Below are positions 1 to 64,000 of a stretch of 64,000 bases of DNA, in pieces. The DNA lies in contig DXAU01000019.1 in NCBI GenBank assembly GCA_019116885.1, positions 62,001 to 126,000 of the forward strand, written 5' to 3'. The position numbers and the translations under genes are program-made. How positions within the stretch are numbered: the first letter of the stretch is position 1; each line of letters starts with the position of its first letter. The notes under the pieces are model-generated. The model was not told the DNA's origin. It did not search any database and saw only the letters and a list, made by a program, of their open reading frames with translations. The DNA comes from Candidatus Mediterraneibacter pullistercoris (lineage in GTDB: Bacteria; Bacillota; Clostridia; Lachnospirales; Lachnospiraceae).

Positions 1-363
1 TCGGAGAGGGCGGACGGAATGTATCTTGCGGATGACCAGGGAAGGCTTGTGCTGGACGCAGCTCAGAACCCAATCCGCTACGAGGGCGGAGAACTCAGCG
101 CGGCGCCGGGTATTTTTGACTTTGTTCATACGAACGGCATGGTCAGTGTAGGAACGAACGGTTTCGTGCCCTCTGCAAAGAATGGAAATGTGATGCCTGC
201 GCAGGATTCAGAACTGGTTCAGGGCTGTCTGGAAGGCTCTAATGTGGATCTGGCCGATGAAATGTCAAAAGTCATTGTCTCATCAAGAGCCTATACTTAT
301 ATGCTTAGGATGGTACAGACAGCCGACGAGGTAGAACAGACGATCAACGGACTGAGAGGATAA
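1..363 (+). CDS. Flagellar rod/hook protein FlgG or FlgF family, C-terminal part
   Basis: The reading frame is open from base 1, so the gene begins outside the window and only its last 120 codons are seen. The end matches the FlgG/FlgF/FlgE C-terminus: an LVQGCLEGSNVDLADEMSKV stretch followed by a helical tail (SSRAYTYMLRMVQTADEVEQ). This tail forms the D0 helix of axial proteins. These proteins build the distal rod or proximal rod/hook of the flagellum and are exported by the type III apparatus. It lies 15 bp before cheC, probably in the same operon. FlgG and FlgF cannot be told apart from this part alone. Confidence 0.88.
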   Translation, partial: SERADGMYLADDQGRLVLDAAQNPIRYEGGELSAAPGIFDFVHTNGMVSVGTNGFVPSAKNGNVMPAQDSELVQGCLEGSNVDLADEMSKVIVSSRAYTYMLRMVQTADEVEQTINGLRG

Positions 364-378
364 GGAGAGCGCGGGCAG

Positions 379-1014
379 ATGGAGATTAAGAAATACGACG
401 AGATGGGTGAGACGGAAAGAGATATCATTCGGGAGATAGCGAGCATTGGCACAGGTTATGCAGCTACCTCCCTTGCAGGCATGCTGGGAAAGGAAGTCCG
501 GATGACGATACCGGAGATCAACATTCTCGGCTTTAATGAGACGATAGACCGGATGGGGAATCCGGAAGAAGGAATCGCAGCAGTCCTTGCGCACATGTCA
601 GGTACAATACAGGGTATGATGATATTTATCCTCAGGCTGGACTTTGTAAATGAAGTACTCAGACAGACACTGGGACGCCAGATCTCCGATCTGGCAGAAC
701 TGGATCAGATGGATCTTTCAGCGCTGACTGAGGTAGGGAACATCATTATATCATCCTATGCAAATGCGATATCCAGCCTTTCGGGCATATCCATAGACTT
801 AAGCGTACCTTCTACGGCTGTGAATATGCTGGGCGGCATACTGAGCGTGCCGATGGCCGAATTCGGATACCATACGGACAAACTGCTCCTGATCGACGGG
901 CAGCTTGTGGTAGATAATAAAAAACTGCACAGTACGATTTTAATGATGCCTGACCTGGAATCTCTCAATGTACTGCTGAAAGAACTGGGGGCATTTTATG
1001 AAAGGGGAAACTAA
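379..1014 (+). CDS. cheC: CheY-P phosphatase CheC (first active site altered)
   Basis: CheC dephosphorylates CheY-P and binds CheD in Bacillus-type chemotaxis adaptation. The family carries two active sites of form (D/S)-x3-E-x2-N-x22-P. The second is intact (S114, E118, N121, P144, with exact spacing). The first keeps D15, E19 and P45 with exact spacing, but the key Asn is Ser22 (EIAS). One site may therefore be inactive. The length of 211 residues is normal for CheC. The start is the ATG behind AAGGAG. The 3' end overlaps cheD by 17 bp, which suggests translational coupling. The CheC identity is firm; loss of site 1 is inferred. Confidence 0.93.
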   Translation: MEIKKYDEMGETERDIIREIASIGTGYAATSLAGMLGKEVRMTIPEINILGFNETIDRMGNPEEGIAAVLAHMSGTIQGMMIFILRLDFVNEVLRQTLGRQISDLAELDQMDLSALTEVGNIIISSYANAISSLSGISIDLSVPSTAVNMLGGILSVPMAEFGYHTDKLLLIDGQLVVDNKKLHSTILMMPDLESLNVLLKELGAFYERGN

Positions 1015-1474
1015 GATAGGAATCGGCGATATGAAAGTGCTCAGACAAGAGGGAACGCTGATTACATATGCTCTGGGCTCCTGCGTGGGGATTACGTTGT
1101 ACGACCCGGTAATTAAACTGGGCGGACTGCTCCATGTTATGCTGCCGCAGTCAAACGGATCAGCTGATGCGTCGCCGTATAAGTTCGCAGATACAGGGAT
1201 AAGAGAAATGCTCCGCAAGATGGCCGCATATGGCGGTGTCCAGCGCAGATATATCTGCAAGATAGCCGGAGGAGCCCAGATGTTCCAGATGACGGGGCCG
1301 ATTGGCAATATAGGAGAGCGCAATATCACGACCGTTAAAAACGAATTGAGGGCAGCGCATATCCAGATACGCGGGGAGGACACCGGAGAGAATTATGCAA
1401 GGACCATGCTGATGGACGTTAGCACAGGCGTGGTAAAGATCCGGACGATGGGACGTAATGAGAAAGTGTTATAA
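998..1474 (+). CDS. cheD: Chemoreceptor glutamine deamidase CheD
   Basis: CheD deamidates specific glutamines in methyl-accepting chemotaxis proteins and is regulated by binding CheC. The catalytic Cys-His-Thr triad of the family is visible: C29 in LGSCVG, H46 in GLLHVMLP and T66 in KFADTG. The 158-residue length is typical. The gene overlaps cheC at its 5' end, so the two partners are probably made together. The MCP encoded at 17530-19551 is a plausible substrate. The following gene is cheV. Confidence in function is high because all three catalytic residues and their surroundings are conserved. Confidence 0.95.
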   Translation: MKGETKIGIGDMKVLRQEGTLITYALGSCVGITLYDPVIKLGGLLHVMLPQSNGSADASPYKFADTGIREMLRKMAAYGGVQRRYICKIAGGAQMFQMTGPIGNIGERNITTVKNELRAAHIQIRGEDTGENYARTMLMDVSTGVVKIRTMGRNEKVL

Positions 1475-1505
1475 GTCCGGTAAAGATCAAAAAGGAGGAA
1501 AGGGA

Positions 1506-2423
1506 ATGGTGGAAACTTCTATTTTACTAGAATCAGGAACAAACGAAATTGAGATTATGGAATTTACGATCTATGGAGAGCTTTACGGCATCAATGTCGC
1601 AAAAGTGAAAGAGATCATGATGTCGGCTCAGGTGAAACCGATTCCCCATTCCGATCCGGCAGTGGAAGGTATATTCAAGCCGAGAGACATTATGCTGACA
1701 GTCGTAGACCTTCCGTACTATCTGACTAGAAACGAGACACAGCCCGGGGAAAAAGATCTGTTTATTATTACCAATTTCAACAAGACCAATATCGCGTTCC
1801 GCGTCCATACAGTAGTAGGGATACAGAGAATCTCATGGACTGATATCCGCAAGCCGGACAAGACTTTGAACAGTGGGAAAGAGGAAGGCATTGCCACAGG
1901 TATCGCACAGTGTGGAAAGGATCTGGTAACGATTCTGGATTTTGAAAAGATCGTAGCAGAGATTGCGCCTGAGACAGGCATACAGGTAGAAGAGGTAAGG
2001 CAGGTATCTAAGGAAGACAGAAAGAAAGAAACAATTGTGTTCGCAGAAGATTCCCTGCTCCTTTCAAGGATGGTTGAGCAGTCTCTGAACAGAGCAGGAT
2101 ACAGCGATATCAAAAAGTTCAACAATGGACAGGAGGCATGGGAATATCTGAGCAGCATCCGGGATGAGGCGGATCTGTACGACAAAGTGTCGCTTATCAT
2201 CACAGATATTGAGATGCCTCAGATGGACGGACACCATCTGACCAAACTTGTAAAGAACGATGAGAAATTAAAACAGGTCCCGCTGATTATTTTCTCATCG
2301 CTCATCAATGAAGAAATGGAGAGAAAAGGGAAAGAACTGGGGGCAGATGAACAGCTCTCCAAACCGGAGATAGGACATCTGGTTTCTGTGATAGACGGAC
2401 TGCTTGAGAGGAGGAAAGGATAA
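1506..2423 (+). CDS. cheV: Chemotaxis coupling protein CheV (CheW domain plus receiver)
   Basis: An N-terminal CheW-like domain (about residues 10-150, containing YGINVAKVKEI) couples receptors to CheA. A C-terminal receiver (about 175-300) has the acidic pair in FAEDS, the phospho-acceptor Asp in IITDIEMPQMDG and the conserved Lys in LSKPEIG. CheV takes part in adaptation in Bacillus. I place the start at the ATG at 1506 because AAAGGAGGAAAGGG lies just before it. An in-frame ATG at 1458 would lie inside cheD without a good ribosome site. The stop overlaps the next ATG (TAATG), so the gene is tightly coupled to the EAL-HDOD gene. Confidence 0.95.
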   Translation: MVETSILLESGTNEIEIMEFTIYGELYGINVAKVKEIMMSAQVKPIPHSDPAVEGIFKPRDIMLTVVDLPYYLTRNETQPGEKDLFIITNFNKTNIAFRVHTVVGIQRISWTDIRKPDKTLNSGKEEGIATGIAQCGKDLVTILDFEKIVAEIAPETGIQVEEVRQVSKEDRKKETIVFAEDSLLLSRMVEQSLNRAGYSDIKKFNNGQEAWEYLSSIRDEADLYDKVSLIITDIEMPQMDGHHLTKLVKNDEKLKQVPLIIFSSLINEEMERKGKELGADEQLSKPEIGHLVSVIDGLLERRKG

Positions 2424-3730
2424 TGAAACAATTTGTAGTCAGACGCGCAATCAAAGCGGCGCAGACAGACAGCATCATAGGGTATGAGCTGCTGTTTGAG
2501 CAGAGTGGCGAAAATCTCTATGGGGACAGCGAGAACGCCGCAGCGGACACGATATCAGGATTTCTTATGAACAACAGCGGCAAGATATTCAAGGGCAAGA
2601 TGATCTTCCTGACATTTACACCTGCGCTTCTTCTGAGAAATACACCGAAGATTTTTCAGAAGGACAAGGTGATCATCCAAGTCTCTGACGGCCTGATCAT
2701 CCATCCCCTTGCCATGCCGATCATTGAGAAATACCATAAAGAAGGATACCGCTTTGCCATCAATGATTTCCAGTTTTCTCCAAGATATTTCAGTATGCTT
2801 GAATATGCAGATTACATCCGCCTTCGGATGAAAGGGGATCTCAACCAGAAAGAGCAGAACTCTATGGAGAATGTCATCAATATGGCGCAGGGCTTCGGCA
2901 AGAAATGTATCATAACGGATGTTGATACGAAAGAAGAGTATGAGAAAGCTCTTGCCATGGGCGCGGACTATGTAGAGGGCAACTATATTGCGGAGACGCT
3001 TTATGTGAAAGCAGATAAGATCGACTATATGCAGGGGAACTTCTTCCAGCTTATCGTGGCTGTTTCCAAAGAGGAGCCGGATGTGGCGGAGATCGAGGAG
3101 ATCATCAGCAGAGACGCAGGACTTAGCTACTCTCTTTTGAAACTGGTCAACTCGGCGTACTTCGCATTGCGCAGGCGGACTGCTTCCATCCAGCAGGCAG
3201 TCATGACGATGGGAATTAACCAGCTCCGCCAGTGGGTGTATATGTTAAGTCTCAGAAATGAAGAGAGTGAAGGAAGCGATGAAATTCTCAGGCTTTCTTT
3301 CCTTCGCGCAAAATTTGCAGAACAGCTCATACAGAAGACTGACATTAAGGCCATCACGCCGTCAGAAGCATATATGATGGGTATGTTCTCTACTCTGGGG
3401 TATATGGTTGATGCTTCTATAGAAGAGATACTGGCGGAGATACCGATCAGCGAAGATATCAAACAAGCGCTCATCAGCGGGAAGGGTGACGTCGGGAAAC
3501 TGCTGGCGCTTATTATCTGCTACGAGAAAGCCGATTGGAAGAACTGCCAGGAGCTTGCCCAAGTACTGAACGTACAGACAGCTCAACTGTCACAGATCTA
3601 TATCAACTGCGTGGAGGAAGTAAGCTCCGTATGGGAGAGCCTTACCGGAGAATACAAGAGACCGGGAGAAGCAGGCATGTTCCAGCCCGAGGCTCCGTCA
3701 GGAGATAAGATCGAGGATGCTCTGCAGTAA
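2423..3730 (+). CDS. EAL-HDOD signalling protein (YuxH type), degenerate EAL domain
   Basis: The N-terminal half (about 1-200) resembles the EAL fold of YuxH/CdgJ-type proteins, but the EAL motif is replaced by YELLFEQ and the metal-binding residues of active c-di-GMP phosphodiesterases are not evident. The C-terminal half (about 205-400) is an HDOD domain, with the typical segment ISRDAGLSYSLLKLVNSAYF. HDOD domains lack HD-GYP catalytic residues and act in signalling. Such proteins affect motility in several bacteria. The gene overlaps cheV by one base and precedes the ParA gene, so it belongs to the chemotaxis operon. It is probably a regulatory protein, not an enzyme (inference). Confidence 0.85.
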   Translation: MKQFVVRRAIKAAQTDSIIGYELLFEQSGENLYGDSENAAADTISGFLMNNSGKIFKGKMIFLTFTPALLLRNTPKIFQKDKVIIQVSDGLIIHPLAMPIIEKYHKEGYRFAINDFQFSPRYFSMLEYADYIRLRMKGDLNQKEQNSMENVINMAQGFGKKCIITDVDTKEEYEKALAMGADYVEGNYIAETLYVKADKIDYMQGNFFQLIVAVSKEEPDVAEIEEIISRDAGLSYSLLKLVNSAYFALRRRTASIQQAVMTMGINQLRQWVYMLSLRNEESEGSDEILRLSFLRAKFAEQLIQKTDIKAITPSEAYMMGMFSTLGYMVDASIEEILAEIPISEDIKQALISGKGDVGKLLALIICYEKADWKNCQELAQVLNVQTAQLSQIYINCVEEVSSVWESLTGEYKRPGEAGMFQPEAPSGDKIEDALQ

Positions 3731-3754
3731 TGGCAGACAGTGAGGAGGAAGAAA

Positions 3755-4550
<796 letters not shown>

Positions 4551-4558
<8 letters not shown>

Positions 4559-5243
4559 AAAAACAAACAAGACGAACCATGTGTTGAACCTCCTCTCCAC
4601 AGGAGTAAAGAAAACAGAAGAAAAAGAACCGGTTAACAAAGAAGCGGCCGGCAAAGAACCAGCTAACAAAGAACCGGACAAAAAGGAGCAAAGAGACGGA
4701 CAGATAGCCGGAGTTTCTGTGGTACATAAGAAACAGGATGATGTCGCGGAGACCATAAAAGCCGAACTGGAAAGTGAGCTTGCAGAAAAGCAGATGCAGG
4801 AACAAAAGCAGATGCAGGAGCAGGAACAAAGTAAGAAAGCGCTCTCTGCAGCAGACGGGGAAAATAAACGTGGAACGGCAGAGAAAGAGAGAACTCCGGC
4901 AAAGGAAGCTCCGCCAACAGGAGAAGAAGTTTCCGAATCTTCCGATGCGGAAGATACAGATGATTTTGTCAGAGTCAATGTAATGGAACGGATTGTACTG
5001 GAGCGGGCGCCGGAATATATCCGCCAGTTTAATGTTTGCGGATGCAGGAGATGTCTGGCCGATGTGATCGCGCTTTCGCTGACAAATCTTCCGGCGAAAT
5101 ATGTGGTTATCAACAAAAATGCAATTTCCCCTCTGATGAACTTCTACAGAGTAAAATACGCCGGACTGGTGACAGTGGAAGTAACAAAAGCGTGTATGGC
5201 CGTGCAGATGAAACCTAATCACAAAATAAAAGAGGTATGTTGA
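4551..5243 (+). CDS. ComFB-domain protein with long charged N-terminus
   Basis: Residues 1-140 are low complexity, rich in Lys, Glu, Gln and Pro, with repeats such as KEPANKEPDKKE and KQMQEQ; this part is probably disordered or coiled coil. Residues about 145-225 form a ComFB domain: NVMERIVLERAPEYI, then CGCRRC at 163-168, then LADVIALSLTNLPAKYVV. ComFB-type proteins were named from a Bacillus competence gene, and cyanobacterial members have been reported as c-di-GMP receptors. The gene overlaps the ParA gene by 8 bp. A ParA-linked c-di-GMP-responsive adaptor is a reasonable inference. The domain call is good; the function is not known. Confidence 0.75.
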
Positions 5244-5261
5244 AAGTTCGGGATATAAACT

Positions 5262-5287
5262 TAAAAATGCCGAAGTTATGCCGATAA
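5262..5287 (+). promoter_or_regulatory. Sigma-D (sigma-28) type promoter for fliD
   Basis: TAAA at 5262-5265, 15 bases, then CCGATAA at 5281-5287 matches the sigma-D consensus TAAA-N15-CCGATAT well. It lies 56 bp before the fliD start, in the only real gap after the cheC-comFB operon. It fits the known late class of flagellar genes. Confidence 0.8.
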
Positions 5288-5342
5288 ATATAATAGGTAA
5301 ACGAAAACAGACCTTGAAATTTAGAGAAAAGGAGATGTGATT

Positions 5343-7733
5343 ATGTCTATAGGAGGACTTTCTTCTACAACAGGTACAAGTACAAGCACCATACGAGGCT
5401 ATGGCGGACTTGCCAGCGGTCTGGACAGAGATACACTGATCGAACAGCTCACATCGGGAACACAGGCGAAGATAGATAAAGCGAACCAGGAGAAGACAAA
5501 ACTGGAGTGGATACAGGAAGCGATCCGTACCATAACAGACAAGATGTATGATTTCACACAGAAATATACGTCCTACACTTCTTCGGACAACCTGCTCGGA
5601 TCTGCGCTGTACTCTCGTTCTCAGATCACAGTAAACGGTGCGAACAGCAAGTATATCAGCGTGAGCGGATCTACACAGGCATCGGAGCTGATGTCGGTTC
5701 TCGGGGTGAAGCAGCTTGCACAGCAGGCATCGCTTTCCACAGTAGACGAAGTATCAGACCGTCTGCTCTCACTGGGCAGCCTCTCTACGGATCTGAATAC
5801 CAAGACGGATGTAAATGTCGCGGGCGGAGAGAGGATATACATAGAATACGGAAATACGAGTTATACTGTAAAACTGGGAAGAGGAGACGGCTATTCTTAT
5901 GGAACGGCACAGGAAGTGGCGGACTCTATCAACAAGTCTCTGGAACAGGTGACAATAGCAGGCGGTAAGACGCTGGCCGACGTAATGAACTTTACAGTAA
6001 GCGGGGACAAACTCGTGGCTAATAACACAGATGCGGCCGGAAATACAATCACTATGACCGGCGGCACCGGGGAGATCCTGACGACACTTGGATTTACCGG
6101 ACGTCCCGACGATGGATTTGAGATCAACGCAGGCGGTAATATTACTGCGGGAGAGAAAAACAGGGCCATCCAGCAGAAGAGGATTGCAGACCAGCTTGGC
6201 GGACAGACGATCAGTTTCTCCTACAATGGAACAACAAAGTGGATCGAACTGCCGTCAGCGAGTGAACTTAAGGATAAAACTCTGGATGACCTGCAGTCAA
6301 CTCTTCAGAAAGAGCTTGACAGCGCGTTTGGAAACGGGCGTATTAAGGTTGAGCTGACAAAATCAGCGGACGGAAGCACAGGCGCTCTGTCCTTTAAGAC
6401 TACGATTCCGCAGACAGGAGCAGACGGGAGAGTAGTTCCGGGAGCGGATGATACAACCTCCACACTCTCCATTGTCTCGTCCACCGGGAATCTGACAGGA
6501 GATGATTCGCTTTTCCAGGTGGCCAACGGAGAGTCCAACAGACTGAATCTGTCGGCGAAAATCTCAGAGTCTGGTCTTTCTAATTCGCTTGATCCTTCAA
6601 AGCCTTTTGAGCTCATCATTAATGGAAAGAAGATCGAGGGGATCGATGAGAACAGTTCGATACAGGATATCATAAATGCGGTCAACAATGATTCGGATGC
6701 AGGAGTGACAATCTCCTATCAGGAGAACACAGACCGTTTCGTCGTTACATCTAACCAGAACGGAGCGAGCGGACAGGTCATTGTGAAAGGCAGTGTGGCT
6801 GACGCACTGTTCGGGAGCAAAGGCAAGGGCTATACTGTCACGGAGGGACAGGATGCTATCATCTCTGTGCAGTATGCAGGCAGCAATGAAGTGACGGAGA
6901 TCAGAAGAGATTCCAACACGATCTCAATGGATGGACTGAACGTCACAGTCAGCGGCACGTTTGGATATGATGAGAACGGCAATTATATACAGGACACAGA
7001 AAAAGTAACGTTTACAGCGAAAGTAGATACTGATAAAGCCTATGAGACGATCAAGTCGATGGTCGATGACTACAACGAGATCCTTGAACTGATTAACGAA
7101 GAAGTATCAACGAAGCCAGACAGAGATTACAGTCCTCTGACATCGAGCCAGAAGGCGGAAATGAGCGAGGATGAGATAAAGCTGTGGGAAGAGAAAGCAA
7201 AAGAAGGTCTGCTCTTCATGGATTCAGACATGCGCTCTCTGGCGGACTCGCTGAGATTCGTAATTCCGAGCAATCTGCGTTCTGCGTTGTCAGAGATTGG
7301 CATCAGCACATCCACGGACTACAGTGAAAATGGAAAGCTGACGATAGATGAGAGCAAACTCAAAGCAGCCCTTGAGTCGGATCCTGAAAAAGTAAGGGAG
7401 CTGTTTACGGCATCTGCACAGACAGAGGAGGACGGGACAGTGACGAAGGGCGGTCTGATGACACATATGAAATCGATCTTCGATCAGTATGCGGGAACGA
7501 CAGGTTCTACAAAGGGAATTCTCATCGAGCGCGCCGGAAGTGAACATTCTGTGACGAGCGTGATGGACAATGCGCTGCTCGACCAGATGAATGAGATCGA
7601 CGACAAGATCAACAGACTGCTGGATCAGCTCACGACCGAGCAGGACAGATATATCTCACAGTTCACGCAGCTTGAACAGCTTATCTCACAGATGAACAGC
7701 CAAAGCAGCTGGCTTACATCTATGATCGGTTAA
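5343..7733 (+). CDS. fliD: Flagellar filament cap protein FliD (HAP2)
   Basis: FliD forms the cap at the filament tip and promotes flagellin assembly outside the cell. The N-terminus has the FliD signature YGGLASGLDRDTLIEQLTSG. The C-terminus contains YNEILELINEEV, then SDPEKVRELFTAS and the helical end LTTEQDRYISQFTQLEQLIS. The 796-residue length is long for FliD because of a large exposed middle region (about residues 200-560), as is common in Clostridia. I choose the ATG at 5343, 8 bp after GGAG; a GTG two codons earlier is too close to the ribosome site. A sigma-D promoter precedes it and fliS follows 30 bp later. Confidence 0.95.
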   Translation: MSIGGLSSTTGTSTSTIRGYGGLASGLDRDTLIEQLTSGTQAKIDKANQEKTKLEWIQEAIRTITDKMYDFTQKYTSYTSSDNLLGSALYSRSQITVNGANSKYISVSGSTQASELMSVLGVKQLAQQASLSTVDEVSDRLLSLGSLSTDLNTKTDVNVAGGERIYIEYGNTSYTVKLGRGDGYSYGTAQEVADSINKSLEQVTIAGGKTLADVMNFTVSGDKLVANNTDAAGNTITMTGGTGEILTTLGFTGRPDDGFEINAGGNITAGEKNRAIQQKRIADQLGGQTISFSYNGTTKWIELPSASELKDKTLDDLQSTLQKELDSAFGNGRIKVELTKSADGSTGALSFKTTIPQTGADGRVVPGADDTTSTLSIVSSTGNLTGDDSLFQVANGESNRLNLSAKISESGLSNSLDPSKPFELIINGKKIEGIDENSSIQDIINAVNNDSDAGVTISYQENTDRFVVTSNQNGASGQVIVKGSVADALFGSKGKGYTVTEGQDAIISVQYAGSNEVTEIRRDSNTISMDGLNVTVSGTFGYDENGNYIQDTEKVTFTAKVDTDKAYETIKSMVDDYNEILELINEEVSTKPDRDYSPLTSSQKAEMSEDEIKLWEEKAKEGLLFMDSDMRSLADSLRFVIPSNLRSALSEIGISTSTDYSENGKLTIDESKLKAALESDPEKVRELFTASAQTEEDGTVTKGGLMTHMKSIFDQYAGTTGSTKGILIERAGSEHSVTSVMDNALLDQMNEIDDKINRLLDQLTTEQDRYISQFTQLEQLISQMNSQSSWLTSMIG

Positions 7734-7763
7734 GCGGCTGACGGAGAGAGGAATTCGCGGATA

Positions 7764-8135
7764 ATGAATGAAAATCCATACCAGAAATACAAAGAAGAAA
7801 CGGTCATGACCATGACCCAGGGGGAGATGCTCCTGCTGCTCTACGACGAACTGGTAAAGCGGCTGCGGGCTTCCCAGATAATGGCGGAGAAAGAGAGATA
7901 CGATGATTTCGATGCCAATATCACCAGGGCAGAAGAGATCATCCGTTATCTGAAAGACACTTTGAACTTTGACTATTCCATCAGTCAGGAACTCTACCGG
8001 CTTTACGATTTCTTCCTTGTAGAGCTGGGGCGGATACAGGCGTCGAGAAAAGGGGAAGAGATCGAAAGGATCAGAACCATGGCAGAAGAGCTCCGAGACG
8101 CTTTCAGAGAGGCTGAAAAGAAGGTGGCACAATGA
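7764..8135 (+). CDS. fliS: Flagellin export chaperone FliS
   Basis: FliS binds the C-terminus of flagellin in the cytoplasm and prevents early polymerisation; in Bacillus it also helps FliW release in the CsrA switch. The 123-residue all-helical protein starts with NPYQKYKEETVMTMTQGEML and contains LLLYDELVKRL, both typical of FliS. It directly follows fliD, the usual order. Its stop overlaps the next start (ATGA), so the downstream FliT-like gene is translationally coupled. Confidence 0.95.
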   Translation: MNENPYQKYKEETVMTMTQGEMLLLLYDELVKRLRASQIMAEKERYDDFDANITRAEEIIRYLKDTLNFDYSISQELYRLYDFFLVELGRIQASRKGEEIERIRTMAEELRDAFREAEKKVAQ

Positions 8136-8542
8136 CAAAGACGCGGGAGGACGGTCCGGATCCAGCGGCAACCCTGCTCATGCTGGCTCAGAAACAGTAT
8201 GCCAGGTGCGGTGAGATCGAAGAACTGACAAGAGAGCTTTCCGACGCACTGGACAGGGACGATCAGGAATCTGTCGGCATGCTGCTCCGTATGCGGGGAC
8301 AGGCCATGTCGGAGACAGACAAGATCATAAAGGAACGGCAGAAGCTGCTGGACGGCAGCAAACTGTGGCAGGAGAGATTCGAGAAGATCAATAATGACGC
8401 AGATATGCCTGAATTGACAGCGGACGAGAAAAGGATACGCACACTCCTCCAAAGCAGCAGGAATATACTGAAGCGCACTGCTGAGCTTGATAAGAAAATG
8501 AGCAGGCGCCTGGCAGGAGATCGATCCTATTATTGCAGATGA
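8132..8542 (+). CDS. Small helical protein in the FliT position
   Basis: This 136-residue protein is predicted to be mostly helical, with charged heptad-like stretches (CGEIEELTRELSDALDRDDQ, SSRNILKRTAELDKKMSRRL). It overlaps fliS by 4 bp. In Bacillus and many Clostridia the gene after fliS encodes FliT, a chaperone for FliD. The sequence is not recognisable enough to me to call fliT with certainty, but position, size and helical character support a FliT-like role. It is the last gene of the fliD operon, since a strong terminator hairpin follows at once. Confidence 0.7.
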   Translation: MTKTREDGPDPAATLLMLAQKQYARCGEIEELTRELSDALDRDDQESVGMLLRMRGQAMSETDKIIKERQKLLDGSKLWQERFEKINNDADMPELTADEKRIRTLLQSSRNILKRTAELDKKMSRRLAGDRSYYCR

Positions 8543-8546
8543 AAAG

Positions 8547-8612
8547 GACCGGAAAACGCACGATAAGCAGTTTTATAATGAAAGCTGCGGGCGCTTTCCG
8601 GTCTGTTTCTTT
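8547..8612 (+). terminator. Terminator after the fliD-fliS operon
   Basis: GACCGGAAAACGC (8547-8559) pairs with GCGCTTTCCGGTC (8591-8603) around a roughly 30-base interior that can itself fold. TGTTTCTTT follows. It lies 4 bp after the FliT-like stop codon. Confidence 0.6.
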
Positions 8613-8626
8613 ATGAGAGGAGAACA

Positions 8627-9391
8627 ATGGAAGCTATTGTTTTTGAGAATGTAAATAAAGTCTTCCGAAGAGGTGAAGTAGCTGCGGAAGACTTGTCCAT
8701 TCGTATAAAAAAGGGCGAATTTGTCTTTGTCATCGGGAGGAGCGGTGCGGGGAAGAGCACATTCCTTAAACTGCTGAGCGGACAAGAGGAGGCCACGTCG
8801 GGGAAGATATGGGTGAACGGGCTTGAACTGTCCTCGCTTACCCGCAGTCAGCGGCCGTATTTCCACCGTCAGGTAGGGATCATGCAGCCGGAATTCGGAC
8901 TGCTTGGAGACAGGGATCTGTTCGACAACGTGTATTTGGCTATGCAGGCGACAGAACAGCCGGGAAGGAAGGCAAGAAAGAAAGTGGAACATATATTAAG
9001 GCTTATGGGGATTGATGACAGAGCGAAGTTCTATCCTCATGAAGTCTCTATGGGCGAGGGGGCACGCGCCCTGCTGGCCAGAGCAATGGTTATAGGGCCT
9101 TCTATCCTGGTGGCTGATGAGCCCACGGCGAACCTAGACCCCGATGCATCCTGGGATCTTATGTGCCTTATGGATGAGCTGAACCGTCAGGGGGTGACGG
9201 TTGTTGTGGCAAGCCACAATCAGGAGCTGGTGTCCATTATGAGAAAGAGGGTAATCACGCTGTCTGCGGGATGCCTGGTAGCAGATGAAAAAAATGCGGT
9301 ATACAATGTCAGAGCGGCAGATGCCATAGAAGAAAGAAGGGTGTTGAGTGAGCGTGCAGACCGACAACGCGAGGGAAGAATATCTTATTGA
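8627..9391 (+). CDS. FtsE-like ABC transporter ATPase without a linked FtsX
   Basis: Walker A is GRSGAGKST, Walker B is ILVADEPT, followed by the D-loop ANLD and an H-loop His in VASHN. The overall pattern is that of FtsE, the ATPase that drives cell-wall hydrolases through FtsX. The signature motif is unusual: SMGEGARALLARA in place of LSGGEQQR. No ftsX or other permease lies next to it. The protein is 254 residues with a basic C-terminal tail. It overlaps the next gene by 44 bp. Its place among late flagellar genes suggests a motility- or surface-related role (inference). FtsE itself is not certain. Confidence 0.75.
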   Translation: MEAIVFENVNKVFRRGEVAAEDLSIRIKKGEFVFVIGRSGAGKSTFLKLLSGQEEATSGKIWVNGLELSSLTRSQRPYFHRQVGIMQPEFGLLGDRDLFDNVYLAMQATEQPGRKARKKVEHILRLMGIDDRAKFYPHEVSMGEGARALLARAMVIGPSILVADEPTANLDPDASWDLMCLMDELNRQGVTVVVASHNQELVSIMRKRVITLSAGCLVADEKNAVYNVRAADAIEERRVLSERADRQREGRISY

Positions 9392-10505
9392 ACTGCTGGC
9401 AAGCGCATTGAACCAGCGGGAGGCGATTCTTGGCCGGGTCAGGCCGTCGTGGGGATGGATCTATAAGATGTCGGACTATCACCATGTTTCCAATCTTGCC
9501 TATTATAAGATTATGTGGGTGGATGACAGAGAAGCCCGGCAGTGGAAAGAAAAGTTTGAGGACAGATACAGAAATGCGATGCGTCAGCAGGAGAAGAACA
9601 AAGAACTCCGGCGCAGGATAGAGGAAGCTCTCGAGGAGGCCGAAGTCCATGCAGTCTTTCTTGGAGAAACGACTGTACTTGGATATTATCCTCATCCTGA
9701 GATGCGGATGCCGGAACCCGTCCAGGTTCTGGTCGATAAGAAACGGATTGCTGAAGCGCGAAAAGTTATGGGAAGACTGGGGCTTGAGGAATCAGAACGT
9801 CAGGAGGAGACAGATGGGAGACTTTATGTCGGATTTCCGGGCCTTCGGGTAGAACTTATGGACGCGCTGGACTTCACAGAGAAAAAGGTAAGGATATGGT
9901 TTGAAGAATTCCCCAAAATACTCCCGAAACCAGAGAACAGACACTATATCCATAATATGAATGAAGAGACGCAGTATATCTATTTTATGTGCAGGATTGC
10001 GGAGAAGTATGCCCGGGGACAGATCGAGATCCGTGATATTGTGGATCTCTGGCTGCTGGTCACTGCGGAAGGCTCCAAGATCAACTGGAAAGAAGTACGC
10101 AGAGAACTGGAGAAGCTGGATCTTGAGATGTTCGGGGAATATATCGTCAAACTGGCAGGAAAGTGGTTTGGGAGACTGTATTTCCGGGACGATATGGATA
10201 TACTCTCAGATATACAGACTTATATTTTCACAAAAGGCACAGAAGCAAGACGTGAGAGCGAGCTTTTCCTTCCGCTCGTAAAGACTGTTGCCGACAACTA
10301 CCATAGAGATCTGAAAAAGGAAGAAAAGAAAAAGCAGCGCGAGTGGAGTTTCCCACCGCTTGAATATATGAAAGGAACGTTTCCAAGACTGGAGAAACAT
10401 CCCTGGCTTCTTCCGCTCTATTGGATGGTGCGGCTTGCCAGGCGTAGATCGTTCAGCCGCAGGAATCAGACGAAAGAAGAGGAGAAAGAGGAAAACGGCG
10501 CTTAA
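9348..10505 (+). CDS. Nucleotidyltransferase-like protein (NTP_transf_5 type)
   Basis: The 385-residue protein resembles the uncharacterised nucleotidyltransferase family (PF14907). Features are an N-terminal helical region with SALNQREAI, a central FLGETTVLGYYPHPEMRMPEPVQ-like segment where the family has GxxL...RxxxDxD, and a helical C-terminal half with EIRDIVDLWLL. The usual catalytic Asp pair is replaced by PEPVQVLV, so it may be inactive. It starts with GTG at 9348, inside the end of the ABC gene, so translation is coupled. The family often occurs near polysaccharide or surface genes. A link to flagellin modification or export is only a guess from context. Confidence 0.6.
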   Translation: MSVQTDNAREEYLIELLASALNQREAILGRVRPSWGWIYKMSDYHHVSNLAYYKIMWVDDREARQWKEKFEDRYRNAMRQQEKNKELRRRIEEALEEAEVHAVFLGETTVLGYYPHPEMRMPEPVQVLVDKKRIAEARKVMGRLGLEESERQEETDGRLYVGFPGLRVELMDALDFTEKKVRIWFEEFPKILPKPENRHYIHNMNEETQYIYFMCRIAEKYARGQIEIRDIVDLWLLVTAEGSKINWKEVRRELEKLDLEMFGEYIVKLAGKWFGRLYFRDDMDILSDIQTYIFTKGTEARRESELFLPLVKTVADNYHRDLKKEEKKKQREWSFPPLEYMKGTFPRLEKHPWLLPLYWMVRLARRRSFSRRNQTKEEEKEENGA

Positions 10506-10528
10506 CATTTTGGGAATCATGCCGATAA
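10503..10528 (+). promoter_or_regulatory. Sigma-D type promoter for the flgM operon
   Basis: TAAC at 10503-10506 and GCCGATAA at 10521-10528 (14 bases between them, or 15 to CCGATAA) match the sigma-D consensus well. The -35 overlaps the stop of the preceding gene, and the site lies 56 bp before the flgM GTG. It gives the flgM-csrA operon its own late promoter. Confidence 0.75.
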
Positions 10529-10583
10529 TCTAGTTAGATGGAATGTATCAGCATTACAGCATAGACAAGGAGGTGCATTCACA

Positions 10584-10901
10584 GTGAAGATAGGTGCAGA
10601 AAATTTGATTAACACATTCAGCATCCTGCCATCCAGAGGTATGGAGAGCGCCGGAAAGACATCGGGAACAAAAGGCAGAGGGATGAACTTTGATAAAGTG
10701 GATTTTCAGTCTACTTCAAGACAGATAAAAGAGAAGATATATACTGAGGATATCACGAAAGAGATACGCACTCAGGTGCTCGGCGTGAAAGACAAGGCTG
10801 AGAGGATCAGCGAACTTAAAACAGAAATCCGCAGCGGAGCTTATATCGCAGACCCGCAGGAGATCACGGCACGTATCCTGCTCCGGGGAGGTGAGAGCTG
10901 A
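10584..10901 (+). CDS. flgM: Anti-sigma-D factor FlgM
   Basis: FlgM binds sigma-D in the cytoplasm and blocks late gene expression until the hook-basal body is complete. The 105-residue protein has the usual disordered, charged N-terminus and a helical C-terminus, RISELKTEIRSGAYIADPQE, which matches the FlgM signature (KVxxLKxxIxxGxYxVD). The start is GTG at 10584 behind AAGGAGG. The stop overlaps the flgN start (TGATG). It lies behind its own sigma-D promoter, giving feedback control of its own regulator. Confidence 0.92.
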   Translation: MKIGAENLINTFSILPSRGMESAGKTSGTKGRGMNFDKVDFQSTSRQIKEKIYTEDITKEIRTQVLGVKDKAERISELKTEIRSGAYIADPQEITARILLRGGES

Positions 10902-11362
10902 TGAAAGGGCTTGCCGGAGAACTTACAAAGATACTTGAAGAGATCACCAGTCTGCTGAACCAGTATCTTCCCCTTGAGGAGGAAAAACTCAAAGCCATAC
11001 AGGAGAATAAGGTGGGCTTCGTGGAGGACAGCATGAAGAAAGAACAGGCGCTGATCCTGAAGATGCGGGGACTGGACGGGAAGAGAGAAGAACTGCTGAA
11101 AAAAGCAGGATGCACCGGAAAGACGATGCGTGAGATACTTGAAGAGCTGGAGGAGAACGAGAAACGCCAGGTGCAGCCGGTATTTGACCGTCTTGTGCTT
11201 GCCGTACAGAACTTTGATTCCTACAATGCAGAATCAATGAAGCTGATCCAGCTTCGGCTCCACGACATGGAGAAAGCGGCGGCCGAGTCGCAGGGAAAGA
11301 CATACGGTAAAGGAAAAGAGAGCGATCCGGATTCAGAGCATTTCCTCAGCCGTCTGCTTTAA
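10901..11362 (+). CDS. flgN: Flagellar chaperone FlgN (YvyG type)
   Basis: FlgN is a cytoplasmic helical chaperone for the hook-associated proteins FlgK and FlgL. The 153-residue sequence is almost entirely helical (LTKILEEITSLLNQYLPLEE, FVEDSMKKEQALILKMRGLD), which fits the FlgN family. It overlaps flgM by one base and is followed by flgK, the standard Bacillus order, and its substrates are the next two genes. The call rests on fold, size and position. Confidence 0.88.
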   Translation: MKGLAGELTKILEEITSLLNQYLPLEEEKLKAIQENKVGFVEDSMKKEQALILKMRGLDGKREELLKKAGCTGKTMREILEELEENEKRQVQPVFDRLVLAVQNFDSYNAESMKLIQLRLHDMEKAAAESQGKTYGKGKESDPDSEHFLSRLL

Positions 11363-11451
11363 GCAGGAACACATCAGAGGATGGATATAAAGTAGATACA
11401 TATTATGTAAGATAAGAGCGATGCAGAGATATACAGATCAGGAGGTAAGAC

Positions 11452-12975
11452 ATGTTACGTTCCACATTTGCAGGATTTTCTGTCGCACATCTCGCTATGG
11501 CAGCGAGCCAGAACGCACTGGATGTTGTGGGGCAGAACGTTTCAAATATCAATACAGTAGGATACACACGGCAGAGGCTTGACCAGATCAGCGTCAGTCC
11601 GACCGGACACAGCATGATGAACAGTAAGTTCTCTGTTAAAGTCGGACAGGGTGTTATGGCGACGGGAGTTTCCCAGATCAGAGATCCGTTCCTGGATATA
11701 CAGTACCGTACACAGCTTGCAGAAGTAGGCACTGTAGACGCCATGGACACAATACTGGACAGAATCGGAGATGTATTTGACGAGACATCTTCAACAGCGA
11801 TCCGGGAAGCTCTTAACAACGTAGTCAGCCAGCTCCAGAATATGGCGAGGCCGGACACGGCGGGACAGGATACTTACGATACGCTGGTGCGCTCCGCAAT
11901 GGAAGGACTGCTTAATCTCTTTCATGAGAGGGCAAATGACATAACGGATATACAGGAGGAGTATGTCAGCAGGATACAGGGCACAGAAGGACAGAAGATA
12001 GAGGGCTATCTCAGCAAGATTGTGGAGCTTAATGAGGCGATCAAGAACAGCAATATCCTTGGAAGCCCGGCGCTCGAGCTGAATGATCAGAGGAATCAGC
12101 TGATCGATGAGCTGGCGACATATCTGCCCATCGATGTGACGTATGAAGATCAGAACGTCGGCGGAAACATCACAGTAGATACGCTGAAGATTACGTTTAC
12201 AGATTCAAACGGAGTCACACATACCCTGATCGATGATGATCAGAGAGGAACTGTAAACATCACATCCAACAACGGTATGCCGCCTCTTGGCGTGGAGATC
12301 ACAGGCGTTGGCGGAGCGGCGACTGATGTAACGGACGCTCTTGGAAACGGTGTTCTCAAAGGATATGCCGACATGCTTAACAAAGAAGGCATATTCGATG
12401 GCACAGATACGAAAGGCGTGGGATTCTATGGGTCCTACTTCGACACGTTCGTCCATGAATTTGCGACGACTCTGAATCAGCTTAATGATGATGGAACCGG
12501 GACAAAGTTTCTTTTTGAGACGTCAGACGGAAGCGCCACATTTACGGCTGAGAATATAAGAATCTCACAGGGCTGGATGGATGGAAGCGTATCCGTCACT
12601 ACGACAAAAGGCGGCGGGGATACTGCATATGAGAATGTGCAGCGTATGATCAACGCCATTACATCTGATGTGCATGATATCACAACACCGGGCGGCGACA
12701 CCGTGTTCAGCGGCAACTTCCTGGATGCTTATGATTTCCTGCAGAATACACAGGCGGCGGAGAGGTCATCTACTTCCACGATCCTGGCGAACAGGACGGC
12801 CGTGCTCAGCCAGATTGCTGATTCAAAGGATTCTATCTCAGCGATCTCTCTGGATGAGGAGGTCATGAACCTGATGAAATACCAGCAGTCTTACAACGCG
12901 GCAGCGAGACTGATGACAACCCTTGACGAGGCTCTTGATACACTTATCAACAATACTGGTGTTGTAGGAAGATAG
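11452..12975 (+). CDS. flgK: Hook-filament junction protein FlgK (HAP1)
   Basis: FlgK forms the first junction ring between hook and filament. The N-terminal D0 segment has SQNALDVVGQNVSNINTVGY, the rod/hook/HAP signature. The C-terminus has SLDEEVMNLMKYQQSYNAAA and LDTLINNTGVVGR, both typical of FlgK. The 507-residue length is normal. The ATG follows CAGGAGGTAAGAC. It is exported by the flagellar type III system without a signal peptide and served by FlgN. flgL follows 13 bp later. Confidence 0.96.
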   Translation: MLRSTFAGFSVAHLAMAASQNALDVVGQNVSNINTVGYTRQRLDQISVSPTGHSMMNSKFSVKVGQGVMATGVSQIRDPFLDIQYRTQLAEVGTVDAMDTILDRIGDVFDETSSTAIREALNNVVSQLQNMARPDTAGQDTYDTLVRSAMEGLLNLFHERANDITDIQEEYVSRIQGTEGQKIEGYLSKIVELNEAIKNSNILGSPALELNDQRNQLIDELATYLPIDVTYEDQNVGGNITVDTLKITFTDSNGVTHTLIDDDQRGTVNITSNNGMPPLGVEITGVGGAATDVTDALGNGVLKGYADMLNKEGIFDGTDTKGVGFYGSYFDTFVHEFATTLNQLNDDGTGTKFLFETSDGSATFTAENIRISQGWMDGSVSVTTTKGGGDTAYENVQRMINAITSDVHDITTPGGDTVFSGNFLDAYDFLQNTQAAERSSTSTILANRTAVLSQIADSKDSISAISLDEEVMNLMKYQQSYNAAARLMTTLDEALDTLINNTGVVGR

Positions 12976-12988
12976 GAGGCACGGTAAG

Positions 12989-13993
12989 ATGAGAATAACG
13001 ACAAGCATGGTCATGCGGAATTATCAGAATAATCTGTACGGTACGCTCGGCGGACTGGATTTGAGCAGAAAACAGGTGGAGACAGGAAGAAGAGTGTTCT
13101 CTGCCTACGAAGATCCGTCTGCGGCTGCAAGAGCCGCTATACTGGAACGCAGGTCTGCCAGAAATGCTGAGTACCAGAATAATATCCAGAATGCACAGAG
13201 CTGGATGGATGAGCAGGAAAATGTGGTATACAAGCTGGGACAGCTTGCAACGACAGTGTCGGAAGACTATTCTGTGAGCGCTGTCACAGATACAGCCGGA
13301 GATATCGGACGCGACACCTACGCGAAAGCTCTCAGGAGCATGCAGCAGTCTATGGTGCAGCTTCTGAACACGAAATACAGCAACAGCTTTGTCCTCAGCG
13401 GAAATGGAAGTGTGGACGAGGCTCCCTTTGAACTTTCAGAAGACGGCAAGACGCTCCTCTACCGCGGAGTAGATGTGAACGATCCGGCCAACACTGCGAT
13501 ACTCGATCAGCTTGCGGCTGAGACGTCTTATGTTGACGTGGGATTTGGACTGGAGTTCGATAATACTGGACAGATTGTATCTTCGAGCGCATTTGATACG
13601 GCACTTCCCGGCATCAACGTGATCGGATACGGACAGACGGCCGATGGAACGAGCAAGAACCTGATCCTCCTGGCAGGCCAGATGGCAGATCTGCTGGAGG
13701 CGGATGATTTTGACAGGGATGCTTATGAGAAGCTCTGGAACCAGTTCAAAGAGGGCAGCGACATGGCTCAGGATGCAATTACTGAGCTGGGAACAAAGAC
13801 ACAGCTTCTGACTACGACGATGGATCGTCTGGAGAGCGAGGCAATATCGATCCAGGATCAGTATAACAATGAAGTCGGAATCGAGCCTGCGGAAGCGATC
13901 ACAGGATATTCGTGGGCGATGTATGCATACAGCAGCGCCCTGAAGATAGGGACCAGCATTATAGGTCCGTCACTTCTCGATTTTCTGTCATAA
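12989..13993 (+). CDS. flgL: Hook-filament junction protein FlgL (HAP3)
   Basis: FlgL is the second junction protein and is homologous to flagellin at both ends. Its N-terminus, MRITTSMVMRNYQNNL followed by LSRKQVETGRRVFSAYEDPS, is the FlgL form of the flagellin D0/D1 region. The 334-residue length is usual. The C-terminal end (TGYSWAMYAYSSALKIGTSI) is the D0 helix. It follows flgK by 13 bp in the same operon, and the yviE-like gene follows. Confidence 0.95.
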   Translation: MRITTSMVMRNYQNNLYGTLGGLDLSRKQVETGRRVFSAYEDPSAAARAAILERRSARNAEYQNNIQNAQSWMDEQENVVYKLGQLATTVSEDYSVSAVTDTAGDIGRDTYAKALRSMQQSMVQLLNTKYSNSFVLSGNGSVDEAPFELSEDGKTLLYRGVDVNDPANTAILDQLAAETSYVDVGFGLEFDNTGQIVSSSAFDTALPGINVIGYGQTADGTSKNLILLAGQMADLLEADDFDRDAYEKLWNQFKEGSDMAQDAITELGTKTQLLTTTMDRLESEAISIQDQYNNEVGIEPAEAITGYSWAMYAYSSALKIGTSIIGPSLLDFLS

Positions 13994-14042
13994 CTGACAG
14001 TACAATATAAGAAATAAAGACCGGAAAGGAGGAAAGCAGGCA

Positions 14043-14666
14043 ATGGAGCAGATGTTAAATATCATTACAATCCCGATGGAGTATGAAATCAATATCGAGC
14101 ACGCGAGGCTCGAACGGACCGGAAAGAGTGGTCCGCCCATACTTGAGATTGAGAGAGAGCGCGGCGGATGGACGATGGAAAACCGCACGGCAAAGCTGAT
14201 CCTGGATACTTACAACGCAAGGAACTCGGTCGTTCCAACGACAAAGACTGCGATCTATCAGAATGCTCAGCGAGGCATCCAGGCGGCAGGCACAGCTGCT
14301 CAGAACTATGCGTCTGAAGCTGCTCAGATGGTGTGGTCCAAGCCCGGACAGGGCGGACAGACGCTGAGCAGGATATTTGCGCAGAGAGTGCAGCTTCCCA
14401 CAGGTGAGTTCAAGCTTGGTTTTCTCCCGACAACAGGAGTGGATATCACTTATCAGGCGGGAGAGCTCACGATGGACTATCAGATGGATAAGCTCACGTT
14501 TAATCTGAGACTGCAGAATGGAGAAGTGGAATACATCCCGGGAAGTATCGAGATTGTTATAACCCAGTATCCGGACGTTCAGATCGAGTATATGGGCAGA
14601 CCCGTATATGTGCCGGCGAGCGCAGCCGAGAAGCTCGATGGCGAGCAGGTAGATGTAACAGCCTGA
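14043..14666 (+). CDS. YviE-like protein of the flagellar operon (DUF6470)
   Basis: This 207-residue protein lies between flgL and fliW, exactly where Bacillus subtilis has yviE, and resembles the DUF6470 family. It starts with LNIITIPMEYEINIEHARLE and has a repeated beta segment (EIERERGGWTMENRT; the family often shows xxIxxxxxxxxIxxxPxxLxI). The function of the family is not established. No signal peptide or membrane segment is visible. Conserved position beside fliW and csrA suggests a role in flagellin homeostasis or assembly (inference). Confidence 0.8.
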   Translation: MEQMLNIITIPMEYEINIEHARLERTGKSGPPILEIERERGGWTMENRTAKLILDTYNARNSVVPTTKTAIYQNAQRGIQAAGTAAQNYASEAAQMVWSKPGQGGQTLSRIFAQRVQLPTGEFKLGFLPTTGVDITYQAGELTMDYQMDKLTFNLRLQNGEVEYIPGSIEIVITQYPDVQIEYMGRPVYVPASAAEKLDGEQVDVTA

Positions 14667-14714
14667 ACATATGACGTCAGAGCATAAAGCGCGAAGAGAG
14701 GACATGAAGCAGAT

Positions 14715-15167
14715 ATGAGCAGTGATAATGTTACAGAAGATACAGGGCTCTATGAAGAAGGAACAGTATATTTTCCGGAAGGGCTCTTCGGTTTCGAGGG
14801 ATACAGGAAGTTCGTTCCTGTTCCGCTCGAGCCGGACAGTGACGCTGTCCTGACGCTCCACAGCCTGGAAGAAGAAGGACTGGCGTTCATCATCATGAAT
14901 CCGTTCATGCTGAAAGAAGATTATGCTCCGGAAGTGCCCCTGGAAGAGCTTGAGATCCTGGGCAGTGTGTCAGATGAGTCCGACTACTCCTGGTATGTGA
15001 TCTGTGCGGCTAGGAAGCCGGCGCAGGAGAGCACGGTAAACCTGAAGTGCCCGATCGTGTTCAACACGGTCACCAGAAAAGGGAGACAGGTGATACTGGA
15101 AAATCAGGAATATGGATTCCGGCATAAATTAAAAGATCTGACCGGGAAAGGAAAAAAGACATGCTGA
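14715..15167 (+). CDS. fliW: Flagellar assembly factor FliW
   Basis: FliW binds flagellin in the cytoplasm; when flagellin is exported, free FliW binds CsrA and relieves translational repression of hag. The 150-residue protein has the family pattern: YFPEGLFGFEGYRKFVPVPL near the start, then FIIMNPF, ending with CPIVFNTVTRKGRQVILEN. The stop codon overlaps the csrA start by 7 bp, so CsrA and its antagonist are probably made together. The flagellin leader downstream carries matching hairpins. Confidence 0.96.
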   Translation: MSSDNVTEDTGLYEEGTVYFPEGLFGFEGYRKFVPVPLEPDSDAVLTLHSLEEEGLAFIIMNPFMLKEDYAPEVPLEELEILGSVSDESDYSWYVICAARKPAQESTVNLKCPIVFNTVTRKGRQVILENQEYGFRHKLKDLTGKGKKTC

Positions 15168-15433
15168 TTCTGGGAAGGAAAAAAGGGCAGGAGATAGTGA
15201 TCGGCGAAGATATCGTGATCACAGTCAGCGAGATCAGTGCAGACAGCGTGAAGCTGGCCGTGCGGGCTCCAAGGGATGTTCCTGTATTTCGCAGGGAACT
15301 ATTGCAGGCAGCACAGGAAAACCGCGACGCCGCATCATCAGATGCGGCGGCTTTGGATGCCGCGGAACTTGCGGCTTTGATCGGTGAGAATACGGCTGCT
15401 CAGACTAGTAAAGACAAGAAGAGAACAGATTGA
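15161..15433 (+). CDS. csrA: Carbon storage regulator CsrA with long C-terminal tail
   Basis: CsrA is an RNA-binding dimer that represses flagellin translation in Firmicutes. Residues 1-48 follow the family well: MLILGRKKGQEIVIGEDIVI, then VKLAVRAPRDVPVFRREL, keeping the RNA-contacting Leu4 and the Arg in the FRREL segment. Most CsrA proteins end near residue 60-75. This one has 90 residues, with an Ala/Asp-rich tail (ASSDAAALDAAELAALIGEN) and a basic end. The tail could affect FliW binding (inference). Overlap with fliW and the double hairpin at 16101-16140 support the FliW-CsrA-hag switch. Confidence 0.95.
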   Translation: MLILGRKKGQEIVIGEDIVITVSEISADSVKLAVRAPRDVPVFRRELLQAAQENRDAASSDAAALDAAELAALIGENTAAQTSKDKKRTD

Positions 15434-15496
15434 GAATACAACCCGCAATGTGGGAGAATATAGAAAAATACAATAATTTTAGGAGGAAACAGGTAA

Positions 15497-15910
15497 ATGA
15501 GATATGAAGTTACACCGGATCTGTTGACAGACAATGAACTGATCGACAGCGAGCATCGGCAGTTATTTGCTGCTATAAACAGACTTTTAGATGCGTTCTC
15601 TGATAAGACGCAGAATGGGAATGAAAACATCCTGCAGGCAACTACATTCCTGCAGAGCTATGTGGACAAGCATTTCGGACATGAGGAAGACCTGCAGAAG
15701 AAGTACGAATGGCGGGAATATGAGATGCATCATAAATTCCATGAAGAATATAAAGAGACACTGGACAAGATTCTCGGGAAGATTCCGAAAGAGGGACCGT
15801 CTATTGATGATATGAGCGCGATCAATACGCACGTTGTAAGGCTGATTACACATATCCGTACGATGGATAAACGCCTTGGAGCTTATATCAAGACCCAGAA
15901 AGCAAGATAA
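15497..15910 (+). CDS. Bacteriohemerythrin
   Basis: Bacteriohemerythrins bind O2 at a di-iron site and serve in O2 sensing, storage or delivery. The 137-residue protein has the family ligands: H20 in DSEHRQLF, the HFGHEE motif, a His-x3-His pair in HHKFHEEY, and HIRTMDK (His-x4-Asp). It sits between csrA and the flagellin gene and has its own AGGAGG site. In an anaerobe, such a protein beside motility genes suggests protection or O2-avoidance signalling. Whether it shares transcripts with fliW-csrA is not shown, but no terminator is seen before it. Confidence 0.92.
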   Translation: MRYEVTPDLLTDNELIDSEHRQLFAAINRLLDAFSDKTQNGNENILQATTFLQSYVDKHFGHEEDLQKKYEWREYEMHHKFHEEYKETLDKILGKIPKEGPSIDDMSAINTHVVRLITHIRTMDKRLGAYIKTQKAR

Positions 15911-15935
15911 AAATAAAAAAAACTGAGAAAAGTCT

Positions 15936-15961
15936 TAATATTTTTTGAAACAGTTCGATAT
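15936..15961 (+). promoter_or_regulatory. Sigma-D type promoter for flagellin
   Basis: TAAT at 15936-15939, 15 bases, then TCGATAT at 15955-15961 resembles TAAA-N15-CCGATAT. The region is AT-rich and lies about 180 bp before the flagellin start, which leaves a long leader RNA. Confidence 0.7.
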
Positions 15962-16040
15962 TATTAACAGATATCACAGTAAGAGAATGTGCCATACATA
16001 TATGAGACGTTTCCTTATTGTTCTATGATATCAGAAGAGA

Positions 16041-16140
16041 CATGCCGACGTCCACTTCAGGGCCCAAACGGCGTCCGGCATGGCGGAACAACCAAACAGA
16101 CGGGGAAAAGGAGTTCCCCGGACAAATTCAAGGAGGAATT
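16041..16140 (+). promoter_or_regulatory. Flagellin leader with tandem CsrA-site hairpins
   Basis: Two adjacent hairpins each display AAGGAG in a 6-base loop. Hairpin 1 has stem CGGGGAA (16101-16107) with TTCCCCG (16114-16120). Hairpin 2 has stem AATTC (16125-16129) with GAATT (16136-16140), and its loop covers the Shine-Dalgarno sequence AGGAGG at 16131-16136. GGA in a hairpin loop is the known CsrA recognition element. An upstream stem, CATGCCGACG (16041-16050) with CGTCCGGCATG (16072-16082), may present or insulate them. With fliW and csrA just upstream, this is most likely the CsrA operator of hag (inference from motif and context). Confidence 0.8.
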
Positions 16141-16144
16141 GAAT

Positions 16145-17374
16145 ATGAGAATTCAACACAACATTGCAGCACTGAACTCTTATCGTAACCTGACAAACAA
16201 CAACAGCGCAGTATCCAAGAACCTGGAGAAACTTTCATCCGGTTACAAGATCAACCGTGCAGGCGATGACGCTGCCGGACTTGCTATTTCCGAGAAGATG
16301 CGCGCTCAGATCACAGGTCTTGAGACAGCACAGAAGAACGCAAACGACGGTATCTCTCTTGTACAGACAGCAGAGGGTGCTCTTACAGAAGTTCACTCCA
16401 TGCTGAACCGTATGGTAGAGCTGGCTGATCAGTCTGCAAACGGTACATATCAGGATGCTGTAGACCGTGAGAACCTTCAGAAAGAAGTTCAGTCTCTGAA
16501 AGATGAGATCGATCGTATCTCCGAGTCCACGAACTTCAACGGAATCCAGCTTCTGGACGGATCCATGGATGGAAAAGGCAAAGCACAGGCAGCGATCGCA
16601 GGTCTGACAAACGCTGCGCTTGTTGTAGAGGCAACTGGAGCAGCCGGCGTTGTTGGCGAGTACTCCTTTGACCTGGACGGCATCCAGGTAGATACAGAGG
16701 GACAGGCTCTGATCACGATTGCTGGTGTTACAGTGAACATTGATGTAACAGAGGCTGACTCTGCAGAGAGCATTGCTCAGAAGATCGCAGCAGCTTACAA
16801 CGGACTTGCAGCAGACGCTAAGATCGAAGATAATATCGATACTGATTCTTACTTCATCGCTACTTCACAGGGATCGAAAGTCGTATTTACGGCAAGCGCT
16901 GCAGGTGCTGGTTCAGCTGGACAGATTACAGGTAACCTTGAGATAGGGGAAGGTCGAGGTATGGATGCTCCGGGACGTGACCTGACTCTCCAGATCGGTG
17001 ACACAGCGGCTTCCTTCAACCAGATGACAGTATCTGTTAAGTCCATGAGCACAGAATCTCTTGGCATCCAGAACATCGACATCAGCTCACAGTCAGGCGC
17101 TAAGGCAGCGATCGACGTTATCAAGAGCGCGATCAACCAGGTATCATCCACACGTGGTGACCTCGGAGCTGTTCAGAACCGTCTTGAGCACACGATCAAC
17201 AACCTGAGTGTTACAACAGAGAACATGACTGCAGCAGAGAGCCGCATCCGTGACGTAGATATGGCAGAAGAGATGATGGCTTATACAAAGAATAACATCC
17301 TGGTACAGTCTTCACAGGCAATGCTTGCACAGGCTAACCAGATCCCGCAGGGAGTTCTGCAGCTTCTGCAGTAA
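16145..17374 (+). CDS. hag: Flagellin (filament protein)
   Basis: Flagellin is polymerised into the filament outside the cell. The conserved D0/D1 ends are plain: MRIQHNIAALNSYRNLTNNN at the N-terminus with SSGYKINRAGDDAAGLAIS, and SRIRDVDMAEEMMAYTKNNI with ANQIPQGVLQLLQ at the C-terminus. A variable middle (about residues 150-300) is an insertion of the D2/D3 kind. Total length is 409 residues. The ATG at 16145 lies 8 bp after AGGAGG; the frame is open further upstream, but that part is leader RNA. A strong terminator follows. It is translationally controlled by CsrA/FliW and exported with FliS. Confidence 0.97.
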   Translation: MRIQHNIAALNSYRNLTNNNSAVSKNLEKLSSGYKINRAGDDAAGLAISEKMRAQITGLETAQKNANDGISLVQTAEGALTEVHSMLNRMVELADQSANGTYQDAVDRENLQKEVQSLKDEIDRISESTNFNGIQLLDGSMDGKGKAQAAIAGLTNAALVVEATGAAGVVGEYSFDLDGIQVDTEGQALITIAGVTVNIDVTEADSAESIAQKIAAAYNGLAADAKIEDNIDTDSYFIATSQGSKVVFTASAAGAGSAGQITGNLEIGEGRGMDAPGRDLTLQIGDTAASFNQMTVSVKSMSTESLGIQNIDISSQSGAKAAIDVIKSAINQVSSTRGDLGAVQNRLEHTINNLSVTTENMTAAESRIRDVDMAEEMMAYTKNNILVQSSQAMLAQANQIPQGVLQLLQ

Positions 17375-17433
17375 GCGAAAGGATCAGGCAGATCGGCTGG
17401 TCGTGTGGATCAGTGATGAGATGACTGCATAAT

Positions 17434-17478
17434 AAAAGGCAGGAGCATGAACCTTTATGGTGAGCGCTCCTGCCTTTT
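17434..17478 (+). terminator. Terminator after flagellin
   Basis: AAAAGGCAGGAGC (17434-17446) pairs with GCTCCTGCCTTTT (17466-17478) in a near-perfect stem ending in T4. It separates the highly expressed flagellin gene from the MCP gene. Confidence 0.85.
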
Positions 17479-17529
17479 CGGTCGAAAAGATCATGTATGC
17501 CGGGACATACAGAAGAAGGAGAAAGAGAA

Positions 17530-19551
17530 ATGAAAAGTATACGCACAAAACTTATCGTAGGAACTTCAACGGTCACTGCGATCTTCGTACTGACGCTGGG
17601 AATTGTGAGTGGGATACTCACCTATACAAGCGCTGACAGCCAGCTCAGACAGGGGATCGCATCGATGGCGGAGGTGGCTTCTGACAGAGTTACTGAGGAG
17701 ATCACGGGATATGTCCGTCTGGCCGAAGCTTTCGGCGGCCGCAGCGATATCGCCGATCCGGAGGTTCCGGTAGAACAGAAAGAGTCGATATTAAGTGCAT
17801 GGGCAGAAAAATATGGCATGCAGAGAGCCAATCTCCTTGATCGGAGCGGATACAGTCTTTTTGATGGAAACAGCTATGCAGACCGGGAATACTTCCAGAA
17901 AGGCATGCAGGGACAGACTTTTGTATCCACACCGGTTGTGAGCAAGGTTACAGGCGAGCTTACCATTATCGTTGCCGCCCCTCTGTGGCAGGACGGCCAG
18001 CCGGATACCACAGTAGTAGGCGTGGTATACTTTGTCCCGAAGGAGACGTTTCTCAATGACATTATGTCGGGCATTAAGATCAGTGAGAACGGATCCGCAT
18101 ACATGATTGATAATCAGGGCAATACAATCGCAGATACCACGCTGGAGACAGTTACCACTCAGAATATCGAGAAAGAGGCGGAATCCGACAGCAGCCTGTC
18201 AGCGCTGGCCTCGATCCATGCAGCGATGCGGGAAGGACAGAGCGGCGTGGGTGATTACACGATGGACGGCGTGGATAAAGTGGCCGGATATGCTCCGGTA
18301 GATGGAACTGAAGGATGGAGTCTTGCAGTAACGACGCTCAAGAGCGACTTTATGGGAGCTACGGTGCGTTCGCTTATCGTGGTTACTGTACTTGTCGTAC
18401 TCTCTCTGATTGTGAACTTCTTGTTTGTAAGGCGGATAGCGAAGAGGATCGCAGATCCGATCCGCAGATGTACGGACAGGATCGAGACTCTTTCCAAAGG
18501 CGACATTCATTCAGAAGTGCCGAAGATCGATTCTGAGGATGAGACAGGCAGACTCGCCAGGGCTACCTCGGAGATCGTTGACTGTCTCCAGGGGCTGATC
18601 CGTGACGAAGGGTACGTGCTTGGAGAGATGGCGAAAGGCAACTTCAATGTTACCGCAGACCAGTCTGTTTACCGCGGGGATCTGTTCAATATTCTGAAGA
18701 GTCTCAAAGGCATTAACCGCAGACTCACAGAGACGCTGCATGAGATCAGCGACGCTGCGGAACAGGTGGCGGCAGGTTCTGATCAGGTGGCGACAGGAGC
18801 GCAGGCGCTCAGCCAGGGAGCCACAGAGCAGGCATCCAGCGTAGAAGAGCTGGCGGCGACAGTAAATGAGATTAATGAAAAAGTCCAGGAAAATGCGAAA
18901 TTTGTGAAAAAGTCTAATGATGTATCTAATGAGGCAGGATCTCTCCTCATGGAAAGCATGGAGAAGATGCAGGCGATGAGTGAGGCAATGGAAGAGATTA
19001 GTTCCAGTTCCGGGGAGATCAGCCGCATCATCAAGACAATAGAGGATATCGCTTTCCAGACGAACATCCTGGCGTTAAATGCAGCAGTAGAGGCTGCGCG
19101 CGCAGGAAATGCAGGCAAGGGATTTGCTGTAGTTGCAGACGAAGTAAGATCCCTGGCGGAGAAGAGCGCAGAGGCGTCGAAGACCACTTCAGAGCTTATC
19201 GAGAGATCGATCCATGCTGTGGAAAACGGTATGAAGATTGCCACCGAGACTTCGGAGTCACTTCAGAATACAGCAACATCTGCGCGTGAGGCGATTAACC
19301 TGAACGGTGAGATCGACAAGAACTCCAGAGCCCAGGCAGAGGCTGTCGGTCAGGTAACTCTTGGCATCGACCAGATCTCAAGTGTGATCCAGACCAACTC
19401 AGCGACAGCGCAGCAGAGCGCTGCAGCAAGCGAAGAGCTGTCGGGACAGGCGGATCTGCTGAAGAAGACAGTAAGTGCTTTCCAGTTGAAGGACTTAAGT
19501 CTGTTCGACGAGGAAGAGGCGGCTATGACTTTGGATGAGCAGGAGGAGTAA
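17530..19551 (+). CDS. Methyl-accepting chemotaxis protein (Cache sensor, HAMP, MCP)
   Basis: The protein has an N-terminal membrane segment (about 10-30), an extracellular double-Cache-like sensor (about 35-280, with [16 protein letters not shown] and [14 protein letters not shown]), a second membrane segment (about 283-303), HAMP, and a C-terminal signalling domain. The hairpin tip reads [20 protein letters not shown], typical of MCPs. It ends without a CheR/CheB tether pentapeptide. I choose the ATG at 17530 after AAGGAG; an upstream in-frame ATG at 17497 lacks a good site. The gene stands alone between two terminators. The Cache ligand cannot be told from sequence, though amino acids or other small molecules are usual. 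Confidence 0.94.
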
Positions 19552-19580
19552 TTGCCGGTTCAGAGATAAGACGATAACAG

Positions 19581-19618
19581 AAGACTGCAGGAACATGCAT
19601 CTGCTCCTGCAGTCTTTT
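19581..19618 (+). terminator. Terminator after the MCP gene
   Basis: AAGACTGCAGGA (19581-19592) pairs perfectly with TCCTGCAGTCTT (19605-19616), followed by TT. It lies only 20 bp before the glycosyltransferase start, so that gene must be read from a promoter not obvious here or by read-through. Confidence 0.8.
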
Positions 19619-19637
19619 GGCGTAAGGAGATGAAAGT

Positions 19638-20987
19638 ATGAAAATAAAGAGAGGCGTAAAGCTCTCTCAGTGCATGATTGTGAAAAATGAAGAGAAAAAC
19701 ATCCGCCGCGCACTGGAGTGGGCAAAAGGGCTTGCATATGAACAGATCGTAGTAGACACTGGCTCCACAGACCGGACCGTGGCGATTGCCGAGGAAATGG
19801 GGGCGAAAGTGTATCATTTCCAGTGGATCGGCGACTTTGCCGCAGCCAAGAACTATGCCATCGAACAGGCATCCGGGGACTGGATTGCGTTTCTGGATGC
19901 AGATGAATATTTTACGAAAGAGGACACGGAGAAGCTCGGCCGACTGCTGGAGCGCCTGCAGAAGCACCTGAATGATCCAAGGGCGCCCCTGTTTATCCGA
20001 TGTGCCTTGGTGAATCTGGGCAACGATGGAAAACCTTTCATGGTGGCTGTACAGGACAGGATATTCCGGAATACTCCGCGTATCCGCTATCAGGGAAAGA
20101 TCCACGAGCAGATCGTACTGGATGGCGGCAAAGGGAAATGGCGGTTCCTGGACGAGCAGAAGTCTCTCTCCATCTTCCACACGGGATACACCAGCCAGGC
20201 CTATGCGGATACCGGAAAATCGAGGCGTAACCTGGAACTGCTGGAGAAAGAGATAGAAGAACATCCGGACAACTATAATAATTACGCCTATCTGGGGGAC
20301 AGTTATTTTATAGCAGGTGAAGAGGAGAAAGGGGAACAGGCTTACCTGAAAGCACTGTCCGGAAAGGTGCCGGAGCAGATCAAAAAGGTTAATCAGGTGC
20401 GGACGGCGAATACACTTCTCCGTTACTATACCAGATGTCCGGAACGGACTACAAGAGAAGAGATCCTGCGGATCGCCAAGTGCGGCGGATATCCGGATGA
20501 GGAGAATCCGGATCTCTACTACTTCCTTGCTTTGTGCATGTATGTCAGACGGGACTATGACAGGGCGTACCAGGAGATGCAGGAGGCGTTCCGAAGAATG
20601 GATAGTTTCAAAAGAGGCGATCCGGTATATATGCTCGGCGTACTGGACAAAGCGCTGATGCAGATGGCAAATACGTGCCGGAAGCTGGGGCTGATGCAGG
20701 AGACAGTGCGCTACAGCACGCTGGCTCTGAAGATGAATCCGCGCCTGGACAGCACGCTGGCGCGTCTCCTGGAGATTCTTAAGGATGAACGCGGAGAAGT
20801 GGAACATGCCGGCGGCACATGGGATTTTCTTGGAAAGCTGTACGATCTGAACAGTGTGTCCGATCTTATATTTATCTATAAATGCGCGAAAGCAGTTGAT
20901 TTCCCGGCGCTGGAAAACCGGCTTCTGGAAGCCATGCCGCAGGAGATGCGCGAAGAGGTGCTAAGAGCGACGGCGCCGTCAGACTAA
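19638..20987 (+). CDS. GT-A (family 2) glycosyltransferase with TPR-like region
   Basis: The N-terminal 230 residues are a family 2 glycosyltransferase: LSQCMIVKNEEKNIRRALEW, IVVDTGSTDRT, and the metal/sugar-nucleotide DxD in FLDADEYF (D87, D89). The rest (about 240-449) is helical and TPR-like (NYAYLGDSYFIAGEEEKGEQ), an architecture common in Clostridia GT2 proteins that modify flagellin or surface glycans. It lies between the MCP and a second FliD-like gene, so flagellin glycosylation is a reasonable but unproven role. No membrane segment is seen, so it should be cytoplasmic. A strong two-way terminator follows. Confidence 0.85.
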   Translation: MKIKRGVKLSQCMIVKNEEKNIRRALEWAKGLAYEQIVVDTGSTDRTVAIAEEMGAKVYHFQWIGDFAAAKNYAIEQASGDWIAFLDADEYFTKEDTEKLGRLLERLQKHLNDPRAPLFIRCALVNLGNDGKPFMVAVQDRIFRNTPRIRYQGKIHEQIVLDGGKGKWRFLDEQKSLSIFHTGYTSQAYADTGKSRRNLELLEKEIEEHPDNYNNYAYLGDSYFIAGEEEKGEQAYLKALSGKVPEQIKKVNQVRTANTLLRYYTRCPERTTREEILRIAKCGGYPDEENPDLYYFLALCMYVRRDYDRAYQEMQEAFRRMDSFKRGDPVYMLGVLDKALMQMANTCRKLGLMQETVRYSTLALKMNPRLDSTLARLLEILKDERGEVEHAGGTWDFLGKLYDLNSVSDLIFIYKCAKAVDFPALENRLLEAMPQEMREEVLRATAPSD

Positions 20988-21030
20988 CGAAGACAGAAGC
21001 AGCAGAGCTGCTGAGAAAAGAGATAATACA

Positions 21031-21084
21031 AAACAGGACCGGAAGTATTCTGCTCATATGCAGAAGACTTCCGGTCCTGTTTTT
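21031..21084. terminator. Bidirectional terminator between converging genes
   Basis: AAACAGGACCGGAAGT (21031-21046) pairs with ACTTCCGGTCCTGTTT (from 21067), flanked by A and T runs on both sides. It can end transcription of the glycosyltransferase on the plus strand and the FliD-like gene on the minus strand. Confidence 0.85.
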
Positions 21085-21100
21085 AACTCTGTTCAAAGGG

Positions 21101-22381
21101 TTAGATCAGATAATTCATCATGAGCCCTGCTGCGTAATAGTTACTCTGCAGATAGGCATTGCCGCCCATGAACATATTTGTGCCATAGTACGGCGCGTAG
21201 GATGAGAGCTGGTCTGACAGGTCGCCGTTGACAAGGGAGGCAGAATTCATGTTCATGCCGCCGAGTGCCTTGTTAAAAGCGGTGTCAGCAATGCCGCCCG
21301 TGCCGGAGATAAGATCTCTGACAAAAGCGGGATCCTTTTCCAGGCTTTCTCCAAGTACCTCTGGATCAAAGTTGAGCGTAGCGTCGTCGTTGACTGTGAT
21401 GCCAAGTACTTCAAGTGACTGTTCAGAGCCGAGTCCTCTGACAAGATTCCGGAGCTGACGGTCAACGCCTGTTCCTCTTCCATAATTGTCATTCAGGATC
21501 TCGAGCATATTATTGTAGTTTTTGACCAGATCGCTGAGCGCTGCCGCCGCTTTCTCAGGGTCGATATCCGACCGGATAGTGGTCTCTCCGGTTCCGGTCA
21601 AAGTAACACCTATCCTGCCTGCATTTACTGTGATGTCGTTCGTCGATGAAGTGTAGTCCCGCTGTACTCCGTTTTCTGTCACGGAATACTGAGCATTGGC
21701 CGCCGCTGTCTGTACAGCATCAGCGCCGCTGGCGCTTCCGAGATCACCGCTGACGGTAAATCCATAAGAAGTACCGGTCCTTGAGCTCTCGAGCTTCAGT
21801 GAGACGTCGCCGTTCTCCTCCACTATGGAAGCCGTTACGCCGATGCCGCTGTCATTGATCTGAGCAGCAGCGTCGCGAAGCATCTGAGCGTTTGTCCTGG
21901 CGCTGCCGTTTTCATTGAGAGCGCTGACCTGAATATCTACAGTTCCTCTGCTTCCGGTGATCGTGAAATCCATATCGGCTGATGCGGTGTCATACGCGCC
22001 TACAGCGTCGCTGACATTTGTCTGAGCCTGGGCGATCTGAGATACTTCAAGCTGGATCTCTCCGGTGGTGCGTACCGGCAGCCGTTCTGTGACGTCAGCC
22101 ACAGCGGTGTCAGAACTTGTGACTGCAAGATCCTGCATCACACCGGATGAATTCGTGCTCTTAAGCTCTGTTGCGGCCTGCATCAGAGAAGACATTCCTG
22201 ACGAATACTCTTTGACAAATGCCATGCTGTCCTTGATAGAATTGTTTACCGGCGAAACCGGAGTTACGGCCTCCTGGTATCTCGGATTGGAAGACAGCGC
22301 CTGTATCAGGCGTACATTGTTGGCTGCCGCCATGTAACTGTAGTAACCTGAGCCATAGGAATTAATTCCATTGATCCACAT
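21101..22381 (-). CDS. Second FliD-like (filament-cap family) protein
   Basis: The 426-residue protein has a FliD-like plan. The middle has VADVTERLPVRTTGEIQLEV and SQIAQAQTNVSDAVGAYDTA, like the FliD core. The C-terminal half has LVKNYNNMLEILNDNYGRGT, VLGITVNDDATLNFDPEVLG and SLEKDPAFVRDLISGTGGIA, as in FliD D1. The N-terminus (GSGYYSYMAAANNVRLIQAL) and C-terminus (Gly/Asn/Tyr-rich) differ from normal FliD ends, so it may not form the usual cap. It is shorter than the fliD product (796 residues). The ATG follows AAAGGAGGGACATAT. A sigma-D-like -10 lies about 90 bp upstream. Its role is unknown. Confidence 0.7.
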   Translation of the reverse strand: MWINGINSYGSGYYSYMAAANNVRLIQALSSNPRYQEAVTPVSPVNNSIKDSMAFVKEYSSGMSSLMQAATELKSTNSSGVMQDLAVTSSDTAVADVTERLPVRTTGEIQLEVSQIAQAQTNVSDAVGAYDTASADMDFTITGSRGTVDIQVSALNENGSARTNAQMLRDAAAQINDSGIGVTASIVEENGDVSLKLESSRTGTSYGFTVSGDLGSASGADAVQTAAANAQYSVTENGVQRDYTSSTNDITVNAGRIGVTLTGTGETTIRSDIDPEKAAAALSDLVKNYNNMLEILNDNYGRGTGVDRQLRNLVRGLGSEQSLEVLGITVNDDATLNFDPEVLGESLEKDPAFVRDLISGTGGIADTAFNKALGGMNMNSASLVNGDLSDQLSSYAPYYGTNMFMGGNAYLQSNYYAAGLMMNYLI

Positions 22382-22469
22382 ATATGTCCCTCCTTTCTTT
22401 TGGTATTACTGCACCTGACAATGACCAGACAGATGCAGCAGACAGAATATCATCTGTTCTTATTAAAAT

Positions 22470-22495
22470 ATATCGACAAAAGGCGGACAAACATA
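22470..22495 (-). promoter_or_regulatory. Possible sigma-D promoter for the FliD-like gene
   Basis: On the minus strand, TCGATAT (22470-22476) matches the sigma-D -10 well. The -35 at 15 bases (TATG, 22492-22495) is only a partial match to TAAA. It lies 89 bp before the gene start. Moderate support from the -10 and gene type only. Confidence 0.45.
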
Positions 22496-22542
22496 ACAGA
22501 GACGGGGTCCGGCAAATGAAAACAGGCAGATAAACCATGACA

Positions 22543-22677
22543 GACGAAAACCCGCCAGCCTTCCGGCTGACGGGCTTTCGTTGTTTTATTAGTTATCTAA
22601 AGGAATGAGAGTAAAGTGCGGTACCTTCTGGTACCATAACTTTATGAGGGGGAAAGATAGTTGTTTATCAACTATCT
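22543..22677 (-). ncRNA. Candidate small RNA, copy A (about 135 nt)
   Basis: Read on the minus strand this is a promoter, a 5' hairpin (GATAGTTG with CAACTATC, 22656-22676), an unpaired CCCCCTCAT segment, a middle hairpin (outer TAAAGT with ACTTTA, inner GGTACC with GGTACC), an unpaired CATTCCTTTAGATAACT segment, and a 16-bp terminator stem (22545-22580). The stem has two G-U pairs on the minus strand which would be A-C mismatches on the plus strand, so the minus strand is the structured one. A second copy at 27930-28071 keeps the same order with base-pair changes on both sides. I do not recognise a named RNA family. C-rich unpaired parts could bind ribosome sites (inference). Confidence 0.65.
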
Positions 22678-22678
22678 G

Positions 22679-22706
22679 ATTATAGTATAAGAGCAAATTG
22701 TGACAA
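22679..22706 (-). promoter_or_regulatory. Promoter of candidate small RNA, copy A
   Basis: On the minus strand TTGTCA (22701-22706), 16 bases, TATAAT (22679-22684). It would start transcription at the 5' hairpin (about 22673). The match to the vegetative consensus is strong. The cysteine desulfidase gene ends 110 bp upstream. Confidence 0.7.
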
Positions 22707-22815
22707 AAGTATGAGTGAACCATAAAAGAAGAAGGAAAATTATAAACTAAAACTAAAAAATGTATTAAGAGAGCTGTAGTTTAAGAGTTTTTGCAACCTA
22801 CACTGCGGAAAAATC

Positions 22816-24108
22816 TCACACAGAGTCCTCACCGACCATCAGGCGGATGATCTTATCGTTTGTCTCTTTCATGCCGTCTTTACCGAGCTGCCCGATCCCC
22901 CGTATCGTGCTCTCGATATCTTTCATGACGATTCCGTCTCCGCTTTTAAATTCCTGACCGTTTTTATACATATTGCAGCCAAGTATTCCCGCTTCCACAG
23001 AAAAGGCGATCTTAGCGGCGCAGGAAGCTTTAGCTCCGTCGCACACAATGCCTGATGTGATGGCAAGGGCGTTGACAACAGTGTGGATGACATCCTGGTA
23101 ATCACCGCCGCACAGATAGGCAATGCCAGCTCCGGCTCCAGCCCCTGCGCTTACTGCTCCGCAGTAAGCGGAGAGCGTACCAAGTCCTGTCTTCTCATGG
23201 ATGGCGACGAGATTGGAGAGCGCAAGCGCGCGGTAGAGCGTGTCTTTGTCAGTGTGAAGCTCCCGGGCATATTCGATCAGCGGCACAGAGCATGTGATGC
23301 CCTGATTGCCGCTCCCGGAGTTGATGATGACAGGGAGTTCGCATCCGTTCATGCGCGCATCGGAATCTGCGGCAGCTTTGGCTTTTGCTCTCACGGCGAT
23401 ATTATTTTCACAGGAGCTTAAGAGCACTGTGCCGATATTGGCGCCGTAGTCGCCGCGCAGACCTTCATCAGCGATCGCTGAATTATATTCGATCTGCCGG
23501 TCGAGGATATCTGCAATGTCCTGTGTATCAACGGAACAGATGAACTCCCAGATGTCTTCCATGTTCAGAAGACTACGGTCGGTGCGAGGGACTTTCTCTG
23601 CAGTATCGCCAGACAGCTCTTTCTGGAACAAAGTCCTGCCGTCTTTTTCGACGAGTACAATATTCGTATGGTAGTCAGCGATGCGGACTTTTGCATAAGA
23701 ATCTTCTTTATATTCGGTAATGACGATGTCAAATACATGCCCGCAGTCAATGTGTTCGACGTCGATCCGGACACTTTTGAGAAATGCACTGATCTCTGCG
23801 ATTTTCTGATCAGATACCTGGGAGATGACTTCCAGTTCTTTCTCAGGATCTCCGGCAATGATCCCTGCTGCGGCAGCGGCGGGCATGCCTTTGAGGCGGC
23901 CTGTGTTCGGAACGATTACACTCTTTACGTTCTTTATGATACTGCCGCTCACCTGCAGGAGTACACGGTCCGGCAGGGCGCCAAGCGCCGCTCGTGCTTT
24001 TGCTGCGGCATATGCCAGCGCTATGGGTTCCGTACAGCCGAAAGCAGGGACAAGCTCCTCTCTTAAAATCTCAGTATATGTCCGATAACGGATGTCATCT
24101 TTTTTCAT
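22816..24108 (-). CDS. cyuA: L-cysteine desulfidase (CyuA/UPF0597 family)
   Basis: The family breaks L-cysteine to pyruvate, ammonia and sulfide with an Fe-S cluster; it is related to the alpha chain of serine dehydratase. The 430-residue protein starts REELVPAFGCTEPIALAYAA, with C25 in the conserved FGCTEP motif. Further likely Fe-S cysteines occur in TAYCGAVSAG-like (LSAYCGAVSAG) and VCDGAKASCAAKI segments. INSGSGNQGITCSVP is also conserved. The ATG is preceded by AAGGAG. The gene is monocistronic, with its own promoter containing a palindrome, and is flanked on both sides by the candidate small-RNA units. Serine specificity cannot be excluded. Confidence 0.88.
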   Translation of the reverse strand: MKKDDIRYRTYTEILREELVPAFGCTEPIALAYAAAKARAALGALPDRVLLQVSGSIIKNVKSVIVPNTGRLKGMPAAAAAGIIAGDPEKELEVISQVSDQKIAEISAFLKSVRIDVEHIDCGHVFDIVITEYKEDSYAKVRIADYHTNIVLVEKDGRTLFQKELSGDTAEKVPRTDRSLLNMEDIWEFICSVDTQDIADILDRQIEYNSAIADEGLRGDYGANIGTVLLSSCENNIAVRAKAKAAADSDARMNGCELPVIINSGSGNQGITCSVPLIEYARELHTDKDTLYRALALSNLVAIHEKTGLGTLSAYCGAVSAGAGAGAGIAYLCGGDYQDVIHTVVNALAITSGIVCDGAKASCAAKIAFSVEAGILGCNMYKNGQEFKSGDGIVMKDIESTIRGIGQLGKDGMKETNDKIIRLMVGEDSV

Positions 24109-24177
24109 TGTATCTTTACTCCTTCAAAGCGTTTTATCTGATCGGAACTGATTCTCTCAGGTACAGATGCTAAGAAG

Positions 24178-24205
24178 ATTATAGCATGTACATGCTGTTT
24201 CAGAA
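24178..24205 (-). promoter_or_regulatory. cyuA promoter with internal 14-bp palindrome
   Basis: On the minus strand a -10 TATAAT (24178-24183) lies 16 bases from TTCTGA (24200-24205). The spacer holds the perfect palindrome AGCATGTACATGCT (24183-24196), placed as an operator would be between -35 and -10. The regulator is not known. Confidence 0.6.
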
Positions 24206-24254
24206 AGGTATATATGCTGCTGTTTTCACTGTTGCTCCTGCGCTTCTTCCATAG

Positions 24255-24323
24255 ACGGCGAAAACCCGCTAACCTTACGGCTAACGGGTTTCGTGTTGTT
24301 ATAGTTATCTAAAGGAATGAGAG
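24255..24323. repeat. 69-bp direct repeat, left copy (element end)
   Basis: Identical to 27929-27997 over 69 bp, including the terminator stem of the candidate small RNA and the segment TTATCTAAAGGAATGAGAG. The sequence diverges right after it. This looks like the attachment-site duplication left by an integrative element. It duplicates the 3' half of the small-RNA gene. Confidence 0.85.
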
Positions 24324-24456
24324 ACTATACTGTTTGATTATATTGTATTACAAGTTGTTATAAAGCATGTAAATACGGGGTTTCTCCAATCTGGTGCTTT
24401 TATAAATTGTTATAGTTGATTATGAAAAGGTGCCCCAAAGGTGTCCCGGCAAGGTT

Positions 24457-25089
24457 TCATTTCTTCCTGAATGAGTTTACCGCATTTACAACTGATGCTG
24501 CCGCAGTTGCTGTTGACGCTGTTGCGGTATCCTGCTGTAAACGTCTGATTTCTTCCTGAATCGCCATTTGATCCTGTTGGAATTGATGTGTTTCTAATAA
24601 GTTGTATGCTTCTTTCAGGCTGTCAGCGCGTCCCTCATTGATAAAATTCCATAGATGGTAAATGTCATAATAATTATAAAATTTTGCCGGAAAATCTTTT
24701 GCTCCGTTTTGATAGTCAGGATTATTCTTTGCCTGTTCCAATGCGCTAAGTGCTTCTGCGAGTTTATGGTCTGCGGGTTTTACATAGCGGTTCTGTTTCA
24801 TGTAGAGTACAATAGCGAGGAGTGCGCCAAAGAGGAGTGAACCACCAAGTCCTCCAATTTGTGGTGAGCCATTATGGTCAAGATAAAATAAATTTGTATC
24901 ATGCCCAATGAGCAACGCAACAAACCAAAATGCAAAACAAACTCCCAATACAATGATTCCTGCTTTCCATTTTTTTGTAGTCTTTTCATAATTCTGTTCA
25001 GCTTTATTGACGTTGCTCTCTGCTACTGCAACAGGAGCAGTTATCCTTTTCTTTTCTGCTAAATAGTTTAAAATTTCTTGCTTATTCAT
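24457..25089 (-). CDS. Hypothetical protein with two membrane segments
   Basis: I do not recognise the family. The 210-residue protein has a lysine-rich helical N-terminus (NKQEILNYLAEKKRITAPVA), two membrane segments (about residues 45-62, WKAGIIVLGVCFAFWFVALL; and about 82-97, GGSLLFGALLAIVLYM), a long helical C-terminal part with a coiled-coil-like stretch (QFQQDQMAIQEEIRRLQQDT) and an Ala/Thr-rich end. The ATG follows a GGAG-like site (AGGAGATAGGGT). It is the first gene inside the element, with an AT-rich upstream region, and lies on the strand opposite the recombinase. Function unknown. Confidence 0.65.
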   Translation of the reverse strand: MNKQEILNYLAEKKRITAPVAVAESNVNKAEQNYEKTTKKWKAGIIVLGVCFAFWFVALLIGHDTNLFYLDHNGSPQIGGLGGSLLFGALLAIVLYMKQNRYVKPADHKLAEALSALEQAKNNPDYQNGAKDFPAKFYNYYDIYHLWNFINEGRADSLKEAYNLLETHQFQQDQMAIQEEIRRLQQDTATASTATAAASVVNAVNSFRKK

Positions 25090-25189
25090 ACCCTATCTCC
25101 TATGTGTTTTGAATATTTTTATCTTGGTGTAAGGTTTAAAGTGTTAATCGCCGTTACCATCTCCTTTCAAAATTCCGAGATATAGGTTC

Positions 25190-25411
25190 TTATATTTTAT
25201 CATCCTCTCCCGGACGTTCCTCAATCCCATAATCCTCTCCCGGATATGTCCCCACGATGTCACAGGTTCCGTCCAGTATCTTCCATACCAAATGGGCCTG
25301 TTCTGCCTCCGTCAGGTCGTCTGACTGGGTACAGAAACGGAGCAGGTCAATGCTTTCTGTCCCATATTTCCTCCTTAGGGAGGAGAGGGATTCCCTGTCC
25401 TCCCGAATCAT
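25190..25411 (-). CDS. Small acidic hypothetical protein
   Basis: A 73-residue reading frame begins 3 bp after the stop of the lipoprotein gene, with only a weak ribosome site (AGGA), so it could be translated by coupling. It is acidic (LTEAEQAHLVWKILDGTCDI, then GEDYGIEERPGEDDKI). No motif or family is recognised. It may be a real small gene of the element or the remnant of a longer one. Confidence is low. Confidence 0.4.
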   Translation of the reverse strand: MIREDRESLSSLRRKYGTESIDLLRFCTQSDDLTEAEQAHLVWKILDGTCDIVGTYPGEDYGIEERPGEDDKI

Positions 25412-25414
25412 GTC

Positions 25415-26824
25415 CTATGCAGGCTTCTTAGCGCCGCAGGAACAATAGTAATAATCGGTATAGGTCTCATTCCAGCCCTGGTCTTCTGAATGTGTATGAG
25501 AACAAGCGACATCCTGATAGTTATAATAACCATCCTCCGCTCTCAGATGTTCTATTGCATGTTCGTCAAAGCCGACAGCATCACCAAACACAGCACCACA
25601 GCTACAAATGGTATCATAGGAATGGTCTGACCACGTTACCCAATTCTCGTGCCAGCGTGTTGCAGTATGGGGCGTCCAGCTACAAACATGGGGCGGTGTC
25701 GTAGAACCTCCGCCACCGGATGACCCGCCAGAGCCGCCGGAAGAACCAGAACCACCACCGGATGAACCAGAGCCACCGGATGAACCGCCAGAGCCACCGG
25801 AGCTACCACCGGATGAACCACCACTGGATGAGCCAGAGCCGCCGGAAGAACCAGAACCGCCGGATGAAGAACCAGTATCTTCCGTCTTCCCGCCATCCGT
25901 CTCTTTGTCTTCATCCGTCTTTCTGTCATCGTTCTCTTTCTCATCGTCCTCCGGGTTCTCTTCCGGTTTCACGTTGTCTTTGATCACGCCATCCCCAAGG
26001 CTCTCTTCCTCGTCTTTGTCCACGACTTCTACATCGGTCGGGATATCCACGGAACCCACGTCAGAACCGTCCGTTTTGTCATCGGAGGTGCCTGTCCCGT
26101 TATTCGGCGTCTCCACTTTGACAGGCTCTTTGAAGGTCACTTCATAGGTCACCTCATAATGCCCCGGTTTTCCGAAGTCCACGTTGTCCTCTTTGACGGT
26201 CACAGACTTGATGTTGCTGTCCTCTCCGGCTTCCTGCTGGATGTTGGACGCATAGACGTCGAAATCATACTCTTTCAAGTCCTGAGACAGTTTCAGGTTC
26301 TTTGTCAGGTCAGCCACCTCAGATACGGCTTCCGGCACGACCGTCACTGCCACAACGGCTTCGGCTGTGCCTTTCGTGCCCTTGCTGTTTTCCAAGTCAA
26401 AGGTGATCGCCAGGTCTTTGGCTTTGTCCGTCACTTCCGAGAACGTGAGGGAGACGTTGGGCACGTTCTTCCCGCTCATGAGTGTTGCCGCGCCCTCTGT
26501 CTTTGCTACGGTAAACGTGTCACCTTTTCCTGGTTCCGGCAGTTCCCCGTCCGTTCCAAATGCGACCGTCTTCCCGCCGTAGTCAAGGGTCACGGTCTTC
26601 ACGGAGTACCCGGTGTCCGGCTCTACCTCTGAGAGGAAGTCAGACATCGGTGCCGCTTTGTTCTGAATCACAGTCACATTCTTTTCCGCTGTGAGATCGG
26701 CTTTCGTTTCGACTGTTTCAATTGCGTCAGATGCAGTTGGTGTCTCTTTTCCTCCGCATCCTGCGATCAGGGACGCTGCCAGTGCGGCAGTTAGTACAAG
26801 GGATACAAGTTTTCTCTTTTTCAT
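25415..26824 (-). CDS. Surface lipoprotein with Ser/Gly-rich linker and Cys-rich end
   Basis: A lipoprotein signal peptide (MKKRKLVSLVLTAALAASLI followed by the lipobox Cys in IAGC) anchors the protein outside the cell. Residues about 40-240 form two or three repeated beta domains (VTVIQNKAAPMSDF, DLKEYDFDVYASNIQQEAGE), likely Ig-like. A charged Asp/Glu-rich stretch follows, then about 60 residues of nearly pure Gly and Ser, and a C-terminal Cys/His region with two CSCGA motifs, also seen in other Lachnospiraceae surface proteins. I choose ATG at 26824, which has TAGGAG before it; the open frame starts 11 codons earlier. Probably the cargo of the element; the ligand is unknown. Confidence 0.75.
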   Translation of the reverse strand: MKKRKLVSLVLTAALAASLIAGCGGKETPTASDAIETVETKADLTAEKNVTVIQNKAAPMSDFLSEVEPDTGYSVKTVTLDYGGKTVAFGTDGELPEPGKGDTFTVAKTEGAATLMSGKNVPNVSLTFSEVTDKAKDLAITFDLENSKGTKGTAEAVVAVTVVPEAVSEVADLTKNLKLSQDLKEYDFDVYASNIQQEAGEDSNIKSVTVKEDNVDFGKPGHYEVTYEVTFKEPVKVETPNNGTGTSDDKTDGSDVGSVDIPTDVEVVDKDEEESLGDGVIKDNVKPEENPEDDEKENDDRKTDEDKETDGGKTEDTGSSSGGSGSSGGSGSSSGGSSGGSSGGSGGSSGGSGSSGGGSGSSGGSGGSSGGGGSTTPPHVCSWTPHTATRWHENWVTWSDHSYDTICSCGAVFGDAVGFDEHAIEHLRAEDGYYNYQDVACSHTHSEDQGWNETYTDYYYCSCGAKKPA

Positions 26825-26937
26825 AAATTCATCACTCCTAGCTTTAGTGAATTCCAATAAATACAGTATATTCTACATATCGAAGATATTCAAGTATTAG
26901 AATATATTTTATGGTTATTCCTAGGGAGGAATGGCAT

Positions 26938-27159
26938 ATGATTGATTATTCTCCGTTCTGGAAAACGTTAGAAAATTCAAATGAAAATTGGTATACATTG
27001 AATCGTAAATATAATATTTCTCACAGTACGCTGTCGCGTTTGAAGCATAATAAAGATATATCAATGAGAACTGTTAATGATTTATGTAGAATCTTGAAGT
27101 GCAATATCCAGGATATAGCAGTATATGTGCCATCTGACGAAGATCAACTTTTATATTAG
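26938..27159 (+). CDS. Small XRE-type HTH regulator
   Basis: This 73-residue protein is a single XRE/Cro-type helix-turn-helix: TLNRKYNISHSTLSRLKHNK followed by ISMRTVNDLCRILKCNIQDI, which is the usual pattern of small Cro-like regulators in mobile elements. I choose the ATG at 26938, 8 bp after GGGAGG; the in-frame ATG at 26911 lies upstream of that site. It is divergent from the lipoprotein gene, with an 85-bp AT-rich shared region, so it may control it (inference). Confidence 0.8.
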   Translation: MIDYSPFWKTLENSNENWYTLNRKYNISHSTLSRLKHNKDISMRTVNDLCRILKCNIQDIAVYVPSDEDQLLY

Positions 27160-27500
27160 CGACCGTGGGAAATGATTTGAAGTAGTATACAAAGAAATCA
27201 GACCAACTAGAAGAATGAGTGTTAGCGGAGCGCGGTCATTCTGGCGGGCGGTAGGCTGTACGGCTGAGTTTTCTGGTAGGATTCGAGATAATTTTTAAAA
27301 CAAATAAGCAAAAAAGAGGGCGGGAAACCGCTCTCTTTTACATTCTTTAATCATTCTATATTCAATTTCTAAAAAAATTTAAACTCGTCCCTTGGAGTTT
27401 TTGCATACTCAAAAACTTTTCCCTCGGGGGCAAGCCCCCCGAATCCCCATTCTTTCATGAAAAGATAATCATTTCTTTCAACTTTTATCCTCTTTCCATA
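27160..27500. other. Non-coding stretch between regulator and recombinase remnant
   Basis: No convincing gene is seen. The stretch holds a terminator hairpin (27312-27340) and a very GC-rich hairpin near 27423-27441 (CGGGGG-CAAG-CCCCCCG) in AT-rich surroundings. The 5' end of the recombinase gene would lie here, but no homologous coding sequence is visible, so it has been lost or replaced. Confidence 0.6.
27312..27340 (+). terminator. Terminator inside the element
   Basis: AAAGAGGGCGG pairs with CCGCTCTCTTT around a GAAA loop, followed by T4 within the stem and a short tail. It probably ends transcription from the XRE gene. Confidence 0.6.
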
Positions 27501-27832
27501 ATGTATTATTTCGTAAATGGAAAACCAGTTTCACAGCGTTCGTTTCAGTCGGCTGTTGATTGGATTGTAAAGGCAATCAATAAAGACCGAAAAGAGCAGG
27601 CTGAAAAAGACGGAACAGATTTTATATCAATAGAGCATATCTATCCTCACGCTCTCAGACATACATTTGCGACAAGATGTTTTGAAGCGGAGACCGCTCC
27701 AAAGACAGTCCAGAAGTATCTTGGTCATTCTTCTGTCGCGATCACGCTAGACATTTACACTCATGTCACACGAACGATAAGGCAAAAACGGAAATGAATA
27801 AACTGGAAGAACTCTATAAAAAGATCATATAG
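27501..27832 (+). pseudogene. Tyrosine recombinase (phage integrase) remnant, C-terminal part
   Basis: The surviving part keeps the catalytic C-terminal motifs: HALRHTFATR (His-x2-Arg), LGHSS and the Tyr nucleophile in LDIYTHV. Catalytic Arg I and the whole N-terminal and core-binding parts are missing. After ...YTHVT the frame runs out early (RTIRQKRK, stop at 27797), whereas a shifted frame continues as NDKAKTEMNKLEELYKKII to a stop at 27832, the normal integrase ending. So it is both truncated and frameshifted. It lies about 100 bp from the right repeat, as usual for an element's integrase. Confidence 0.85.
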
Positions 27833-27928
27833 CAACTCTATAAATAACTATCTATTACCGAAATATTCCAGAAGATAACAAAAGGGTGCCCGAAAGGTGC
27901 CCCAAATGTTCAAAGCGGAGATTCGTGA

Positions 27929-27997
27929 ACGGCGAAAACCCGCTAACCTTACGGCTAACGGGTTTCGTGTTGTTATAGTTATCTAAAGGAATGAGAG
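27929..27997. repeat. 69-bp direct repeat, right copy (complete small-RNA gene)
   Basis: Identical to 24255-24323. Here the flanking sequence continues into the complete structured unit, so this copy marks the original chromosomal side of the insertion. Confidence 0.85.
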
Positions 27998-28071
27998 TAA
28001 AGTACGACATCCCGGTCCCCCGGGATGTCTTTACTTTATGAGGGGGGAGATAGTTGTTTTATCAACTATCT
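27930..28071 (-). ncRNA. Candidate small RNA, copy C (about 140 nt)
   Basis: It has the same order as copy A on the minus strand: 5' hairpin (GATAGTTG/CAACTATC, 28049-28070), unpaired CCCCCCTCAT, middle hairpin (outer TAAAGTA with TACTTTA, inner GACATCCCGG with CCGGGATGTC, 28006-28029), unpaired CATTCCTTTAGATAACT, and a terminator stem at 27933-27967 whose two plus-strand A-C mismatches are G-U on the minus strand. The middle stem has a quite different sequence from copy A but still pairs perfectly. Its terminator half was the insertion target of the element. No ORF is seen inside it. Confidence 0.65.
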
Positions 28072-28073
28072 GT

Positions 28074-28102
28074 CTCATAGTATAGACAGAAAATGTGTCC
28101 AA
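28074..28102 (-). promoter_or_regulatory. Promoter of candidate small RNA, copy C
   Basis: On the minus strand TTGGAC (28097-28102), 17 bases, TATGAG (28074-28079); a TATACT also overlaps just upstream. It is placed so that transcription starts at the 5' hairpin, as in copy A. Confidence 0.55.
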
Positions 28103-28169
28103 AGTATGTTTAAACTCTTAAAGAAAAAGAAAAATACTTATGAAAATCTTAACCCTCAGTTTCCCGTAA

Positions 28170-29222
28170 TTAGAAAATGCTGTTTAACATAGAGTTCATC
28201 ATTGATTCAAGCGAAGTATTCACGATGATATATACGATAAGGAAAGAGATAATGCTCATGCACAGCTTTGCGACAAAATATGCATAGGGCTTTTTGTCTT
28301 CCGCCATCCTTACACAGCCCTGATAAGATGCAAACTGTATATATACACTGATGGGGAGTAAAAGAGCAAGTACAACGAAAGCGATCTGCCACGATAACAT
28401 TCCCAGAATGACAAAAATCAAAAGAAGGAAAGTGTCATAGATGGCACGGGCGCCGATTACATTAATCATAGTATTTGTATTTGTGATACCGTTAAATGCG
28501 CCTGTAATCACTTTAAGTATTAAGGCTTCAAGGAAGTCGATGCCAAGTGTCAGGATAAGTGTCACCAGTATGAGCTGGAAATATGGCATATTGGCCTCGA
28601 TCAGACCATAACTCATGCTGTGTACCTGATTTGACAGCATAAGAAGCGCGATGATCACGACGATCAGGAACACGACTGTTTTAGCTGCGATGAGCTGAAT
28701 CCCTACGTTGGCGCTTCCTGATGATGAAATCTGTCTGACTCTGCTGACGGGCGCTTTTAAGATAGGGCCGATTTCGGAAAACATGCTTTTTGTTCCGGAT
28801 ACGATCGCATTCTTCTGACGGTTGATCCACTCGGCTTCTTTTGTATAGCCGCCTGGCTGGCCGTCCTGCTGATACTGCTGGTTATACTGCTGCCTGTTTT
28901 GCTGAGTCTGCTGATACTGCTGGTTATACTGCTGACTGTTCTGCTGAGCCTGCTGGTACTGCTGGCTGTTCTGCTGATACTGCTGGCTGCTCTGCTGAGT
29001 CTGCTGGTACTGCTGGCCGCTCTGCTGAGCCTGCTGGTACTGTTGGCTGTACTGCTGATTGTACTGCTGCTCATTCTGCGGGGTGTCCGCCGTCTGCTGA
29101 GGACCGGCCGTCTGTGTGCTGCTTACATTTACATTAGAGGCAGCGTCCGCATTTTGAGAAGTACAGGTGCAGACTTCGCCATCCTCCAGTTTTCTTCCAC
29201 ATTGTGTACAGTATTTTGACAT
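28170..29222 (-). CDS. Zinc-ribbon, Gln/Tyr-rich multi-pass membrane protein
   Basis: The N-terminus is a zinc-ribbon (MSKYCTQCGRKL...VCTCTS). Then comes a long Gln-rich repeat region (about residues 45-125) made of QQYQQAQQ and QYNQQYQQTQQ units. The C-terminal half (about 175-350) has four to five membrane segments (VVFLIVVIIALLMLSNQV, LILVTLILTLGIDFLEALIL, LLIFVILGMLSWQIAFVVLA, ISFLIVYIIV). No known catalytic domain is seen. The DNA is a tandem CTGCTG-type repeat and could vary in length by slippage. It is one of three zinc-ribbon or LysM genes grouped here. Function unknown; envelope-related from its neighbours. Confidence 0.75.
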   Translation of the reverse strand: MSKYCTQCGRKLEDGEVCTCTSQNADAASNVNVSSTQTAGPQQTADTPQNEQQYNQQYSQQYQQAQQSGQQYQQTQQSSQQYQQNSQQYQQAQQNSQQYNQQYQQTQQNRQQYNQQYQQDGQPGGYTKEAEWINRQKNAIVSGTKSMFSEIGPILKAPVSRVRQISSSGSANVGIQLIAAKTVVFLIVVIIALLMLSNQVHSMSYGLIEANMPYFQLILVTLILTLGIDFLEALILKVITGAFNGITNTNTMINVIGARAIYDTFLLLIFVILGMLSWQIAFVVLALLLPISVYIQFASYQGCVRMAEDKKPYAYFVAKLCMSIISFLIVYIIVNTSLESMMNSMLNSIF

Positions 29223-29330
29223 TGTTTTCTCCTCTCTGTTCCTGAAAGATCGTAATTATAAATTCCTGTGAAATTTACTATTTAATTATAAAAATAATTG
29301 ATTTCTTTGTCAATCTGTCAGCACAGTGAT

Positions 29331-29618
29331 TTATCGAATTTGGAGCAGATACTCGGGAACTTTTATTGTATTTCCGGCATAGATGCGGCAGGAGGCTGAG
29401 ATGCTGTTCAGCCGGCACAGAGCGGTTACAGTCGTGCCGCAGCGCTGTGCGATCCCGCTCAGTGTGTCTCCGGGCTGGATGACATAAGTGATATACTGCG
29501 TGTGCTGCCGGATGCCGCAGTCTGTTCCGTCATAAGTGTCTGTGTACCCTGCCGCTTTGACCTTTTCCCAGCCGGCTTCTCTCTGAAATTCTCTGCCGTC
29601 CAATCCCTTTATGCTCAT
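29331..29618 (-). CDS. Small LysM-domain protein
   Basis: The C-terminal half is a LysM domain (ITYVIQPGDTLSGIAQRCGT, then RIYAGNTIKVPEYL), which binds peptidoglycan N-acetylglucosamine sugars. The N-terminal part (MSIKGLDGREFQREAGWEKV) has no signal peptide, so how or whether it is exported is unclear. I choose the ATG at 29618, behind AAGGGG; a longer frame reaches 29729 without a good ribosome site. Length is 95 residues. Many Clostridia have such small LysM proteins related to spore or wall assembly. It is divergent from the next zinc-ribbon gene. Confidence 0.75.
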   Translation of the reverse strand: MSIKGLDGREFQREAGWEKVKAAGYTDTYDGTDCGIRQHTQYITYVIQPGDTLSGIAQRCGTTVTALCRLNSISASCRIYAGNTIKVPEYLLQIR

Positions 29619-29807
29619 AGGCGTACCCCTTCTTTCATGAGCCGGCAGTAAGCCGGCAGTACAGCCGGACTCAACGCTTTCATACAGTATATGCTGAGGA
29701 TCAGAGATGGTGCGGAAAGTATATTGCAAAAAATGCCGGAAATAATTATAATTACAGTGACAAGACTGCGATAAGGCAGTCTGCTCTGAAGGAATGGAGG
29801 TTTACAT

Positions 29808-31166
29808 ATGAGAGTTTGTCCATCGTGTGGAACAATGAATGAAAGTAATGCCAGGTTCTGTGAGAACTGCGGTTTCAGGCTTGAAGAGGAGGCCGCGGCA
29901 GGTCATACGGCGCCGGATCCGGCAGAAATAGAATCAATGGGAACTGAGGAGAGCGGGTATCACGCTGATCCGGCGGAGAATGAAGGCGGCGCTGTTCAGG
30001 ATACCGTACCGTTTGAGGACTTTTCTCAGTATGGCGGACAGCAGGGATGGGAAGAGCCTGTGCCGCAGAGTACGAGAACGGCAGGGAAACTATCGAAACT
30101 GCAGAAGATCGTGATCGCGGAAGCAGTCTGCCTGGTAGTGGTCATCATCGCGTTTTTTGCTGTTGGAAATAATAAATACAGCGCACAATCTGTAGCGGAG
30201 AATTATTTTGATGCGTTTGCATCCCGGGACTGGAAGACAGTATATGGTCTCCTTGAACTTCCGGAAGGAAGTTTTATGCAGGAGAGCCAGTTTGAGGAAA
30301 TGATGGATAAGATGCAGATGCCGGAAATTACGAATTATACTGTCAGAGGCCAGAGAGGATCAGAGGAAGAGATCGTCCGGAATTTCAGCGTGGAGTATTC
30401 GGCCACAGGCCAGGGAACGTCGAACATGGAGTTAGCTCTTGTCCGCCAGAGCGATAAGGCGCTGTTCTTCTTCGATGTGTGGAAAGTGTCCACTGAGGGT
30501 ATGCTTTCCGAGGGATATCCGATCACAGTGCCGGCAGGAGCTCAGGTGGCTGTTGACGGGATCAGGCTGACAGATGAGTACAGAACCGAGTCCGATTCCG
30601 ACGGAATGGACACCTATGAGATATCGGTGTTCAATGGGATACATTCAATCTCGATCGCAGCGCCGTGGTGCGAAGTATACCAGGGTGAATTTGACACGTC
30701 ATTAGACGGCAGCCTGACAGTGTCGTCGATGACACTGTCTGAAGCGGGAGAGAGTGCTCTTGAGGCAAAGATGCAGGAAACTCTGGAGACATTTTATGCA
30801 GCGGCGATGTCAGAGGCGGATTACAGCGAAGTGGAGGGTCTGTTTACCGCTGACACGGCAGGAGACTATGAGACTGAATATAATGATCTGAAAGACGCTC
30901 TCAACAGTGATGTGAATGATTATTATACGCTGAACAAGATTACATTTGACAATTTCCAATGTGATTTTTATGTGGAACAAGGCGCGGCCAGCGGGAGTAT
31001 GGAATGTGATTATACCGTGGACTATACATACAGGTATGACAGTTTCAGCGGCACGCGGACAGAGAACCGCACCAGCGACAGCACCGCTTACATGACTGCG
31101 TCCTTTGTGTATGAAGGAGATACTTACAAGCTTCAGGATGTTTCCATACCTACAGTATGGTGGTAG
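29808..31166 (+). CDS. Zinc-ribbon single-pass membrane protein with extracytoplasmic repeats
   Basis: The N-terminus is a zinc ribbon (CPSCGTMNESNARFCENCGF). A single membrane segment follows an acidic linker (about residues 105-125, IVIAEAVCLVVVIIAFFAVG). The outside part (about 126-452) has two NTF2-like regions (SVAENYFDAFASRDWKTVYG, ...TLETFYAAAMSEADY) around a beta domain resembling the TcaA family. TcaA/YvbJ-type proteins are envelope proteins linked to wall stress in Firmicutes. The gene precedes a YARHG protein and an amidase in the same direction. Envelope sensing or wall control is inferred; no enzyme motif is seen. Confidence 0.75.
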   Translation: MRVCPSCGTMNESNARFCENCGFRLEEEAAAGHTAPDPAEIESMGTEESGYHADPAENEGGAVQDTVPFEDFSQYGGQQGWEEPVPQSTRTAGKLSKLQKIVIAEAVCLVVVIIAFFAVGNNKYSAQSVAENYFDAFASRDWKTVYGLLELPEGSFMQESQFEEMMDKMQMPEITNYTVRGQRGSEEEIVRNFSVEYSATGQGTSNMELALVRQSDKALFFFDVWKVSTEGMLSEGYPITVPAGAQVAVDGIRLTDEYRTESDSDGMDTYEISVFNGIHSISIAAPWCEVYQGEFDTSLDGSLTVSSMTLSEAGESALEAKMQETLETFYAAAMSEADYSEVEGLFTADTAGDYETEYNDLKDALNSDVNDYYTLNKITFDNFQCDFYVEQGAASGSMECDYTVDYTYRYDSFSGTRTENRTSDSTAYMTASFVYEGDTYKLQDVSIPTVWW

Positions 31167-31212
31167 GCAGATTACCTGGATCATTTATGGATATAGAAAG
31201 AGGGCGGATATA

Positions 31213-31785
31213 ATGAACAAAAATACAACGAATAACGCAATCTGGATGTGTGCGGGCGGTCTGCTGGGTCTGCTCATCGTTATGGCGCTCGCCGGGATGG
31301 TTCTCCTTTTTCTGTGGCCGTCTGGAAACGCCGGAAAGAGTTCTGCTGTCCGGGCATCCGAAGGCGAACTGAAAGCAGCGGCGCCTCTGGAAGCAGAGAC
31401 TCAGATAAAATCTGAGATACAGATTGCCGGTTCCGGAACAGTGTCTTCGCAGGAAGATACGGGAGAAGAGGAAAAACTGACGTCAGATTATATTATACCG
31501 GACAGTGACTCGAAACTGCTGACAGACGCTGATATTGAAGGGCTGTCGGCAAGGGAACTCAACTATGCGAAGAATGAGATCTATGCAAGACATGGGCGTA
31601 TGTTCGACTCGGCGGAACTGAAGGAATATTTTGAAAGCAAATCCTGGTATAGCGGGGTGTATTCTGCGTCGGAATTTGACGAGATGAGCAGTTCTATCCT
31701 GAATGAGACGGAGAAGAAGAATGCGGAGTTCCTCAAAGAAGCAGAAAATGAACTGGAGCCGGGCGGATATAAGCTCGATCAGTAA
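31213..31785 (+). CDS. Membrane-anchored YARHG-domain protein
   Basis: The 190-residue protein has an N-terminal membrane segment (about 10-35, GGLLGLLIVMALAGMVLLFL) and a C-terminal YARHG domain (LNYAKNEIYARHGRMFDSAE, LKEYFESKSWYSG), an extracellular domain found in clostridial surface proteins. The linker is Glu-rich. I choose the ATG at 31213 with GAGGGCGG before it; an upstream frame overlaps the preceding gene. It is 18 bp before the amidase gene and 46 bp after the zinc-ribbon gene, so all three likely form an operon. The domain's ligand is not known. Confidence 0.8.
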   Translation: MNKNTTNNAIWMCAGGLLGLLIVMALAGMVLLFLWPSGNAGKSSAVRASEGELKAAAPLEAETQIKSEIQIAGSGTVSSQEDTGEEEKLTSDYIIPDSDSKLLTDADIEGLSARELNYAKNEIYARHGRMFDSAELKEYFESKSWYSGVYSASEFDEMSSSILNETEKKNAEFLKEAENELEPGGYKLDQ

Positions 31786-31803
31786 GTAAGAGGGGGTAAA
31801 ATC

Positions 31804-32709
31804 TTGAAAAGGCGAATAGCGGCAGCGTTGTTCTTAAGTCTGGGACTGATGCTGACAGCGTGTTCTTCCGGAGACACATCAGGAGATATGGCGGAAGAAC
31901 CGGCAGCAGAACCGGCAGCAGACGCTAAGACAGAGGAGCAGGAGCAGACAGTGCCCGACATTGAGATAGTGGCCACTGAAGATGGGGATATTTCATCAGA
32001 TGAGAACAGCCTGCAGACAGGAACGGATGGAGCCGGATCTGATCCGGAGGAAGTAAAAGAAGCGGCAGAAAATGTAAAGCAAGAGGTTATCGTGATTGAT
32101 CCGGGACACTCGGCAGTGGTCGCTGAGGGGATGGAACCTCTCGGTCCGGGGTCTTCGGAACAGAAGTCGGCAGACACGTCTGGAACGAGCGGCGTCTCCA
32201 CCGGGATTCCGGAGTACGAGCTGACCCTGAGAGTGAGCCAGAAGCTCAAAACAGAACTTGAAAGCAGAGGCTATACTGTCATACTCACGCGGGAGACGAA
32301 CGATGTTCCGGTGAGCTGTGTCCAGAGAGCAGAGACGGCGAATGGGATCAGTGCAGATGCATTTGTGAGAATCCATGCGAATGGAGCGGACTCTTCTTCT
32401 GCCCAGGGTGCTATGACGATCTGCATCACGCCGGAGAATCCGTTTTATCCGGAACTGTACACACAGTCCCGCGCTCTTTCCGACGCTGTGATCAATGAAT
32501 TGTGTGCGGCAGCAGGATGTGAGAATGACGGAGTGTGGGAGACGGACAGTATGAGCGGCAATAACTGGAGCAAAGTTCCGGCGACGATCGTGGAGATGGG
32601 ATATATGACGAACCCGGCGGAAGATGAGCTTATGGCCAGAGATGATTACCAGAATAAACTTACACAGGGGATTGCAAACGGGATAGAAGCTTACTTCCAG
32701 GGACAGTGA
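31804..32709 (+). CDS. N-acetylmuramoyl-L-alanine amidase (Amidase_3), lipoprotein
   Basis: The enzyme cleaves the amide bond between muramic acid and the peptide stem of peptidoglycan, outside the cell. The start is TTG at 31804 behind AGGGGGT, followed by a lipobox (LMLTAC). The catalytic domain (about 95-300) has the four Amidase_3 landmarks: VIVIDPGHS (His), PEYELTL (Glu), FVRIHANG (His) and TIVEMGYMTNP (catalytic Glu). A loop between the first two is longer than in CwlC-type enzymes. The upstream linker is Ala/Glu-rich. It is the third gene of a small envelope operon and is followed by a terminator. Confidence 0.9.
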   Translation: MKRRIAAALFLSLGLMLTACSSGDTSGDMAEEPAAEPAADAKTEEQEQTVPDIEIVATEDGDISSDENSLQTGTDGAGSDPEEVKEAAENVKQEVIVIDPGHSAVVAEGMEPLGPGSSEQKSADTSGTSGVSTGIPEYELTLRVSQKLKTELESRGYTVILTRETNDVPVSCVQRAETANGISADAFVRIHANGADSSSAQGAMTICITPENPFYPELYTQSRALSDAVINELCAAAGCENDGVWETDSMSGNNWSKVPATIVEMGYMTNPAEDELMARDDYQNKLTQGIANGIEAYFQGQ

Positions 32710-32750
32710 CGGGAAGCCGCCGCCAGAAGAAAGAATATATATAATAAAGG

Positions 32751-32795
32751 ACAGAGCCATACGGCGCTGAGAAGCGCGGTATGGCTCTGTATTAA
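32751..32795 (+). terminator. Terminator after the amidase gene
   Basis: ACAGAGCCATAC (32751-32762) pairs perfectly with GTATGGCTCTGT (32779-32790); ATT follows. It separates the amidase operon from the two-component system. Confidence 0.75.
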
Positions 32796-32819
32796 TATGG
32801 AGAATCATTCGGTTTTATT

Positions 32820-32880
32820 TTAAGGAAATCGTAAGATTTTTGTTTCTCCCTCTTAAAAAATAGTTTTTATCATGTATACT
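32820..32880 (+). promoter_or_regulatory. Promoter of the two-component operon with direct repeats
   Basis: The -10 TATACT (32875-32880) lies 17 bases from a weak -35 (CTTAAA, 32852-32857). Upstream, TAAGGAAATCG and TAAGATTTTTG begin 11 bp apart (from 32821 and 32832). TAAG repeats at 11-bp spacing are typical OmpR-family binding sites, so the operon may regulate itself (inference). Confidence 0.5.
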
Positions 32881-32957
32881 ATAGATGACACGAACGGCCT
32901 GTCGGACAAGGATCACACAGGCCATAAGGGTTCAGAGAGATAAAGGGGTGAGTGAAA

Positions 32958-33656
32958 ATGTATAATATACTTGTATGTGATGATGACAAAGAGATCGTAG
33001 AAGCCATTGAAATATATCTTTCCCAGGAGGGGTACCATATCCTGAAAGCGTACGACGGAGTCGAGGCTCTCGGCATCCTGGAAAAGGAAGAAGTCAACCT
33101 GCTTATAATCGACGTGATGATGCCAAAACTCGATGGGATAAGAGCGACTTTAAAGATACGGGAGAAGAACAGTATTCCGATCATCATTCTGTCGGCAAAG
33201 TCTGAGGATGCGGATAAAATATTGGGTCTGAACGTAGGGGCAGACGACTATGTAACAAAGCCGTTCAGCCCGCTGGAGCTGGTGGCAAGGGTGAAATCTC
33301 AGCTGCGAAGATATAACCAGCTTGGGGGTTCAGAGCAGGGAGAGCAGGAGAAGATCTATGAGGCCGGGGGTCTGGCAATCAATGATGACCTGAAAGAAGT
33401 AACAGTAGACGGCGAACCGGTGAAACTTACGCCGATTGAGTATAATATCCTTCTGCTCCTGATGAAGAACCAGGGCCGTGTATTCTCTATCAGCCAGATA
33501 TACGAATCGATCTGGAATGAAGAGGCCATCGGGGCAGACAATACCGTGGCTGTGCATATCCGCCACATAAGGGAGAAGATCGAGATCAATCCAAAGGATC
33601 CCAGATATCTGAAAGTGGTGTGGGGAGTCGGATATAAGATCGAGAAAGGAATGTAG
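32958..33656 (+). CDS. OmpR-family response regulator
   Basis: The receiver (residues 1-115) has the acidic pair in VCDDDKE, the phospho-acceptor Asp in LLIIDVMMPKLDG and the Lys in VTKPFSPLEL. The C-terminal winged helix (about 135-230) has VKLTPIEYNILLLLMKNQGR and VHIRHIREKIEI, as in OmpR/PhoB. The 232-residue length is typical. I choose the ATG at 32958, 9 bp after AAAGGGG; a GTG two codons earlier is too close. The partner kinase starts 9 bp after the stop. Targets may include the neighbouring envelope genes (inference from position). Confidence 0.93.
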   Translation: MYNILVCDDDKEIVEAIEIYLSQEGYHILKAYDGVEALGILEKEEVNLLIIDVMMPKLDGIRATLKIREKNSIPIIILSAKSEDADKILGLNVGADDYVTKPFSPLELVARVKSQLRRYNQLGGSEQGEQEKIYEAGGLAINDDLKEVTVDGEPVKLTPIEYNILLLLMKNQGRVFSISQIYESIWNEEAIGADNTVAVHIRHIREKIEINPKDPRYLKVVWGVGYKIEKGM

Positions 33657-33665
33657 AAGGATATT

Positions 33666-36263
33666 ATGAGACAATGGTACAGAAAGACTCTGACGAAAGT
33701 CATCGTTCTGCTTGCGGGGATACTGAGCGGAGCGGCATTTGTCACTTCACTTGCTGTAGCAGTGACATTTGCAGGGACGGTCAATCCGTCACAGATCCGG
33801 AATCTGGTAAATGAGCCATACGAGGAATCTTCAGATTTTAATGCTGCGGTAGAGGGATCTGTGTCTGAGGTGTTTGAAATGCTGCGGTTCCGGGATATGT
33901 TCGAGACGGACGGATCATACAACCCGGACAAAGAAATCGACATCATGGAATACGCAGAGTCCGGCAGGATCAGCGGGAAGAACACATCAGGGATAGCCTA
34001 TACGCTGGAAGATCTGATAAAGTGGGGTGAAAAGTTTAATGCTGAAGGACAGGAAGTGTACAATGAAAATATCATAGTATGCCAGCGGGAGGACGGAACC
34101 TACTACTATTACTATCTTGAGGACTTCATTACCCGTGTTGAAAACGGAGAGCTTACGATCGAATTTGAAGATGAATACCAGACCCAGGCTGCGTTTCTGA
34201 AAGAGCTGGCTGACGGGGATACGACCGGGCTGGACAACGGATATGGATTGAGGATTTATGATTCTGAAGGAAGGGTGCAGTATACCGACTGCTGGAACTT
34301 TGGCGCGGCTCTGCGTGAAGACTATACACCTGTGGGGGCTGCAAATATTCTTCAGGCTGTAAACAGTAATCCAGAATTAAACGGGGAACTGTCAGATATT
34401 TATGATAATCTTACATTTGTGTTGTCAGAGATCTACACCAATTATCTGACTTATGAATCCGGATGGGAATATCTGGAAGAAGGAAACACGAATTTTACTT
34501 ATCTCTACGCTGACAGGACGACCAAACAGGTTTTTACAAACAGATCAGAATACGAGGCGTATAAAGACCTGGAAGATCATATCGATGAGATGAAATCAGG
34601 AGACTCTGTAAAGTATGTGATCGTTTATCCAAAGCTGAAAGATTTTGAGACTAATATGAGTATTTCTGCATCCGGAGAATGGGATGCAGTAAGATCCTAC
34701 GAGCCGAGCAGGGATTCTGAGAATATCCTTGCCGTGTCGGTCGATACTTCCTATCCGATACAGGATCAGTTTTATGAGGGGAATGAGAATTACAATGAGA
34801 ATATTCCATTTCTGAGATGGGCTCTGTTCCTGTTCTTTGCAGGCGGAACACTTTTCCTTGTATCCGCTGTATGGCTGGCGGTGACAGCCGGAAAAAATCC
34901 GGAGGACGAGGAACTGCACCTGACGGCGTTTGACCGCTGGAAGACGGAGATTTCAGCAGCCCTGGTTATCGGGCTGTGGGTGCTGGGTACATGTATCCTT
35001 GTTGCAGGGGTTACGACATTTGACATTGACAGCTGGGCGTCGGTACCTGCAGCAGTGGAATACTATGGCGCTGATACGATATCAGCGACCTATTCCACAT
35101 TATTTGCTGCGGCGATAAACATGGCTGATCTGACGGGCATATTTTTCTACGGGCTGTTCAGTTTCCTGTGTTTCTTCGCAGGATATGTGAGCCTGGTGCG
35201 GCGGATCAAGGCGAAGATTCTCTGGAAAGGCAGTCTGTTCTACGCGCTGATTTCTGTAGCAGGACAGGTGTGGAGAGAACGATCTGTTACATTGAAAGCC
35301 GCTTTGGCTGTAGCGGGATTCCTGTTTGTGCAGTGGCTGGCGATTCTGTTTCGGACGTTCCCGTTCCTGCTGCTGGCCTTTGCTGCTGATATCGCGGTCA
35401 TCTGGGCCGTACTCAGCGGAGCGGTCGCAAAGAACAGGATCAGAAAAGGGATTGAAGAGATCGCGGCCGGAAATCTGGAATACCGCATTGAGATAAAGTG
35501 GCTGCATGGGGCTGAACGGGATATCGCAGAAAAGATCAACAATATCGGAAGCGGCCTGAATAAGGCTGTGGATGAAGCAATGAGAAATGAGCGTCTGAAG
35601 ACGGATCTTATCACAAATGTATCACATGATATCAAGACGCCGCTGACTTCGATTATTAATTATGTGGACATTCTGAAGCGTTCGGATATAGCAGATGAAA
35701 AAATACGGAATTATCTGGATATTCTTGAAGCGAAGGCGCAGCGGCTGAAGACACTGACGGAAGATGTGGTAGAGGCGTCCAAGGTGAGCAGCGGAAATAT
35801 TACTCTGGAGTGTATGGATATGGATCTGCGGGAGCTGGTGCAGCAGACGGAAGGAGAGATGGCGGAGAAATTTGCCGCGCGGAGGCTGACGATGGTGCTC
35901 AATATCCCGGAAGAACCGGCAGTCATCCATGTGGATGGAAGAAGGATGTGGCGCGTCCTTGAAAATATTTTCGGGAACGCTGCCAAGTACGCGATGCCAG
36001 GAACAAGAGTCTACGCGGATCTTATCTTAAAAGACGATAAAGTAGAATTTTCTCTGAAGAATGTATCAGAACAGCAGCTCAATATCTCAGCGGATGAACT
36101 TACGGAACGTTTCATACGGGGAGATATCTCAAGGAGCACGGAAGGAAGCGGGCTTGGGCTGTCTATTGCAAAGAGCCTCACAGTGATGCAGGGCGGCGAG
36201 TTTGAACTCTATCTGGACGGGGATCTTTTCCGGGTCAATATCTGCTTTGCGAGAGTGAGATAA
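33666..36263 (+). CDS. Large sensor histidine kinase with multi-pass membrane core
   Basis: This 865-residue kinase has a first membrane segment (about 10-30), an extracellular domain of about 340 residues, then five to six membrane segments between about 375 and 585 (LFLFFAGGTLFLVSAVWLAV, ALVIGLWVLGTCILVAGV, FYGLFSFLCFFAGYVSLV), a HAMP-like linker, a dimerisation domain with the phospho-His in TNVSHDIKTPLTSI, and the ATPase domain with GSGLGLSIAKSL. The membrane core is larger than in ordinary kinases. A direct sensor of wall or membrane state is plausible. It is co-transcribed with the response regulator. Confidence 0.9.
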   Translation: MRQWYRKTLTKVIVLLAGILSGAAFVTSLAVAVTFAGTVNPSQIRNLVNEPYEESSDFNAAVEGSVSEVFEMLRFRDMFETDGSYNPDKEIDIMEYAESGRISGKNTSGIAYTLEDLIKWGEKFNAEGQEVYNENIIVCQREDGTYYYYYLEDFITRVENGELTIEFEDEYQTQAAFLKELADGDTTGLDNGYGLRIYDSEGRVQYTDCWNFGAALREDYTPVGAANILQAVNSNPELNGELSDIYDNLTFVLSEIYTNYLTYESGWEYLEEGNTNFTYLYADRTTKQVFTNRSEYEAYKDLEDHIDEMKSGDSVKYVIVYPKLKDFETNMSISASGEWDAVRSYEPSRDSENILAVSVDTSYPIQDQFYEGNENYNENIPFLRWALFLFFAGGTLFLVSAVWLAVTAGKNPEDEELHLTAFDRWKTEISAALVIGLWVLGTCILVAGVTTFDIDSWASVPAAVEYYGADTISATYSTLFAAAINMADLTGIFFYGLFSFLCFFAGYVSLVRRIKAKILWKGSLFYALISVAGQVWRERSVTLKAALAVAGFLFVQWLAILFRTFPFLLLAFAADIAVIWAVLSGAVAKNRIRKGIEEIAAGNLEYRIEIKWLHGAERDIAEKINNIGSGLNKAVDEAMRNERLKTDLITNVSHDIKTPLTSIINYVDILKRSDIADEKIRNYLDILEAKAQRLKTLTEDVVEASKVSSGNITLECMDMDLRELVQQTEGEMAEKFAARRLTMVLNIPEEPAVIHVDGRRMWRVLENIFGNAAKYAMPGTRVYADLILKDDKVEFSLKNVSEQQLNISADELTERFIRGDISRSTEGSGLGLSIAKSLTVMQGGEFELYLDGDLFRVNICFARVR

Positions 36264-36278
36264 AAATACAAGGAATTA

Positions 36279-36307
36279 TTGCAAAAGTACCTCTCAAATG
36301 ATACGAT
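36279..36307 (+). promoter_or_regulatory. Promoter of the CapA-like gene
   Basis: TTGCAA (36279-36284), 17 bases, TACGAT (36302-36307), starting 16 bp after the kinase stop and 68 bp before the capA-like start. Confidence 0.55.
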
Positions 36308-36374
36308 GAAATCATCTACTGTGGGAAAAAGAATGATCCCGCCCGGAGCGGGGCATTATGAGAGGTGACTTAAG

Positions 36375-37562
36375 ATGAACCAGGGGGAAGTCAGAAGAAA
36401 CGGAAGCCGCAGGCCGGTGAGCCGCGAAGAGAGGATGCGCCGCAGGATGCAGAGGCTCCGGCGGCGCAGACGGATCGCCATCGCTATTATGTGCGGCATC
36501 GTGCTGGTGCTGATCCTGATTATTGCCGGAATTGTGGCGCTTGTAAGACATTTTACAGGCGGGAGTGGCAACAGCGGCCAGAGCGGCGGCCAGGCGGCAG
36601 ACCTGACGATTGAAGAACAGCAGGCGCAAGAGGAGAAAAATGCGGAAACGGCCGAACCAGTCTCTATTACAGTCAGCGCGGCCGGGGACTGTACGCTTGG
36701 CACAGACGAATATTTTAACGCGAGCACGAGTCTGAACGCGTTTTATGACATCAATGGTGCAGAATATTTCTTCCAGAATGTCAAGCAGGTTTTCGATGCG
36801 GATGATCTTACGATCGTAAACATGGAAGGAACTCTTACAGAGGAGACGGCGCGGCAGGATAAGACATATGCTTTCAAGGGTCCTGCTGAATATGCCCGGA
36901 TTCTGACGTCAGGGGGAGTGGAAGCGGCGAATCTTGCCAATAACCACAGCAGCGACTATGGAGAGAAGAGTTATACAGATACAATAGAAGCCCTGGATGC
37001 GGCAGGGATTACGAATTTCGGATATGATAGGACTGCGGTCATGGACGTAAACGGTGTGAAAGTCGGCCTGGTCGGAACTTACGAGCTGGCGGACGGCATG
37101 GGATGCGAGGATGAGATGATCGCAAACATCAAGTCTGTGGAAGAACAGGGCGCCCAGGTTGTGATCGTAAGTTTTCACTGGGGACTTGAGAAACAGAACT
37201 ATCCCACAGAAAACCAGGTGAACCTTGCTCATTCAGCCATCGACAACGGAGCCGATCTTGTACTTGGACATCATCCCCATGTACTTGAGGGGATCGAAGT
37301 CTACAACGGTAAAAATATCGTGTACAGTCTCGGTAATTTCTGCTTTGGCGGAAACAGCAATCCGTCAGATAAGGATACAATGATCTTTCAGCAGACATTT
37401 ACTGTGCAGAACGGGGAACTAATCGAGGACAATGTGACGAATATCATCCCATGCTCCATATCCTCCGACTCATCATACAACAATTATCAGCCGACTCCCC
37501 TGGAGGGTGACGCGGCTGAACGGGTAAGAGGCCGGATCGAGGAGTACAGCAGCGGGTTCTGA
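36375..37562 (+). CDS. CapA-family membrane protein (poly-gamma-glutamate/metallophosphatase fold)
   Basis: CapA/PgsA proteins have a calcineurin-like metallophosphatase fold and take part in capsule polymer export. The 395-residue protein has a very basic N-terminus (SREERMRRRMQRLRRRRRIA), one membrane segment (about 38-58), and the outside CapA domain: VSAAGDCTLGTDEYF, LTIVNMEGTLT, ANLANNHSSDYG, VSFHWGLEK, LVLGHHPHVLEGIE and YSLGNFCFGG. These fit the family's metal-site motifs. No other capsule genes are nearby, so the substrate is open. Many Clostridia have stand-alone CapA homologues. The ATG follows GAGGTGA. Confidence 0.87.
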   Translation: MNQGEVRRNGSRRPVSREERMRRRMQRLRRRRRIAIAIMCGIVLVLILIIAGIVALVRHFTGGSGNSGQSGGQAADLTIEEQQAQEEKNAETAEPVSITVSAAGDCTLGTDEYFNASTSLNAFYDINGAEYFFQNVKQVFDADDLTIVNMEGTLTEETARQDKTYAFKGPAEYARILTSGGVEAANLANNHSSDYGEKSYTDTIEALDAAGITNFGYDRTAVMDVNGVKVGLVGTYELADGMGCEDEMIANIKSVEEQGAQVVIVSFHWGLEKQNYPTENQVNLAHSAIDNGADLVLGHHPHVLEGIEVYNGKNIVYSLGNFCFGGNSNPSDKDTMIFQQTFTVQNGELIEDNVTNIIPCSISSDSSYNNYQPTPLEGDAAERVRGRIEEYSSGF

Positions 37563-37611
37563 GCGGAGGATCCAACAGGGCAGAGCATTGACAGGACTGA
37601 AGCTGCCGGGC

Positions 37612-37640
37612 TTGACATCAGGGGTTCCATGTGCTAACCT
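37612..37640 (+). promoter_or_regulatory. Promoter of metG
   Basis: TTGACA (37612-37617), 17 bases, TAACCT (37635-37640), with an extended -10 TG at 37631-37633 (TGC before TAACCT). It gives a transcript starting near 37647, only about 45 bases before the T-box antiterminator. Confidence 0.65.
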
Positions 37641-37646
37641 TTCTAA

Positions 37647-37757
37647 TGAATGAAAAGATCATACAGATCGGCAAAGGCAATGACGAAGAGAAGTGGTAAC
37701 ACGGTTTATGCCCGTCTTCTGAATTCTTATCTATAGGATTAAGAGGACGGGTTTTTT
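37647..37757 (+). promoter_or_regulatory. Short T-box-like leader of metG
   Basis: The leader contains a T-box antiterminator: GAAG (37690-37693) pairs with CTTC (37716-37719), ACGG (37701-37704) with CCGT (37712-37715), enclosing the 7-base bulge TGGTAAC (37694-37700). The bulge's UGGU can pair with a tRNA ACCA end. The competing terminator is CCCGTC (37711-37716) with GACGGG (37746-37751) and T6. Between the promoter and this element there are only about 45 bases, too few for a normal Stem I with its specifier loop. A met codon (ATG) occurs within this stretch. The antiterminator is well supported; the tRNA(Met) specificity is inferred from metG. Confidence 0.75.
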
Positions 37758-37827
37758 GCACTTCGGGCACAGACTCGTGGGCAGGGACAGGGTAAAATCC
37801 GGTTTGGGACACCCTGAAGTTTGATTT

Positions 37828-37860
37828 GGGACGTAGTAAAACCTGAAATGACTACGTCCC
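37828..37860 (+). other. Perfect inverted repeat just before metG
   Basis: GGGACGTAGT (37828-37837) and ACTACGTCCC (37851-37860) form a perfect 10-bp stem with a 13-base loop, ending 5 bp before AGGGAGG, the ribosome site. A second small hairpin (CAGGGT...ACCCTG) lies just upstream. It follows the T-box terminator, so only read-through transcripts carry it. It may be a processing or stability element; its role is unknown. Confidence 0.6.
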
Positions 37861-37874
37861 CAAGGGAGGTTATT

Positions 37875-39797
37875 ATGTCAGAGAATCAGAAACCAAAGTA
37901 TTACATCACTACGGCAATCGCCTACACATCAGGCAAGCCGCACATCGGGAACACGTATGAGATCGTCCTTGCGGACGCTATTGCCCGCTACAAGAGAAGC
38001 CAGGGATATGACGTGTTCTTTCAGACAGGTACGGACGAGCATGGTCAGAAGATCGAGCTGAAAGCGGACGAAGCCGGGATCACGCCGAAGGAATTTGTGG
38101 ACAATGTCTCTACTGAGATCAAGAGAATATGGGATCTGATGGACACATCTTATGACAAGTTTATCCGCACGACGGACGCGGACCACGAGAGACAGGTACA
38201 GAAGATCTTCAGGAAACTGTACGATCAGGGAGATATTTACAAGGGACACTATGAAGGAATGTACTGCACTCCGTGTGAGTCGTTCTTTACAGAGTCTCAG
38301 CTTGTCGACGGCAAATGCCCGGACTGCGGACGTGAGGTGCAGCCGGCGAAAGAGGAAGCGTATTTCTTCAAGATGAGCAAATATGCGGACCGCCTGATCG
38401 AGCATATCAACACGCATCCTGAGTTTATCCAGCCGGTGTCCAGGAAAAATGAGATGATGAACAACTTCCTGCTCCCGGGCCTGCAGGATCTGTGCGTGTC
38501 CAGGACATCCTTTAAATGGGGAATCCCGGTTGACTTCGATCCGAAGCACGTGACTTACGTGTGGCTTGACGCGCTGACAAACTACATCACCGGAATCGGG
38601 TATGACACAGACGGCAGCAGTACGGAGCAGTTTCATAAACTGTGGCCGGCAGACCTGCATCTGATCGGAAAGGATATCATCCGTTTCCATACGATCTACT
38701 GGCCGATTTTCCTGATGGCTTTAGACCTGCCGCTTCCGAAGCAGGTGTTCGGCCACCCGTGGCTCCTGCAGGGCGACGGCAAGATGAGCAAGTCCAAGGG
38801 AAATGTGCTTTATGCGGACGAACTGGTTGACTTCTTCGGCGTGGACGCAGTGCGTTATTTCGTGCTTCACGAGATGCCCTTTGAGAACGACGGAGTGATC
38901 ACATGGGAGCTGATGGCAGAGCGTCTGAACTCGGATCTTGCAAATACACTTGGAAACCTTGTAAACCGTACAGTTTCCATGACAAATAAATACTTTGGCG
39001 GTACGGTGACAGACAAAGGCGTCACAGAGGAAGTGGATGCGGATCTCAAGTCTGTGATTGAGAACACACCGAAAACAGTCGGGGAAAAGATGGACGGATT
39101 AAGAGTTGCGGACGCAATTACAGAGATATTCAATCTGTTCAAACGCTGCAACAAATACATCGATGAGACGATGCCGTGGGCTCTTGCAAAAGACGAGGCG
39201 AAGAAGGACCGTCTGGAGACTGTGCTGTGGAATCTCATCCTGGGCATTTCCGCAGGAGCAGAACTCCTGGAATCCTTCATGCCGTCAACGAGCAAAAAGA
39301 TTCTGGAGCAGCTCGGAGGCGGGCACGTGACGGACAAACCGGAGATCCTCTTCCAGAGACTGGATCTCGAAGAGCTTATGAAGAAAGTGGAGGAACTTCA
39401 CCCACACGCAGAAGATCCGGATACGGAGAACAGAGGTGAGGAGAAAGCTGTGATTGATATCGAGCCGAAAGAGGAGATTACATTTGAACAGTTCGGGACA
39501 ATGCAGTTTCAGGTAGGCGAGATCATCGCATGCGAAGAGGTGAAAAAGTCAAAAAAACTTCTCTGCTCCAAGGTGCAGATCGGAAGCCAGGTGAAGCAGA
39601 TCGTGTCCGGTATCAAGGCATACTATACGCCGGAAGAGATGGTCGGGAAGAAAGTGATGGTGCTTGTGAATTTAAAGCCTGCCAAACTGGCAGGAGTGCT
39701 TTCCGAGGGAATGATCCTGTGCGCGGAAGATGCGGACGGCAATCTGTCACTTGTAGTTCCGGAGAAAGATATGCCGTCAGGAGCGGAAATCCGCTAG
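37875..39797 (+). CDS. metG: Methionyl-tRNA synthetase
   Basis: MetG attaches methionine to tRNA(Met). The 640-residue protein has the class I signatures YTSGKPHIGNT (HIGH) and KMSKSKGN (KMSKS), a zinc site with two Cys-x2-Cys pairs (CTPC, CPDC) in the connecting insert, and the anticodon-binding helical domain (about 385-520). The C-terminal 105 residues are an EMAP/Trbp111-type tRNA-binding domain (FEQFGTMQFQVGEIIACEEV), found in the dimeric form of the enzyme. I choose ATG at 37875, after AAGGGAGG; the longer upstream frame contains the inverted repeat and is not translated. A T-box-like leader precedes it. Confidence 0.97.
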   Translation: MSENQKPKYYITTAIAYTSGKPHIGNTYEIVLADAIARYKRSQGYDVFFQTGTDEHGQKIELKADEAGITPKEFVDNVSTEIKRIWDLMDTSYDKFIRTTDADHERQVQKIFRKLYDQGDIYKGHYEGMYCTPCESFFTESQLVDGKCPDCGREVQPAKEEAYFFKMSKYADRLIEHINTHPEFIQPVSRKNEMMNNFLLPGLQDLCVSRTSFKWGIPVDFDPKHVTYVWLDALTNYITGIGYDTDGSSTEQFHKLWPADLHLIGKDIIRFHTIYWPIFLMALDLPLPKQVFGHPWLLQGDGKMSKSKGNVLYADELVDFFGVDAVRYFVLHEMPFENDGVITWELMAERLNSDLANTLGNLVNRTVSMTNKYFGGTVTDKGVTEEVDADLKSVIENTPKTVGEKMDGLRVADAITEIFNLFKRCNKYIDETMPWALAKDEAKKDRLETVLWNLILGISAGAELLESFMPSTSKKILEQLGGGHVTDKPEILFQRLDLEELMKKVEELHPHAEDPDTENRGEEKAVIDIEPKEEITFEQFGTMQFQVGEIIACEEVKKSKKLLCSKVQIGSQVKQIVSGIKAYYTPEEMVGKKVMVLVNLKPAKLAGVLSEGMILCAEDADGNLSLVVPEKDMPSGAEIR

Positions 39798-39855
39798 TGC
39801 GGCAGCACAGATGCTGTGACAAAGAGCAGCATATATAAAATAATTATAAATTCTA

Positions 39856-39884
39856 TTGACATTTTCAGCGATACACGGTAAAGT
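39856..39884 (+). promoter_or_regulatory. Promoter of the S-box/metK transcript
   Basis: TTGACA (39856-39861), 17 bases, TAAAGT (39879-39884). It lies about 38 bp before the conserved 5' strand of the riboswitch. Confidence 0.7.
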
Positions 39885-39921
39885 TTTTTGATGAAACAAA
39901 ATTAAATCATGAAGACTTTCT

Positions 39922-40063
39922 CTTATTCAGAGCAGTGGAGATACAAAGGATCTGAGAAGCTGCGGCAACCCCTTATAAGGAAGGTGCCAACCTGAGCGAG
40001 TGATCGAACAATAAGAGGATTGTTGTGATAGATCGGCAGTCCGCTTTTTGCGGACTGTTTTCG
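39922..40063 (+). promoter_or_regulatory. SAM-I (S-box) riboswitch with terminator, upstream of metK
   Basis: The conserved S-box parts are present in order: CTTATTCAGAG at 39922, GGCAACC at 39964, AAGGTGCCAACCTG at 39980, and AATAAGAG at 40010, whose AATAAG pairs with CTTATT to close the P1 stem. A terminator follows (CAGTCCGC 40037-40044 with GCGGACTG 40050-40057, then TTTTC). High S-adenosylmethionine is known to favour P1 and so termination in this class. It controls metK and, if the transcript runs on, the two-component genes behind it. Confidence 0.92.
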
Positions 40064-40156
40064 TTTGTATGACAAACGTCCGGAAGAGAAAGTTGAATCA
40101 GTCTGTCTGCACAGATATGCGGGCAGACCGTCTGACAAGAAAGGAGAAATTATTGT

Positions 40157-41344
40157 ATGGAAAAGTTATTGTTTACATCTGAATCAGTTACGGAGGGACA
40201 TCCGGATAAGATGTGTGACCAGATCTCAGATGCGATTCTGGATGCCCTTATGGAGCAGGACCCGATGAGCCGGGTTGCATGCGAGACATGCTGTACAACG
40301 GGAATGGTCATGGTAATGGGAGAGATCACCACAAAAGCATACGTAGATATTCCAAAGATTGTCCGGAATACAGTGCGTGAGATCGGATATACAAGAGGAA
40401 AATATGGTTTCGATGCGGATACGTGCGGAGTGATCACAACTATTGACGAGCAGTCTGCGGATATCGCTATGGGTGTGGACAAGGCGCTCGAGGCGAAGAT
40501 GCATAAGATGTCAGAGGCGGACATAGAAGCAATAGGAGCAGGAGACCAGGGAATGATGTTCGGATATGCTTCTGATGAGACAGAAGAGTATATGCCGTAT
40601 CCCATTGCCATGGCGCATAAGCTGGCGCTGCGTCTGACACAGGTGAGAAAAGACGGGACGCTCCCGTATCTGCGTCCTGACGGAAAGACTCAGGTGACGG
40701 TGGAATATGACGAAAATAATACACCGAAACGTCTGGATGCAGTTGTGCTCTCTACACAGCATGATCCCGAGGCGACACAGGAGCAGATCCATGCAGACAT
40801 CAAAAAGTATGTTTTTGATGAGATCCTGCCGTCTGACATGGTGGATGAGGACACAAAATTCTTTATCAATCCAACAGGAAGATTCGTTATCGGCGGCCCC
40901 CATGGAGACAGCGGACTGACAGGACGCAAGATCATTGTAGACACATACGGCGGCATGGCCCGTCACGGGGGAGGAGCATTTTCGGGAAAAGACTGCACGA
41001 AAGTGGACCGATCCGCGGCATATGCGGCCCGGTATGCGGCAAAGAACATCGTGGCGGCAGGTCTGGCAAACCGCTGTGAGATCCAGCTTTCCTATGCAAT
41101 CGGCGTAGCACAGCCGACTTCGATCTCTGTTGAGACGTTCGGTACAGGAAAAGTTTCTGATGCGAAACTTGTAGAGATCATCCGCGAGAACTTTGATCTG
41201 CGTCCGGCAGGTATCATCCGGATGCTGGATCTGCGCAGGCCGATCTATAAACAGACGGCGGCATACGGCCATTTCGGACGGACTGATCTGGATCTTCCGT
41301 GGGAGAGGCTGGATAAGGCTGATGAGCTGAAGAAATATCTGTAA
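40157..41344 (+). CDS. metK: S-adenosylmethionine synthetase
   Basis: MetK makes S-adenosylmethionine from methionine and ATP. The 395-residue protein has the family signatures [16 protein letters not shown] near the start, [12 protein letters not shown] and [16 protein letters not shown]. Length and motifs are normal. The ATG follows AAGGAG. It is placed behind an S-box riboswitch, giving end-product feedback. No terminator is seen before the histidine kinase gene, which starts 14 bp after the stop. Confidence 0.97.
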
Positions 41345-41357
41345 GAAGGAGTCCCTG

Positions 41358-42413
41358 ATGAAACTCAGAACAAAACTGATCATTGTATTTATGGCGGTCA
41401 TGATCCTTCCAATGTTCTTTATGACGATTGCCGTACACACGCTGGGAACAGATGAAGCGAGCGAGATACAGCAGCTTTATATGATGCTTGTATTTCTTAC
41501 AACAGCGCTTCTGATCTACTGGATCTACAGATCGGTATCCGTGCCGCTGACGAAGCTTCAGAAAGCGGCACGCAATATAACGGAAGGTAATCTGGATTTT
41601 GAGATCAGACAGGAGTCGGATGACGAGATCGGACAGCTTTGTCTGGATTTTGAAGAGATGCGCCTGCGCCTTAAAGCCAATGCAGAAGAGAAAGTACGGT
41701 TTGACAGGGAAAACAAGGAACTCATCAGTAATATTTCCCACGATTTAAAAACGCCGATCACTGCGATCAAAGGTTATGTGGAGGGCATCATGGACGGTGT
41801 GGCAGATACGCCGGAAAAGATGGACAGATATATTAAGACCATATATAATAAGGCTAATGAGATGGATCTTCTTATAAACGAGCTGACGCTGTATTCAAAG
41901 ATTGACACGAACAGAATTCCTTATAATTTCGCAACAATCTCTGCTGAAGATTATTTTGAAGACTGCGCAGCCGATCTCCATATGGAACTTGAAGCGAAAG
42001 GTGTATCTTTCAGCTATCGCAACGCCATGGAAGAAGACTGTAAAGTGATCGTTGATCCGGAGCAGCTCAGAAGGGTTATCAATAATATCGTATCAAATTC
42101 CCTGAAATACATGGACAAACCAAAGGGTAAGATCACGATGGAAGTAAAGGATGTGGGAGATTTCGTCCAGATTGAGCTGGGCGACAATGGAAAGGGCATT
42201 GCTGCGAAAGACCTGCCGTATATATTTGACAGATTTTACCGCACAGATGCGTCGAGAAATTCGTCGAAAGGCGGAAGCGGCATCGGACTTTCCATTGTAA
42301 AAAAGATCGTCGAGGAGCACGGAGGCAATATCTGGGCCACCAGTGATGAGGGCGCTGGTACGACAATGTATTTTGTGATCAGAAAATATCAGGAGGTACC
42401 GATTGATGAGTAA
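41358..42413 (+). CDS. Sensor histidine kinase co-transcribed with metK
   Basis: The 351-residue kinase has two N-terminal membrane segments (about 8-26 and 38-56) with only a short loop between them, a HAMP domain (PLTKLQKAARNITEGNLDFE), the phospho-His in ISNISHDLKTPITAI and the ATPase motifs DNGKGI and GSGIGLSIVKKI. With no real extracellular domain, it may sense a signal inside the membrane or cytoplasm. AAGGAG precedes the ATG. Its 14-bp distance from metK and the lack of a terminator suggest SAM-riboswitch control. The regulator gene overlaps its end by 8 bp. Confidence 0.92.
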   Translation: MKLRTKLIIVFMAVMILPMFFMTIAVHTLGTDEASEIQQLYMMLVFLTTALLIYWIYRSVSVPLTKLQKAARNITEGNLDFEIRQESDDEIGQLCLDFEEMRLRLKANAEEKVRFDRENKELISNISHDLKTPITAIKGYVEGIMDGVADTPEKMDRYIKTIYNKANEMDLLINELTLYSKIDTNRIPYNFATISAEDYFEDCAADLHMELEAKGVSFSYRNAMEEDCKVIVDPEQLRRVINNIVSNSLKYMDKPKGKITMEVKDVGDFVQIELGDNGKGIAAKDLPYIFDRFYRTDASRNSSKGGSGIGLSIVKKIVEEHGGNIWATSDEGAGTTMYFVIRKYQEVPIDE

Positions 42414-43098
42414 GCGTATTTTGATCATTGAGGATGAGGAGAGCATCGCTGACCTGGAGAAAGATTATCTGGAGCTGAGCAACTTTGAGGTGGAAGTGGC
42501 AAACGACGGGCAGGCAGGGCTGCAGAAAGGGATGGAAGGAGATTTTGACCTTATCATCCTTGATCTGATGCTGCCCGGAATCGACGGATTTGAGATCTGC
42601 CGTCAGATCAGGGACCGGAAGAACACTCCTATCATCATGGTGTCTGCGAAGAAAGACGACATCGACAAGATCCGGGGACTGGGACTAGGGGCGGATGACT
42701 ATATGACCAAGCCATTCAGCCCGAGCGAACTTGTAGCCCGCGTAAAAGCACATCTTGCGCGCTATGAAAGACTGATCGGAAGCAATATAGAGGAAAATAA
42801 AGTGATTGAGATCCGCGGCCTTAAGATCGATACGACGGCCAGGCGCGTGTGGGTGAATGGGGAAGAGAAGTCATTTACCACAAAAGAATTTGATCTTCTG
42901 ACTTTCCTCGCAAGCCATCCGAACCATGTGTATACGAAAGAAGAACTCTTCCGCGAGATCTGGGATATGGAGTCCATCGGAGATATCGCCACTGTGACGG
43001 TGCACATCAAGAAGATCCGGGAGAAGATCGAGTATGATACATCTCATCCGCAGTATATTGAGACGATCTGGGGAGTAGGGTACCGTTTTAAAGTATAG
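42406..43098 (+). CDS. OmpR-family response regulator, partner of the metK-linked kinase
   Basis: The receiver has the acidic cluster IIEDEES, the phospho-acceptor Asp in LIILDLMLPGIDG and the Lys in MTKPFSPSEL. The C-terminal winged helix (about 135-230) contains SFTTKEFDLLTFLASHPNHV and VHIKKIREKIEY. At 230 residues it is a standard OmpR/PhoB-type regulator, similar to VanR/RegX-type proteins of Clostridia. I choose the ATG at 42406, 9 bp after AGGAGG; a TTG just before is less likely. It overlaps the kinase gene by 8 bp. A terminator follows. Confidence 0.93.
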   Translation: MSKRILIIEDEESIADLEKDYLELSNFEVEVANDGQAGLQKGMEGDFDLIILDLMLPGIDGFEICRQIRDRKNTPIIMVSAKKDDIDKIRGLGLGADDYMTKPFSPSELVARVKAHLARYERLIGSNIEENKVIEIRGLKIDTTARRVWVNGEEKSFTTKEFDLLTFLASHPNHVYTKEELFREIWDMESIGDIATVTVHIKKIREKIEYDTSHPQYIETIWGVGYRFKV

Positions 43099-43107
43099 AT
43101 GCGAAAG

Positions 43108-43158
43108 ACCTGCCGTCCGGTAAATACTATTTGCAGCATGAACGGGCGGCCGGTTTTT
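43108..43158 (+). terminator. Terminator after the metK-linked two-component genes
   Basis: ACCTGCCGTCCG (43108-43119) pairs with CGGGCGGCCGGT (43143-43154) with two mismatches, followed by T4. Confidence 0.65.
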
Positions 43159-43205
43159 ACTGTCAGGCATTTTATCTTAGAGCTGTCAGATTGGAAACAA
43201 ATATA

Positions 43206-43422
43206 AAAATCCACTGTACCGAGTTTCTCTTTGTACAGTGGATTTTCAGCTTATCACATCCATTGGATCTGCCCCCTTTATTTAGTTCTTATCTATGTAA
43301 AACTATTCTTATGAATAGTGATTTTTGATTTGATTTATCTTCCCATTGGACTATACCTCGTTTCTTTAAAATTTAAATGTTGAACTTATGTTTTTGGTGG
43401 TCCGTCCTCCTTTTCTTTTGAT
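43206..43422 (-). ncRNA. Candidate small RNA or tiny-peptide transcript
   Basis: On the minus strand a strong promoter (43429-43457) would start RNA near 43422. It would end at a 14-bp perfect hairpin, AAAATCCACTGTAC (43206-43219) with GTACAGTGGATTTT (43233-43246), with T-rich sequence beyond. The transcript contains a 7-bp hairpin (ACTATTC, ATAA loop, GAATAGT) and an AAAAGGAGG segment near its 5' end, but no start codon at proper distance. On the plus strand the same hairpin could also end read-through. No coding frame of any length is seen, so a small RNA is the best guess. Low to moderate confidence. Confidence 0.45.
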
Positions 43423-43428
43423 GTAATT

Positions 43429-43457
43429 ATAATAACTCATAAATTTGGAAATGTCAA
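43429..43457 (-). promoter_or_regulatory. Minus-strand promoter in the 43.1-43.6 kb gap
   Basis: On the minus strand TTGACA (43452-43457), 17 bases, TATTAT (43429-43434); TATAAT also overlaps at 20-base spacing. The surroundings are very AT-rich. No annotated minus-strand gene lies downstream. Confidence 0.55.
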
Positions 43458-43593
43458 TATAAAATCAGATAAAAAATATATAAAATTTAAATAGACAAAA
43501 TATTCTGAAAATAATTCCTGAATCACTCATATACAAATCAGAAAGGAAAGAGTATAATCATGATTACGAAAAAGAGGTGAACTAAACAGGAAG

Positions 43594-43770
43594 ATGAACA
43601 AGAGAAGAAAAATATTTTTTGCACTGACGCTCCTATGGATGGCCGGAATTTTTGCTTTTTCTTCCCGTTCCGGGAGTAAATCTACGGAAGACAGTTATTT
43701 TGCGGGGACAGTAGTGGGCAGGATTTTATGGCACCGCAGGCAGCAGATCAGAAATTCCGGTGCAGTATGA
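43594..43770 (+). pseudogene. VanZ-family protein remnant (N-terminal part)
   Basis: A 58-codon frame, MNKRRKIFFALTLLWMAGIF followed by AFSSRSGSKSTEDSYFAGTV, matches the start of VanZ-like membrane proteins (first membrane segment and the FSSxxGxxS motif), which normally have about 150-200 residues and four membrane segments. It stops after IRNSGAV, and the rest of the gene is not seen. It has a weak GAGGTGA site upstream. The preceding 160 bp is AT-rich and otherwise empty. I regard it as a broken gene. Confidence 0.6.
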
Positions 43771-43854
43771 TTACGGAAGGATTACAATTGCGGTATAAAA
43801 TGATGGAAATAAGTTAAGAAGCCGCAAAGAAACGCCCGGAATGGCATCTCCAAA

Positions 43855-43883
43855 TTGAATCTTCCATATGTCTGTGTTAAGAT
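43855..43883 (+). promoter_or_regulatory. Promoter of ktrB
   Basis: TTGAAT (43855-43860), 17 bases, TAAGAT (43878-43883), about 50 bp before the ktrB start. Confidence 0.55.
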
Positions 43884-43932
43884 GGTCATGTATGTAAAAA
43901 GATGTAGGAGAGGATAGTTTCAGGAGAAGATC

Positions 43933-45318
43933 ATGGAGAAGAAAGTCAAGAGCCCCAGAAGAATCCGGCTGAACACGATGCAGATCATAGCGCTGGGATT
44001 TTTCGGGGTGATATTTTTCGGTGGAGTGCTGCTCTGGCTTCCGGTGTGCAACCAGAAGCCGATTGAATTCATCGATGCGCTGTTCACATCAGTGACCTCG
44101 GTATGCGTGACCGGGCTGGTGACGGTTGTTCCCGCTGAGCAGTTTACACTGGCGGGACAGATTGTTATGCTCCTGCTGATCCAGATCGGAGGTCTGGGTG
44201 TCATTGCGTGTATGGTATCTTTTTTTCTGATTCTTGGAAAGAGGATATCCATGAAACGGAGGATCATGATACAGGAAGCATATGGGCTGGACACACTTTC
44301 CGGTCTTGTGAAGTTTATCATCAGGATTCTCCGGGGAACTTTTATTGTAGAGGGGATCGGGGCGGTTCTCTTTTCTATTAAGTTCATACCAGAGTTCGGC
44401 GTGGCAAAAGGCATCTGGTACAGTATCTTTCATTCTGTGTCCGGCTTCTGCAATGCAGGTATCGATATTATCGGAGACAGCAGCTTTATCAGGTATGTGG
44501 ACTCGCCGCTGATCAGTCTGACAACGATGTTCCTGATCGTGATGGGCGGACTTGGATTTCCTGTGTGGCATGATATTTATATAACAGCAAAAAAAGGTGC
44601 CGCGGAGAAAGGCGCCAGGAGAAGGATCTTTACAAGGCTGAGCCTGCAGAGCAAGATTGTCCTGTCAATGACAGTGCTTTTGATTGTTTTGGGTACGGCA
44701 GGATTCTTCCTGCTGGAATTTAATAATCCGGACACAATGAAAGACTTAAGCGTGCCAGACAAAGTGCTGGCGTCAGCGTTTCAGTCAGTGACGACCCGTA
44801 CGGCCGGGTTCGCGTCTGTTTCCCAGTCGGGACTGACGGAGAGTTCCAGGCTGCTCGGGTGTATACTGATGTTTGTGGGAGGTTCCCCGGCAGGGACAGC
44901 CGGCGGTATCAAAACAACGACGGCGGCGATGCTGCTTCTGACAGTTATTTCTGTTCTGCGGGGGCGGAAAGACACAGAGTGTTTTGGCCGGCGTGTTGAA
45001 ATGGACATTGTCCGGTCGGGCATTACAATCACGGTCATCACGTTCACATGCTGGCTCTTGGCAGTAGTGGCAATGTCCGTCTTTGAACCGAAAACGGAGT
45101 TTCTGAACCTGATGTACGAGGCATCTTCCGCCATCGGTACAGTGGGCCTGTCCGCTGATCTGACGGCGAGCCTGAGCCGGGCGAGCCATATTGTGCTGAT
45201 GCTCTTAATGTATATTGGCAGGATAGGGCCTCTTACAATGGCGCTTGTATTTGCCGGAAGAACGAATAAAGGAGACAGATTCCGGGAGCTTCCGGAGAAG
45301 AAACTCATGCTTGGATGA
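43933..45318 (+). CDS. ktrB: Potassium uptake channel subunit KtrB (TrkH family)
   Basis: KtrB is the membrane part of a Na+-coupled or Na+-activated K+ uptake system. The 461-residue protein has the repeated membrane-pore-membrane plan, with filter-like loops SVTSVCVTGL (first), SVSGFCNAG (second), SVTTRTAGF (third) and SAIGTVGLS (fourth), each keeping the filter glycine. The GGSPAGTAGGIKTTT segment after the third filter is the gating loop typical of KtrB/TrkH. CAGGAG precedes the ATG. ktrA follows 50 bp later and completes the system. Confidence 0.93.
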   Translation: MEKKVKSPRRIRLNTMQIIALGFFGVIFFGGVLLWLPVCNQKPIEFIDALFTSVTSVCVTGLVTVVPAEQFTLAGQIVMLLLIQIGGLGVIACMVSFFLILGKRISMKRRIMIQEAYGLDTLSGLVKFIIRILRGTFIVEGIGAVLFSIKFIPEFGVAKGIWYSIFHSVSGFCNAGIDIIGDSSFIRYVDSPLISLTTMFLIVMGGLGFPVWHDIYITAKKGAAEKGARRRIFTRLSLQSKIVLSMTVLLIVLGTAGFFLLEFNNPDTMKDLSVPDKVLASAFQSVTTRTAGFASVSQSGLTESSRLLGCILMFVGGSPAGTAGGIKTTTAAMLLLTVISVLRGRKDTECFGRRVEMDIVRSGITITVITFTCWLLAVVAMSVFEPKTEFLNLMYEASSAIGTVGLSADLTASLSRASHIVLMLLMYIGRIGPLTMALVFAGRTNKGDRFRELPEKKLMLG

Positions 45319-45368
45319 TTCTTTGAGGATCATGGGATCAGATGCAGATATAATAGGAGAGGAAGAAA

Positions 45369-46031
45369 ATGAGAAAACAATTTGCTGTGCTTGGACTTGG
45401 AAGCTTTGGCTGGAGCGTTGCTCTGACACTCGAGAAGATGGGATGTGACGTGCTGGTGGTGGATGATTCTTACGAGAAGATACAGGAGATCTCAGAACAG
45501 GTATCTTTTGCAGTTAGGGCAGACGTCACAGATCCCGAAGCGCTTCAGACGCTGGGCGGAAGAAATCTTGACGGTGTGGTTATTGCGGTGTCCGAAAATT
45601 TTGAGGCAAGTATTATGGCGACGCTGCTTTGCAAGGATATGGGAATCCCACTGGTCGTGGCGAAAGCAAAGGACGACCTGCAGGGGACGATCCTCAAGAA
45701 AGTAGGAGCAGACTCGGTCGTTTATCCTGAAATAGATATGGGAAGCCGTGTGGCAAAGAATCTGGTCGCACGGGAGTTTACAGACTGGATTGAACTGTCC
45801 GAAGACTACAGTATGGTCGAGGCGGTTGTGCCGGAGCCGTGGTGTGGAAAATGTCTTGCGGACCTGAAAGTGAGAGAACGCTTTGGCATCAATGTGGTGG
45901 GTATTATCATCAATAAACAGGTGGATGTTGCGTTTGACCCTCAGGCTCCGCTTCCGGCAGAGGGCATACTTATCATGGTTGGTTCCAATGATATCCTGCA
46001 GAAATTTGACGCGAAGAAAGGAAAAAGATAA
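45369..46031 (+). CDS. ktrA: Regulatory subunit KtrA of the potassium uptake system
   Basis: KtrA is the cytoplasmic nucleotide-binding ring that gates KtrB. The N-terminal RCK_N domain (residues 1-135) has the Rossmann motif LGLGSFGWSVAL followed by an acidic end to the second strand (VLVVDDS), and the C-terminal RCK_C domain follows (about 140-220, with VKERFGINVVGII-like sequence). The 220-residue length is normal for KtrA. The ATG follows AGGAGAGGAAG. The stop directly abuts the start of the RNA methyltransferase, so three genes may be in one operon. Confidence 0.93.
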   Translation: MRKQFAVLGLGSFGWSVALTLEKMGCDVLVVDDSYEKIQEISEQVSFAVRADVTDPEALQTLGGRNLDGVVIAVSENFEASIMATLLCKDMGIPLVVAKAKDDLQGTILKKVGADSVVYPEIDMGSRVAKNLVAREFTDWIELSEDYSMVEAVVPEPWCGKCLADLKVRERFGINVVGIIINKQVDVAFDPQAPLPAEGILIMVGSNDILQKFDAKKGKR

Positions 46032-46850
46032 ATGATCACAAGCACCGCCAATGCGCAGGTGAAAGAGCTGGCTAGACTGATGAAGAAAGGCCGGGCCCGA
46101 AACGAGGCACGCGTGTTTATTGTAGAAGGACCCAGGATGGCGGGAGAACTGTTCCGTGATCCGGACTGGCGGGGAAGGATCGCCAAGGTATACCTGTCGG
46201 AAAGTTACGCTGTGAAGAATGGAAAAGAGCGGGAAGAACTTGAACGTACTGTAAAGATGGAAATACTTTCAGACGCTGTGTTCGCTCACGTGTCTGCTAC
46301 AAAGACGCCTCAGGGAATTCTTGCTGTTGTGAGAAGAAGAACATATGAAATGGCAGACGTCCTAGGGCCTGACCCGGCCCATGCACATGTCCTTGTCCTC
46401 GATGATCTGCAGGATCCCGGGAATCTCGGAACGATATTCCGGACAGCCGAGGCGGCGGGGGTGACAGGGCTCATACTGAGCAGTGGCTGTGTAGATATCT
46501 ATAATCCGAAGACAGTCCGCTCTACGATGGGAGCCATACTTCGGATGCCGTTTCTGCAGGTGGAGGACGTTGCCGGGACGATCATCGAACTGAAAAAGGC
46601 AGGAATCAGGACATACGCAGCCCATCTTGGGGGCGACAGAATATATGATGAAGCAGATTACAGTTCCGGCTGTGCGTTCCTGATTGGAAATGAGGGAAAT
46701 GGTCTCAGACCGGAAGTTGCAGAGTGCGCGGACCAGCGCATCATTATCCCGATGCAGGGACAGGCAGAATCGCTAAATGCCGCGGTGGCGGCGTCAGTGC
46801 TTATGTTCGAGGTAAGCCGGCAGAGACGACGGTATCCGGGAGAAGTTTGA
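46032..46850 (+). CDS. TrmH/SpoU-family RNA methyltransferase
   Basis: This 272-residue protein has an N-terminal substrate-binding domain (about 1-105, with [20 protein letters not shown]) and a C-terminal SPOUT knot domain: motif 1 [20 protein letters not shown], motif 2 [10 protein letters not shown], and motif 3 [20 protein letters not shown]. It would methylate the 2'-OH of a tRNA or rRNA nucleotide using S-adenosylmethionine. Which RNA cannot be told. It is the RlmB/TsnR-like type commonly named TrmH family. It begins directly at the ktrA stop codon. Confidence 0.92.
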
Positions 46851-46883
46851 ACGAGATATGGGATGAGAATTTATGCATAAGAG

Positions 46884-46912
46884 TTGCATTTTTATGCAAA
46901 TATATGTATAAT
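46884..46912 (+). promoter_or_regulatory. argF promoter overlapped by an Arg-box-like palindrome
   Basis: TTGCAT (46884-46889), 17 bases, TATAAT (46907-46912). The palindrome TTGCATTTTTATGCAA (46884-46899) covers the -35 and fits the ARG-box pattern TGCAT-A/T4-ATGCA; another half-like site (TTATGCATAA) lies at 46871-46880. Repression by an ArgR-type protein in the presence of arginine is likely (inference). Confidence 0.65.
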
Positions 46913-46954
46913 AGATCATGTTCTATTTATTTTTATAACAGAGAGGGATACATG

Positions 46955-47944
46955 ATGGACTTGAAAGGACGCAATTTTCTGACTTTAAAGGATTTCACTC
47001 CGGAGGAGATCACTTATCTTCTGGATCTGTCGGCGGAGGTGAAAGAAAAGAAGAAAAACGGAGTGCCGGTCGATCACTATAAAGGCCGGAATGTGGCGCT
47101 GATATTTGAAAAGGACAGCACAAGGACACGCTGTGCATTTGAGGTGGCGGCACACGATATGGGGATGGGAACTACATATCTCGGGCCGACCGGTTCCCAG
47201 ATGGGGAAGAAAGAGAGCATCGAGGACACTGCGCGTGTGCTTGGAAAAATGTATGACGGCATCGAGTATCGAGGATTTGGCCAGGAGATCGTGGAAGAGC
47301 TGGCACGATATGCAGGAGTGCCGGTTTGGAACGGACTGACGAACGAGTATCATCCGACACAGATGCTGGCAGATATGCTGACGATCCGCGAGAATTTTGG
47401 CACACTCAAAGGACTGAAACTTGTGTATATGGGAGATGCGCGCTACAATATGGGCAATTCCCTGATGATCGCCTGCTCCAAACTGGGACTTGACTTCACC
47501 GCGTGTACGACGGAGGAATATTTCCCTGACATGGAACTGGTGGCACAGTGCCGGGAGTATGCAAAAGAATCCGGAGCCGCGGTCACACTGACAAGTGATG
47601 TGAAAGAAGGCACAAAGGATGCGGATATCATCTATACAGACGTATGGGTATCCATGGGAGAGCCGGATGAAGTGTGGGAGAAGCGGATCAAAGAACTCGC
47701 GCCCTATAAAGTGACGAAAGAAGTCATGGCAAATGCGAAAGACAGTGCGATCTTTCTGCACTGCCTGCCGGCATTTCATGATCTGAAGACAAAGATCGGC
47801 AAAGAGATGGGAGAGCGGTTCGGCATCGAAGATATGGAAGTGACGGATGAAGTGTTCGAGTCAGAGCAGTCAAAAGTGTTCGACGAAGCAGAGAACCGGA
47901 TGCATACGATCAAGGCGGTCATGATGGCCACGCTGGGCGTATAA
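46955..47944 (+). CDS. argF: Ornithine carbamoyltransferase
   Basis: The enzyme makes citrulline from ornithine and carbamoyl phosphate. The 329-residue protein has the carbamoyl-phosphate motif STRTRC, the HPTQ motif, and the ornithine-site HCLPAFHD motif typical of OTC. Another typical segment is [18 protein letters not shown] choose the ATG at 46955, 8 bp after GAGAGGG; one codon earlier is another ATG. The frame is open further upstream, but the promoter lies there. No other arg genes are in the window. It could serve biosynthesis or the arginine deiminase pathway; the Arg-box promoter favours biosynthesis. Confidence 0.95.
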
Positions 47945-47967
47945 CAGAGAGAAAAGCAGAATAAAAT

Positions 47968-48025
47968 GCCGCGGAGAAAACCTGAAGACAGGAGACTGTC
48001 TGCAGGTTTTCTCCGCGGCTTTTTG
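47968..48025. terminator. Strong terminator between argF and sdaAA (both strands)
   Basis: GCCGCGGAGAAAACCTG (47968-47984) pairs perfectly with CAGGTTTTCTCCGCGGC (from 48003), followed by T5 on the plus strand and preceded by A-rich sequence that gives a U run on the minus strand. It lies between converging genes. Confidence 0.88.
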
Positions 48026-48052
48026 TTTTCATAAGTTTAGATATGTTCCCGT

Positions 48053-48931
48053 TCAGCCGGGGGAGTCACAGCCGCCGCACATCGAACATCCCGAAGGAGT
48101 GACGGCGCAGCCGCCCAGCGCAGTCTCCCGGAATTCAGACGGGAGTTTCCTCCCTACGCTGTACATGGCGCCGAGCATTTCGTCAAAGGGAATGTGCTGT
48201 TTTATGCCGCTCAGCGCGATCTCGGCTGCGATGAGGGCATTGGCTGCGCCTGAGGCATTGCGTCCCTGGCAGGGACATTCCACAAGCCCGCCCACGGGAT
48301 CGCATATGAGCCCGAGCATATTCATCAGGACTGTGGAAGCGGCATCCAGACTCTGCTGCGGACTGCCGCCCATCAGTTCTACGACAGCGGAGGCAGCCAT
48401 GGCAGAGGCAACACCGACCTCAGCCTGGCATCCGCCAACTGCCCCTGCGACAGTCGCGTTGCGCATAGCAAGATACCCCAGCGCTCCGGCGTTGAAAAGT
48501 CCCCGGATGATCTGTTCGTCAGACAAACCGTATTCTTCTTTGAGGGCGAGCAGGACGCCGGGAACCACACCGGAGGATCCGGCGGTAGGCGCGGCGACGA
48601 TCAGCCCCATGGAAGCATTTACTTCAAGAACAGCCACAGAGTATGTGACAGCCCGGCTCAGAAGTGATCCGCAGACAGATTTCCCTTCCGCCCGGTGGGC
48701 GTCCAGGAGCTGTGCTTCTCCTCCGATCAGTCCGCCGATGGAACGCTTCGGTGATTTGACCGGAGTGTACGCGGATTCCTGCATGATGTTCCAGGCTTTT
48801 TCCATTTTCAGGAGGATATCTTCTCTTGCCGATGATGACAACTGACATTCCCTGGATATCATGACTTCGGAGATCGGAACCTGATGTGTCTGGCAGAGCG
48901 CCAGCAGTTCAGAACCATGTTTAAAATTCAT
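48053..48931 (-). CDS. sdaAA: L-serine dehydratase, iron-sulfur-dependent, alpha subunit
   Basis: The heterodimeric enzyme deaminates L-serine to pyruvate and ammonia with a 4Fe-4S cluster. The 292-residue subunit keeps the cysteine motifs CDPVGGLVECPCQGRN and the C-terminal GGCAVTPSGCSMCGGC, plus APTAGSSGVVPGVLLAL and GAVGGCQAEVGVASAMAAS. The ATG at 48931 lies 8 bp after AGGAGG. It is the last gene of the transporter-sdaAB-sdaAA operon, with 12 bp between subunits, and is followed by a terminator. The separate subunits are the usual Firmicutes form. Confidence 0.95.
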   Translation of the reverse strand: MNFKHGSELLALCQTHQVPISEVMISRECQLSSSAREDILLKMEKAWNIMQESAYTPVKSPKRSIGGLIGGEAQLLDAHRAEGKSVCGSLLSRAVTYSVAVLEVNASMGLIVAAPTAGSSGVVPGVLLALKEEYGLSDEQIIRGLFNAGALGYLAMRNATVAGAVGGCQAEVGVASAMAASAVVELMGGSPQQSLDAASTVLMNMLGLICDPVGGLVECPCQGRNASGAANALIAAEIALSGIKQHIPFDEMLGAMYSVGRKLPSEFRETALGGCAVTPSGCSMCGGCDSPG

Positions 48932-48943
48932 ATGCCGCACCTC

Positions 48944-49612
48944 CTATATCTGGACAAGCATGACATCTTTTACATGCGGATTCTTTCTGATTTCTTCAGC
49001 GGCAGCCGGTGGGAGCGGGCCGTCCGACTCCACGATGCTGTATGCGGTGCATCCTTTCTCCTCACGGTACAGCTTCATAAATGCGATATTTACACTGCGC
49101 TCGCTGAGACAGCGTGTGATGTGCGCGATCACACCGGGCTTGTCTTTCTGTATCACGATGAGGGTGCTGTACTCTCCTGTGAAATCAACTTCGACCTGAT
49201 CGATGCGTGTAATGCGTATTTTGCCGCCCCCGACAGATTCTCCCCGGACAAGCAGCTCTTTTCCAGAATCATTGGTCATGAGGATGTCAACAGTATTAGG
49301 ATGGATTTCAGTCTCCCGGTCATTAACGGTAAAGTGGAAACTGAGGCCCTGTGCTTCAGCTATAGCAAAAGAATCGGGAATCCTCCTGTCGTCTGTGGAA
49401 AATCCCATAATTCCACCCAGCAGGGCGCGGTCTGTGCCGTGCCCTTTGTATGTTCTGGCAAAAGAGCCGTAGAGGGTGAAATTGACGCTGGACAGACGCC
49501 CGTTGAGCATCTTACGGGCAAGAAGAGCAATGGCGGCTGCTCCTGCGGTGTGGGAACTGGAAGGACCGATCATATTCGGTCCGAGGACATCAAATACACT
49601 GATAAACGACAT
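48944..49612 (-). CDS. sdaAB: L-serine dehydratase, iron-sulfur-dependent, beta subunit
   Basis: The beta subunit starts with SVFDVLGPNMIGPSSSHTAG, the SDH_beta signature, and ends with an ACT domain (about residues 145-222, TLIVIQKDKPGVIAHITRCL), usually a serine- or cation-responsive regulatory part in this family. The 222-residue length is normal. I choose the ATG at 49612, 8 bp after AAAGGAGG; an ATG two codons earlier is too close. It precedes sdaAA by 12 bp. Confidence 0.95.
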   Translation of the reverse strand: MSFISVFDVLGPNMIGPSSSHTAGAAAIALLARKMLNGRLSSVNFTLYGSFARTYKGHGTDRALLGGIMGFSTDDRRIPDSFAIAEAQGLSFHFTVNDRETEIHPNTVDILMTNDSGKELLVRGESVGGGKIRITRIDQVEVDFTGEYSTLIVIQKDKPGVIAHITRCLSERSVNIAFMKLYREEKGCTAYSIVESDGPLPPAAAEEIRKNPHVKDVMLVQI

Positions 49613-49655
49613 ATGCATTTCCTCCTTTTATTGTTCCCCATATGGCCGCGGACAG

Positions 49656-50909
49656 TTACTCGGCAGCCATGGCAGACGGCTCGGAGTCACTGCTTACAGC
49701 CTCGGTTTTGAGGATGAATTTCTTGTAGATTGTATCTACGATCACGCCGATGGCATTGTCGCCTGATACGTTACATGCTGTTCCGAAAGAGTCCTGTGTA
49801 ATGTATAATGCAACCATGATAGCGCAGATCGGTCCGTCCGGATCGCCGGCTTCAACGCCGAATACCATGTAAAGGAATGGCAGGGCTGTCATGATAGAAC
49901 CGCCGGGAGCGCCGGGGGATGCGACCATGGCAATGCCAAGCGTCATGATAAAGGGGACGATCGTACCAAGGCTGATTGGAATCTGGTGCATAAGACAGAC
50001 AGCCGTAGCGCAGGCGGTTATGGTAATCATGGAACCGGCCATATGTATGTTTGCGCACAGCGGAACGACAAAGTTCCGGATCTCTTCGCATACGCCGTCC
50101 GCTTTGGCACACTCCAGGTTGACAGGGATTGTTGCGGCCGATGACTGTGTTCCCAGTGCCGTAGTATATCCCGGAATCTGATTTTTAATCAGGCGGAGCG
50201 GATTTTTATGGCTGATCACTCCGGCGATGATAAACTGAACGACGATACAGATCAGATGCATTGCGATCACTACAAGGAATACTTTCCAGAGGATGCCGAG
50301 GATCACGAATGTCTGTCCGGAATAAGTCATATTTGTAAATGTACCGCAGATATAGAGCGGCAGAAGCGGTATGATGACTTTGTGAAGCACTTTGTCGATG
50401 ATTGCAGAAAAATCGCTCATACCATTATAGAGAGAGTTCCCCATTGTTTTGCCACGCATAGTGGAGAGGCAGAGTCCTACGATAAAGGCCAGCGCGACTG
50501 CAGGGAGCGTATCCAGAAGCGGTTCGAGCGGCAGGCTGAAATATGGCTCCAGAGAGTTATCGGCAGTTGCGGCGATCTGATCAAGAGCGCTCTCGTTCAT
50601 AAATCCGGGGAAGAGATTGTCTGCCACCAGATAGGAACAGGAACCGGCGATCAGTGTTGAAGCATACGCGATCAGCACTGTAATGAGCAGAAGCTTTCCG
50701 GCGCCCTGCGAGAGATCCGCGATACCCATAGTGACGTAGGCGAGGATCATCAGCGGTATGACAAAGCTCAAAAATGTACTAAACAGGCTCGAGGCGGTCA
50801 CAATGACGCGCGAGAACGCTGCGGGAGTAAAATGTCCGATAAGGATACCGATGATGATAGCGATGATCAGTTTTGGGACAAGCCCGAGTTTAAATTTTTT
50901 CTTTTCCAT
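49656..50909 (-). CDS. Dicarboxylate/amino-acid:cation symporter, probable serine uptake
   Basis: This 417-residue protein belongs to the DAACS/SDF (GltP-SstT) family with about eight membrane segments and two re-entrant hairpins. The family parts are visible: TALGTQSSAATIPVNLECAK (hairpin 1), MTLGIAMVASPGAPGGSIMT (transmembrane 7 region), and QDSFGTACNVSGDNAIGVIV (hairpin 2 and transmembrane 8). The last lacks the Arg used for acidic side chains in glutamate/aspartate carriers, which agrees with a neutral substrate. It heads the operon with both serine dehydratase subunits, so serine uptake is the best inference. An AGGAGG site precedes the ATG. Confidence 0.85.
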   Translation of the reverse strand: MEKKKFKLGLVPKLIIAIIIGILIGHFTPAAFSRVIVTASSLFSTFLSFVIPLMILAYVTMGIADLSQGAGKLLLITVLIAYASTLIAGSCSYLVADNLFPGFMNESALDQIAATADNSLEPYFSLPLEPLLDTLPAVALAFIVGLCLSTMRGKTMGNSLYNGMSDFSAIIDKVLHKVIIPLLPLYICGTFTNMTYSGQTFVILGILWKVFLVVIAMHLICIVVQFIIAGVISHKNPLRLIKNQIPGYTTALGTQSSAATIPVNLECAKADGVCEEIRNFVVPLCANIHMAGSMITITACATAVCLMHQIPISLGTIVPFIMTLGIAMVASPGAPGGSIMTALPFLYMVFGVEAGDPDGPICAIMVALYITQDSFGTACNVSGDNAIGVIVDTIYKKFILKTEAVSSDSEPSAMAAE

Positions 50910-51015
50910 GGCAACCTCCTGATTTAATTGTGTGCTGTGTGGATGAATTCAGCAATATTTTTGGTTACTTTTACCGTTGACCTTTTCTATTGTGTATTAT
51001 ATCATGGCAATATGC

Positions 51016-51030
51016 ATGAATCCAATTCAT
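51016..51030. promoter_or_regulatory. Inverted repeat in the divergent serine-operon/LysR region
   Basis: ATGAAT-CCA-ATTCAT is a perfect 6-bp inverted repeat with 3-bp spacer, including the T-N11-A pattern of LysR-type sites. It lies between the divergent transporter and LysR genes; a further TTGAAAAATATTCAT lies at 51047-51061. It is a likely operator for the LysR protein. Confidence 0.6.
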
Positions 51031-51075
51031 AGAATATATAGATATATTGAAAAATATTCATAGTGAGGGAAAAAT

Positions 51076-51972
51076 ATGGAACTGAGACAGCTGCAGACAT
51101 TTCTTACGATTACACAAATGCAGAGCTTCTCAAAGGCGGCGCAGATCCTGGGCTACTCGCAGTCGGCAGTTACTGTGCAGATCCGCCTGCTGGAAGAAGA
51201 ACTGAACACCCGTCTGTTCGACAGGCTTGGCAAAGGCGTCGTGCTTACGTCTAACGGCCAGCAGTTCGTTTCCTATGCTAATAATATCCTCCAGGAGATG
51301 AACCGCGCCATGCATTTTACGCGCGAAGATGAAACCCTTCACCAGCCGCTCCATATAGGTACGCTGGAATCTTTGTGTTTTACAAAACTCCCTGCTGTTC
51401 TGCACTATTTCAGAGAGAACTATCCGAGAGTGCCGATCCGAATCACAACAGCGACACCGAAAGAACTTATCGAGAAGATGGAACACAATCATCTGGATAT
51501 CATATACTTTCTCGACAGATCCCGGTATAATGAGAAGTGGAATAAGGTGATGGAGGTGGAGGAGCCGATCGTCTTTGTGGCATCTGCATCTTCCCTGCTG
51601 GCGAAAAGGCGTGAGATACCTGTGGCGGAACTCATACAGTTTCCTTTTTTCCTGACAGAGAAGGACGAGAACTACAGGAGGGAGCTGGATCATTACCTGG
51701 AATCGAAAGGCCTGTCGCTGACGCCGTTTCTTGAGATCAGCAATACAGAGTTTATCATCAAGATGATCCGGGAAAACAGAGGCGTTTCGTACCTCCCGTA
51801 TTTTGCTGTGAAAGACTGCATTGAAGAGGGGGAACTGGCAGTGCTGAACGTGCCGGAGTTTCAGAAAAGCCTGTACCGCCAGATATTCTATCATAAAAAT
51901 AAGTGGAAAACGCGTGAGATGGAGGCGTTTATCCGGCTGACACTGGAAGATGCAGAGGAGGAAGACAGATGA
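51076..51972 (+). CDS. LysR-type regulator, probable controller of the serine operon
   Basis: The N-terminal winged helix (MELRQLQTFLTITQMQSFSK, GYSQSAVTVQIRLLEEELNT, LFDRLGKGVVLT) is a typical LTTR domain, and a periplasmic-binding-like effector domain follows (about 90-290). Length is 298 residues. It is divergent from the transporter-sdaAB-sdaAA operon with a shared 166-bp region holding an inverted repeat, so control of that operon, probably with serine or a related metabolite as effector, is likely (inference). The ATG follows TGAGGG. The stop overlaps a TetR fragment (ATGA). Confidence 0.9.
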   Translation: MELRQLQTFLTITQMQSFSKAAQILGYSQSAVTVQIRLLEEELNTRLFDRLGKGVVLTSNGQQFVSYANNILQEMNRAMHFTREDETLHQPLHIGTLESLCFTKLPAVLHYFRENYPRVPIRITTATPKELIEKMEHNHLDIIYFLDRSRYNEKWNKVMEVEEPIVFVASASSLLAKRREIPVAELIQFPFFLTEKDENYRRELDHYLESKGLSLTPFLEISNTEFIIKMIRENRGVSYLPYFAVKDCIEEGELAVLNVPEFQKSLYRQIFYHKNKWKTREMEAFIRLTLEDAEEEDR

Positions 51973-52115
51973 GAGAAGACATGAAGTCTCTGATTGCAGA
52001 CACCTTTACCCAGATGCTGGATAAGGAAGATATAGACAAGATAACGGTAACGAAACTAATAGGCGAGTGCCATATATCCCGCCAGACATTTTACTATCAT
52101 TTCAAAGATATCCTG
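51969..52115 (+). pseudogene. TetR-family regulator remnant (N-terminal HTH only)
   Basis: The first 49 codons are a TetR helix-turn-helix (TVTKLIGECHISRQTFYYHF followed by KDIL), of the type whose C-terminus is normally about 130 residues more. After KDIL the sequence becomes unrelated and the open frame stops at 52193. The break is next to a GT8 remnant on the other strand, so a deletion has fused two broken genes. It overlaps the LysR stop by 4 bp. It may still be translated as a short HTH protein. Confidence 0.75.
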
Positions 52116-52308
52116 GTCTGGCAGGTTCCAGAGACTCTTCCGGGATGCCGCTGTGCATCAGCCAGACGTCGATCTTCTCAGCAGGCTGATTGATATGAAT
52201 TGAGGTGAGCAGTACCTGCAGGCAGGGCAGATATGCGCTGTTCATGGTCGTGAGTATCTGTATGCGGCCGGACGTGCAGGTGGAAACGGATGCCGGATTC
52301 TGGTCCAT
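52116..52308 (-). pseudogene. Family 8 glycosyltransferase remnant (N-terminal part)
   Basis: On the minus strand the codons give RIQILTTMNSAYLPCLQVLL followed by TSIHINQPAEKIDVWLMHSG and IPEESL, the start of a GT8-type (lipopolysaccharide-glucosyltransferase-like) enzyme, where the family has the NxxYxxPLxVxLxSL pattern. The remainder (including the DxD motif) is absent; the frame ends at 52102 after a few unrelated codons. The boundary with the TetR remnant lies within about 12 bp, near 52116-52128. Confidence 0.7.
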
Positions 52309-52356
52309 ATGGGTGATCCACCTTTATATAACAGTGTCATTGTAAAAGTAAAGTGT

Positions 52357-52791
52357 CTACAGAGTAATCTTATGCATACCTGCCGCCTCGATGAGAAGCG
52401 CGATTCCTGTGACTGCGAGGTAGGCTGAGAGAATATAGTTCAGCGCAACCGCCGACAGAAACGGAAGAAGCAGGAACACTACCGCCAGGATAATGTTAAG
52501 GACGCCGCTGAAAGTCAGCGCTCCTGTGCGGGAGATACGAAAGTATCTGAGCCGTGAGGCAAAGGACAGTTTCTGTACCCCGTTAAATATCAGCATAAAC
52601 GAAAGCATGAACGTCACAACTTGGACAGTCAGTTCGACCGGCATGATAAAGAGCATAACGCCGATCAGAATATTCAGGACGCCGGACAGGATCAGCATAT
52701 AGTCTCTGAAATAATAAGTCATGGAAGAAAATGTGATAAAATGATAGATTCCGACCACGATCACAGCGATTGCGGCGAGATACTGGATCAC
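52357..52791 (-). CDS. DUF308-type membrane protein
   Basis: The protein of about 144 residues has four or more membrane segments in two similar halves (AAIAVIVVGIYHFITFSS, MLILSGVLNILIGVMLFIMP, VTFMLSFMLIFNGVQKL, ALTFSGVLNIILAVVFLLLP), the pattern of the DUF308/HdeD family. The GVLN(I/L) repeats occur in each half. The assigned GTG start at 52791 is uncertain: the frame is open upstream to just past the LysR stop (52858), and the extra sequence (LLIAGVLTAVFPIGIFAVIQ) also looks like a membrane segment. HdeD is linked to acid resistance in enterics; this one's role is unknown. Confidence 0.75.
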   Translation of the reverse strand: MIQYLAAIAVIVVGIYHFITFSSMTYYFRDYMLILSGVLNILIGVMLFIMPVELTVQVVTFMLSFMLIFNGVQKLSFASRLRYFRISRTGALTFSGVLNIILAVVFLLLPFLSAVALNYILSAYLAVTGIALLIEAAGMHKITL

Positions 52792-52857
52792 TGCAAATAT
52801 CCCTATAGGAAATACAGCGGTCAGGACGCCTGCGATGAGCAGGCGGCTCCGGTATTT

Positions 52858-53724
52858 TTACTGCAGGAATTCCCTGCACAGTTTCAGGAACCGTTTCAGT
52901 ACCGGATGATCGTCGTCGTACCGGTAATACACCCCGAAAGACATCCCCGGGATGTCCGTGACAGGGATATATTTCAGATCCGGCTCTCTTGCCGGAGGAA
53001 TATCAGGGTACAGCGTGTACCCGATCTGCGCCTTGACAAGAGTCAGGGCGCTTTCCACACTTTCGGAAAAGTAGCGCTGCTCCGGGCGGAGTTTTGCGAC
53101 AAGGCTGTTCTGGATTGAAAAGACCGGATCGGCAGTCTGGCGCGGGGAGCAGGCGATGATACTGCCGGATAACTGTTTTTTTGTAATCGTTTCATACCGC
53201 GCCAGCGGATGTTCGGGTGAGCAGATGCAGGCCACAGGAGCAGTGCAGAGTTCTCTGAAGTAGAGAGAGGACTTCTTCTGCTCCTCTTTTATACCGAAAG
53301 CAGCATGGATCTGCTTGTTTTCTATCTGGGTGAGCAGAGAGGGAAACGGGATAAGGCGGATGAACGGACGCAGCAGAGGGAAGTCTTCGGTCAGTCTCTT
53401 CAGGATGGGCGGCAGCAGATTCAGCTCCATGCGGTTATGGCATCCGAGATCAAAAGGGATGAAGTGATCGTGCTGTCCGAGACGTTCTTTTGCGGACAGA
53501 GCGGTCTTCAAGATCAGTTCTGCATCCGGCAGAAACTGTATGCCCTCCTGTGTGAGCGAGACACTCTTGCTCGTGCGTCTGAACAGTTTTACATCCAGCT
53601 CTTCTTCAAGCGACTGGATCTGGTGGCTGACGGCCGGCTGGGTGATGCGGAGCGCTTCGGAGGCTCTCGAGAAATTCAGATGCTCTGCCACGGCGACAAA
53701 ACATTCTAATTGGATTGTGTTCAT
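52858..53724 (-). CDS. LysR-type regulator (second copy)
   Basis: The N-terminal domain (MNTIQLECFVAVAEHLNFSR, ITQPAVSHQIQSLEEELDVK, LFRRTSKSVSLT) is a normal LTTR helix-turn-helix, followed by an effector domain (about 90-285). The length is 288 residues. It reads toward the DUF308 gene, which begins just past its stop, so they may share a transcript. The divergent side faces the MarR gene with an AT-rich 180-bp region. No effector can be assigned. Confidence 0.9.
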   Translation of the reverse strand: MNTIQLECFVAVAEHLNFSRASEALRITQPAVSHQIQSLEEELDVKLFRRTSKSVSLTQEGIQFLPDAELILKTALSAKERLGQHDHFIPFDLGCHNRMELNLLPPILKRLTEDFPLLRPFIRLIPFPSLLTQIENKQIHAAFGIKEEQKKSSLYFRELCTAPVACICSPEHPLARYETITKKQLSGSIIACSPRQTADPVFSIQNSLVAKLRPEQRYFSESVESALTLVKAQIGYTLYPDIPPAREPDLKYIPVTDIPGMSFGVYYRYDDDHPVLKRFLKLCREFLQ

Positions 53725-53799
53725 ACAAATTCTCCTGATTAAATAAAAGATTGAATAAATAACTATAAAAGATTTTTATGGATTATAACATATTTTAAT

Positions 53800-53828
53800 T
53801 TCACATTCAAGGAAATACGCGCTATGAT
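53800..53828 (+). promoter_or_regulatory. Promoter of the MarR-ABC exporter operon
   Basis: TTCACA (53800-53805), 17 bases, TATGAT (53823-53828), about 100 bp before the marR start. The DNA upstream is very AT-rich and shared with the divergent LysR gene. Confidence 0.5.
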
Positions 53829-53930
53829 CTGTTATGGGCAGACAGTAAGGAAACAAACAGTTCGCTGTAAAACAAACGTGAAAATGCAGATGGTCAGAGC
53901 AGTATGCGGATACAGGAGGCGCCGGGAGAT

Positions 53931-54440
53931 ATGACAGGAGATTTTCAGACAGAGGATCTGATCTTTATGATGAAGAAGATCAGCCTGAATATGGAAGTCC
54001 AGCTTAAGAGATGCCTTGACAGGCGGGATATGAGCGGTACGCAGGTGTATTTCATGGTCTATATCCTGCGGCATCATCCAGGCGGCTCATATATCACGGA
54101 TATGTGCCGTGAGATCGGTGTTTCCAAGGCAACGCTGTCCGTCATGGTAAAGAAATTAAGGGAAAAAGGATACCTGCGGTTCCAGGAGTCCCAGGGGGAC
54201 GTCAGAAGGAAAAAGATAGTTCCGACAGAAAAGCTGATAGCCGAAGGAAATGAATTTCTGAAACAGGCAGAGCAGATGGAATCGGAGATCTGCAGCGGTC
54301 TTGACCAGCGGGAGAGAGAACAACTGTGGCATCTGGAACAGAAGATGCTCAGACAGACAGCGGCGGAACAGAAGACAGAGAAAGAAAAAAACAGGAGGTT
54401 ACAGCATGAAGACAGTCTTAGCACAACTAAAGCAGTATAA
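53931..54440 (+). CDS. MarR-family regulator of the ABC exporter pair
   Basis: The protein is a MarR-type winged-helix repressor: DMSGTQVYFMVYILRHHPGG, then the recognition helix YITDMCREIGVSKATLSVMV and the wing KKLREKGYLRFQESQGDVRR. The C-terminal dimerisation helices follow. I choose ATG at 53931, downstream of AGGAGG; an ATG at 53904 would give a longer form. The 3' end overlaps the first ABC gene by 35 bp. In this arrangement MarR repressors usually control the neighbouring exporter and respond to its substrate (family knowledge). Confidence 0.88.
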   Translation: MTGDFQTEDLIFMMKKISLNMEVQLKRCLDRRDMSGTQVYFMVYILRHHPGGSYITDMCREIGVSKATLSVMVKKLREKGYLRFQESQGDVRRKKIVPTEKLIAEGNEFLKQAEQMESEICSGLDQREREQLWHLEQKMLRQTAAEQKTEKEKNRRLQHEDSLSTTKAV

Positions 54441-56145
54441 GAGAGATACATTTCTTACAATGGGCTTCACCACACTTGAGGTCATCATGGAAGTGCTGCT
54501 CCCTTTTATTACTGCGCGCATCATTGACAATGGACTGGAACAGTCTGATATGTCAGCCATAATCAGATACGGCATCCTGATGATCGCGATGGCGCTTGTA
54601 AGCCTTTTTGCCGGAGCGATGGCGGGGAAATACTCGGCCAGCGCCTCGTCGGGATTCGCCTGCAACCTGCGGGAAAGCATGTACATCCGCGTGCAGGAGT
54701 ACTCGTTTTCCAATATCGATAAATTCAGCACAGCAGGTCTTGTAACAAGGATGACGACGGATGTTACCAATATCCAGAATTCCCTTCAGATGCTGATACG
54801 TATCGCGGTCAGGGCTCCGCTGATGCTCATCTTCAGCATGTTCATGTGTTTTATGATAAACAGGAATTTAAGCCTTGTATTTCTCGCGGCGCTGTGTTTC
54901 CTGGCAGTTGTCCTCGCAGTCATCATGAGGAGGACGGTCGGGGTATTCCGGGAAGTCTTTGACCGTTACGACGATCTCAATGCCAGCGTTCAGGAAAACG
55001 TCACGGCCATACGTGTGGTAAAGGCATATGTCAGGGAAGAACATGAGAATCAGAAATTCCAGAGAGCGGCAGAGCAGCTTTACCGGCTGTTCGTGAAAGC
55101 GGAAAGTATGCTTGCGCTGAATAACCCGGCGATGATGCTCGTAGTCTATGGATGCATCACGGCAGTATCCTGGTTCGGCGCCCATTATATTGTGGCAGGC
55201 AGCATGAGCACCGGTGACATTACATCACTGTTCAGCTATATCATGTCTGTTATGATGTCGCTCATGATGCTGTCTATGATCTTTGTTATGGTAACAATGA
55301 GCGCTGCGAGCATCCGCCGTACCGCGGAAGTATTAAACGAGAAACCGGAGCTTTGCAATCCGGAGCAGCCTGTCATGGAAGTGACGGACGGAAGCATTGA
55401 CTTTGACCATGTCAGCTTCGCCTATAAGGAAGGCACAGGCGATGATGCTCTGGAGGATATCGACCTTCATATCCGCTCCGGCGAGACGATCGGCGTTATC
55501 GGCGGCACCGGATGCGGCAAGTCCAGTCTGGTGAACCTGATCAGCCGTCTCTATGATGCATCGGAAGGAACGGTAAAAGTCGGCGGCAGAGACGTGCGGG
55601 AATACGATATGGAAGTGCTGAGAAATGAAGTCTCGGTCGTTCTCCAGAAGAATGTCCTGTTCTCCGGGACTATCCTTGACAACCTGCGCTGGGGAAATGA
55701 GAACGCTTCCGAGGAGGACTGCAGGGAAGCATGCAGAGCGGCATGCGCAGACGAATTTATCGAACGTCTCCCGGATAAATATGATACCTGGATTGAGCGG
55801 GGCGGAACCAATGTATCCGGAGGACAGAAGCAGAGACTGTGCATTGCGAGAGCGCTTTTAAAGAAACCGAAAGTGCTCATCCTAGATGATTCCACGAGCG
55901 CGGTCGATACAGCGACAGATGCCAGGATCAGAAAGGCGTTCCGGGAAACGATACCGGGGACGACCAGGATCATCATCGCGCAGAGAGTTTCCAGCGTGGA
56001 GGACGCAGACCGTATCCTCGTGCTGGCAGATGGAAAGATCAATGGATTTGACACTCACGAACATTTGCTTAAGAATAATGAGATCTACCGCGATATCTAT
56101 GAATCACAGACTCAGGGCGGCGGAGATTTCGACCATGCGGCCTGA
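54406..56145 (+). CDS. ABC exporter half-transporter 1 (permease plus ATPase)
   Basis: The 579-residue protein has a six-helix membrane domain (about 15-310) and an ATPase domain (about 340-570) with Walker A GGTGCGKSS, signature NVSGGQKQR, Walker B VLILDDST (Asp-Asp where exporters have Asp-Glu) and an Arg-Val H-loop region, IIAQRVSS, where most ATPases have His. These changes suggest a degenerate site, common in heterodimeric exporters of the BmrC/BmrD type. I choose ATG at 54406, after AGGAGG; the frame is open earlier but overlaps marR. It is paired with the next gene. Confidence 0.92.
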   Translation: MKTVLAQLKQYKRDTFLTMGFTTLEVIMEVLLPFITARIIDNGLEQSDMSAIIRYGILMIAMALVSLFAGAMAGKYSASASSGFACNLRESMYIRVQEYSFSNIDKFSTAGLVTRMTTDVTNIQNSLQMLIRIAVRAPLMLIFSMFMCFMINRNLSLVFLAALCFLAVVLAVIMRRTVGVFREVFDRYDDLNASVQENVTAIRVVKAYVREEHENQKFQRAAEQLYRLFVKAESMLALNNPAMMLVVYGCITAVSWFGAHYIVAGSMSTGDITSLFSYIMSVMMSLMMLSMIFVMVTMSAASIRRTAEVLNEKPELCNPEQPVMEVTDGSIDFDHVSFAYKEGTGDDALEDIDLHIRSGETIGVIGGTGCGKSSLVNLISRLYDASEGTVKVGGRDVREYDMEVLRNEVSVVLQKNVLFSGTILDNLRWGNENASEEDCREACRAACADEFIERLPDKYDTWIERGGTNVSGGQKQRLCIARALLKKPKVLILDDSTSAVDTATDARIRKAFRETIPGTTRIIIAQRVSSVEDADRILVLADGKINGFDTHEHLLKNNEIYRDIYESQTQGGGDFDHAA

Positions 56146-56203
56146 CCAGACAGGAGAAAATCTGACTGCTGAGCCAACTATTTGCTGAAAGGAGAGAGGA
56201 ATC

Positions 56204-58078
56204 ATGAAAGATAAAAAGAGAGCGTCCTCTATGTATGTTCTGAAACGTCTTCTGGGATATATGGTGAAGAACTATAAATTTTCATTTCTTGCCGTAGTTG
56301 TGTGCATTATCATCGGAGCTTTTGCGACCATGCAGGGAATGTTGTTTGTACAGTCACTCGTGGACGACTATATCACGCCGCTGCTCAACTCGGAGAATCC
56401 GGACTTCACACCGCTGGCACATGCGCTGTCCGGCATCGTGGTGTTCTATATCATCGGTATTGCGGCTTCTTATGCGTATAACAGGATCATGGTAAACGTA
56501 AGTCAGGGAACGATGAGAAAATTCCGCGACGAGCTTTTTGCCAACATGGAATCCCTGCCGATCAGGTATTTTGATACCCATGCCCATGGCGACATCATGT
56601 CGGTGTATACGAACGACGTAGATACCCTGAGACAGCTGTTCAGCCAGAGCATCCCCCAGATCATTAACTCGGCGGCAACACTTGCCGCGACGCTGATCTC
56701 CATGCTCGTGCTCAATATCCCTCTGACCATTGTGACACTGGTGATGGCGCTCGTCATGCTGAGGGTGACCGCTGTTTTCTCCGGTCTGTCCGGAAAATAT
56801 TTTCAGAAGCAGCAGAAAGACCTGGGAAATGTGGACGGATTTATCGAGGAAATGATGGACGGACAGAAAGTGGTCAAAGTGTTCTGCCACGAGAAGCGGT
56901 CGATAGAGGACTTTAAGAAGCTCAATGATGAACTCAGAGACAGTGCGGATAAGGCAAACCGCTATGCCAATCTGCTCATGCCGATTAACGCGAATATCGG
57001 AAACTTAAGCTATGTGCTCTGCGCGGTTGCCGGCGCGCTCCTTGCGCTGTCCGGAGGCACAGGGGTTACGGCAGGTACGGTGATTGCATTTGTGGGGCTG
57101 AATAAGAACTTTACACAGCCGATCACACAGATCAGCCAGCAGATGAACTCCATTGTTATGGCGGCGGCAGGGGCCGGAAGAGTTTTTGAACTTCTGGACG
57201 AGAAGCCAGAGGAAGACCATGGCTACGTTGAACTTGTCAATGCAAAAGAAAATCCCGACGGAACAGTAGCAGAATCAGAAGAGCGCACCGGCATTTGGGC
57301 CTGGAAACATCCGCACAGGGCAGAAGGGACTGTAACCTATCAGAAGATGGAGGGCGGAATTATCTTCGACGGGGTAGACTTTGGATACAACGATGATAAA
57401 ATGGTACTCCATGACATTAAGATGTATGCGCACCCTGGACAGAAGATCGCGCTTGTAGGATCTACGGGGGCAGGCAAGACAACGATTACCAACCTTATCA
57501 ACCGTTTCTATGATATCCAGGACGGTAAGATCCGCTATGACGGCATCAATATCAACAAGATCAGGAAACCGGATCTGAGAAGGTCTTTGGGAATTGTGCT
57601 CCAGGACACCCATCTGTTTACAGGAACGGTTATGGACAACATCCGTTACGGTAAGCTGGATGCGTCTGACGAGGACTGTATCGCAGCAGCGAAGCTGGCC
57701 AATGCGGACAGTTTTATCCGCAGACTGCCGGACGGATACCAGACTGTGCTCACCGGGGACGGAAGCAATCTGAGCCAGGGCCAGAGGCAGCTCCTTGCGA
57801 TCGCAAGGGCTGCGGTGGCAGACCCGCCGGTTCTGATTCTTGACGAGGCCACATCATCCATAGATACCCGTACAGAAGAACTTGTACAGGCAGGCATGGA
57901 TGCTCTGATGAAAGGGCGGACAACGTTCGTCATCGCCCACAGACTGTCCACCATCAAGAATTCAGACTGCATTATGGTTATGGAACAGGGGCGGATCATC
58001 GAGAGAGGCAGCCATGAGGAACTGATCTCGGAAAAAGGCAGATACTATCAGCTTTATACAGGGAATTTTGCGGCGTAG
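56204..58078 (+). CDS. ABC exporter half-transporter 2 (permease plus ATPase)
   Basis: The 624-residue protein has a six-helix membrane domain (about 20-320) and an ATPase domain (about 380-620): Walker A GSTGAGKTT, signature NLSQGQRQL, Walker B VLILDEATSS with the catalytic Glu, and H-loop FVIAHRLS. These are consensus catalytic residues, in contrast to its partner. Between the two domains is a Glu/Gly-rich insert with a second piece (about 335-375). It forms a likely heterodimeric multidrug or peptide exporter with the upstream half; substrate unknown. Spacing is 59 bp. Confidence 0.93.
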   Translation: MKDKKRASSMYVLKRLLGYMVKNYKFSFLAVVVCIIIGAFATMQGMLFVQSLVDDYITPLLNSENPDFTPLAHALSGIVVFYIIGIAASYAYNRIMVNVSQGTMRKFRDELFANMESLPIRYFDTHAHGDIMSVYTNDVDTLRQLFSQSIPQIINSAATLAATLISMLVLNIPLTIVTLVMALVMLRVTAVFSGLSGKYFQKQQKDLGNVDGFIEEMMDGQKVVKVFCHEKRSIEDFKKLNDELRDSADKANRYANLLMPINANIGNLSYVLCAVAGALLALSGGTGVTAGTVIAFVGLNKNFTQPITQISQQMNSIVMAAAGAGRVFELLDEKPEEDHGYVELVNAKENPDGTVAESEERTGIWAWKHPHRAEGTVTYQKMEGGIIFDGVDFGYNDDKMVLHDIKMYAHPGQKIALVGSTGAGKTTITNLINRFYDIQDGKIRYDGININKIRKPDLRRSLGIVLQDTHLFTGTVMDNIRYGKLDASDEDCIAAAKLANADSFIRRLPDGYQTVLTGDGSNLSQGQRQLLAIARAAVADPPVLILDEATSSIDTRTEELVQAGMDALMKGRTTFVIAHRLSTIKNSDCIMVMEQGRIIERGSHEELISEKGRYYQLYTGNFAA

Positions 58079-58191
58079 CGGCAGATCATTTAGAGATGGC
58101 ATTTATCTGTACAGTATGTTAAAATACTTTCAAAACTTACGGGAAAATGGAGCAGGTCTTTAAACTCTGTGACAGATTTCCAGGGAGAAGA

Positions 58192-59241
58192 ATGACAATG
58201 AAGACAGAAATCTTGAAACTGCTCCGAAAGACGGACGGCTATATCTCAGGACAGCAGATCAGCCACAAATTCGGCGTATCCAGAACTGCTGTGTGGAAAG
58301 TCATCCGCCAGCTCCAGGAAGACGGCTATCAGGTGGAGGCCGTGCGCAACAAAGGCTACCGCATCGTGGACAGTCCGGATGTGATAACGAAAGAAGAGCT
58401 GGACAGTCTGATGAAGACCTGCTGGGCGGGAAGAAATATCCTTTACTATGATGTGACGGATTCGACCAATCTGCGGATACGGCAGGCGGGGGACGAAGGA
58501 GCGCCGCACGGCACTCTGGCAGTAGCAGACCGCCAGACAGCGGGACGCGGACGGCGGGGACGGCACTGGGAGTCTCCTGCGGGGACAAGTATCTATATGT
58601 CTCTTCTTCTGCGTCCTGAGACAGCGCCGGATAAAGCATCCATGCTTACCCTTGTCATGGCGGTAAGCGCAGCGGAGGGGATCAGAGAGGGAATAGCGGC
58701 TGGCAGGGATACAGAGGAAAAGTCCGGAAGTACAGAAGAAGACGGGCGTCAGAGCAGCCCGCCTGAGATCCAGATCAAATGGCCCAATGACATCATCATA
58801 AACGGGAAAAAGGCAGCGGGCATCCTGACAGAGATGAGCTCTCAGATCGATTATATAGAACATGTTGTTATCGGTATGGGGATCAACGTAAATACTGTGG
58901 AATTCCCGGAGGAGATACGCGGGACAGCCACGTCTCTCAGGCTGGAGTACGGATACAGGATCAGGCGGGCGCCTCTGATCGCTGCGGTGATGAAGCGGTT
59001 TGAAGAGAATTATAAGACGTTTTTGGAGACGGAGGATCTTTCCGGACTGAAGGACAGATACAGCGCCATGCTGGTCAACCGTGACCGGGACGTGCTTATC
59101 GCCGGCCCAAAGGAAACATATCCGGCCCATGCCCTTGATATCAGCCGTACAGGAGAACTGATTGTGCGCAGAGAGGATGGAACCGTAGAGAGGATCTTCT
59201 CAGGCGAAGTGTCAGTGCGCGGTGTATATGGGTATGTGTAA
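58192..59241 (+). CDS. birA: Bifunctional biotin ligase and biotin operon repressor BirA
   Basis: BirA activates biotin with ATP, attaches it to carboxylase carrier domains and, in the bifunctional form, represses biotin genes. The N-terminal winged helix (ILKLLRKTDGYISGQQISHK, SRTAVWKVIRQLQEDGYQVE) is followed by the ligase domain with GRGRRGRHWESPAGTSIYMS and IKWPNDIIINGKKAAGILTE. A variable acidic insert (about 180-195) precedes the KWPND motif. I choose ATG at 58192 near GGGAG; 58198 is equally possible, and the longer frame starts at 58147. The total is about 350 residues. Confidence 0.93.
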   Translation: MTMKTEILKLLRKTDGYISGQQISHKFGVSRTAVWKVIRQLQEDGYQVEAVRNKGYRIVDSPDVITKEELDSLMKTCWAGRNILYYDVTDSTNLRIRQAGDEGAPHGTLAVADRQTAGRGRRGRHWESPAGTSIYMSLLLRPETAPDKASMLTLVMAVSAAEGIREGIAAGRDTEEKSGSTEEDGRQSSPPEIQIKWPNDIIINGKKAAGILTEMSSQIDYIEHVVIGMGINVNTVEFPEEIRGTATSLRLEYGYRIRRAPLIAAVMKRFEENYKTFLETEDLSGLKDRYSAMLVNRDRDVLIAGPKETYPAHALDISRTGELIVRREDGTVERIFSGEVSVRGVYGYV

Positions 59242-59275
59242 CAGACATAAAAGATATCATGAGAAAGGAAGTATT

Positions 59276-59614
59276 ATGGACGAAGAGATCGTACTGTGCG
59301 CGGCGAGCGCTTATGAACAGAAATTCTATCTGAATCCCGAGTTTGACTCTCTGCCGGAGAGCATCCGGCAGGAACTGCAGGTTATGTGTGTGCTGTATAC
59401 AGAAGATGTGGGAGGAATCCTCATGCTTGTGTATGATGAGCACGGAAACCTGGAGCTGAAAGTAGACCACGAAGAAGGAGACTTCTTCTTTGACGAGATC
59501 GGAAGCGTGCTCAAGATCAAAGAACTCCAGCAGACAAAAAGGGAATTGTTTGAGTCTTTGGAGACATTCTTTAAAGTCTTCTGGCTGGGGGAGGAGAGCG
59601 GTTCAGACGCATGA
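59276..59614 (+). CDS. Small acidic protein beside birA (DUF6145-like)
   Basis: This 112-residue acidic protein (LCAASAYEQKFYLNPEFDSL, ESIRQELQVMCVLYTEDVGG, LMLVYDEHGNLELKVDHEEG) resembles a conserved Lachnospiraceae family that I recall as DUF6145, often found near birA. No motif suggests an enzyme and no signal peptide or membrane segment is present. The ATG follows AAAGGAAGT. It begins 34 bp after birA and probably shares its transcript. Family name moderately sure; function unknown. Confidence 0.75.
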   Translation: MDEEIVLCAASAYEQKFYLNPEFDSLPESIRQELQVMCVLYTEDVGGILMLVYDEHGNLELKVDHEEGDFFFDEIGSVLKIKELQQTKRELFESLETFFKVFWLGEESGSDA

Positions 59615-59651
59615 ATCATTGGGGTTGTTCCACGATATATGAGGATAACAG

Positions 59652-59687
59652 AAAAAGCGCTGTCCATTGCATCGGACGACGCTTCTT
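59652..59687 (-). terminator. Terminator of the V-type ATPase operon
   Basis: On the minus strand AAGCG-(TC)-GTCC pairs with GGAC-(A)-GCGCTT, followed by TTTC. It lies just after the subunit D stop codon and can also weakly end birA read-through. Confidence 0.65.
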
Positions 59688-59702
59688 CTATGTGAAATGC
59701 CC

Positions 59703-60326
59703 CTAGGATTTCCTCATTTTCATTCTCTTTATCACTTTCAGCCGTGTAAATTCCTCGCGCTCCTTTTCTTCGAGTGCATTGGTAATCGTATACACAAGAG
59801 AAGAGTACATGGGGATTGTAATATTCTGGAGTGCGTTTGCCCTCTTCTGTGTCTTTTTGATATTGCTTGCGAGCCGGTACGCAGCGTTCTCCACCATGGA
59901 GAGCTTGATGGTCAGATCTTTTACTTTTCGGAATGCTTCTTTTGCCTGGTCAATCGATTCGTGAGTTGTGCTGAACGAATAAGTCGGTTTCCCGGCATCG
60001 GGAATATATTTCACATGGGGAATCTCAGTACCCATGATGCTGCGCGTCTGAATTGTTATGGAGTTTTCGATCGGCACGGTGTATGCCAGCAGCTCTACAT
60101 TGCTGATGCCGTTTTCGATATTGGCGCGCTGGAGACACTGGTATGCATAGGTGAATGTGGCATCAATCTCTTCTTGGATCGTGCGCGCTTCATCGATCAG
60201 ATCCATGAGCTCGCGGATCAGAATATTACGCTTTTTGTCCATCAGATCATAGCCCTGTCTGGCCAGAGCCAGCGAGTTCTTTGCGAGCATTAAGTTTCCT
60301 TTTGTAGGAAATGTACGTGGATCCAT
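59703..60326 (-). CDS. V-type ATP synthase subunit D
   Basis: Subunit D is the central stalk (rotor axle) of V/A-type ATPases, a long antiparallel coiled coil. The 207-residue protein starts with PTKGNLMLAKNSLALARQGY (family motif P-T-(K/R)-x2-L-x2-L) and is helical throughout, with a basic C-terminal end (TRLKVIKRMKMRKS). It follows subunit B by 38 bp on the minus strand, the normal A-B-D order. A terminator follows, so it is the last gene of the operon. Confidence 0.94.
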   Translation of the reverse strand: MDPRTFPTKGNLMLAKNSLALARQGYDLMDKKRNILIRELMDLIDEARTIQEEIDATFTYAYQCLQRANIENGISNVELLAYTVPIENSITIQTRSIMGTEIPHVKYIPDAGKPTYSFSTTHESIDQAKEAFRKVKDLTIKLSMVENAAYRLASNIKKTQKRANALQNITIPMYSSLVYTITNALEEKEREEFTRLKVIKRMKMRKS

Positions 60327-60364
60327 GAAATCCCTCCTTGATGATTCTCTAAAAACCCGTCCTT

Positions 60365-61750
60365 TTATTCTTCTGCCATCGGTTTATAGTATTTATCCAG
60401 TATCTTCGTATCTACTCTGTCAAGTTCCTCTTTGGGAAGTCTGCCGAGCAGTTCCCAGCCAAGATCGAGCGTCTCTTCCATGCTCCGGTTCTCTTCCGGG
60501 CCCTGGCCGATGTATCTCGACTCGAAGTCTTTGCCGAATTCCAGGTATTTCTTATCAATAGGTGAGAGCTCGTCTTCACCGATGACAGAAGCCAGGTTTC
60601 TGGCATCCCCTACTTTGGCGTAGGCAGAGAAGAGCTGGTTTGCCAGGTCCTGATGATCTTCCCGTGTATAGCCCTCTCCGATGCCGTCTTTCATCAGACG
60701 GGAAAGGGATGGCAGGATATTGATGGGAGGATAGACAGACTGTCCGTTGAGCGGTCTGTCCAGAACGATCTGTCCTTCCGTGATATATCCGGTAAGATCA
60801 GGAATCGGATGGGTGATATCGTCGTTGGGCATGGTGAGGATCGGGAGCTGGGTCACCGAACCATTTACACCTTTTACGATGCCTGCACGTTCATAGATAG
60901 TGGCAAGTTCGCTGTACAGATATCCCGGATACCCCTTACGGCTGGGAATCTCTCCTTTGGAAGAGGATACTTCACGCATGGCCTCTGCGAAAGAAGTCAT
61001 ATCTGTCAGGATAACCAGGATATGCATGTTCTGTTCAAATGCAAGATATTCTGCTACGGTGAGCGCTACCTTTGGAGTGATGAGTCTCTCCACGACAGGA
61101 TCATTTGCAAGGTTCAGGAACATGGCGACATGGTCTGCAACGCCGCTTTCTTCAAAAGTATTTCGGAAAAAGTCTGCCACATCATGTTTGACGCCCATTG
61201 CAGCGAATACGATAGCAAAATTTTCATCCGAATCTTCACCAAGCGACGCCTGCTTTACAATCTGAGCGGCGAGCTGGTCGTGAGGAAGCCCGTTTCCTGA
61301 GAAGATAGGCAGTTTCTGCCCGCGGATCAGGGTGGTGAGACCGTCGATCGCAGAGATGCCGGTGTGGATGTAATTCCGCGGATACTCCCTGCGCACCGGA
61401 TTGAGCGGGAGTCCGTTCACATCCCGCTTAAGAGCGGAAACCAGCGGTCCCAGATCGTCAATGGGCTGCCCGATGCCATTGAATGTGCGTCCGAGCATAT
61501 CCGGAGCAAGTGTGATCTCCATGGGATGCCCGGTAAGTTTCGTGTGGGTGTTCTTAAGAGACATATTCTCGGAACCCTCGAATACCTGTATGATGGCCCG
61601 GTCTTCATAAATTTCCACGATACGCCCGATTTTGCGTTCTGTACCGTCTATAATAAACTCCACGATCTCATCGTAAAATGCGTCCTGCACGCCCTCGAGA
61701 GCGATCAGAGGTCCGTTGATGCTGCTTAAGCCTAAATATTCGATTGACAT
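60365..61750 (-). CDS. V-type ATP synthase subunit B
   Basis: Subunit B is the non-catalytic, nucleotide-binding-fold part of the hexamer. The 461-residue protein has the family markers [52 protein letters not shown] (no Walker A lysine, as expected for B) and [20 protein letters not shown]. It lies between A and D, with 15 bp to A. The ATG follows GGAGG. V-type ATPases in Lachnospiraceae usually act as ion pumps or ATP synthases; whether Na+ or H+ is used cannot be told here. Confidence 0.96.
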
Positions 61751-61765
61751 GATATTCGGTCCTCC

Positions 61766-63535
61766 TTATGCGTTTTTCTCCAGTACCTTCTGATAGAATT
61801 CGTCGATATCGCGGTGGTACTGGGCAAACATTTCCGGCCTGTCATTCGGCACGTCATATTTAATGGCGATGACCCGGTCGAAGATGTTCTCGGACTTTAA
61901 TACGGACATCGGGTGTCCCATTGTGACGAGCGTGCGCGCCTGCTTGTACAGATACAGGATCGTTTCCATCATAAGGAATTGCTTCTCCATCGACACACAG
62001 GTGTCGTCCTTGTGAAATGCATTCTGCTGCAGGAAACCAAGGCGGATAACGCGCGCGATCTCCAGGACCAGTTTCTGGTCGTCCGGAAGCACGTCGCTTC
62101 CGATCAGTTTTACGATTTCAAGCAGGCTGCTCTCCTGGTTCAGAAGAGCCATGAGGCGGTTGCGGTAGTCGACAAACTGAGGCGATACGTTGTCCTGATA
62201 CCAGTGGCTTAAGTCGGTCAGGTACTCACTGTAACTGGTGAGCCAGTGGATCGCCGGGAAATGTCTCGAGTATGCAAGGCTCTTGTCCAGTCCCCAGAAA
62301 CAGCGGACAAAACGCTTTGTGTTCTGTGTGACAGGCTCGGAGAAATCGCCTCCCTGCGGGGAGACCGCTCCGATGATGGTGACAGAGCCGTCGGTTCCAT
62401 TTAAGTTGTGCATCATGCCTGCGCGCTCATAAAATGCGGACAGTCTCGACGCCAGATATGCGGGGAAGCCTTCCTCGGCAGGCATCTCCTCCAGACGGCC
62501 TGAGAGCTCACGAAGAGCCTCTGCCCATCTTGATGTTGAGTCCGCCATGATCGCCACGTCGTATCCCATGTCTCGGTAATATTCCGCCAGTGTCAGTCCG
62601 GTGTAGATACTTGCCTCTCGGGCAGCAACCGGCATGTTTGAGGTGTTCGCGATAAGAGTGGTGCGGTCCATCAAAGGGTTGCCCGTTCTTGGGTCAGTCA
62701 GCTCACCGAACTCATCGAGCACCTGCGTCATCTCGTTTCCGCGTTCACCGCATCCGATGTAAATGATGATATCCGCATCCGCCCATTTGGCGATCTGATG
62801 CTGTGTCATTGTCTTTCCCGTTCCGAAACCGCCCGGGATGGCCGCGGTTCCGCCTTTGGCGATAGGAAACATGGTATCGATAATACGCTGCCCTGTGACC
62901 AGAGGCACAGACGCCTGAAAGCGATGGTGTGTGGGCCTGGGCACGCGGATGGGCCAGCGCTGTGTCATCGAGAGTTCCTTTGCGCTTCCGTTGGAGAGTT
63001 CCAGAGTGACGAGCGTCTCATCGATCGTATATTCACCGTCAGGGACGACTTCCGTCACAGTTCCCTCCACATCCGGCGGAACCATGCATTTGTGTACGAT
63101 CGCGCGCGTCTCCGGCACTTCAGCAATGATGTCGCCGCCATGGAGATACTGGCCCTTTTTCACAGTGATATGTGTCTGCCACTTTTTCTGCCTGTCCAGC
63201 GAATCCACACTGACACCCCGGGTGATGAAAGCGCCGCCGGAAGATTCGGCGATACGTTCCAGCGGACGTTCGATACCGTCAAAGATGTTGTTCAGTATGC
63301 CGGGGGCGAGAGTGACAGACACGGCATTTCCACTCGCGGTGACTTCCTCACCGGGACGTAAGCCTGTCGTCTCTTCATATACCTGGACAGTTGTAATGTC
63401 CTTATCCAGCGAGATGACCTCGCCAACCAGCTTCTGATCTCCCACATAGACCATCTCGGACATGCGGAATCCGGTATTGCCTTTCAGATAGATGACGGGG
63501 CCGTTGATGCCGTAGATTGTTCCAGTATTAAGCAA
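61766..63535 (-). CDS. V-type ATP synthase subunit A (catalytic)
   Basis: Subunit A is the catalytic part. The 589-residue protein has the Walker [13 protein letters not shown], the catalytic Glu in [12 protein letters not shown], and [20 protein letters not shown]; the bulge domain of A subunits is present (about 115-185). I choose TTG at 63535, 8 bp after AGGAGG, giving [13 protein letters not shown]; a GTG three codons earlier is too close to that site. The start lies near the end of subunit E. It is part of the E-A-B-D order on the minus strand. Confidence 0.95.
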
Positions 63536-64000
63536 TGCCGTCACCTCCTAAAAACATGAATTTGTCGTATTCGTTGCGCAGCTGCGTCTTAAATGAATTG
63601 TCTATAAGGATGTTGCGGGAGCGGATGACTGCGCGCACGCCGCCAACAAAGTCTTCCGCGCTGATCGTAAGGCGGACTCTTGCGGCGTCCTCAAGATCAG
63701 AGCGCTTCATCTCATCGGAAGGGTTAATATAGATCACAACTGGATCTTCGCCGGCATAGTGGACTGCCTGCCGGATACACTTGATGAGATAATCATTATA
63801 GGCTTCTGTTTTCATATAGTCCTGCACGAGGCCCTTTGCCTCTTCAAATATTTTATCTTTCAGCTCCTGCTGTACCGTTCCCTGGCGCCGTTTGATCTCA
63901 AGCTGGGACTTTGCCGCAGCCTGATTCAGAGACAGCCTGGCGTTGGTCGTCTCAGCTTTAATGCGCGTCTCAGCCTGGCGCAGCGCCTCTGCCTTGTGAT
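63528..64000 (-). CDS. V-type ATP synthase subunit E, C-terminal part
   Basis: The frame is open on the minus strand to the window edge, so the gene starts beyond 64000. The seen part (about 157 codons) has the basic, helical, Ala/Gln/Glu-rich region of subunit E (ALRQAETRIKAETTNARLSL) and the C-terminal globular domain with VVIYINPSDEM, RLTISAEDFVGGVRAV and NSFKTQLRNEYD, as in V-type E. Subunit E forms the peripheral stalk that links head and membrane parts. The stop overlaps the start region of subunit A, so the two are coupled. Confidence 0.9.
   Translation of the reverse strand, partial: HKAEALRQAETRIKAETTNARLSLNQAAAKSQLEIKRRQGTVQQELKDKIFEEAKGLVQDYMKTEAYNDYLIKCIRQAVHYAGEDPVVIYINPSDEMKRSDLEDAARVRLTISAEDFVGGVRAVIRSRNILIDNSFKTQLRNEYDKFMFLGGDGIA

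Follow-up and report, generated by a model that had tools for sequence, protein, structure and literature searches.

The window, meaning the whole 64,000-nucleotide stretch of Candidatus Mediterraneibacter pullistercoris DNA analysed here, carries two related RNA units on its minus strand, with predicted transcripts of approximately 134 and 140 nt. A sequence-only reading of the same DNA had placed them at 22543-22706 and 27930-28102, and both were found there. Its count of two full units stands, but a third copy, comprising the 3' half only (24255-24323), had been missed. Transcript ends for unit 1 were inferred from the -10 element and the terminator. The features of the two units are listed below with the evidence for each.

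22545-22678, minus strand: sRNA unit 1, the paralogue with the short stem; transcript predicted to span approximately 134 nt, starting near 22678 and ending with the terminator at 22545
22656-22678, minus strand: unit 1 5' hairpin, CAGATAGTTGATAAACAACTATC (folding, helix 1 covariation)
22644-22652, minus strand: unit 1 unpaired C-rich segment, CCCCCTCAT (conservation of CCCCTCAT)
22620-22637, minus strand: unit 1 variable middle hairpin (folding, arm pairing, covariation); its AAAG/CTTT closing helix lies outside these coordinates
22591-22612, minus strand: unit 1 unpaired segment, ACTCTCATTCCTTTAGATAACT (conservation of ACTCTCATTCCTTT)
22545-22580, minus strand: unit 1 terminator hairpin (folding, helix 4 covariation)
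22721-22760, minus strand: unit 1 conserved upstream regulatory region, -43 to -82 (promoter alignment)
27933-28072, minus strand: sRNA unit 2, the paralogue with the long stem; transcript predicted to span approximately 140 nt
28049-28072, minus strand: unit 2 5' hairpin (folding, covariation)
28038-28046, minus strand: unit 2 C-rich unpaired segment (conservation)
28006-28029, minus strand: unit 2 middle hairpin, GACATCCCGG...CCGGGATGTC (folding, arm pairing, covariation)
27977-27998, minus strand: unit 2 unpaired segment, ACTCTCATTCCTTTAGATAACT (conservation, attachment core)
27933-27967, minus strand: unit 2 terminator hairpin (folding, covariation)
28115-28154, minus strand: unit 2 conserved upstream regulatory region, -43 to -82 (promoter alignment)

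The RNA comprises a 5' hairpin, a middle hairpin of variable sequence that nevertheless pairs, standing on an AAAGU/ACUUU base, and a terminator hairpin. In both window copies the middle stem and the terminator form paired helices, as had been claimed. Using 200 shuffles for each unit, folding z-scores were -9.9 and -7.8 on the minus strand and -5.5 and -4.5 on the plus strand. For the wider comparison, 268 full copies (195 unique) were kept and 74 partial matches set aside; 194 of the 195 were parsed for the middle hairpin, and in 170 of 171 unique copies the hairpin's own halves paired better than swapped halves. From 104 representatives, the first 70 were aligned for conservation. The consensus structure was set by hand and subsequently checked with slides and shuffles; RNAalifold on the sequence alignment recovered hairpin 1 only, because the variable-length stems were misaligned.

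A covariance model was used to search 100 loci, giving 160 matches, of which the best 150 were aligned. In this model-fitted alignment 96.2% of cells were paired and 27 of 35 pairs had changed on both sides, a level reached by 0 of 500 shuffles. The unfitted MAFFT alignment of 70 of the 104 representatives gave 89.3% paired cells and 25 of 35 doubly changed pairs (0 of 500 shuffles). The sequence-only reading had staked itself on covariation in further homologues, and it holds in both the 150 and the 70 copies. Its choice of strand, argued from G-U against A-C appositions, is likewise favoured by the excess of 239 G-U over 68 A-C cells in the 150 copies read as minus strand, a count that leans toward that strand since the alignment was fitted to a minus-strand model.

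Within the window's genus, BLAST detected the RNA in 57 of 58 genomes, and short-stem and long-stem paralogues occurred together in 44 of 56. The covariance-model and Rfam search across Lachnospiraceae that the earlier reading had proposed gave strong matches (≥70 bits) in 30 of 299 genomes, one per genus, and no Rfam match. Copies were seen, among the matches listed, in records of Coprococcus comes, [Ruminococcus] torques, [Ruminococcus] faecis and Dorea sp. D27. Model matches have so far come only from within Lachnospiraceae, the number of searched genomes outside the family not being stated. A further 26 genomes had matches below 70 bits only, the best at 52.2 bits. Matches below approximately 53 bits were taken as mostly chance; one of 50.7 bits (L367, genome G152), 668 bp from the regulator gene described below, is real by sequence. 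Against Rfam 15 the whole window gave no match except a SAM riboswitch located elsewhere, positions 21500-28500 at E up to 10 gave nine weak matches, all below the gathering threshold, and 12 loci from other genomes gave none. A known Rfam RNA was excluded on these gathering-threshold failures, in keeping with the earlier reader's failure to recognise one. The comparative data thus support that reader's proposal of a regulatory RNA family, as judged from sequence.

The two unpaired pyrimidine-rich segments, CCCCUCAU and ACUCUCAUUCCUUU, are nearly invariant. CCCCTCAT in the first and ACTCTCATTCCTTT in the second were invariant in the 70 aligned sequences, in part through selection, because loci L113-L232 had been gathered with a pattern demanding parts of both segments. 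In an independent set of 43 copies from 40 model-found regions (L366 yielded no parsed copy, and a count of 44 includes one chance match on the other strand), they were kept in 39 and 41 copies, respectively; the first segment reads CUCAC in 4 of the 43. Exceptions in the genus set were a copy without the C-rich segment (L061, 16886-17041), one with CCCCCTTAT (L057, near 15884) and one whose second segment is two bases short (L098).

The earlier reading had matched the C-rich segments to ribosome sites. Translation starts are indeed better pairing partners for the segments than the interiors of coding regions, yet this was equalled by 12 of 40 and 4 of 40 permutations; the preference is mostly one of composition and is not order-specific. 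Pairing of the segments with ribosome-binding sites is plausible. Two candidate targets were considered. In the window's genome nagB has a 10/11 match; it was rejected since the match is not conserved: of the 29 starts that could be read in 30 loci, only 3 carry ATGAGG. The second gene, which we take to be yedE, has a 14-mer with one mismatch ahead of its start. Its orthologue was found in 5 of 41 genomes; AAAGGAATGA precedes the start in three orthologues at 93-100% identity and is absent from two at 85-86%, so that the 10-base match is kept only in the three most similar of the five. Conservation of a Shine-Dalgarno sequence could by itself account for this match, and yedE is a weak candidate.

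CUCAU occurs in each of the two near-invariant segments and stands unpaired to both sides of the middle hairpin. This motif could serve as a double dock for an RNA-binding protein, the RNA then titrating that protein as a CsrB/Rsm-like sponge. We consider this unlikely, although the motif is common to both segments, conservation of the segments between genera is tighter than base-pairing seeds would require, and the permutations show no order-specific match to translation starts. There is no candidate protein, the CUCAC variants break the motif in the first segment, and csRNAs and LhrC, which share the two-component logic set out below, act by base pairing. Sponges of the CsrB/Rsm type are defined by repeated GGA in hairpin loops. 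GGA is missing from the conserved columns of the 70-sequence alignment, and a CsrA sponge was therefore rejected despite the csrA gene in the window. This gene and the other neighbouring features are as follows.

15161-15433: csrA gene (Pfam CsrA)
24255-24323, minus strand: copy of the 3' half of unit 2, identical to 27929-27997 over 69 bp; distal attachment site of an integrative element now decayed
27495-27829, plus strand: remnant of a tyrosine integrase, reduced to the C-terminal part and split over two frames; it and unit 2 lie tail to tail (tblastn; Pfam Phage_integrase)
29331-29729, minus strand: LysM-bearing remnant of a GH25-LysM gene (intact relative with Pfam Glyco_hydro_25 and LysM)
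32818-32856, plus strand: sequence similar to the sRNA upstream element, within the promoter region of the regulator itself (score 7.2, approximately the 99th percentile of controls)
32952-33656, plus strand: VanR-like response regulator that is proposed to activate the sRNAs (orthology, linkage; divergent from unit 2 and 4.9 kb from it)
33666-36263, plus strand: partner sensor histidine kinase

A GH25-LysM gene lies upstream of the sRNA in at least 42 of 81 genus loci. Of 130 genus copies, at least 62 are followed by an alpha/beta-hydrolase gene and at least 14 by an integrase gene, each on the opposite strand; the flanks of the loci are unequal and all these counts are lower bounds. A cis-acting leader or attenuator of the downstream gene would fit an RNA that ends in a terminator, the FliD-domain gene that follows unit 1 on the same strand in the window, and a regulator gene in tandem after the RNA in one genome (G236). 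This is very improbable, since the downstream genes are variable and often convergent, and the 70-sequence alignment offers no alternative pairing between hairpin 1 and the 3' segment, variants of which do not change together. A duplex between the 5' arm and the 3' segment UAACUAU was rejected on the same grounds, 5' hairpin variants in L202, L141, L201 and L164 having kept the 3' segment.

Judged by its flanking direct repeats, which define such sites, the 3' half of the sRNA gene is a tyrosine-integrase attachment site. Besides the 69 bp repeated in the window, exact attachment cores of 19-38 bp were found in five other loci, and in other copies the integrase crossover falls in the stretch that forms the second unpaired segment (22591-22612 in unit 1). 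In tRNA-gene integrations the element likewise carries the 3' half of the gene. The units might thus be primarily parts of mobile elements, either a repeat family or attachment sites, and not host genes. The exact 69-bp repeats, the use of the 3' half as the attachment core, and, for 12 of the 14 loci where an integrase ORF was recognised, its location approximately 100-135 bp past the 3' end of a full gene would agree with this. We give it very little credence: no more than 14 of the 81 genus loci yielded a recognised integrase ORF (fragments and divergent integrases were perhaps missed), the RNA is near-universal in the genus and tied to a two-component system across genera, and the promoter and 5' half are conserved, though absent from the distal element ends.

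The promoter described by the earlier reading was retained in part. The -10 element is conserved (TATACT, 22690-22685 in unit 1), but there is no canonical -35 element 17 bp above it. An upstream element is conserved over 192 unique promoters, with TTAAG-type repeats at about -80 and -69 and further T-rich blocks, phased and far upstream. Its matrix scored at least 20 bits at 155 of the 192 known sites; away from any copy, in the loci analysed, it gave 157 matches of at least 8 bits, 17 of at least 15 and 5 of at least 20, duplicates counted. At 25 regulator promoters the element scored higher than at 1029 ORF upstream regions (Mann-Whitney p 1e-11) and 221 AT-matched controls (p 4e-6). Caveats to this comparison are the use of unverified ORF starts as controls, the AT-richness of the element, and an sRNA promoter no more than approximately 210 bp away in four of the regulator loci.

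The RNA is genetically linked to this one VanR-like regulator and its kinase. The regulator orthologue, 79-89% identical, lies within 2.5 kb of the RNA in 17 of the 30 strong genera, among the regulator matches listed, and is divergent from it in 16 of these 17. None of the 20 weak-match genomes with a listed regulator match had it within this distance. In 8 of the 30 genera no listed match lay within 20 kb of a strong copy: in three it was 44-349 kb away on the same contig, in three on another contig only, and two (G341 and G382) had no listed match, as was also the case for six weak-match genomes. Across the family, 251 of 299 genomes have a regulator match at E 1e-60 or better, some more than 80% identical in genomes without a strong sRNA match. 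The regulator is far commoner than the RNA and must therefore have other work.

These eight genera, the commonness of the regulator in genomes lacking the RNA, and the imperfect control promoters leave room for a linkage that is positional only, with another regulator controlling the sRNAs. We regard this as possible though rather doubtful, given the divergent arrangement in the close cases and the promoter element common to sRNAs and regulator. We favour, with moderate confidence, the interpretation that the units are paralogues of a multicopy trans-acting sRNA, switched on by the VanR-like system and probably pairing at ribosome-binding sites, in the manner of streptococcal csRNAs and Listeria LhrC. 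The regulator would bind the TTAAG-type repeats upstream of the sRNA copies and switch these on together with its own operon. The RNA would then pair through CCCCUCAU and ACUCUCAUUCCUUU with the ribosome-binding sites of mRNAs and block translation, the variable middle hairpin acting as a spacer. A cell-envelope signal is suggested by the neighbours (GH25 muramidase, amidase) and VanR/VanS similarity only. A bolder proposal, which we offer as speculation and think improbable as a whole, is a new RNA class forming the output arm of a VanR/VanS-like system in approximately 30 Lachnospiraceae genera, whose CUCAU linkers bind a protein or brake translation globally under envelope stress and whose gene is a landing site for integrative elements.

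Lachnospiraceae are abundant gut bacteria, and no sRNA of this kind was found for them in the literature searched. This family combines a clear structure, a named candidate regulator that often adjoins it and near-invariant candidate seeds, which makes RNA regulation in Lachnospiraceae directly testable, and it would deserve an Rfam entry. New here are the link of the RNA to an orthologous VanR-like regulator gene, the element shared with the regulator promoter, and the apparent double role of the sRNA gene as a landing site for integrative elements. Annotators should be aware that its 3' half is a recombination site.

Small RNA genes as attachment sites have precedents: PMC5502288 cites a figure of 17% for the prophage sites in Salmonella, and PrrF1/PrrF2 in Pseudomonas are a further case (PMC8373256). 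As in those accounts, integrase-bearing elements here sit at a conserved sRNA gene and leave a working copy; unlike there, the RNA is a different one, and its 3' half, terminator included, travels with the element. The csRNAs of streptococci are several similar sRNAs per genome with CiaR-bound TTTAAG-N5-TTTAAG promoters, and their hairpins come with an unpaired stretch carrying anti-SD and anti-start (CAU) sequence (PMC3091779). Compared by description, our RNA resembles these members of the CiaRH regulon in its several copies, its hairpins with unpaired stretches and its TTAAG-type promoter repeats. It differs in having three hairpins where csRNAs typically have two, in repeats far upstream (-80, -69) where theirs lie ten bases from the -10, in linkage to regulator genes, and in occurring in other bacteria. 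The csRNA promoter arrangement proper (a CiaR-dependent NTTAAG-N5-TTTAAG located ten bases from the -10 of streptococcal promoters) was not found; as for a csRNA-type anti-SD function, the segments are unpaired and near-invariant, with a pairing preference that lacks order specificity at the permutation counts given above. LhrC1-5 of Listeria, part of the LisRK regulon, are multicopy, with C-rich unpaired motifs, two-component-controlled promoters and demonstrated SD pairing (PMC4132741). Again by description, our RNA shares the occurrence in multiple copies and the C-rich unpaired motifs, two-component control being only proposed here; its motifs, CCCCUCAU and ACUCUCAUUCCUUU, lie in linkers only, whereas LhrC has UCCC in two loops and a linker.

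The sequence-only reading had proposed two minus-strand small-RNA genes in the window, and both were confirmed close to where it had placed them. Searching the window's own genome returned three places, namely these two paralogues and a third with the 3' half only. The features referred to below are as follows.

~22678 to 22545, minus strand: unit 1, short-type paralogue
~28072 to 27933, minus strand: unit 2, long-type paralogue
24255-24323: copy comprising the 3' half only
32952-33656, plus strand: VanR-like response regulator, 4.9 kb from unit 2

Folding relative to dinucleotide shuffles gave z values of -9.9 (unit 1) and -7.8 (unit 2) on the minus strand, and weaker values of -5.5 and -4.5 on the plus strand. 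Elsewhere in the window, a SAM riboswitch (Rfam RF00162) lies at 39920-40017, plus strand. A cluster beside unit 1 (14715-22381) contains a csrA gene (15161-15433), a FliD-domain gene and a flagellin-like ORF; nothing was found to connect this cluster with the sRNA.

The middle stem had been described as variable in sequence but paired in each copy, and this held in further homologues. In a model-fitted alignment of 150 copies, 96.2% of cells contained standard pairs, 27 of 35 pairs were altered on both sides, and none of 500 shuffles matched any measure. This alignment is biased toward the structure. In an unfitted MAFFT alignment of 70 of the 104 representatives, pairing was 89.3%, with 25/35 pairs altered on both sides and 0/500 shuffles equalling this; sliding the alignment by 1-3 columns reduced pairing to 32-48%. 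In 170 of 171 unique copies, the two halves of the middle hairpin gave stronger pairing together than when either was combined with a half from another copy.

CCCCTCAT and ACTCTCATTCCTTT were invariant in the 70-sequence alignment, 49 sequences of which came from loci fetched by a pattern requiring parts of both. The fair test is the 43 copies read from model-found regions. Here the first of the two unpaired pyrimidine-rich segments flanking the middle hairpin was exact in 39 copies (CUCAC in the other four), the second in 41, and both in 37. Further paired changes occurred in these copies, such as AAATTG/CAATTT replacing AAAGT/ACTTT in L357. A copy at L061:16886-17041 has no C-rich segment and retains the hairpins and second segment.

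With unit 1 as the BLAST query, copies were present in 57 of 58 Mediterraneibacter genomes (1 to 7 matches each) and in 0/41 genomes beyond the genus. A gapped pattern from both segments matched at least 116 stretches in named genomes, those listed including Claveliimonas, Coprococcus comes, Drancourtella, Extibacter, Dorea, Faecalicatena, Hespellia, Ohessyouella, Schaedlerella and others. The covariance model matched 56 of 299 Lachnospiraceae genomes (one per genus, E up to 1e-5), 30 reaching 70 bits and 26 giving weaker matches only. It matched 6/295 genomes of an order sample, all of the same family and including the window's own, and only the own genome among 291 of a class sample; neither sample, each with an unstated share of genomes from beyond the family, gave a match outside it.

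Middle-segment length divided the 130 genus copies into 68 of 30-35 nt and 61 of 38-43 nt (one was unparsed); the two classes occurred together in 44 of 56 genomes. CTCAYA occurred near -36 in 49/68 short copies versus 7/61 long copies; the promoters thus also differ.

Many partial copies start abruptly near ACTCTCATT. The 3'-half copy at 24255-24323 is identical to 27929-27997 over 69 bp. Five further loci have exact cores (19-38 bp), and the distal ends are similar to one another. A motif search of copy-bearing loci found a tyrosine-integrase ORF in 14 of 81 genus loci, in 12 of them ~98 to 135 bp past the 3' terminus of a complete sRNA gene and tail to tail with it. In the other two, the integrase adjoins a 3'-half copy (L102) or lies on the opposite side (L112); the window's integrase is a fragment. 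The repeats and integrase placement indicate that the sRNA gene is a target and is restored by the element's own 3' half.

In the window, 24255-27997 is a decayed integrative element of ~3.7 kb with 69-bp exact ends within the sRNA gene. It contains an HTH gene, the remnant of an integrase and, on the minus strand, ORFs for which no Pfam match exceeded the cut-off. At L102:4070-12798, a single attachment site apparently holds two related elements in tandem. In MT839987.1, a 4.6-kb scaffold of faecal origin recorded as 'Bacteriophage sp.', an sRNA copy and an integrase of 68% identity are arranged tail to tail, so the scaffold is probably an element end plus host flank. In four IMG/VR contigs (L229-L232) the sRNA is close to one end, which might reflect host flanks of predicted proviruses.

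Across 192 unique upstream regions, a conserved TATACT -10 was found at -12 to -7, with a TTGACA-like block only ~10 bp above it. A canonical -35 thus seems absent, which suggests an activator. Conservation extends to -80 in blocks stepped by ~10-11 bp (-80 TTAA, -69 TTTA, -60 TTTC, -49 TTTTA), and several other-genus copies have CTTAAG-N5-CTTAAG or near it. A weight matrix built from positions -82 to -43 was applied to the collected loci. Of its matches scoring at least 8 bits, 582 were no further than 250 bp from a copy and 157 lay elsewhere; with the threshold at 20 bits, 5 were away from copies, compared with 155 of 192 known sites. These strong matches away from copies include L072:741, L089:3265, L040:1793 and L164:148, possible further regulon members.

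The matrix scored higher upstream of 25 regulator genes than upstream of 1029 ORFs (p 1e-11) or 221 AT-matched upstream regions (p 4e-6). Beyond Mediterraneibacter, a regulator 79-87% identical to that of the window recurs divergently upstream of the sRNA, as close as 164-210 bp (L141, L164, L184, L202). Among the regulator matches listed, it lay within 2.5 kb in 17 of the 30 genera whose sRNA match reached 70 bits (79-89% identical; 16 divergent, one tandem) and within 20 kb in 22. Among weak-hit genomes (26 in all), it was within 2.5 kb in none of the 20 with a regulator match listed. The regulator is far commoner than the RNA (251/299 genomes at E 1e-60 or better). It matches NCBIfam VanR families and its partner kinase VanS, all below cut-offs, so these models do not assign them as vancomycin-resistance regulators.

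Near genus copies, a GH25-LysM gene (Pfam) lies upstream on the same strand in 75/130 and a convergent alpha/beta-hydrolase gene downstream in 62/130. Counted by locus, 42 of the 81 in the genus have GH25-LysM beside the sRNA; in the window, this gene is reduced to a LysM-bearing remnant at 29331-29729. The interval that separates the sRNA from the two-component system (29808-32709) encodes a zinc-ribbon protein, a YARHG protein and an N-acetylmuramoyl-L-alanine amidase, all on the plus strand.

Comparison of these genomes shows an RNA that is structured and often multicopy, has a conserved promoter and is linked to a two-component system. In the proposed mechanism, the linked regulator would activate sRNA transcription and the sRNA would base-pair at ribosome-binding sites. 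Complementarity of the C-rich segments to such sites had been suggested, and both segments do favour translation starts over coding interiors (mean -2.2 and -3.4 kcal/mol for first and second, 283 starts). The preference was not order-specific: permuted segments averaged -1.9 and -2.3 kcal/mol, and 12/40 (first) and 4/40 (second) permutations did as well. One candidate target mRNA failed and one was weak. The best rival, a protein sponge acting through two CUCAU sites, is considered unlikely; base-pairing is preferred, and is the weakest part of the mechanism.

The RNA had not been recognised from sequence, and Rfam 15 likewise gave no match to the window units or to 12 loci of other genomes. 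Literature searches found no description of the family; the main text of PMC8040213 does not name these genera, and its supplementary candidates may include the motif under a number. This is a new family of a known kind of RNA. Attachment sites in sRNA genes are also of a known kind, according to PMC5502288 and PMC8373256, and the CTTAAG-N5-CTTAAG of several other-genus sRNA promoters resembles the CiaR repeat given in PMC3091779.
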